DNA from: a virus | Length of the DNA: 28,846 bases | Strand: one strand, 5' to 3' | IMG/VR virus record: IMGVR_UViG_3300028129_000048 | Coordinates: 1-28,846 of that record | Shown: positions 1-28,846 of the stretch, piece by piece | Layout of the letters: each line of letters begins with the position of its first letter | Numbering within the stretch: the first letter of the stretch is position 1 | Position numbers and translations under genes: made by a program | Notes under the pieces: model-generated | The model's database searches: none | What the model saw: the letters and a program-made list of their open reading frames with translations, nothing else | Told to the model about the DNA's origin: nothing

Positions 1-1082
1 AACTCTGGATTATAAACAGGATTCAATGATAATATAGGTCCAACTGCATTTGATTCTCTCATATCTAACATATCATCCATAAAGTCTGTTATTGAACACA
101 GACACAATGCATTGATAGTCATCATTATATACATTCTATTTAACTTTGGTTGTTCTAATAGTCTTTTACAATTACTTAACCACTTGTCATAATCTATGCC
201 ATCACGTATATATTCTGCTTGTATTCCAGTTGCTTCGCAACTTGTAAACATTTCAAACCGTGGCACATAATCTATCACATCTAATAATCTTTGGAATGTC
301 TTTTCTTTTTCTGGAACAAGATTTGAGTTTATAGCAAATCTCATATTCTTGCCACGTTCTGGATTATTCTTAAACCAATCAAACAATTTCCACACACTTG
401 GATGCATAATAGGTTCGCCACCTGTAATTCTTATAGCCTCTAGTGTATCTACCAATCCACCATCTGCTTCCCACCATTCCCAGAATGCAGAGATATATGG
501 GTTCTCTTCATCTGTGCGACCTGCACTTACTGTCCATTCGGCAGAATTTGAAAAATGTTCTCTTTCATCTGAAATGATATTGTCGTATGGTCCGTTGTCT
601 TTTATATCTTTCACCCATGTAGAACTAAATGAAGGATTACAATATGAACATGCAAAGTTACAGGCTTTGTCAAATGATATCTCTAGTGTTCTTAAGAAGG
701 TATCATCATCCCATTTCTTCAAAGGTATCTCATCTAAATCTTCGTCAGTGAACATTCGAGTCTTTAAAACTCGGTCAGATATTCTATCATGTCCTTCGTC
801 TTCGACTGCCCAGCATTTGTAACACTCTGGTGGTCTTTCGCCTTCAAGCATCATCTTACGCATTTTCTTTTTGTGCGAAGTGTTGTGTATTGCGGTTGGA
901 TTATCTTTTAACTCTTCAACATTTATATCATGTGAAGCGGGCAAGTGACAACTGACTGTCTGTCCGTGTCCTAACCATATAGTTGCATTATGCCATTTTG
1001 CGCCACAGAACGAAGAACTTTTAGGATCCATTACCCTAGTTCTATAATCTAAAAATGATTCTGTGTCTGGCTTTCTACTCAT
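1..1082 (-). CDS. Radical SAM protein with N-terminal Twitch/SPASM-like domain (3'-partial)
   Basis: The frame starts at ATG 1082 and stays open to the window edge, so the C-terminus is missing; about 360 codons are visible. The radical SAM signature CNFACSYC (Cys 141, 145, 148), which binds the 4Fe-4S cluster that cleaves S-adenosylmethionine, is followed by the GGEP motif at 221-224. Before the radical SAM core, residues 25-95 hold a second cysteine-rich block (C26, C45, C87, C90, ending GERPPECYKCW). It looks like a Twitch/SPASM auxiliary-cluster domain placed N-terminally, the arrangement of the family called N-terminal-Twitch radical SAM proteins. It is clearly paralogous to the next gene upstream (shared AEYIRDG, ELKDNP and GERP blocks) and overlaps its stop as ATGA, implying translational coupling. 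The shadow frame on the plus strand at 349-822 is not a gene. The substrate is unknown; related enzymes modify peptides or sugars. Confidence 0.9.
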   Translation of the reverse strand, partial: MSRKPDTESFLDYRTRVMDPKSSSFCGAKWHNATIWLGHGQTVSCHLPASHDINVEELKDNPTAIHNTSHKKKMRKMMLEGERPPECYKCWAVEDEGHDRISDRVLKTRMFTDEDLDEIPLKKWDDDTFLRTLEISFDKACNFACSYCNPSFSSTWVKDIKDNGPYDNIISDEREHFSNSAEWTVSAGRTDEENPYISAFWEWWEADGGLVDTLEAIRITGGEPIMHPSVWKLFDWFKNNPERGKNMRFAINSNLVPEKEKTFQRLLDVIDYVPRFEMFTSCEATGIQAEYIRDGIDYDKWLSNCKRLLEQPKLNRMYIMMTINALCLCSITDFMDDMLDMRESNAVGPILSLNPVYNPE

Positions 1083-2872
1083 GGTGCATATTTCTCTACA
1101 TACTCTTCTTTCGCTTCATTCCAGAACTCTGTAAATTCAGGAAATGTTTCTAAGAAATCAAATCCACGTCTCTTATCATATTGAGAAAAGAACTCATAAA
1201 ATCTAATTAGTCTATCACTTAGGTCATCATCACTTATTTCTATGCCTTGTTCTGCCCATGCTAAATCTCTTTGTAATTTTAATACTTCGTAATTTTTAAA
1301 ACCAAGAAAAGATTTTCCATATTCCTCGTCTGGTAAAACTTTTTCTTTCATGTAATCAATATTGTCTTGTATTATTTGTAACATATCTGCATCTGCTACT
1401 TGTATGTTAAACCAACTTGGGTCTCGCATGTAAGGAACGTCAAACCAGATTTTTTGTTGTAATACTTTATGTCCATTGTCTACTTGATATACATAACCAT
1501 ACTTTTCTCTGAGTTCTAGTATGTAATCTAAGAAACCACGTAGTGATGGAATACTCAACATATTAAATGTATTGATAAAGGTAACACTCACTCTACTTGT
1601 CTCAGAAAGAAGCCTATCAACGTTTGTCTTTAGTTTTTCCCAATCTAGTCCGTCTCGTATGTACTCTGCTTGTGGTCCTATACCATCAACACTGATAAAC
1701 ACACTAATATGTTTAACTGAAACATTTTCAAATAGATGTGTCCACTTATTCCATTGTTTGTCTTTTTCATAGTTGTTTAGATATAGAAAAGAATTATTAT
1801 CTGCATCTTCACAAGGACCAACACCTTTAAATTTCTGTTTAATCTCAGATGATGGAAGTGTATCTACATTTGGCTGTATCAGCCATGGGTCAACACCATG
1901 AAGTGTTTCTTCAATGATATACTGTTTCCATTCGTTCCATGAACTTCCATCTCCTGGGTCTACTGCATAAAATAAGACACTTCTTTTATTCGGTGGTGGT
2001 GTTTTAAATAACAAATCTTTGAAGTCTACTGGTATAACCGTAGGGTCATTCTCATCAATTACTGGCTTTTCTAATAGTTTTACTTTCTCAATAAACTTAT
2101 CAAACAACGCATCGTCAGGTGGACACATGTTTGTAGTCATTGAAACTTCTAAATCAGGATTTGGATTTTCTTTTATATAATCTAATACTTTGAATGTATT
2201 CTTGTCCATGAGAGGTTCACCACCTGTCATACGAAAAATCTTCAGATTAGGATACGTTTCTGGAAACCATTTCCAAAATGCTTCGATATACGGATTGTCT
2301 TTACGTGCAACTTCTAAAGGCATCAAGCCAATAGTTTTAAGTTCTTGTATATTGTTATGACCACCACCATCAGAAAATCTAAACGACCCATGTTGTTTGA
2401 TGTCATCTTCCCATGCTGTACTAAGATGAGGTGAACAATATGAACACTTAAAGTTGCATGCCTGATTGAAGTTTACTTCTACATAACGTGGCTTAATATC
2501 GTGGTCCCATGGTTGTTGTACAACTTCTTCCCATGCATCTTTTACCCACCATTCACTTGAACGATAATGTCTATCACTTAATGCATCTTTGTTTGCGTCT
2601 TCTACGTTCCAACAGTACTGACAACCTTTCGGTCTCTCACCATTTTTCATCTGCCTACGTTCTTCTAATTTGAATTTCGTATTATGAAGTGCGTTTGGAT
2701 TATCTTTCAACTCATCTAATGGAATAGGATGTGTTGGTGGATGATAACAACTGTGTGTTCGTCCTTGTGGTAGATGTAAACTAACTTGTAACCATTTCGC
2801 CATGCACATTGATGGCGATAACTTATTTAATTCTAGTTTGGTTACGTTAGCATCATCATCGTAATTAGCCAT
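1079..2872 (-). CDS. Radical SAM protein with N-terminal Twitch/SPASM-like domain
   Basis: 597 aa. The radical SAM motif CNFKCSYC (Cys 139, 143, 146) and GGEP (217-220) mark a SAM-cleaving 4Fe-4S enzyme. An N-terminal cysteine block (C23, C42, C84, C87) with the pattern GERPKGCQYCW resembles a Twitch/SPASM auxiliary iron-sulfur domain, here ahead of the catalytic barrel instead of behind it. It is a paralogue of the partial gene at the left edge but has about 115 extra residues (roughly 268-383) between the mid-barrel strands and the shared AEYIRDG block. The start at 2872 directly follows the TAA of the upstream glycosyltransferase-like gene, and its own TGA overlaps the next ATG. Such enzymes install radical-based modifications on peptides or carbohydrates. 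The glycosyltransferase neighbours point to a glycan or glycoprotein substrate, but this is inference. Confidence 0.9.
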   Translation of the reverse strand: MANYDDDANVTKLELNKLSPSMCMAKWLQVSLHLPQGRTHSCYHPPTHPIPLDELKDNPNALHNTKFKLEERRQMKNGERPKGCQYCWNVEDANKDALSDRHYRSSEWWVKDAWEEVVQQPWDHDIKPRYVEVNFNQACNFKCSYCSPHLSTAWEDDIKQHGSFRFSDGGGHNNIQELKTIGLMPLEVARKDNPYIEAFWKWFPETYPNLKIFRMTGGEPLMDKNTFKVLDYIKENPNPDLEVSMTTNMCPPDDALFDKFIEKVKLLEKPVIDENDPTVIPVDFKDLLFKTPPPNKRSVLFYAVDPGDGSSWNEWKQYIIEETLHGVDPWLIQPNVDTLPSSEIKQKFKGVGPCEDADNNSFLYLNNYEKDKQWNKWTHLFENVSVKHISVFISVDGIGPQAEYIRDGLDWEKLKTNVDRLLSETSRVSVTFINTFNMLSIPSLRGFLDYILELREKYGYVYQVDNGHKVLQQKIWFDVPYMRDPSWFNIQVADADMLQIIQDNIDYMKEKVLPDEEYGKSFLGFKNYEVLKLQRDLAWAEQGIEISDDDLSDRLIRFYEFFSQYDKRRGFDFLETFPEFTEFWNEAKEEYVEKYAP

Positions 2873-3859
2873 TTAGTGTCCGCTCCACCCGGTTTGCTTT
2901 TCTGTTGCTAATGGATTATTAACTCTTGGTGGATTATGATATGTTCTCTTCCAAAATATTGATAGTTCTGGTGTTGGGTCTACTAACTCCATACCTATCT
3001 TATCAGTAAGAATGTCACCAATACGTAAGCACTCATCAAATAGTTTATCATAATCCCATTCAACTCCAGTGCGGCTACATTTTTCATCACCGCCCTCACA
3101 TAGTGTTAGAATTTCTTCTTCAAAATAAGTTTTAAACCAATCAAAAGAAGAGATGTTTTCTAGTTTGTAATCTTCTACAAAGTTAACATCATAACATCCT
3201 AGTCTTGCACCAAAGCAAGCCCATATTCCATTCTCTACATCAGCACCGATATTGCACCATGTTATTAGTCTTTCATAGTTCTTCGGCCATATTCTTTTCT
3301 GAAAGTCTTCAACTGGAACTTGTTTGCCCTCATCTAGTGACATTTTAACACCCTCACGGTATCCCGCACGGAATGCCTGAAATGGTGAACCTGCGTTGAG
3401 TACTTGAGAATAAATGTTATTCATTTGAATATAGTTTAGGTCCCAACAGAAATCTACTTTCTTTGTTTCGTCTTCTGCGTTCTCATGTGTTTTCATTTCT
3501 AAAACTAAATCTACTGGCCAGCATTTGATACCGCCGTTACCGTATACTAAACCATTAACCATGTTCTTAGCACTCCAACTCACAATAGAGTTTTCTAAGT
3601 CTGTGCCTGCTGGAAATGTTATTTCTAGGTCAAAAAACTTCTCATCGACAATGTTGTCACCATCGATAGTAATAAATCTTTCTGTCTCACTTTGTCTCGC
3701 ACATTCTTTGTGTGCGTTGTCAAAACCTTTCACACCATCTACTCTTTTAGCAAATGGGAATTTCATTATTAGATTTGACCAATGTTCTTCTTTTGCTGGT
3801 TCATCGTAACTAATGTAGAATACATCTAAGTCACCAAGAACTACTTTTGTTTCTTTCAT
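2873..3859 (-). CDS. Glycosyltransferase-like protein (GT-A type, DGD motif)
   Basis: 328 aa from the ATG at 3859. That start is chosen because GGAGG lies five bases before it and because it overlaps the upstream TGA as ATGA. A GTG four codons earlier is in frame but would sit inside the ribosome-binding site. The N-terminal half contains a strand ending DVFYISYDEP and then TIDGDN (Asp66-Gly67-Asp68), the position of the metal- and nucleotide-sugar-binding DxD in GT-A glycosyltransferases. Proteins with this opening recur in marine T4-like phages, where they are usually annotated as glycosyltransferase or hypothetical. The C-terminal half (about 200-328) shows no motif I recognise. It is followed at once by the radical SAM gene (TAA abuts ATG). 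The donor and acceptor sugars cannot be read from sequence, and catalytic activity is not certain. Confidence 0.65.
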   Translation of the reverse strand: MKETKVVLGDLDVFYISYDEPAKEEHWSNLIMKFPFAKRVDGVKGFDNAHKECARQSETERFITIDGDNIVDEKFFDLEITFPAGTDLENSIVSWSAKNMVNGLVYGNGGIKCWPVDLVLEMKTHENAEDETKKVDFCWDLNYIQMNNIYSQVLNAGSPFQAFRAGYREGVKMSLDEGKQVPVEDFQKRIWPKNYERLITWCNIGADVENGIWACFGARLGCYDVNFVEDYKLENISSFDWFKTYFEEEILTLCEGGDEKCSRTGVEWDYDKLFDECLRIGDILTDKIGMELVDPTPELSIFWKRTYHNPPRVNNPLATEKQTGWSGH

Positions 3860-4428
3860 ACTTTCCTCCACGAATACTTGTCGAAATACTTCTGTGTATA
3901 TACACTTACGTTGTATTTATTATATGACAACTTAACATGTTTTCCAGCAGACAATAACTCTGAAAATGGTATCTCTATTGTCTTAATTAAGAACTCTGGT
4001 CTATCTTTATAGCAGATAAAGAACACATGGTCAGTCTTTCCAGCAACAGTTAAGAGTTGATTAGGGTCGATACCTATTGTATCTTTTAGTTTTTCATCTG
4101 CTTCAAATTGTATTCCCTCATCATCTAACGAAAGAATAATATCAGCATCTTCCTCAATCATAACTTTATGTAATTGGTTATCTTTGTTTCTTCTCTTAAT
4201 ATCTACTTTTGTTTTCACAATTTCGTATACGAGAGGATTACTTGTTCTACTGACTATATAATCAGAAAACTTATATGTGCCTTCAAGGAATGGCTTAATG
4301 TCTTCTATCTCAAACCATGCAAATAAATCTTTTGTATCTATTATTTTGTTTGTGATTTGTGAGATTTTACTAAAGGAGTCAAAGTAAACAGCACGACATG
4401 TATCTGTTTTGTTTATAAGACTTATCAT
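3856..4428 (-). CDS. Unknown protein in the glycosyltransferase/radical SAM operon
   Basis: 190 aa that I do not recognise. The start at ATG 4428 overlaps the upstream glycosyltransferase stop (ATGA), with a GAGG about ten bases upstream; the end overlaps the next start in the same way. There is no signal peptide, membrane segment, cysteine cluster or DxD motif. The composition is mixed, with acidic patches (EEDADIILSLDDEG) and a basic C-terminus (YFDKYSWRKV). Because it is locked between a glycosyltransferase and another glycosyltransferase-like gene by four-base overlaps, it probably acts with them, for example as an accessory subunit or a small binding protein. That role is inference from position only. 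Confidence 0.75.
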   Translation of the reverse strand: MISLINKTDTCRAVYFDSFSKISQITNKIIDTKDLFAWFEIEDIKPFLEGTYKFSDYIVSRTSNPLVYEIVKTKVDIKRRNKDNQLHKVMIEEDADIILSLDDEGIQFEADEKLKDTIGIDPNQLLTVAGKTDHVFFICYKDRPEFLIKTIEIPFSELLSAGKHVKLSYNKYNVSVYTQKYFDKYSWRKV

Positions 4429-5282
4429 AATACTGCATCCTCTAATTGTTTAATTTTACTTTCATCCATCCAATTCTTCTCTACATAATGTACAGGTAAT
4501 GTTTGAGTGAAATTACCAATCTTAACAGATAAATCATCACTCAGTTCACTAGTGATACTCTTTGTCCAGTTGTTTTGTATCTGATTTACAGGCACATTCT
4601 GTATCATACTTTTCATATGAACAAATGTAGGAACATCTTTAATATCGTAATCACATGTTTCTTCTTCAATATCTAACAGTTGAATGGCTAATGCATATGC
4701 TACATCGGCACTCATCCAGTCTTGTCCTGTACCTTTAAGAAATTTATCATAGTATACATTCCAGTGAACCATAATAAGTTCAACCATTCTAAAGAATTCA
4801 TGTGATAGACCAGAGTTCTTAAAGTAAGTGAAGTTACTATATACGTTTGGTAAGTTTAATTGAGTAAACTTTTTTCTATAGTAATCACTTGTTACGTCTT
4901 CATTTCTAAAAGTTTTAACATTAGTACAACACCAAACTTCTTTCTTAGTAAGATAGTCCCACCAATAGTCTACGCTACTAGTGAATATCATATCACAATC
5001 AAGTATGACTGTCTCATCATAAGGAGTCATATGTTGATACTTCCACTTATTATGTATCTTCCATTTGTCGCCTTTAGCATCGTCATTCCATGGAATATCA
5101 ACAATAGCATCAAACACTTTTTTATGTTTATCAGTTATTAATTTTTTGGTTGCTTCGTCAACGCACACACATAGATTGCTAATTTTTTGAGTTGCTCCAA
5201 GACTAAGAGCAAGTGCATAAGCCATTTCTAAGTAATCAATGTCTTCACTATTCTGTGCGATAGTTATATATCCTCTACTCAT
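4425..5282 (-). CDS. GT-A-like glycosyltransferase
   Basis: 285 aa. The N-terminus MSRGYITIAQN is the first beta strand of a nucleotide-sugar-binding fold, and DETVILDCDMIF carries a DxD-type motif (Asp95-Cys96-Asp97) for metal and sugar nucleotide. The overall pattern is like GT8 and related retaining families, but the subfamily is not certain. The next gene upstream, also a glycosyltransferase, opens with the same MSRG..(I/V).AQN sequence and has the same PYDET-hydrophobic-DxD block, so the two are paralogues. GGAG lies seven bases ahead of the start, and start and stop both overlap their neighbours by four bases (ATGA). The likely role is adding a sugar to a phage or host-surface acceptor, possibly the virion proteins encoded just upstream; the acceptor is inferred. 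Confidence 0.8.
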   Translation of the reverse strand: MSRGYITIAQNSEDIDYLEMAYALALSLGATQKISNLCVCVDEATKKLITDKHKKVFDAIVDIPWNDDAKGDKWKIHNKWKYQHMTPYDETVILDCDMIFTSSVDYWWDYLTKKEVWCCTNVKTFRNEDVTSDYYRKKFTQLNLPNVYSNFTYFKNSGLSHEFFRMVELIMVHWNVYYDKFLKGTGQDWMSADVAYALAIQLLDIEEETCDYDIKDVPTFVHMKSMIQNVPVNQIQNNWTKSITSELSDDLSVKIGNFTQTLPVHYVEKNWMDESKIKQLEDAVL

Positions 5283-6148
5283 TTGCTTTCTCCATGTAAT
5301 AAGAAATCATCTATAAATCTACTTACTGCTTTCTTATTCATAATATGTAAATCTGTACAGGTGAAACGTGATAGTAGATGGTCAGTAATTCTTTCAGCAT
5401 CTGCACAATACATAATAATATCATCATGTGAATTGACCCTAAAAATATCGTCAAGGTCAAAACTGTTATTCAGATAATCAATTGGTAATGATGGTACATC
5501 AAATGCAACACTACCATTCAGTATATGTAATGCCATAGAAAAGGCAAAGTCATTTCTGAATAGATTACCACTACAGTTATATAGGTAATAATAATACTTG
5601 TAATTATATTTTATATGACTTATGAGAGTGAATAGATTTTCGGCAAAATCAGATTTTTTAAAGTAAAATACTGTTGCCCAATACATAGGAATACTAAAGT
5701 TGTCAAGGTATGATATGTTATCTTTGTGTCTTTCAGATACATCTCTATACTTACAATTAATCATTACATCATTGGCACTGTTCCATACTTGGTCTAGTAC
5801 GTTGTTCATAATGAAGTAATCACTATCTATTACAAGAGTTTCATCATAAGGTGACAATTCATATACATCACTTCTACCCATGTTTCTAAACGAAGCATAT
5901 TCGGTATCACGTGTAGTATCTTTGAATAACCTTACATTGTCTGGTTGAAAAGTATCGCTAACTATTACGTTATCAAAATACTCATCAATTAGATTCTTTT
6001 CGGATTCTAGTGTTTCTGTGTTTGTAACTAAGCAAATCTCATCATAAAGAGATAGATGTTTTCTAACATAGCCAGCACAAGCACAGGCTTGTTTAGCATA
6101 GTTAACGTACCCATTATTCTGGGCAAATACTATAATGCCTCGACTCAT
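5279..6148 (-). CDS. GT-A-like glycosyltransferase (paralogue)
   Basis: 289 aa. It begins MSRGIIVFAQN, matching the downstream gene, and carries PYDETLVIDSD with the DxD motif at Asp108-Ser109-Asp110. The middle is very rich in Tyr and Asn, with a stretch near residues 175-190 of nearly all aromatic or basic residues, and the C-terminal half differs strongly from its partner, so donor or acceptor specificity has probably changed. The start at 6148 is one base after the TAA of the upstream small gene; its end overlaps the next ATG (ATGA). It is probably a soluble cytoplasmic enzyme, since I see no signal peptide or membrane segment. The exact sugar and acceptor are unknown. Confidence 0.78.
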   Translation of the reverse strand: MSRGIIVFAQNNGYVNYAKQACACAGYVRKHLSLYDEICLVTNTETLESEKNLIDEYFDNVIVSDTFQPDNVRLFKDTTRDTEYASFRNMGRSDVYELSPYDETLVIDSDYFIMNNVLDQVWNSANDVMINCKYRDVSERHKDNISYLDNFSIPMYWATVFYFKKSDFAENLFTLISHIKYNYKYYYYLYNCSGNLFRNDFAFSMALHILNGSVAFDVPSLPIDYLNNSFDLDDIFRVNSHDDIIMYCADAERITDHLLSRFTCTDLHIMNKKAVSRFIDDFLLHGESK

Positions 6149-6149
6149 A

Positions 6150-6524
6150 TTAAATCTCTAGTACTTTCTCTATTTTACGAGAACTTCTTAATTTCTGATA
6201 ATCATTGTAATAATCATTTACTACTTCGAAGTACAAACTTGAAACTTCAGTTAGAAACTTTTCGGTATCTTCGATATGAACAGGTATATCGTTCTTATCA
6301 AGTATTGATATTTCTGTTTTACCACTAGAAACAACAAAGTTCATAAAAGATATAAGTGACTGGTCTACTGTAAAAGAACCACCAGACGTACTATAACTTA
6401 ATAAGTTTTGTGTTTTTACTTTAAGATTGTTTTTGTTAATATTGAAGGTCTTCATTGTATTAGAAAAGTCTAGTGCTTTTTCTAGTCTCTGAACTGCTTC
6501 TTCTGTTGTTGTATTATCTACCAT
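6150..6524 (-). CDS. Small unknown protein, first gene of the enzyme operon
   Basis: 124 aa, start ATG 6524 with a clear AGGAG at 6533-6537. The N-terminal half is helix-prone (EEAVQRLEKALDFSNTMK). A central strand block (ISILDKNDIPVHIED) is followed by a helical tail (YFEVVNDYYNDYQKLRSSR). I have a general impression that proteins of this kind recur beside tail-fibre and glycosyltransferase genes in marine T4-like phages, but I cannot name a function. It is the first gene after a sigma70-like promoter at 6550-6578 and is followed after one base by the glycosyltransferase start, so it is probably co-transcribed with the whole enzyme operon. There are no cysteines, no signal peptide and no membrane segment. 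It could be an assembly or scaffold factor; that is speculation. Confidence 0.75.
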   Translation of the reverse strand: MVDNTTTEEAVQRLEKALDFSNTMKTFNINKNNLKVKTQNLLSYSTSGGSFTVDQSLISFMNFVVSSGKTEISILDKNDIPVHIEDTEKFLTEVSSLYFEVVNDYYNDYQKLRSSRKIEKVLEI

Positions 6525-6535
6525 AAATTATTCTC

Positions 6536-6558
6536 CTGTATTAGTACTAATAATACAG
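6536..6558. repeat. Perfect 8-bp inverted repeat over the promoter -10/+1
   Basis: CTGTATTA and TAATACAG form a perfect inverted repeat around a 7-base centre, and the centre itself holds the 10-bp palindrome TTAGTACTAA (6541-6550). The expected transcription start lies near 6543, so most of one arm would not be transcribed. The palindrome therefore looks more like a DNA operator over the -10/+1 region than an RNA hairpin. Confidence 0.55.
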
Positions 6559-6578
6559 TAATTTGGGGTAAAAGTCAA
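6550..6578 (-). promoter_or_regulatory. Sigma70-like promoter of the enzyme operon
   Basis: Read on the minus strand: TTGACT (6578-6573), a 17-base spacer, then TATTAT (6555-6550), followed by AGTACTAA (6548-6541). The match to the bacterial housekeeping consensus and the ideal spacing are seen directly. It is in the 57-base gap before the gene starting at 6524. A near-copy with the same AGTACTAA block precedes clpP. Confidence 0.75.
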
Positions 6579-6581
6579 TAG

Positions 6582-7553
6582 TTAAAGTTGAGAAAGTGGA
6601 AAATATGTAGGGCTAGTAATATTTACGCCATCTGGTGTGTCAGATGCAACGAATTCATCAACTGTTACTTGTAGATTACCAGCAACATAATCGCTTCCTA
6701 TCCATGTTCCAGAATAAGGTGGAGTAGACCAGTTGCCAGAATCAGCAACATGAGAATCGTCAAATCCTATTTTTATTTCTACATCTGAAGTTCCGCCAAG
6801 TCTTGCTGAAACATTTAGTTGGTTACCGGAATAATCACCTGTTCCACCTTTTGTGTATACTACTTGATAAGATGATGTGAGCATACTAAATCCATAGCCT
6901 TCTGTGCCTGCACCCGTAGATGCTTCAGTGATAGAATGCTTTATTTTAACAACAGCAATAGCATCTAGCATTGTTTTCCAGTCATTACTTTGAGCATGAG
7001 AATTGTCAATGGCAGAAAGAACCGAATCGATTCTTATTTCACCGCCAGAGTTAAAGAAGTGTCTACGAGCATTAGCATCTGAGTAACGCACTCTTGTTTC
7101 ATAATATATTTGATTAGCATTAGTCCATATAGGAGTACCTAAACTAGGGTCTACATATGTTTTTGCTGAAGATATTCTATTAGCGTTTGCAGTCATATAC
7201 ACTATAGCACTGTTAAGTTTATTACCTACTATATTTGCAATGTCTGTTTTAATAGATGAGATGACACTGTAAACGTCATCTATTGGCCAGTCAGCACTTG
7301 AGGTGCTAACTGGCGAAAATAAAGGTGTGCCTTGATGTCGGCCTGCATAGAACATTGAGGTCAAAAGTTCATCCCACAATGGTGTAGTAACTTCGTCTAC
7401 TGCATAGTTGACTACGAGATGATTTTGACCATATCCCGAATCTCCTGTTCCTATACCAACAATGTTGTTGATATCATCTGCAAAAGAGTTAAATAATTTA
7501 ACTAAATCCTGTTTTTGCGATAGTCCTGTTAAATAATAACTCTGTGGTGCCAT
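6582..7553 (-). CDS. Virion structural protein, tail-appendage-like (paralogue A)
   Basis: 323 aa, start ATG 7553 with GGGA about ten bases upstream. It is Ser/Thr/Gly/Asn-rich and predicted to be mostly beta strand after a short helical N-terminus, and it has no signal peptide, as expected for a virion component. It is paralogous to the next gene upstream: both have a FF..GGE(I/L)R block (here near residues 166-172) and a later DYS.N.L.VSA block followed by a strand and (D/V)(D/A)HVA. Its position downstream of the baseplate genes suggests a baseplate-distal or fibre component that may contact the host. It is the last structural gene before the promoter of the enzyme operon and is a plausible target of those enzymes. 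I cannot equate it with a named T4 protein. Confidence 0.7.
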   Translation of the reverse strand: MAPQSYYLTGLSQKQDLVKLFNSFADDINNIVGIGTGDSGYGQNHLVVNYAVDEVTTPLWDELLTSMFYAGRHQGTPLFSPVSTSSADWPIDDVYSVISSIKTDIANIVGNKLNSAIVYMTANANRISSAKTYVDPSLGTPIWTNANQIYYETRVRYSDANARRHFFNSGGEIRIDSVLSAIDNSHAQSNDWKTMLDAIAVVKIKHSITEASTGAGTEGYGFSMLTSSYQVVYTKGGTGDYSGNQLNVSARLGGTSDVEIKIGFDDSHVADSGNWSTPPYSGTWIGSDYVAGNLQVTVDEFVASDTPDGVNITSPTYFPLSQL

Positions 7554-7577
7554 TTACATCTTCCCACAACTTTTAGA

Positions 7578-8495
7578 TTATAAAGAATCAGTAACAGTAA
7601 CAGTTGGATTAGTTAAAGTAACTGAGCCACTTGCGTTTGTTAATCTCTTCGATGCAATAGTAACAGTAGAATCACCTGGTACACTGTCAGCACCAGTCCA
7701 TGACCATGCTCCAGCATAACCAGAACCACTGCCTGAACGGGCAACGTGTGCGTCTACTAATTCTGTTTTAATGTACAAGTCTGCACCGCTGTTGGCAGTT
7801 TGTGCTGAAACTTGTAGATAGTTTGCACTGTAATCTGAATCATCTGCTAATTCTTTCTTATGAACAGTATAAGATGTTCCAACGTCACTATGCTTATATC
7901 TTGTACGTGTTCCTACATCTGATGAATCTTCAGGTCTTACTGAGTAAGTGAATGTACCTAATTCAGACGTAAGTTGTTCCCAAGAAGTACCCTGTTGGTT
8001 GCCAGATGTGTCACTATGTGATGCTGAAACTCTAAGTTCACCACCTGCGGCGAACCAAGCATTTAAATTTGCTTGTGAACCGAATGCAAATTTAACGATT
8101 TGAGTTCTAGTACCATTCCAGTTTGATGCTGATTCTGAAGATTCGTTTTGAACACTTGTGTCCCAATCTGAATAAGACCAAGGTGAGTCAAAGCGTGTAT
8201 CGATTGCTGTAACAAAGGCAGACGCCTCGGCACCATAATGGTCCCAGTCGATTACTGTACCGGCATTTACTGCTGTGAATGGATTTGAAATATTGTAGTA
8301 ATTTGAAAGTTTTGCTGCCGCACTATGAATTGAATCGTGATATGCATCATCAATTACATCGCCAGTCGATGGATTTGCCGCGATGGTGTGTGATTGGTTA
8401 TATCCACCATGAACGCCCGTTCCATTTAGAATTTCATTTAATTTGTTGCGAAGACTTGCTAAGTCCGCGTAGTTTATAATTGAGCCTGAAGCCAT
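7578..8495 (-). CDS. Virion structural protein, tail-appendage-like (paralogue B)
   Basis: 305 aa, start ATG 8495 preceded by AGGAG seven bases away. Like its downstream neighbour it is beta-rich and low in Cys, with the shared blocks WFAAGGELRVSA and DYSANYLQVSAQ and a following DAHVARSG. The N-terminal 60 residues (INYADLASLRNKLNEILNG) are helical and resemble the attachment end of a trimeric tail protein. The last ~25 residues are a run of Thr/Val strands. Spacing to its neighbours is 17 and 24 bases, so the three genes from 9172 to 6582 form one unit, probably transcribed from the late promoter at 9219-9226. The function is inferred from composition, paralogy and position. Confidence 0.7.
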   Translation of the reverse strand: MASGSIINYADLASLRNKLNEILNGTGVHGGYNQSHTIAANPSTGDVIDDAYHDSIHSAAAKLSNYYNISNPFTAVNAGTVIDWDHYGAEASAFVTAIDTRFDSPWSYSDWDTSVQNESSESASNWNGTRTQIVKFAFGSQANLNAWFAAGGELRVSASHSDTSGNQQGTSWEQLTSELGTFTYSVRPEDSSDVGTRTRYKHSDVGTSYTVHKKELADDSDYSANYLQVSAQTANSGADLYIKTELVDAHVARSGSGSGYAGAWSWTGADSVPGDSTVTIASKRLTNASGSVTLTNPTVTVTDSL

Positions 8496-8512
8496 TGTTA
8501 TACTCCTAAATT

Positions 8513-9172
8513 TTAACTAATTTGTATTGTAACTGTATAATCAATTACAATCGTTCGGTTTGCCGCAAGTAACACGGGATGAAAAGTCACGTGCGTCATC
8601 ATTAATGTTTTTGTCTTATCAAGTGAACCACTATTGGTTACTCCCGATAGTAGTCCAATTTCATCAAAAGTGAATTGTTCTGCTTGTGTAGACGTTGCAG
8701 AACTGTCACTTGTTGGAATTGTTCCACTGACAGCGGTTGCATAATCAGTGTGACTTACATCTACACTGAATTTTACTTTTGCTGTATTGTTTGGTACTAT
8801 GGATCCAGCACCCATGTCCTCTCCTGGATAGTACACTGTATTAATTGTCTCTTGTTCGTAAGTTGGAACATACAATGAAGCGTTACTCGCCGATATTGAT
8901 AGTTGGTCATACGTTGGGTAGACTCTAGGAGAACGATAAGAAAGAGTTGTAGTTGAGGTACTACCACCCTTGCCGAATTGCATCCAATTGATATATGGGG
9001 CAGAACCTGATGAGTTTACACTCGTTGCTTTGCCGCCCATGGCTGAAGCCAATACATATGCCATATTTCCTGGATGAATTGCATTCTTCTTTTGTACAAG
9101 TACTTCGCCACTCTCTTTATCGTAGATTTTGAGTGTGCCTACTACTTGTGATTTTATTACATCTTTAAACAT
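8513..9172 (-). CDS. Virion structural protein next to the baseplate genes
   Basis: 219 aa, start ATG 9172. An N-terminal strand region (GTLKIYDKESGEVL) leads into NAIHPGNMAYVLASAMGG, then a beta-rich Ser/Thr body ending in a hydrophobic strand (TIVIDYTVTIQIS). This layout is common among small structural proteins of marine myoviruses that follow the large baseplate genes. In T4 the position after gene 7 is gene 8 (about 334 aa), but the length and sequence here do not let me assign gp8. It is preceded by the only gap in this half of the window, which carries a perfect T4-type late-promoter octamer 47 bases before the start, so it is probably the first gene of a late transcript. Confidence 0.7.
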   Translation of the reverse strand: MFKDVIKSQVVGTLKIYDKESGEVLVQKKNAIHPGNMAYVLASAMGGKATSVNSSGSAPYINWMQFGKGGSTSTTTLSYRSPRVYPTYDQLSISASNASLYVPTYEQETINTVYYPGEDMGAGSIVPNNTAKVKFSVDVSHTDYATAVSGTIPTSDSSATSTQAEQFTFDEIGLLSGVTNSGSLDKTKTLMMTHVTFHPVLLAANRTIVIDYTVTIQIS

Positions 9173-9202
9173 GTTTATATCCGTCTCTTAGATTATATCT
9201 TA

Positions 9203-9210
9203 TATTTATC
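9203..9210 (-). promoter_or_regulatory. Possible second late-promoter octamer (GATAAATA)
   Basis: GATAAATA on the minus strand, one mismatch from the T4 late consensus, 9 bases downstream of the perfect octamer. The same octamer precedes gp25, which supports it. It may be chance in AT-rich DNA. Confidence 0.35.
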
Positions 9211-9218
9211 TACTATTG

Positions 9219-9226
9219 TATTTATA
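9219..9226 (-). promoter_or_regulatory. T4-type late promoter (TATAAATA)
   Basis: A perfect TATAAATA followed by C on the minus strand, in the 85-base gap between the giant gene and the gene starting at 9172. T4-like phages use this octamer at -10 with the gp55 sigma factor and no -35 element. Confidence 0.65.
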
Positions 9227-9257
9227 CGTTTCTCTCAATACTTCTATTCTAATACAT

Positions 9258-12200
9258 CTATTTGGGGTCTTGTAATACTAATGCAAGTGGAGTATCAAGT
9301 AAAAACACTCTATCGCCTTGCTTAAAGTCGTATGTCATTGTAGTATATAGACCTCTATCATCGATATTAAGTGTTCCAGATGTGTGTTTATCATACATCA
9401 TAAACTCAATATCGTTGCCTTCTTTACATGTAGCAGTACCGGTGCCTTCACCTACTCCTGATGCTGTAAATATACCACCAACTGTATTAGAAACACCACC
9501 AACTAATGTAAAGTCTGTTGTGCCTATTGTATCAATTTTGTATTGTTCTCCAATCTTAAACTTTCCAGCGTTATGAGTATGCGATGATGCTTTCATAACT
9601 GCTATCAATCTCTTGTTCTTCTTAGAGGCAACCAACTGTGCATTTGTAAGTCCAGATGATGTTATCATAAATGGACCACTAGCAGTACCTGTTCCTGAAC
9701 CCACTACTGTTGCTACGAATTCTGTACCCACTGTGTTTGCACTAGCACCCTGTTCACTGACAAAATCTGTTGTTCCAGGTTTCACAATAGTATATGTTCT
9801 GCCTACAACAAACGAACCAGCAGTGATTACTACATCTTCTGCCACGGCACATGATGCCTTAACTGGTATATTATACCCTCTACCATATACATCATACACG
9901 AAAAAGTCTGTCTTGTCAAGGTGTAAATTTCCTAAATTCTGTATACCAGAAACATCTGCATCTGCACCACCCGGAGCATCTAAGTAATTTTGAATTACCA
10001 CAACTGATGATTCGACGGCTCTAGCATTTACTTCGCCTGTATCAAATCCACCACTTTCTGTAGTTGCTAATGGTCTATATCTTATTAAACCACCTTGTTC
10101 ATATTCGCCATCAGCAATATCATCTGTAGCGATACCATCATATACTGCCTCGCCATATCTACTTGCTTCACCGAAGTCTAAAGTCATCTTCAGTTTTTCT
10201 TCTGCTGACATTGTGACTGATGCTGTGTCTGATAATTGATTAAGTCTCTTAATATTTCTTATCTTAGCATGATATGGTTTTGTTTCTCTAATATACTCTA
10301 AGATATCTTCTTCGCTCTCTCTTTGGTATACTGCGTGTTGCTTGAGTGGTCTACTGTGTAAATCTAAATCAAAGTAACTTGTTTTAAATAGCCAATCAGG
10401 ATAAGATTTTTCTGTATAAAGATAATCAATCATTCTATAGAATATATTATTGATAAACTCTGTCTTAGAACGATTTCTAATCAAGTTCATCAATTCATGT
10501 ATCTGAATACCAGTTGCATTATTATAATATTGACTAAATGCTGTACCTGTTCCAGAACCAATACCAGTTGCTACAAATTTACCACCACTTGAATTACTAT
10601 TAGCACCCAGTGATACAAAGTCTGTTGTTCCTACTTCTAATATCTCATAAGTGTTTCCGATTACAAATTCTCCTGCTGAAACTGTTTCTGGGTATGTAAA
10701 TTCATTGAAGCCCAATGAAATGTTCAGAACACTATTGCTTCTATTGACTAATCTTAATTCACCATTATATTCAAAATAGAATTCATTATGTGTAGGTAGT
10801 TTTAACTTAAATGATGATATACCATTCTCGTATCTTTCAAGCATATCAAATTCTCTGGTAGTTGATAGATACGCAAAGTTATCAATCTTTTTAAACGAAT
10901 CATCAATGTACCAATCACCTAGACTAAAGATATAATCATCAGTGTCTATATACTGTTCATAATTATAATATTCTGTCTGTAATAGTTTTCTACTCATTGC
11001 ATCGTTTACAACTGTTGAGAAGTTATCTCTCATTGCATATTTGTTTGTAAACCAATTATTCTCTGTGTCTTCTACTCTATAAACTCTTAGAACATCTCCG
11101 ACAGTCATAGTATGTGTTTGAGATATCTTTAAGTTAGAACCATCAATCGTTAAGTATTCAGCATTTACAGTTCTACCATCAGTTGTCACTGCGATATCAT
11201 CTATTGTTAGACCAGACATGAATTGTACACCCATACTATCAACTGGCGTAACAACTGCAAAGTTAACATCTGTTAGTTGAGATGCAATAAGTTTAGTTGC
11301 ATATGACTGCATAATTGTAGTACCAGATACCGAGTTAATCAGGTCATCTAAGAATAAATCAGGAACTGGTGTATGGTCATTCTCTGGTAATAATTGCCAA
11401 TCTGAATGTTCTTTAACAATTCCTTCTTCTACTTGATACTCTAATGATGCTGTAAGTGTTTGACTATTATATGATTTAGAATCATTACTCATAATAACAC
11501 TTCGCTTACCGACTGGTAAGAATTTGTTTCTAGGTCCGTTTGATGCCAACAGTAATGACAAATCTTTTGCATCTTTGTCTGTTGATGACCAGAAGAAGTA
11601 TTCAATGACTTCTCTTCCTGCATCTTCGTCAAAGAACTTCTTCGAATTATATGCTTCAACGCCAACTGGTAGAGTCCTAGATTTTGTCCATTTCTTTACT
11701 ATTAGTTTAGAATTATCTACAGTCTTACCCCAATATCTTCTTACGAAATCAATATTCAAGTTACCAGCGGAATCACCATAATCATTATAGCGATAGAAAC
11801 GTGCTAAGTCTGTATCCCACCACATTTTGTTTAATCTTTCATCTAACCAAGCATCATTACTTGATGCTGTATCATATTTTGCTGGGTCAGTCCACATAAC
11901 ATAATCTAGTTTAGAAATAGTTGACCCTGCCATCTTAAGATTTAGTGGGTCATAAATGTTATGAACTGTAAAGTCTTCACCATCTTTGACAATCAAACGT
12001 TTTGTTAGATTAGTATCTATAACTGATGCCTGTTTTGCGTGTACTGTTTTACCAGCAATTGGACTATAACTTAGTACTGCCCATCCGACAGTATCATAAT
12101 CATCTATCCACAACTTACTTGCACTATTCAACCCTAATTCTTGTTCGAATTCAAGTCTTGTTGTGCCGTTATAATCTGGAGTATATCTTACTGACTTCCA

Positions 12201-15200
12201 AAGCATTGCTTTGAAGTTTGCATTTGATGTTACGTTAGAATATGTTAATGATAGTCCTACCTTAGTCAGTATTGCATCAGGAGTTCCTGAGAATGACATT
12301 GATACACTATCATTTGTGAATATCATTCTACCATCACTTGATACACCAACGACAACATCAGATGCTGATGTTATCTGACTAGCGAATTCTAATGCAGTAG
12401 GACTTGTTGATACTGTGTTAGTATATGTGCCTGCTGTTATTCCCATATCAGAAAGTGGGTTTCCAAGAATATTAGAAACAATTATTGTCTTTTCTGAACT
12501 TGTTATTTTTACCTGTCTATCAGATTTAACTGCAAATGCAGTTGATATAGTGAATACTTGTGCGTTTAGGTCAGATACTATTGTGTCTGTGGCATCTATC
12601 GCAACTGTAGTTGTTGCGAAGCCCAATCTACTCATAGCACCAGAAGTCACTTCAACGATATCTAAGTTATGATTTGTACTTGATATCTTAAGTGTTCCTG
12701 TTACTACTGTCGCTGTGACACCCGAAATAGACCTTGCATTAATCTGTGTAGCAACACTATCTATCGTTGGATTTTGATTAGTCTCATATGTTCCAGCAGT
12801 TATGCCCAATTCACTTAATGCTGTGCCAGAAATTACCATTGAACTTCCAGAACTTACTATTGTCATACGGTTATTAGAATCTATTGTAGCAGTTATATCA
12901 GATATTGTAGTTAAGTCTGATGCTAAATTATCCAATTTAGAATCTGTATATGAGTTTGTTGTTGATAGTCCTAAGTCAATCAACGACCCACCAGTCATAG
13001 TCAATTGTGGCAATGAAGTGGTCAAAACTAATTGATTTGAAGATGTTGATGCAACAACTTGACTTGTTCCTGTATTAATTGCAGTTACGATTGCTGTTAA
13101 ATCATCTCCACTTGTTAGTGAAATAGTGTCACCATTAATTGTCAACGGCTTCGTAGATGTCATTGTTGGCGAAGTAACTGTGCCTGTGACTGTTAAATCT
13201 GCAACTGTCTTTGTCGTTGCATCGATAATAACTGTGTTGCCTGTAGTTAGTGAAGAACTTCTTGTAGCAGTTGTAGTTTCTGATATAGTACTAGACTGAC
13301 TATAATCAATGGTCAATGTTGTGCCATCTATTGTTACCTGGTCACCTTGTGTTGAACTAAATGAGCCAGTTGTAGTTGCTACAGTTCCTGAGAATGTTAC
13401 TGTTGTGTTCGTTCCATTTTCAACTAATCCATCATTATTGTATACTACAAAACTTGCTTGTTCTCCTTCTGTAACTACCGAGTTTGCAACTGTGCCTAGT
13501 ATTGTTATACCAGAACTAGTTGCACCAGATGGGGCATAAGTGTGTTGTGTGCCATCTATTGTTATAATATCTCCACTTTCGAAAACTGGATTACTAATAG
13601 AACCAATCGCTTCAACACCAGAATTTGTACTTGTAGGAACAAATATACTATTAGTTGTTGCTGAGTCAATTTCAATAGTTAATGGTTCGAAGTCTTCTTC
13701 GAATATTAGATATTCATGTATGACTGTGCCGTTTACTGTTTTTGTTCCATTTGCAGATAACAAATAATATCCTGCAATTGTTGGACTTATCTCATCGGCA
13801 TCAATTTTTAGATAAATTGGTTTAGTAATAGATGTAGAATTAATTGCAGATGCAGTACCAATATATAGTTGGTTGTCTGATGTTTCACCTACATAACTTA
13901 TTTCAGCAACTTCACTAAGACGGACAACGTCCCAATCTCTATCTTCATCTGTTTGTAACCAAGCAGTATCGCCTTCATATAATGTAACACCAGTCAGTGA
14001 TGTTAAGGAATCATAAGTGCCAGTAATGTATGTCACATCTGATTCGTTCACGTAACCAGTAGTTTTAATTGCTATATTATTTTTCTTAGTAACTGGTAAA
14101 AGTTCTTTAGTGTTGTCTAAGAATTGCACTAAGAATGGATTTTGTACCATATCAGATACTGTAATGTCTTTTGACATTGTATATTTTGATGATTGGTAAC
14201 CGTAGTCACTTAATCTTACTGCCCATATATCCGAGTGTGTGATGTTTTCAAAGTCGCCATTTTTATTGACAATCTTATTGATACTAGAAACAGTTGCTTT
14301 ATGAGATAAGAAACCTTTATAGAATTCTAATTGTGATTCTCTTTCAATACCGTGATTTGTTAGATATGCTCTTGTAGTATATCCATATTGGTTTGATTTC
14401 AAATTGTTTAATATAGATAGACCTTGGTCAACTAATGTGTCTCTATAGAACTTAGTCTCAGCAATCATTGTGTCAAAGTTTGGTATCAGTTTGTCATTGT
14501 GGACAATATATCCATCAACAGTTAATGTACCATCCCAATCAATAGTTCTGTTACAATCGATTTGCATTCTAAGATTTCTAGTATGTGAATGTGGGTCATA
14601 TATAATGTCACCATAACTGTCAACTCTATCTACAACAAATGCATGTTCTACATCTCTTATGTCCATTTTCATTCCATAGATAGGAACATTACTTGCAAAT
14701 GTGAGTTTTGAACCATCTGTGTGGAAGTCAACTTCAGATGTTGGTATGCGTCTACCCGATGCATCTAAGATACGATAATAGTTTTTAAAAGTTTCTGTTG
14801 AAACACTAGCAACACCATAATCTGTGTTGAATATACCACCAGTTAACAACGGAGTAAGAGTAATAAAATCACCTACTGAATTGTTTTCAGACTGCCATTC
14901 TAAGAATTTTAATAATAGATTTTCCCAATCTACTGGGTCACCAAAGTCAGTTGAATCTGTGAATTCCCATCCTACTAATTTTAGATACTCTTCATATCCC
15001 ATTATTAGATGTGCAACTTCGTCTAGTGTTTGTAGCACGTCACCGTAATTATAATTCTTTACCGTGTCATCTACTAACTTATTGTAGCCCATTGCTTGAA
15101 CTTTATTTGTTGTCGGCCACTTAGAAACTGGTTTCCAATTTTTAATACTTTCATCAAAATCTGATGGAGCAGTGTGGCTGTTAAGACAAACATAAGGAAC

Positions 15201-18200
15201 ATTGTTTCTTAATATATAAGAATCTACTCTGTAATATTCACCAGCATTCCAAGTTTTTAACTGAAGTTTGTCGCCTTCTGTTTGAAATGCTTTTTCTCCA
15301 CTTGCTTTGTCCCAACCCATTGCGTAAAATGTAGGATTAATTTCATCATATCCATGTATTCTAAAACCAAACTTGTTAATTTTAGGCTGTGATATTAATG
15401 TCCATTGACCATAATCAAAGTTTATTAGGCTAACATTACCATCGCCTGAACCTATACCAGTCGCTACGAATGAAGTGCCAATATTATTATCTGTAGAACC
15501 AACTAATGTAAAGTCAGTTGTACCAACATGATTAATTTTATATGTCGTTCCAACTATAAATGAGCCTGCTGGAGTTGTCGATTCTTTTGATGATAGTCCA
15601 GTTACTTTTCTTTTATAGTACTTGTTATCATTTGAATTTAAAACAATATCACCCTCAACATAACTTGACAAGTCTGTATATGCATATACGGGATATTTGT
15701 CTTCTATCGATACTTTTTCTAATACTATTGCACTGAAGAATTCACTTCTATTCGGTACACCAGGATGTACGAATAGATTAAAGTTATCTTCTGGTAACTC
15801 AGTGTATCTACTATTTGATAGCGAGTTGTTTTCTGTTTGTAATTTAAAGTTGTTTACAAATCCACCTAACTTAGAACCCAATTTGAATGTATAGTTTTGT
15901 TTGTCAGCAATTACATTATCATTGTTTATGCCTTCACTCTTGTTTGAGTAAGAAATAATGTTTGCTATTTGTGAACTATATGAGTCCATAATCTCAAATG
16001 GTTTTGATAATAACATTAACATAAATTCGGCAAAAGCAAACTCACTACTACGTGTCCATGCTAATTCAACTGGTGAGTTATCGCCAAATTCCCATGCTTG
16101 GTCCATTTCCAATACATCACTAGATGATATATCATCACCAAAGAATAACACTGCTGGAGTTTTCAGATTACCAGAACCATCAACTGGCACTGGACAATTC
16201 AAAGAATTTTTTGAAATGAGTGCATTCCAAAATGCAATCGTAGTATAATCTGAACCGTAAGTTGTATCAAAGTTTGCTGGCTTTTGTGATTTCTTTATTG
16301 CTTTCCAAGGCTCTTGTAGTGGTCTATCTGTGCCATAAGAATATAATAATTGACCTCTCCAATAACCTGCCGCACTATCATTTTTCGCTCTATAGTTCCA
16401 TGTCTTGTATTCAGATGGTGATGAATCAAATGATTCGTTATTTAAATCATCAATGCTATTTCTCATCATCCATTTCTTAAAGAATGGATACATGATGTAT
16501 TTCTTTTCAGAGTTTGAATAATCTGAGCCTGTTGTTCCATATATCGCATATTCCATGCTTACAATATCAGAACTCGTATTGTCTGTTAGGTTATTAAAGA
16601 TTAAAGTTTCAAACGCAAGTAAGATTGTATCTATTCTGTTTACTTGACCATTAACTAACGGGTATGCTGGTACTAATGAGCCATCATGTCCCTTAATAAA
16701 TTTAGTAGGCGTTTCATATCCATTATCTGTAATAATCTCTGGAATATGTGCCGGTGTTATAGCAAGTGATGTTGCACTAGGTGGAATATATGTTTCTTTA
16801 ATGTTAGTGTAGTGTCTTACTTTGATTATATCACTTGATGCTCTTGTTGATGTGAAAAGAATTTCTGTAGCACCAGAAGACAATGTGTAATCTACATTCA
16901 ATCTTTGTACAACACCATCTAATATTACAACTATATTTTTATCATATAATATAGAATCTCTGAACGTAGGCATAACTTGTTCTGATGCACCATCAATCAC
17001 AGTTACGTCAAGTTCTTCATAGTGAGCATGAATTTCACCAAAGTTTAGCATAGTGCTATCTCTAAAGATACTTACGCTTGTTTGTTTGCCCATAGATATT
17101 GTGTTAATTGCTTCTTCTAAGATAAGTAAATCACTTTTTGTATCACTTGCACTATCAGATAGGGTTTCAATAATTGTAGTTAGAAACTTGTTTTTATAAC
17201 CGTTATAAGAATTAGATAAAAACTCTGTTGCTTTGATAGGGTTATAATCTTCTCTAGTCAATGCAAAATATGCCTCTTTAATATCTACACTGTTCGTAAC
17301 TAGAACACTACCTTGGCTTGCATGTCTTAGTTTATCTGAATTATCACCTATTTTTCTATAGTTATTTCCTGCGTCTGGGCTACCAGTCAATCCAGGTGCT
17401 GTCTCAATTATACGAACAAAGTGTTCATAAACTAAAGAGAATGTCATCTCTGAATTTGAATACGATTTATTATCAACGTTATATTCTAATGCAGGATTAA
17501 TTCTTTGGAATACACCGTCACCGTCGAATACAACTGGAGTATTTGTACAATAATCAACATATATGTTTCCAGTAACTGATGAATTTAATGTAATTTTCTT
17601 ATCAGAACTAGAGTATGAATAGTTTCCTATTTGTTTTTGTCCGTTTACATATATGTCTATTGCGTTAATACTTTTAGGAGCCTGAAGTAATTCAATACTA
17701 GTAGCATCTACTTTGTCGCCGATTTCTTGTCTTAAGTTTCTGTAATCAAAATCAGTTTTAAGTGTCAGAGACTTGTAGTCATTTTTCAACTTGTATGTCA
17801 AGTCATTTGTCAAATCAATATTGAACACATACTCACTTTGAAAATCGCCGGCTTTTAATTTTGGCTTAAATCCCAACTGTCTGTCTAATGTGTAATTTTC
17901 ACTAACTACATAGTGAAATATGTTTATATCATTTGTATATACATTAGAAGAATTATATGCTTTGAAAGTTGGTATGTATTGCCAAGATGCTGAACCTGTA
18001 CCAGAACCTACGTCTGTTGCAGTGAATGTTGTGCCAACCTCATTATCTGATGCACCTATTAATGTGAAGTCTGTCGTTCCTACAGAAGCGATGGTATATG
18101 TAGAACCTACTACAAAAGCACCAGCAATTGCAGATACTGTTTGTGTCAATGATACTGCGGCACTTTCATTACTTAATTCTATGTCTTCATCAAATTCAAT

Positions 18201-18782
18201 AATTGGTCTTGTTGCTTGTGTTATTTCACCAGAGTTACTATCAAATATAAAGTCCTTAATGTCATCGTAGTGATACCAATAGTTATTTTTTGACCACCAG
18301 TTTGTTGGTGTGGTAGTTCTATTGATTGTGACATAATGCTTGTTTACTGAACCCGTAATGTGGGCGTGAAAGTTTGGCGAAACCCAATAATACATACTAT
18401 AGTTTATAAACTTATCTAAATCTATAGGTAGTGCAACTGTGCTTAATGTGGATTTACTATTGAATAATCTTCTGTGGTCGTTTGTTAACGCACCTTTATT
18501 ATACAATGCATTTAACAAGTCATCGTAGAAAACGTTATCAGTTGTCGTTGTATTTGTAAATGTTGGTTCTAATCCGTAATTATCTCTTGCATATGATGTT
18601 GGTGGGAAAGATAGATAAATGTCATCATTCTTAAATATTCCCTTTTCCTTTCTACCTACAAATGCTTTTGTTTTCTCCATCTCACCGACAGAGAAAGCAC
18701 GGTTAAGTGTCGTTTCGAAAATCGATTCTAACTCACGGTTTTTTAGATGTCCTGGTAAAAAGTCATAAATCTTCTTTGCCAT
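9258..18782 (-). CDS. Giant baseplate-wedge protein (gp7 position) with dispersed and tandem repeats
   Basis: 3174 aa. It follows gp6 by one base (TAACATG), the position of T4 gene 7, whose product is 1032 aa. The N-terminus (YDFLPGHLKNRELESIFETT) and the block DKFINYSMYYWV near residue 123 resemble the large structural proteins behind gp6 in marine T4-like phages; ETKPYHAKIR lies near the C-terminal fifth. Five copies of a ~47-residue module (pattern AG.F..G..Y.I...GTTDF...G...N..G..F.A...G.GTG) lie at about residues 220-266, 1070-1117, 2703-2750, 2987-3034 and 3071-3118. Residues about 1690-2190 are Ser/Thr-rich, with an LG(I/L/F) motif roughly every 60 residues near 1935, 1990, 2050, 2114 and 2172. 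There is one intact frame with no sign of frameshift. The structural role is well supported; orthology to gp7 rests on order and is less certain. Confidence 0.75.
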   Translation of the reverse strand: MAKKIYDFLPGHLKNRELESIFETTLNRAFSVGEMEKTKAFVGRKEKGIFKNDDIYLSFPPTSYARDNYGLEPTFTNTTTTDNVFYDDLLNALYNKGALTNDHRRLFNSKSTLSTVALPIDLDKFINYSMYYWVSPNFHAHITGSVNKHYVTINRTTTPTNWWSKNNYWYHYDDIKDFIFDSNSGEITQATRPIIEFDEDIELSNESAAVSLTQTVSAIAGAFVVGSTYTIASVGTTDFTLIGASDNEVGTTFTATDVGSGTGSASWQYIPTFKAYNSSNVYTNDINIFHYVVSENYTLDRQLGFKPKLKAGDFQSEYVFNIDLTNDLTYKLKNDYKSLTLKTDFDYRNLRQEIGDKVDATSIELLQAPKSINAIDIYVNGQKQIGNYSYSSSDKKITLNSSVTGNIYVDYCTNTPVVFDGDGVFQRINPALEYNVDNKSYSNSEMTFSLVYEHFVRIIETAPGLTGSPDAGNNYRKIGDNSDKLRHASQGSVLVTNSVDIKEAYFALTREDYNPIKATEFLSNSYNGYKNKFLTTIIETLSDSASDTKSDLLILEEAINTISMGKQTSVSIFRDSTMLNFGEIHAHYEELDVTVIDGASEQVMPTFRDSILYDKNIVVILDGVVQRLNVDYTLSSGATEILFTSTRASSDIIKVRHYTNIKETYIPPSATSLAITPAHIPEIITDNGYETPTKFIKGHDGSLVPAYPLVNGQVNRIDTILLAFETLIFNNLTDNTSSDIVSMEYAIYGTTGSDYSNSEKKYIMYPFFKKWMMRNSIDDLNNESFDSSPSEYKTWNYRAKNDSAAGYWRGQLLYSYGTDRPLQEPWKAIKKSQKPANFDTTYGSDYTTIAFWNALISKNSLNCPVPVDGSGNLKTPAVLFFGDDISSSDVLEMDQAWEFGDNSPVELAWTRSSEFAFAEFMLMLLSKPFEIMDSYSSQIANIISYSNKSEGINNDNVIADKQNYTFKLGSKLGGFVNNFKLQTENNSLSNSRYTELPEDNFNLFVHPGVPNRSEFFSAIVLEKVSIEDKYPVYAYTDLSSYVEGDIVLNSNDNKYYKRKVTGLSSKESTTPAGSFIVGTTYKINHVGTTDFTLVGSTDNNIGTSFVATGIGSGDGNVSLINFDYGQWTLISQPKINKFGFRIHGYDEINPTFYAMGWDKASGEKAFQTEGDKLQLKTWNAGEYYRVDSYILRNNVPYVCLNSHTAPSDFDESIKNWKPVSKWPTTNKVQAMGYNKLVDDTVKNYNYGDVLQTLDEVAHLIMGYEEYLKLVGWEFTDSTDFGDPVDWENLLLKFLEWQSENNSVGDFITLTPLLTGGIFNTDYGVASVSTETFKNYYRILDASGRRIPTSEVDFHTDGSKLTFASNVPIYGMKMDIRDVEHAFVVDRVDSYGDIIYDPHSHTRNLRMQIDCNRTIDWDGTLTVDGYIVHNDKLIPNFDTMIAETKFYRDTLVDQGLSILNNLKSNQYGYTTRAYLTNHGIERESQLEFYKGFLSHKATVSSINKIVNKNGDFENITHSDIWAVRLSDYGYQSSKYTMSKDITVSDMVQNPFLVQFLDNTKELLPVTKKNNIAIKTTGYVNESDVTYITGTYDSLTSLTGVTLYEGDTAWLQTDEDRDWDVVRLSEVAEISYVGETSDNQLYIGTASAINSTSITKPIYLKIDADEISPTIAGYYLLSANGTKTVNGTVIHEYLIFEEDFEPLTIEIDSATTNSIFVPTSTNSGVEAIGSISNPVFESGDIITIDGTQHTYAPSGATSSGITILGTVANSVVTEGEQASFVVYNNDGLVENGTNTTVTFSGTVATTTGSFSSTQGDQVTIDGTTLTIDYSQSSTISETTTATRSSSLTTGNTVIIDATTKTVADLTVTGTVTSPTMTSTKPLTINGDTISLTSGDDLTAIVTAINTGTSQVVASTSSNQLVLTTSLPQLTMTGGSLIDLGLSTTNSYTDSKLDNLASDLTTISDITATIDSNNRMTIVSSGSSMVISGTALSELGITAGTYETNQNPTIDSVATQINARSISGVTATVVTGTLKISSTNHNLDIVEVTSGAMSRLGFATTTVAIDATDTIVSDLNAQVFTISTAFAVKSDRQVKITSSEKTIIVSNILGNPLSDMGITAGTYTNTVSTSPTALEFASQITSASDVVVGVSSDGRMIFTNDSVSMSFSGTPDAILTKVGLSLTYSNVTSNANFKAMLWKSVRYTPDYNGTTRLEFEQELGLNSASKLWIDDYDTVGWAVLSYSPIAGKTVHAKQASVIDTNLTKRLIVKDGEDFTVHNIYDPLNLKMAGSTISKLDYVMWTDPAKYDTASSNDAWLDERLNKMWWDTDLARFYRYNDYGDSAGNLNIDFVRRYWGKTVDNSKLIVKKWTKSRTLPVGVEAYNSKKFFDEDAGREVIEYFFWSSTDKDAKDLSLLLASNGPRNKFLPVGKRSVIMSNDSKSYNSQTLTASLEYQVEEGIVKEHSDWQLLPENDHTPVPDLFLDDLINSVSGTTIMQSYATKLIASQLTDVNFAVVTPVDSMGVQFMSGLTIDDIAVTTDGRTVNAEYLTIDGSNLKISQTHTMTVGDVLRVYRVEDTENNWFTNKYAMRDNFSTVVNDAMSRKLLQTEYYNYEQYIDTDDYIFSLGDWYIDDSFKKIDNFAYLSTTREFDMLERYENGISSFKLKLPTHNEFYFEYNGELRLVNRSNSVLNISLGFNEFTYPETVSAGEFVIGNTYEILEVGTTDFVSLGANSNSSGGKFVATGIGSGTGTAFSQYYNNATGIQIHELMNLIRNRSKTEFINNIFYRMIDYLYTEKSYPDWLFKTSYFDLDLHSRPLKQHAVYQRESEEDILEYIRETKPYHAKIRNIKRLNQLSDTASVTMSAEEKLKMTLDFGEASRYGEAVYDGIATDDIADGEYEQGGLIRYRPLATTESGGFDTGEVNARAVESSVVVIQNYLDAPGGADADVSGIQNLGNLHLDKTDFFVYDVYGRGYNIPVKASCAVAEDVVITAGSFVVGRTYTIVKPGTTDFVSEQGASANTVGTEFVATVVGSGTGTASGPFMITSSGLTNAQLVASKKNKRLIAVMKASSHTHNAGKFKIGEQYKIDTIGTTDFTLVGGVSNTVGGIFTASGVGEGTGTATCKEGNDIEFMMYDKHTSGTLNIDDRGLYTTMTYDFKQGDRVFLLDTPLALVLQDPK
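9427..9573 (-). repeat. GTTDF module, copy 5
   Basis: Encodes about residues 3071-3118 of the giant protein (AGKFKIGEQYKI...IGTTDFTLVGG...GEGTGTA). Compared with copy 4, 36 residues upstream, framework positions are kept and surface positions differ. Confidence 0.75.
9687..9825 (-). repeat. GTTDF module, copy 4
   Basis: Encodes about residues 2987-3034 (AGSFVVGRTYTI...PGTTDFVSEQGAS...GSGTGTA). One extra residue follows GTTDFVS relative to the other copies. Confidence 0.75.
10545..10677 (-). repeat. GTTDF module, copy 3
   Basis: Encodes about residues 2703-2750 (AGEFVIGNTYEI...VGTTDFVSLGANS...GSGTGTA). It sits between an otherwise unrelated strand region and a helical IHELMNLIRNRSK segment, as if inserted. 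Confidence 0.75.
12190..13700 (-). repeat. Ser/Thr-rich tandem repeat region with ~60-residue period
   Basis: Within the giant gene, this segment encodes weakly conserved units that each end in a strand and LG(I/L/F) plus a Thr-rich turn: DLGLSTTNSY, ELGITAGTYETN, RLGFATTT, DMGITAGTYTNT, KVGLSLTYSN. LGITAGTY and MGITAGTY are nearly identical, about 124 residues (two units) apart. The upstream part has VTIDGTTLTID-like strand repeats. Boundaries are approximate. Confidence 0.6.
15430..15576 (-). repeat. GTTDF module, copy 2
   Basis: Encodes about residues 1070-1117 (AGSFIVGTTYKI...VGTTDFTLVGSTDN...GSGDGNV). It lies over 800 residues from copy 1 and over 1500 from copy 3. Confidence 0.75.
17985..18125 (-). 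repeat. GTTDF module, copy 1
   Basis: Encodes about residues 220-266 (AGAFVVGSTYTI...VGTTDFTLIGASDN...GSGTGSA). It follows a conserved N-terminal region and precedes IPTFKAYNSSN, again looking like an insert between framework segments. Confidence 0.75.
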
Positions 18783-18783
18783 G

Positions 18784-21700
18784 TTATTCGCCCACTAATT
18801 CAGATTGTGATAATTGTTTTATTATTTTTACATCATTAGATGTAGTGACTGCCATAAATATTTCATTTAATGAAGATGAGATACTAAGTAACTTTGTAAA
18901 TTCATTTGTAGAATATTTAGGAGTAATTACTACACTCGAAATATAATCTGCTAATTCTTTGTGTAGATACGCCGCTAGTTCTGAGAAATAGAATGTAGCA
19001 CCAAAGTCCCAGTTATCAATTGAGAAGTATTCGTTTACTTTGTTAGACACTGCTGTTTTAATTTCACTATCAGTATATCCTACTCCCAACTTCTTAATGA
19101 CCTTAAACGTTGCTTGGTTTTCATTTTTTGCATAAGAGCCGAATAGATATTTAAACTCTACCGGAATATAAGCAATATGGTCACCTATGGCTGCCTTAGG
19201 CTCAATAGTTTTCATTAATTTTGATAACTCATAATTATTTGGTGCGATTGGTGTCGCTGTTTTAAATCCATTTGCTGACCACTTCTCTACGTTTCTTACA
19301 TAGTCTGAACCCAATACATACATGTCAATAATATTACTTGTACTAGGGTCAATTCTCTTATCTAGGTCTGCGTAATGGTCCCATCTGAAACTTGTAAACT
19401 CATCTTCAACAAATGTTACACCTTCTGTTGGTGTATATGTTACTGTTCCGTGTGTTATTACATTGTTTGTCCCTGGTACTTTTGCAAAGTTAGTATTCCA
19501 TGAACCTGCAATACGTTTGTACCAAGTACTTGTAGTAGTGTTGAACCATAATGTAGCAGTTGAAGGCATTGAATTATCTGGAATACCAGCACTTATCTGT
19601 GCGGCTGCCACTGCATATTTTGATGTTCTCTGATATTCGATATTATCTTTTGTATAGTTTTCCATTACTACTGTTGAACCTGACGTAACATCAAGTAAAG
19701 CAAACGGATGGTCATCTACACTTCCGGCATTCAATTTAACTTTTGTACTATCTTTATATCCAGCATTTGTCAAATAGTCATCATACACATACGATGCAAC
19801 TGATTGATATACCGATGTAGTTGTTACACCAACTCTTGCCAAGGCAAAAGATGCTTTAACTCTGACCGATGAATTCGTAAGGTCTGACAATGTTGCTCCT
19901 GTACCTATATTCACATCAATCAAATCATTTACTGAAACTGGATATGTCCAGAATACAATCTTATAATTAAGTCCCGATGTGTTTGTAATAGTTACGTGGT
20001 CAGTATCAATGTATGTGCCACTGTCTGTTCTTAGAACAACATTACTAGATGTAAGTGGTGTTGAACTTGCGATAGTGAATTCACCATATGCTTTCTGTTT
20101 AAATTTAATATCGGCATCTGCTGGTGTAATGTTTAATACGTTTTGATTTCCAGCGGTAGACGCATCTGTGTCTGCATGTTGGAATGGTAATACAAATTTA
20201 TATGTATCAGTATTAGAATCGTAAGTTGTAACTATTTCGTTTTGTTCTATTCCATCACCTACATCTCTGAAAACGAAGTTGCTAGTAGAAGTAGCCGTAG
20301 CAAAATAAGTTAATAGAGTAGATTGTGATGTGTCGCCTTTAAACCCTTTAGTGGTCAAGTCATTAGTAGATATAGTAGTAAAACTACTTTCTGCATTTGA
20401 ATCGTCTTCAGTGCCATCATAGTTTATAACAAGATTAGCATTTGATAAGTTTTCTTCTGAAGTGGCTGTTGTAGTGTTGTTTGCACCAACTAATACACCA
20501 AGTGAAACTACAGTAGCCAGATTATCAATTTGTATTTTAAGTTTATCTATTCCATCTCCCAAATCAGTAGCATCACCAATTTTATTACCAGAAGCACTAG
20601 TAGGTGCAACTATGTCTGAAGAATCTAATTTATAATCTAATCCATCTTCTGAGATAAGAAAATGTTCATAAGTTACTCCTGATATCGCATCTTGTGTATC
20701 TACGAATGTATACGTTTCTCTTGCGCCAGTATGTAAGAAGTCTGCATCAAACTCTGCTCCAACTGTATTGTATGCAACTGCATTTTTTACTTTACCTTGT
20801 CCAATAGTAACACTAGGACTATCTTGTGATGCATTAAAGTTTGTATCACTACTAGAAGTTTTGTAGTTAAGAAGTATTTTGTCTCTTGTTGCTAGTTTCG
20901 TTTCGTTGTCAACAACGTTTGTTGTATTCCCGTAGAAAAACTTAACTTGGTCTCTACTTTCAAATGCAACTTTTTTACCTATAATTTCTGCTACGTATTC
21001 TGATTCGTTATCTCTAATACCAGAAGCATAGTTGAATACAACATGTGCGTCAGATGGCGTGGCGCCTTCATGTACTTGCCATTGCCATTGACTTGCTGTA
21101 CTTGTGATTAAACTATATTTTATAGTAAAGGTAGATTCTGTTGCACTGTCAATTTTTGTTTTTATATCGGTGATTTCAGAATCTGTAAATCTTGTTCTTA
21201 GACCTCTAACTGCACGTACTACTGTACCATTATCTGGTATTGCTTTGTTTAATGTGTAGTTCTTTGAACCGTCAGATAAAGCGGCAGAACAAGTGATAAC
21301 TTTTGCCCAAGTCATATTTGTGCCAACTTGCAATTCAAACATATCTCCTTCATATATTGTCGCTGTAGATGAAGGTATGTTAGTGTTAATCACCATTGTA
21401 TCACTGGTAGAAACTGAGTATGATAATGCAATCGCAACGTTTACTGCTACATTATCTTTGTTCTGATAGAAGAAATAATTTAAAAGACTTGGATGTTTGA
21501 TTGCTTTTGTAAGTTCATTTCTAATGAAGTTGTCACTATTACCTTGTGTCTTATTATATCTCAATGGCATTTTTATTGTTTCATCTTCTACAAACAATGT
21601 ACCGTCTGAACCTGTTACACTTAGATTAGAGTGATGACCTAATACGTCATCCATCTCAAAGAAACGAGAGTTTCCTGCGAATGATGTATTAACTGATTTT

Positions 21701-23058
21701 AATTTTCTGACAACATTAGTACCAAGTGTTAATGGGTAAACATTATAATCTTGTGCGTTTACCATTCTATCTTGTGAGTAATAACTTCTTGGTGCAATTC
21801 TACGTACACTTGCGTATGTTTCACCAGAGTAGTTTTCAGTAAAGTCTCTAGTACTTGTTAGTGTAAATGTTAATCTATAAACTCTATTATCAGTAGCAAC
21901 GTATGGAATTGTTATTATTGAATTTGTAATATCACTTGCATTTACAGAGAAATCATCATTATCTACTTTTCTATACCAAGTTCTGTATCCACCTGATGCG
22001 GCGTTTCCAAATATACCATCAGGATAAGTAAGTTGAATTGAGTTATTGTCTAATGTAGTGACACTTACTATATCGCCTGAGCCACTTCTTAATGCATTGT
22101 AAATTGCAGTTTCACGTGTGTTATTGTCTACTTTAGTAACACTAGAGACATACTGTTTTTGAGAATTTATTTTTTGTACCCAAACGTCTGTGTGTGATAT
22201 ATCAATGTCTTCAACTTTCGCTATTCTGTTAGAAATTACAGTACTATAATTGTTATCTTGTAACTGTAATGTTCCTGCACTAGCGTAAACAAAGAAACCA
22301 GTTCTGTCACTTGAAGAACCTAGGTTGTCATTTCTGTTTATGATTGTAAAGTTTTTATTAGCATTTGGCTCATCTTCATAAATTGTTGATGTAAGTTTGT
22401 CTGCAACAACACGAACTGCCTCAAAGTTTCTATTTGCACCTGAGATGTTTGCTCCGAAAGAATAATTTATATTCTTTGATAATGTGTCTTCATTTATTTC
22501 ATACAATGCATGTTCTACATCTGCGATTGTTAATTCTGAAGATGGGTTTTGAATTTTTGTATTACCAGCGAATGAAGAATTTAGAATACTAATAAAGTTT
22601 TCATACCAATCTGCATTGTTACTGTCATTCCAGTTAATAGTTTTGCCGGCGAGAGAGACACCTTCATTATCTTTAACTGCTTCAGTAGTTGAAACGCTGG
22701 AGATTTTCATAAAACCTTTTGCGTTGATTGGTCTAGTTTTATTATAACCTAGAGATTTAGCCATCTGAAGAACACTTGCTCTACGTTCTGCTGTGTCCAT
22801 GAAGTTTTCTCTAGTGTTCATGTCTAATCTGAATGATAGACTGTGTCCTAAATATGCAACCAAGTCTAAGATTGCGATAAACTCAGAACTCGCTACGAAG
22901 TCATTAAATTTCTCAGGATAAGTTTGTGCTGTGTAATCTAGTAATGCAGTTCTAATGGTATCGAAGTCATATGCTTTAAGACTGATGTTTGAATAGGCAG
23001 TATATACCGCTGTCCAACTTTCACTTGCGAATAGATTGTCTGTACGTTCTTGGCTCAT
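18784..23058 (-). CDS. 6: Baseplate wedge protein gp6
   Basis: 1424 aa. The first 110 residues are highly characteristic of gp6 in T4-like marine phages: SLKAYDFDTIRTALLDY (26-42), FNDFVASSEFIAILDLVAYLG (51-71) and NTRENFMDTAERRASVL (81-97). The C-terminal 200 residues are equally typical, with FRWDHYADLDKRIDP at 1224-1238. gp6 dimers join neighbouring wedges and form the inner ring of the baseplate around the hub. T4 gp6 is 660 aa; the extra length lies mainly between about residues 450 and 1200 and is Ser/Thr/Asp-rich and beta-like, probably surface decoration domains. It starts 13 bases after gp25, the T4 order 25-6, and ends one base before the giant gene. The identity is firm; the function of the inserted part is unknown. 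Confidence 0.92.
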   Translation of the reverse strand: MSQERTDNLFASESWTAVYTAYSNISLKAYDFDTIRTALLDYTAQTYPEKFNDFVASSEFIAILDLVAYLGHSLSFRLDMNTRENFMDTAERRASVLQMAKSLGYNKTRPINAKGFMKISSVSTTEAVKDNEGVSLAGKTINWNDSNNADWYENFISILNSSFAGNTKIQNPSSELTIADVEHALYEINEDTLSKNINYSFGANISGANRNFEAVRVVADKLTSTIYEDEPNANKNFTIINRNDNLGSSSDRTGFFVYASAGTLQLQDNNYSTVISNRIAKVEDIDISHTDVWVQKINSQKQYVSSVTKVDNNTRETAIYNALRSGSGDIVSVTTLDNNSIQLTYPDGIFGNAASGGYRTWYRKVDNDDFSVNASDITNSIITIPYVATDNRVYRLTFTLTSTRDFTENYSGETYASVRRIAPRSYYSQDRMVNAQDYNVYPLTLGTNVVRKLKSVNTSFAGNSRFFEMDDVLGHHSNLSVTGSDGTLFVEDETIKMPLRYNKTQGNSDNFIRNELTKAIKHPSLLNYFFYQNKDNVAVNVAIALSYSVSTSDTMVINTNIPSSTATIYEGDMFELQVGTNMTWAKVITCSAALSDGSKNYTLNKAIPDNGTVVRAVRGLRTRFTDSEITDIKTKIDSATESTFTIKYSLITSTASQWQWQVHEGATPSDAHVVFNYASGIRDNESEYVAEIIGKKVAFESRDQVKFFYGNTTNVVDNETKLATRDKILLNYKTSSSDTNFNASQDSPSVTIGQGKVKNAVAYNTVGAEFDADFLHTGARETYTFVDTQDAISGVTYEHFLISEDGLDYKLDSSDIVAPTSASGNKIGDATDLGDGIDKLKIQIDNLATVVSLGVLVGANNTTTATSEENLSNANLVINYDGTEDDSNAESSFTTISTNDLTTKGFKGDTSQSTLLTYFATATSTSNFVFRDVGDGIEQNEIVTTYDSNTDTYKFVLPFQHADTDASTAGNQNVLNITPADADIKFKQKAYGEFTIASSTPLTSSNVVLRTDSGTYIDTDHVTITNTSGLNYKIVFWTYPVSVNDLIDVNIGTGATLSDLTNSSVRVKASFALARVGVTTTSVYQSVASYVYDDYLTNAGYKDSTKVKLNAGSVDDHPFALLDVTSGSTVVMENYTKDNIEYQRTSKYAVAAAQISAGIPDNSMPSTATLWFNTTTSTWYKRIAGSWNTNFAKVPGTNNVITHGTVTYTPTEGVTFVEDEFTSFRWDHYADLDKRIDPSTSNIIDMYVLGSDYVRNVEKWSANGFKTATPIAPNNYELSKLMKTIEPKAAIGDHIAYIPVEFKYLFGSYAKNENQATFKVIKKLGVGYTDSEIKTAVSNKVNEYFSIDNWDFGATFYFSELAAYLHKELADYISSVVITPKYSTNEFTKLLSISSSLNEIFMAVTTSNDVKIIKQLSQSELVGE

Positions 23059-23071
23059 ATCGTTCTCTCTG

Positions 23072-23428
23072 TTATTCTCTGTCTAAATCTATATTTAATT
23101 CTACTGGCTCGTTGAACGGTAGAATTTCAATTTTCAAAATAGCATTTATTGTGTGGTCAGAGTCTGCTACTTGTATACTAACAAATTTGCATCTCGGGTC
23201 ATCATTTATAATATTGGTTAGGTCTTCTTTAATTAATTCAGTTGTCAATTCAGTCAATGGCTCAAACGTCATCTCATGTATAATCGACCCATAATTAGGC
23301 AACATGACACGTTCTCCCTTTCGGGTCATTATTTGGTTCATCAGGTCTTCAATCACTAAGTCTTTATCTTGTAACTCGTGGTTTATCGCCTTTTTGTTTT
23401 TGGTACTGAAACCGCTGTATAACGCCAT
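23072..23428 (-). CDS. 25: Baseplate wedge protein gp25
   Basis: 118 aa, a typical length for the gp25/GPW family. The family core is visible: TRKGERVMLPNYGS at 35-48 followed by FEPLTEL at 55-61, then a helix and a pair of C-terminal strands (INAILKIEILP). gp25 joins the wedge near the sheath and helps start sheath polymerisation; despite the old name 'gp25-like lysozyme' it is structural. It is the first gene of the block gp25-gp6-giant protein. The Shine-Dalgarno sequence is weak (AGAG), and a GATAAATA late-promoter-like octamer lies 34 bases before the start in the divergent gap shared with clpP. Confidence 0.93.
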   Translation of the reverse strand: MALYSGFSTKNKKAINHELQDKDLVIEDLMNQIMTRKGERVMLPNYGSIIHEMTFEPLTELTTELIKEDLTNIINDDPRCKFVSIQVADSDHTINAILKIEILPFNEPVELNIDLDRE

Positions 23429-23461
23429 AACTCTTTTTTTCTCTGTAGTTTATGTTACATG

Positions 23462-23469
23462 TATTTATC
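23462..23469 (-). promoter_or_regulatory. Probable late promoter of gp25 (GATAAATA)
   Basis: GATAAATAC on the minus strand, 7 of 8 matches to the T4 late octamer, 34 bases before gp25 and back to back with the clpP promoter. The same octamer occurs at 9203-9210. Confidence 0.5.
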
Positions 23470-23494
23470 TCCACATAATATTCGTAGTTTTAGA

Positions 23495-23523
23495 TTGACA
23501 AATAGACTCAATTCTGTTATTAT
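23495..23523 (+). promoter_or_regulatory. Sigma70-like promoter of clpP
   Basis: TTGACA (23495-23500), a 17-base spacer and TATTAT (23518-23523), immediately followed by AGTACTAA (23524-23531). The -35 is a perfect consensus. A 12-bp palindrome AATAATATTATT follows at 23530-23541, and AAGGA (23553-23557) lies seven bases before the clpP ATG. Confidence 0.8.
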
Positions 23524-23564
23524 AGTACTAAATAATATTATTAAACACAACTAAGGATAAAATA

Positions 23565-24155
23565 ATGCCAAATTTAGTACCAATGGTCGTTGACCAGTCA
23601 ACAAGTGGAGAGCGTAGTTATGATATTTTCTCTCGTTTGCTGAAAGAAAGAGTTATATTTCTGACAAGTGAAGTAAATGACTATCAGGCAGACTTGATTT
23701 GTGCCCAGTTGTTGTTCTTAGAAGCAGAAAATTCAGAAAAAGATATTCATTTCTATATCAATTCACCCGGTGGTGCAGTGACTTCTGGCATGGCAATATA
23801 TGATACTATGCAGTTTATTTCATCTCCAGTATCAACTACTGTGATGGGTCAAGCGTGTTCTATGGGTTCACTACTTGCTCAAGCAGGTGCTAAAGACAAA
23901 AGATATGTATTACCGAATAGTCGCACAATGATTCATCAACCAAGCGGTGGTGCTGGTGGACAAGCAACTGATATGGAAATTCAAGTAAAAGAAATTCTTA
24001 AGATGAAAGAAAGACTAACTGGAATATATGTTTCACATAATACTGCTGGAAAAACATTCGAAGAGTTGACTGAAGCGATGGAGCGAGACAACTTTATGTC
24101 TGCTGAAGAAACTGTTGCTTTTGGACTAGCAGATAAAGTTATAGATAAGCGTTAG
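23565..24155 (+). CDS. clpP: ATP-dependent Clp protease proteolytic subunit ClpP
   Basis: 196 aa, nearly full-length relative to mature bacterial ClpP but without a propeptide: it begins [12 protein letters not shown], where the processed E. coli enzyme begins. The serine-protease triad is intact: Ser99 in GQACSMGS, His124 in MIHQPSGG and Asp175 in ERDNFMS. INSPGG (65-70), which forms the oxyanion region, and the handle helix QATDMEIQ are also present. ClpP forms a 14-mer that degrades proteins fed to it by ClpX or ClpA; neither unfoldase is in this window, so it probably uses the host's. It is the only plus-strand gene, has its own strong sigma70-like promoter and AAGGA site, and its TAG overlaps the stop of the opposing lysozyme-like gene. 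Similarity to bacterial ClpP suggests acquisition from a host. Possible roles are host protein turnover or virion protein processing. Confidence 0.95.
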
Positions 24156-24784
24156 AATCCAGGAACGTTACTAAACATTTTTGAAGTTTTCATTTTTCTT
24201 TGTGCTAGTTTAGTATCTACTTTGCCATTCTTCTTTATATTGCTTTGAATTTCATCTGTGATTGAGTACCAATCTTTTTCATTTATAAGTTTTATAATTG
24301 GACTAGTTTCTATAGTGCTAACACCTTCATAGTAAAAGTGATACAATAACGCATCATATTGTGGCTGTGAAATCTTTACAGTAATGAATTTCTCTAATAC
24401 ATTACCTATGTTTCTTAATTGTTTTTCTAAGATAAACTCTGCCATGCCTTTTGTTATTTTACCAACAGAAATATCTACACGAGTAGAAGCAACAGTGATA
24501 TATCCATAATCAACTTCAGTATCTGAAATTTTATAATTATATCCAACTATATTATCTTTAACAGTGAGTGATGGTTTGTTATCAAGTATAATAGCATTTT
24601 TACTCACAGGCGAAAAAGTCAAATCATTAATATTACTAACTTGTACTCTTATATGCGATAGTATATAAGTTGGATTACCATTCTCGTGGTATCCCGTTCC
24701 TAAGAAAGTACCATTGTCCGTTATGACATTTAATGGCATTTGTATGTAATTTAGTAATGAGCCGGGACGTTTATCGTATATCAT
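24152..24784 (-). CDS. Lysozyme-like (GH24-type) protein beside the hub, probably inactive
   Basis: 210 aa. The C-terminal two thirds follow the T4-lysozyme pattern: [14 protein letters not shown] (110-123), [16 protein letters not shown] (139-154), a helix with [10 protein letters not shown] (163-172) and [12 protein letters not shown] (193-204) at the place of the usual GL..RR..E..LF. The catalytic segment is degenerate. Where relatives read DNEGY..K.YKDTEG..TIG.GH, this has [25 protein letters not shown], so Asp88 and Thr97 may stand for T4 lysozyme Asp20 and Thr26, but the Glu11 position is Ile/Val. The N-terminal ~65 residues are an unassigned beta-like domain. It overlaps the hub gene by ATGA. 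In T4 the lysozyme domain is embedded in gp5, so this looks like a split-off equivalent serving in the baseplate needle, perhaps only structurally. An alternative is an ordinary but diverged endolysin. Confidence 0.65.
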
Positions 24785-26034
24785 TTTGTTAATCCTGATT
24801 TATCTAAGCCATCATCACTAGCCATTAATTTTGCAAAATTACTTGTGTCTGGGTCTTTAGCATGTGGTCTAATAAAAGGTTCATGTGTTGGCAGTTCAGA
24901 TACAATTGTTTTTTTAAGTTCTGTTGCTTCTAAGTCTTCTATATCTGGCATATCACTAGTTAAGATAAGTTCTGATTCTGGTGCTAATGGTCCGTTTAGA
25001 TGTAACACTCCATAAGTTGATACAACACAATTAACACCAACATTAATATTCATTCCTGCTTCACTTTGTAAGAACTGTGTTCCTGTACTTCTTAAATGTA
25101 GTTCTTTATCTGTGTTAATTTTAGTATTACGGAAACTACGAATGTTTATATCTTCTCCGGCTTCCATGTTTATATTTTTGTCCGCTCGTAAGTTAAAATC
25201 TTTTTGAGTTCTCATATTTAAAGAGCCTTCAGCATACACCATGACTTCACCACCAGCACCGATTTCTACCCATCCAGAACCAGTACTATTCACTATGTAA
25301 ATAAAGTCGTTGCCGCCATCACATGTGATTGCCGCACCAGAAGATGTTGTTATCTTTATTTGTTCTGCATGAATTGTACCGTCATCTGCAATACTTCCGT
25401 CATCTATAGAAACAGATGAACCACCAGATGTTTTGAAACCCATAACTTTTGCATGTTGCACTGTCTCATATGCCGCATCTCTGTAAGAACTTGTCGTTGT
25501 TGGTCCTCTATGTTCATCGGACAACGTGCCTTGGTCAGCAAGTATTTTATTGAACGCTGAGTTGGGAAGTTCAGCACCGTCTACTTCTGTATCTGTTACT
25601 TTTGTAAAATCTTTCATAACAGAAACATCCGCATAAGCACCTTCGCCTATACCACTGCCATCAACTTGTGGATTTCCTAAAGGACCACCAGCAACTATAT
25701 CTACTACTGGGTTATCGGTAGCAAACCAATATGCGTCTTTAGTAGAATCAATATCTGCAAAAAAGACAAGCACAGTTATTCCCGTTTTATCTGGAACATT
25801 AAATATAGATGAACTTCTTGCAAGTTTGAATATCGTTGGATTATCAGGACTTTCTCCTAATGCTGGAATATATGCCGCAATTCTTCCTTGTCCCATAGGG
25901 TCAATTAGTGATTCGCCAGAAGGTGTTTCTGTGACTGTAATTGCTTTGTATATATTGCCCAACTTAGGAACCATTGGGTTTGCCATTTTAGCATGTTGTT
26001 CATCTTGTGATTGTTTTAATGTATTATCTGCCAT
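24781..26034 (-). CDS. 5: Baseplate hub/needle protein gp5-like, without lysozyme domain
   Basis: 417 aa. Residues about 25-110 form an OB-fold-like domain (GKI-type strands, DPMGQGRIAAYIPALG at 45-60, ITVLVFFADID at 86-96), as at the start of gp5 and VgrG. Residues about 225-345 are a string of short strands with an alternating pattern (GSLNMRTQKDFNLRADKNIN, then EAGEDINIRS, TKINTDKELHLRS), typical of the triple-stranded beta-helix needle. The lysozyme domain that T4 gp5 (575 aa) carries between these parts is absent; a lysozyme-like gene follows by ATGA overlap. The protein should trimerise at the tail tip and puncture the outer membrane. The C-terminal ~65 residues are acidic and extended and may carry the tip or a partner site. 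Confidence 0.85.
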   Translation of the reverse strand: MADNTLKQSQDEQHAKMANPMVPKLGNIYKAITVTETPSGESLIDPMGQGRIAAYIPALGESPDNPTIFKLARSSSIFNVPDKTGITVLVFFADIDSTKDAYWFATDNPVVDIVAGGPLGNPQVDGSGIGEGAYADVSVMKDFTKVTDTEVDGAELPNSAFNKILADQGTLSDEHRGPTTTSSYRDAAYETVQHAKVMGFKTSGGSSVSIDDGSIADDGTIHAEQIKITTSSGAAITCDGGNDFIYIVNSTGSGWVEIGAGGEVMVYAEGSLNMRTQKDFNLRADKNINMEAGEDINIRSFRNTKINTDKELHLRSTGTQFLQSEAGMNINVGVNCVVSTYGVLHLNGPLAPESELILTSDMPDIEDLEATELKKTIVSELPTHEPFIRPHAKDPDTSNFAKLMASDDGLDKSGLTK

Positions 26035-26039
26035 GTCAA

Positions 26040-28846
26040 TTATTCTCTTTTATCTTTTATATAAAACTTTGGTACAGTCATTATAACCTTTAGCGGTCCG
26101 CCATCTGAAGTTGATGGTGGTGATGGCGTTTCGGCATAAACATCAGGAAACAATTTTGCAATATCTTGCATCAATGTCTCGTGGTCTGCAATAACACCAG
26201 GATACATTTCATCATAACTATTTGTATATAGTCCAAATTCGTTACTAGGATTTTTAATTGTCTGAGTATCACCATTTGCATCTACATATGATATATCTGC
26301 TAAATTATTGTAATCATTTACTTCATATGGACCAAAGTCATCTGTACCCGTAAATCGTGGTACATTTTGAGTCATAGCATCGTATATCGCATTTGCTTGA
26401 TTTATTTGCTCTGCTTGATTTGTAGTTGCATTATACATTGCTAACTGGTCACTTGTGGCATCGGATGGTGGAATAAGAACAAATTCACCAGTAGATTCTT
26501 GTTTCAAAAATGAACGTTCTGCCGAAGTAACTCCACTATTAACAGGTTCCATTATTGGAACATGCGTATATGTGCCTGCTTCTCCTGGTATAGTTCTTAT
26601 ATATGATGCACTTTCAACCGATAATGCTAATTCTTTTTCAGCAATTTGTAATTCTATTTCTCTTTTTCTGTCCATGTCTGCTTTAAGTGTGACAGGATCC
26701 AAATTGGGATACATGTTTGCCACAAGATTTTCATGCTCACTTTTTAATGTTGCTATTTCAGTGACTGTTTCGTTTGCTATAACTGTTTCGGCTACTACTC
26801 CTCTGTTACCCAATTTAGAGTTATTATTAATAGTATTAATTGCTGTTGCATACCCCTCAACTTTTTTAAATTCTGTGTCTGACAGTACACTTATTCTGCC
26901 TTCATTGCTAATCTTTTCAGCAATCTTTTGAAGCATCTCTGTTCTTTCGGCCTCAGATACTGTTATTCCTGCTTCTTTTATCTTTTCATCTAAGACTGTC
27001 GCACTGTTTTCAAACCACTCTTCTTGTTTCTTTTCTAAAACTTGTCCCGTGAAGTCTCTCGGCCACGTTGTTGGATATGTTTCAATAGCCTCATTGATTA
27101 CACTATTAATCTCTTCATTCAACGTCTTAACATCTTGTGTTTCTGTCGCTGTTAGAGTTCCAGTTTGTATCTTTTCTATTTCAAGTCTTCTTGTCTCTGG
27201 ATTAAAAACCCTTGCTTCATTTACAGATTCGTTTATTATATCACTATTATCAGATACATTACCAATATCAACTGCTGGCATCTCACCATTAACAAATGAT
27301 GATTTGCCATTTATTAAAGCATTGTGTCCTACTGATGACCACAACTCGCCAATTTCTTCATTTTGTAATTCTTCTACTATTATTTCTGCGTTTCTTTCTC
27401 CATAGAAACTCTTTGCGATTCTGTCAATCTGAAACTCTTGGTCATCTTTTCCAGTTATGGACATTTTTCCACCAAGAGCATACTCGTATGCCGCTATCTC
27501 ATGTAAACCAAGATTAAAGTCTGCGTTTGTATCACCATCAGCGATAACTCCATTAAAATAATCTTCTACTGCTGTAATAGTTGCTGGATTTCCAACATCG
27601 GCTTCTGTTAAATTTAGAGGAAGCGTTGCTAGTAAATCTGCTTTAGTTTTATGTAGTTGTGTACATACAGCCTGGTTGCCACCTGCACATTCGGCTCTCA
27701 TATCTTTAACATTTTCTAAATAAAATAATGCTTGATTTTGACGATTCGTATTATCTAAGAGTTGCAGGTCTGGATTTATTTGTCCTAGTTTTTGTGTTGG
27801 ATTCACTTCTACTGTTGGATTATTAACTTCATCAAGTATTTCCATCTGTTCATCGGAATTTTCAATCATATCTTCCGCAACTTCTTCTGGGTCTTCAGTG
27901 AATATACCACTAACAGTTTCGCCAATAGTAGTGAATGCGTCACCCACGAACTTTTTAAATGTATTATCACTTGGAGTTTTATTGACTCCTAGTCCATAAG
28001 CACCACCTAATGGGAACCCATCATTTCTCTCCATATGATTTGATAAAGCCATATCTACTGCAAGTTGTTGGTCAGCGGTAAGAGGCACTTTTGTTGTACC
28101 AGTTCCAGACAGATTACCATTACCGTTACCGGCACCACCGGCTGGTCCTTCAGCGCCTGTGCCTGCTACTACTCGTATTGCTCCATCTCCATCACCTAAT
28201 TCTTCAACAACTTCAACGTCAGTTTTTGGAAAAAACTCTGCTGATGAGTTTTTAACCATATCTAATACTTGAGTAAAGACTCCTTGGCTGAAAGAACTTG
28301 TTATAGACCTAACTGCATAAAGGCTCATTACCAATCCAGTTATTTTAACATTTTCGTTTTCGTCTACTCCACTTGATTTATTAGATTCTAAAACTAGATG
28401 AGGATAACCATTAAATGTTGTGGCTGCCCATCCGATTGCGCCTTCATCTTTTCCGGTGCTGTTGTATATCTTATCTTTTGTTTTTGGTGGCATATGTCCT
28501 TCTAACCAATAAGGGTCACCCTTAATAGTCATCTGGGCGTAAATCATACTTAGTCTGCCTGCTTTTGTTTCATAGTACTTTTCTTTAGCAAGGGCCAAGT
28601 CAGTTGGTTCTGCCTCACTATGAGTTGTTATTCCGCCTTTTGATTTCTTTTGTATCAGCCTTTGAAATGTTATAGGATTCTGCATCTGTGCTTTAAGAAT
28701 ATTTTTAAATTCTTCGCCAGTCGTAGTGGTGATATAATTATCGCCCAATTCTTCTGCTAATATGATTTGTGGGCCGCGAAATCTTCTAATATCTCTGAAA
28801 ACATTGTCACTCTCATTTATTTGAGTATCTGGTGAAAATTGAGTAA
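26040..28846 (-). CDS. Large virion protein upstream of gp5, hub-associated candidate (5'-partial)
   Basis: The frame is open to the right edge, so the N-terminus is missing; at least 934 residues are visible. The TTG at 28748 is not a real start, because the reading frame continues through 32 more sense codons (...RGPQIILAEELGDNY). The part at about 28230-28560 contains IKGDPYWLEG and a later SFSQGVFTQVLDMVKN, a pairing I associate with tail-hub proteins in which an 'IRGDP.W' strand precedes a '(S/T)F..G.FTQ.L' segment. A Gly/Asn-rich linker at about 28095-28160 is followed by a long, acidic, largely helical region (26600-27900) with coiled-coil-like Glu/Lys spacing. It ends five bases before the gp5-like gene. 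A hub or tail-tip role fits motif and position; I cannot name a T4 equivalent. Confidence 0.6.
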   Translation of the reverse strand, partial: TQFSPDTQINESDNVFRDIRRFRGPQIILAEELGDNYITTTTGEEFKNILKAQMQNPITFQRLIQKKSKGGITTHSEAEPTDLALAKEKYYETKAGRLSMIYAQMTIKGDPYWLEGHMPPKTKDKIYNSTGKDEGAIGWAATTFNGYPHLVLESNKSSGVDENENVKITGLVMSLYAVRSITSSFSQGVFTQVLDMVKNSSAEFFPKTDVEVVEELGDGDGAIRVVAGTGAEGPAGGAGNGNGNLSGTGTTKVPLTADQQLAVDMALSNHMERNDGFPLGGAYGLGVNKTPSDNTFKKFVGDAFTTIGETVSGIFTEDPEEVAEDMIENSDEQMEILDEVNNPTVEVNPTQKLGQINPDLQLLDNTNRQNQALFYLENVKDMRAECAGGNQAVCTQLHKTKADLLATLPLNLTEADVGNPATITAVEDYFNGVIADGDTNADFNLGLHEIAAYEYALGGKMSITGKDDQEFQIDRIAKSFYGERNAEIIVEELQNEEIGELWSSVGHNALINGKSSFVNGEMPAVDIGNVSDNSDIINESVNEARVFNPETRRLEIEKIQTGTLTATETQDVKTLNEEINSVINEAIETYPTTWPRDFTGQVLEKKQEEWFENSATVLDEKIKEAGITVSEAERTEMLQKIAEKISNEGRISVLSDTEFKKVEGYATAINTINNNSKLGNRGVVAETVIANETVTEIATLKSEHENLVANMYPNLDPVTLKADMDRKREIELQIAEKELALSVESASYIRTIPGEAGTYTHVPIMEPVNSGVTSAERSFLKQESTGEFVLIPPSDATSDQLAMYNATTNQAEQINQANAIYDAMTQNVPRFTGTDDFGPYEVNDYNNLADISYVDANGDTQTIKNPSNEFGLYTNSYDEMYPGVIADHETLMQDIAKLFPDVYAETPSPPSTSDGGPLKVIMTVPKFYIKDKRE

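Follow-up and report, generated by a model that had tools for sequence, protein, structure and literature searches.

Large arrays of radical SAM genes in phages have been on record since 2010, with no function attached to them. The Campylobacter phages CP220 and CPt10 have 11 to 12 such genes, part of which lie in an interchangeable module (PMC2853527). As cited in later articles, phage-encoded glycosyltransferases of mycobacteriophages decorate virion proteins (Freeman 2023, cited in PMC12619734 and PMC11256854), which is a precedent for virion decoration (PMC12619734). Radical SAM cassettes in phages are already known, although reported without a function. New here are a core of glycosyltransferase genes that is conserved, the promoter that precedes it, and the partnership of one core gene (g5) with radical SAM enzymes.

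A seven-gene operon beside tail genes

The window analyzed here is a stretch of 28,846 nucleotides from an uncultured giant virus of bacteria, probably a marine one. On its minus strand, seven genes run from position 6524 to position 3 in the order g1, g2, g3, g4, g5, SAM2, and SAM1, tightly packed with ATGA overlaps. This operon is confirmed: the open reading frame coordinates and the junctions (+1, -4, -4, -4, 0, and -4) agree with the preliminary description of ATGA overlaps and gaps of zero or one base, the third -4 junction (g4/g5) presuming that g5 starts at the ATG at 3859, which closely follows a GGAGG (with the mechanical GTG start, the junction would be -16). The same description counted two radical SAM genes, which proved to be a truncation artifact, because the contig ends within SAM1 and the operon continues. 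Identical DNA in a 92-kb contig extends into more genes of the radical SAM and sugar types. Full-length SAM1 has 468 amino acids (aa) in contig L004.

The operon adjoins tail genes on the same strand. Both t1 (6582..7553, 323 aa) and t2 (7578..8495, 305 aa) are tail-appendage-like, a putative role that follows from position, with synteny and identity in the case of t1 and synteny in that of t2, which had no match in PHROG. They are preceded by t3 (8513..9172, 219 aa), a tail-region protein matching phrog_11259 (E value of 4e-31) and syntenic in 57 loci. The most variable neighbor is t1, with a median identity of 44%. Also upstream are the gene for a virion structural protein of 3174 aa (phrog_10938), which resembles VrlC in size and position, and a gp6-like gene. 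T4-like late-promoter motifs, TATAAATA and GATAAATA (9202..9226, minus strand), are located upstream of t3, the first tail gene before the operon, and ATAAATA or CTAAATA was found there in 34 of 38 nonredundant loci, compared to 1.8% of random 110-mers. The gap between t1 and g1 holds a sigma70-type promoter, TTGACT-N17-TATTAT (6550..6578, minus strand), so the operon is not simply part of the tail operon. A sequence scan alone would not place this promoter above chance; its position is conserved across loci, 34 of 40 scoring at least 10/12 (4.3% of random 110-mers) and 60 of 61 retaining TTGAC, which supports the single promoter proposed for the operon.

The conservation of the gene neighborhood, suggested earlier as a check, was evaluated in viral loci with full flanks. 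Genes g1, g2, g3, and g5 were found together in all 55 g2-anchored and all 56 g1-anchored loci, with N-Twitch radical SAM enzymes close by in most of them, and the gene order recurs down to about 30% protein identity, far beyond chance. We also looked for these genes singly in unrelated places, a pattern that did not appear in viral loci, and the placement beside tail genes held across loci as one conserved unit. In 12 of the 55 g2-anchored loci, the glycosyltransferase block has no N-Twitch neighbor closer than about 8 kb, indicating that the radical SAM part is separable and that the modules need not share one product. In 50,697 phage records, tblastn with SAM2, g3, g5, and g1 (the last two in two versions each) had no match at 1e-5, and a relaxed search with a divergent SAM2 recovered no more than remote radical SAM proteins from KVP40-type Vibrio phages, whose neighbors are NAD and nucleotide genes or hypothetical proteins, not tail genes.

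Glycosyltransferases, radical SAM enzymes, and their bacterial counterparts

Pfam, PHROG, and NCBIfam gave no name to g1, g2, g4, or g5, and g3 matched a single unnamed PHROG. The small protein g1 (6150..6524, minus strand, 124 aa) is conserved, while g4 (3856..4428, minus strand) evolves fast in a fixed slot, with 190 aa here versus ca. 330 to 444 aa for its equivalents in other lineages, although it can still be related to the same-slot protein of distant lineages (hhalign, 95.1%). The pair formed by g2 (5279..6148) and g3 (4425..5282), both on the minus strand, had been described as GT-A paralogues, and their profiles do match each other (hhalign, 99.6%). Both have a DxD motif in a GT-A-like N-terminal half, DSD in g2 (D108 and D110 invariant) and DCD in g3 (aspartates at least 90% conserved). 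The g3 profile matches glycogenin-1, a GT8 enzyme (E value of 3e-4). Since this is the only similarity and neither protein matched Pfam at an E value of ≤1, we label them GT8-like rather than GT8; no Pfam glycosyltransferase family matched g2, g3, or g5. As for g5 (2873..3871, minus strand; 328 aa from the better start at 3859), described before as a DGD-type glycosyltransferase, the metal-binding motif is conserved (D-x-D-N, with D70, D72, and N73 invariant in 16 sequences). Its GT-A fold is putative: in a Foldseek search with its AlphaFold model (pLDDT of 85.2), which matched TarP, WrtF, and ThuS, all matches at an E value of <0.001 were GT-A enzymes, with TM-scores of only 0.25 to 0.35.

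SAM2 (1079..2872, 597 aa) and SAM1 (3..1082, cut by the contig end), both on the minus strand, exceed the curated cutoff of 170 bits for NCBIfam NF033640 (N_Twi_rSAM), with 316 and 255 bits, respectively, in agreement with their earlier assignment as N-terminal-Twitch enzymes. The predicted catalytic motifs are intact, with twitch cysteines C23..C42 and C84xxC87 and CNFKCSYC at 139 in SAM2, and C26..C45, C87xxC90, and CNFACSYC at 141 in SAM1. Among 432 proteins of the N-Twitch set, 431 have CX3CX2C and 404 the N-terminal twitch (sought as CX9-15GX4C plus CxxC). SAM2 carries an insertion of ca. 115 aa (about residues 272 to 382) that is missing in most orthologues. In viral loci it follows g5 directly with very few exceptions and, with a median identity of 71%, is among the most conserved proteins. 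Related contigs contain from 2 to about 21 N-Twitch enzymes each, so the idea that the pair reflects two successive steps lost its support, as the pair merely opens a larger array. Comparison with viperin gave 23 bits against a cutoff of 180, ruling out that identity, and a weak Pfam match of SAM2 to GH10 was treated as chance. A structure search with SAM2 was not discriminating (best E value of 0.12; MoaA, SuiB, EpeE, AprD4, and BlsE among the weak matches).

Relatives of g5 were also found in bacteria, where 9 of 11 are within 2 kb of N-Twitch radical SAM genes, and all six g5-bearing genomes fall among the 30 of 114 genomes with N-Twitch genes (P of about 2e-4). The partnership is therefore independent of phage tail synteny. 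The surroundings of these bacterial relatives are of the envelope-polysaccharide type, with nucleotide-sugar enzymes, putative ABC transporters, and putative GT39-type membrane transferases (named by eye). This setting counts against virion decoration.

Possible roles of the operon

We favor, with a probability of roughly 0.4, a phage glycan pathway with radical SAM tailoring that probably decorates a tail appendage. The operon would be the proximal part of this phage-encoded pathway, in which g2, g3, and g5 may act as soluble GT-A glycosyltransferases, using nucleotide sugars to build a glycan or lengthen one. The phage itself would help to make part of these sugars: by homology, the operon clusters include genes for a C-methyltransferase, polysaccharide-type cupin isomerase, UDP-sugar dehydrogenase, carbamoyltransferase, DegT aminotransferase, and epimerase. 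An acyl carrier protein is encoded in the clusters as well. Some P-loop proteins looked sulfotransferase-like by eye; as they have no Pfam support, we make no claim of sulfation. The N-Twitch enzymes could then alter the sugar or the acceptor by radical chemistry at C-H bonds (for instance, epimerization, deoxygenation, C-C bond formation, or methylation), judging from the chemistry of the superfamily, and the most likely acceptor would be a tail-appendage protein encoded just upstream. The outcome might be a virion surface with rare sugars, tuning receptor binding or hiding the virion from host and competitor defenses. Transcription would start, presumably early, at the operon's own sigma70-type promoter, the motif of which is conserved. 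A glycan pathway, as first suggested, is well supported by the downstream sugar genes. The low TM-scores of g5, the lack of Pfam glycosyltransferase matches for g2, g3, and g5, and the loci without N-Twitch genes speak against the favored reading. Doubtful in our view is a more specific version, in which the glycosyltransferases, together with as many as some 20 radical SAM enzymes, both install and radically remodel a glycan on tail-appendage proteins, giving a virion surface altered by radical SAM chemistry, with the bacterial g5-N-Twitch pairs serving envelope glycans.

A close rival, and a possible one, is that early enzymes add or radically modify lipopolysaccharide or capsule sugars of the host, blocking superinfection by competing phages or changing the receptor. 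The promoter of the operon is of an early type, unlike the late motif before the tail genes, and agrees with host modification at least as well as with virion decoration. The polysaccharide-type genes near the bacterial relatives point in the same direction, as does the role proposed for glycosyltransferases in the host recognition cluster of pelagimyophages (PMC7029224). However, the operon remains linked to tail genes even though its promoter is separate, and none of the 223 genes in six phage clusters has three or more predicted transmembrane segments, compared to 25 of 276 in bacterial loci. A membrane glycosyltransferase, flippase, polymerase, or exporter would thus be missing from these phage clusters, which fits a soluble acceptor, although host machinery could serve.

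Many radical SAM enzymes that modify peptides have Twitch or SPASM domains. The radical SAM proteins might therefore act directly on peptides of the tail or elsewhere (RiPP-like cross-linking, epimerization, or methylation), with the glycosyltransferases acting separately on the same or another protein, and both the separable array and the presence of the peptide enzymes SuiB and EpeE among the weak SAM2 matches are consistent with this. We consider it unlikely, since sugar-type genes are all around, the bacterial g5 relatives are paired with N-Twitch genes, and no precursor peptide was identified. The same weak matches also contain MoaA, as well as AprD4 and BlsE, which are sugar or nucleoside enzymes. 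A 74-aa protein of the arrays (c22) was set aside as a RiPP precursor, its start being shared with a larger neighboring protein.

It is improbable that the radical SAM genes are independent cassettes in a hypervariable hotspot beside the tail genes, with no pathway in common with the glycosyltransferase core. The range of 2 to 21 N-Twitch genes per array, the 12 loci without them near g2, and the interchangeable modules described for CP220/CPt10 (PMC2853527) would fit, but not the nearly constant place of SAM2 after g5, its high identity, or its pairing with g5 relatives in bacteria. Finally, it is very improbable that the radical SAM enzymes and glycosyltransferases carry out steps of DNA hypermodification: DNA can be a substrate of phage glycosyltransferases, and base hypermodification is known to involve radical SAM enzymes, but the operon adjoins tail genes, and among the thymidylate synthase-family genes found in five of nine (incomplete) contigs, the one read, from G013, keeps the canonical PFNIASY motif and so looks like ThyA, not a hydroxymethylase.

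Comparison with known phage systems

The decorated mycobacteriophages are unrelated to the phages studied here, and the consulted passages of the citing articles report no radical SAM enzymes for them. CP220/CPt10 (PMC2853527) and IBB_35 (PMC3322345) are T4-related phages with many radical SAM genes, as in the arrays found here, but a glycine amidinotransferase is reported with the CP220/CPt10 module, and the consulted passages do not describe a glycosyltransferase block like g1 to g5. Many radical SAM genes are likewise present in a T4-like environmental genome (12 in one phage; PMC5332604) and in Aeromonas phage 332-Vera, a member of a different, nucleus-forming family, which has eight of them within the structural cluster (PMC12390700). 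A PaaD-type Fe-S gene is a further shared feature, present here in contig G015; unlike here, the consulted passages on both mention no pairing with glycosyltransferases.

The host recognition cluster of pelagimyophages is located beside VrlC and tail fiber genes and includes GT8 glycosyltransferases and radical SAM cassettes (PMC7029224). The operon described here is likewise next to VrlC-like and tail fiber genes, with GT8-like glycosyltransferases and radical SAM genes. However, TerL and gp6 place our phages outside the pelagimyophage lineage: TerL of a relative was closest to PA5oct, Phosso, and Atu_ph07 and gp6 to GAP32/Munch-type jumbo phages, so that by terminase and baseplate sequences they are near the PA5oct/Atu_ph07/121Q-like jumbo phages, and g1, g5, and N-Twitch genes were not found in HTVC008M.

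Both SAM genes resemble the N_Twi_rSAM family (NF033640) in score, twitch, and CX3CX2C motifs. That family has no assigned reaction, whereas here its members form arrays behind a glycosyltransferase block that is strictly conserved, has a promoter of its own, and is paralleled in bacteria, turning unexplained cassettes into a testable hypothesis of glycan tailoring. If true, this would add viral surface glycans to the reach of radical SAM chemistry and place a large unassigned enzyme family in a first functional context.

Layout of the operon and identity of its enzymes

The window, an IMG/VR virus contig of 28,846 bases, is occupied from 6524 to 3 by seven genes, all on the minus strand. They are as closely packed with ATGA overlaps as the preliminary description had claimed, with junctions of +1, -4, -4, -4, 0, and -4 when the ATG at 3859 is taken as the start of the fifth gene, g5. 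This ATG has GGAGG ahead of it and shares an ATGA with the g4 stop; with the mechanical GTG start, the junction would be -16. Both of the radical SAM enzymes described at first, SAM2 (1079 to 2872) and SAM1 (3 to 1082), are present, but the contig end cuts SAM1, the last of the seven genes, and the count of two falls short. The operon extends beyond the window: in a 92-kb contig whose operon DNA is identical, it runs on through full-length SAM1, another N-Twitch enzyme, a P-loop protein, a SPASM-type radical SAM enzyme, two additional N-Twitch enzymes, and an SGNH-like protein to sugar genes.

SAM2 (316 bits) and SAM1 (255 bits) are members of the N-Twitch family NF033640 (cut-off, 170), and both show an N-terminal twitch of the form C-x(13)-G-x(4)-C, a CxxC, and CX3CX2C. 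In this lineage, SAM2 has a ~115-residue insertion (1700 to 2060, minus strand; about residues 272 to 382) within the radical SAM region, and most orthologues have another, shorter insert at this site. The genes g2 and g3 are paralogues, g3 resembling glycogenin. At E<0.001, the AlphaFold model of g5 (pLDDT 85.2) matched GT-A glycosyltransferases alone (TarP, WrtF, and ThuS), with low TM-scores, and D70-x-D72-N73 is invariant in this protein. The g4 gene occupies a fixed slot, and its homologue in distant lineages is a larger protein; no named relatives were found for g1.

A conserved glycosyltransferase core with separable radical SAM arrays

Because the first scan, baited with SAM2, was biased, it was rerun with g5, g2, and g1. 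Counting loci with at least 5 kb of flank on each side among the best 80 of >500 matches per bait (contigs non-independent), we found g1, g3, and g5 in 55/55 g2-anchored loci and g2, g3, and g5 in 56/56 g1-anchored loci, so that these genes are conserved together across related phages. The g5-anchored loci had g1 and g2 in 55/55 and g3 in 49/55. N-Twitch genes accompanied 30/55, 49/56, and 45/55 of these loci, respectively; when ~8 kb of downstream sequence was covered, they were present in 43/55 g2-anchored loci and absent in 12/55. The core therefore consists of the glycosyltransferase block; the radical SAM array is a common but separable addition to it.

N-Twitch matches ranged from 2 to 21 per contig in 26 related contigs, with the longest tandem runs reaching eight. 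The clusters also hold radical SAM enzymes of other classes, carbamoyltransferase, acyl carrier protein, DegT aminotransferase, C-methyltransferase, epimerase, and UDP-sugar dehydrogenase. On contig G015, a 1,295-residue fusion protein (L083, complement 17007 to 20894) begins with SPASM-type radical SAM sequence, and epimerase-like and DegT genes lie downstream. The same contig encodes TctA, a tripartite tricarboxylate transporter membrane subunit (L091, 15529 to 17034; PF01970, E 3e-87); the gene just upstream looks TctC-like by eye.

Bacterial relatives

Among bacterial loci with SAM2 relatives, one (L111) adjoins the ATP synthase operon and another (L112) sugar genes. In the L111 genome, the MAG G027, ~20 N-Twitch genes score above the cut-off, and seven of these adjoin that operon. 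L113 and L114 (contigs PBPT01000082 and PBPT01000016) keep the core order of the phages and look like phage contigs that were binned with a Marinimicrobia MAG. In this set, a 335-kb contig deposited in a Candidatus Neomarinimicrobiota MAG has the phage tail and the g1-g5-SAM2 order and hence probably belongs to a jumbo phage that was placed in the bacterial bin. Across 114 genomes of the G027 phylum, N-Twitch genes exceeded the cut-off in 30 and g5 relatives occurred in 6, all 6 among those 30 (P about 2e-4). Of 11 strong g5 matches, 9 had an N-Twitch gene no more than 2 kb away, versus about 2% expected by chance. The link between g5 and N-Twitch enzymes thus does not rest on tail synteny. 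In a tree built from 71 phage and 43 bacterial N-Twitch proteins, 12 phage/bacterium changes were required versus 34 with shuffled labels, indicating that transfers happened, although the groups are largely separate.

Tail neighborhood, possible role, and earlier reports

Upstream lie, in transcription order, hub, endolysin-like, gp25-like, and gp6-like baseplate genes, a 3,174-residue virion structural protein, and the tail-region genes t3, t2, and t1. A ClpP-like, head-maturation-protease-like gene (23565 to 24155, plus strand; phrog_94, E 5e-51) sits on the opposite strand amid the baseplate genes. Jumbo phages supply the closest matches to both the gp6 protein (GAP32 and Munch, for example) and the terminase encoded by a 187-kb relative (PA5oct, Phosso, and Atu_ph07). 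A TTGAC-type sigma70 promoter motif precedes g1 by ~50 bases in 34/40 non-redundant loci (4.3% of random 110-mers), TTGAC itself being found in 60/61 loci, whereas t3 has a T4-like late motif in 34/38 (1.8% random). Judging from these motifs, the glycan operon is promoted separately from its tail-gene neighbors, with readthrough possible. A late-like motif inside g4, ahead of g5, occurs in 27/43 loci and lies in coding sequence.

A glycan-level mechanism is likely, in which the g2-, g3-, and g5-type glycosyltransferases would assemble a glycan for the radical SAM enzymes to tailor. The acceptor of this glycan may be a tail appendage. The main rival acceptor is the host envelope, favored by the early-type promoter before g1 and the contexts of the bacterial relatives. 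By simple hydropathy, 0/223 genes in six phage clusters encoded proteins with at least three predicted transmembrane segments. DNA modification is unlikely because the one thymidylate synthase read keeps the canonical motif.

The system is real and widespread among uncultured jumbo phages. Radical SAM arrays were termed highly unusual in CP220/CPt10 (PMC2853527); others were noted in 332-Vera (PMC12390700), IBB_35 (PMC3322345), the pelagimyophage host-recognition cluster (PMC7029224), and a T4-like environmental genome that has 12 of these genes (PMC5332604). The available portions of these five reports give no function for the phage arrays and do not describe the glycosyltransferase core, within a search of mostly open-access journal literature. 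Contig G015, from a phage rich in Fe-S enzymes, encodes a PaaD-type Fe-S assembly protein (L088, 17622 to 17960; PF01883) and contig G010 a NifU_N/IscU homologue, in line with the set of Fe-S genes described in PMC5332604.
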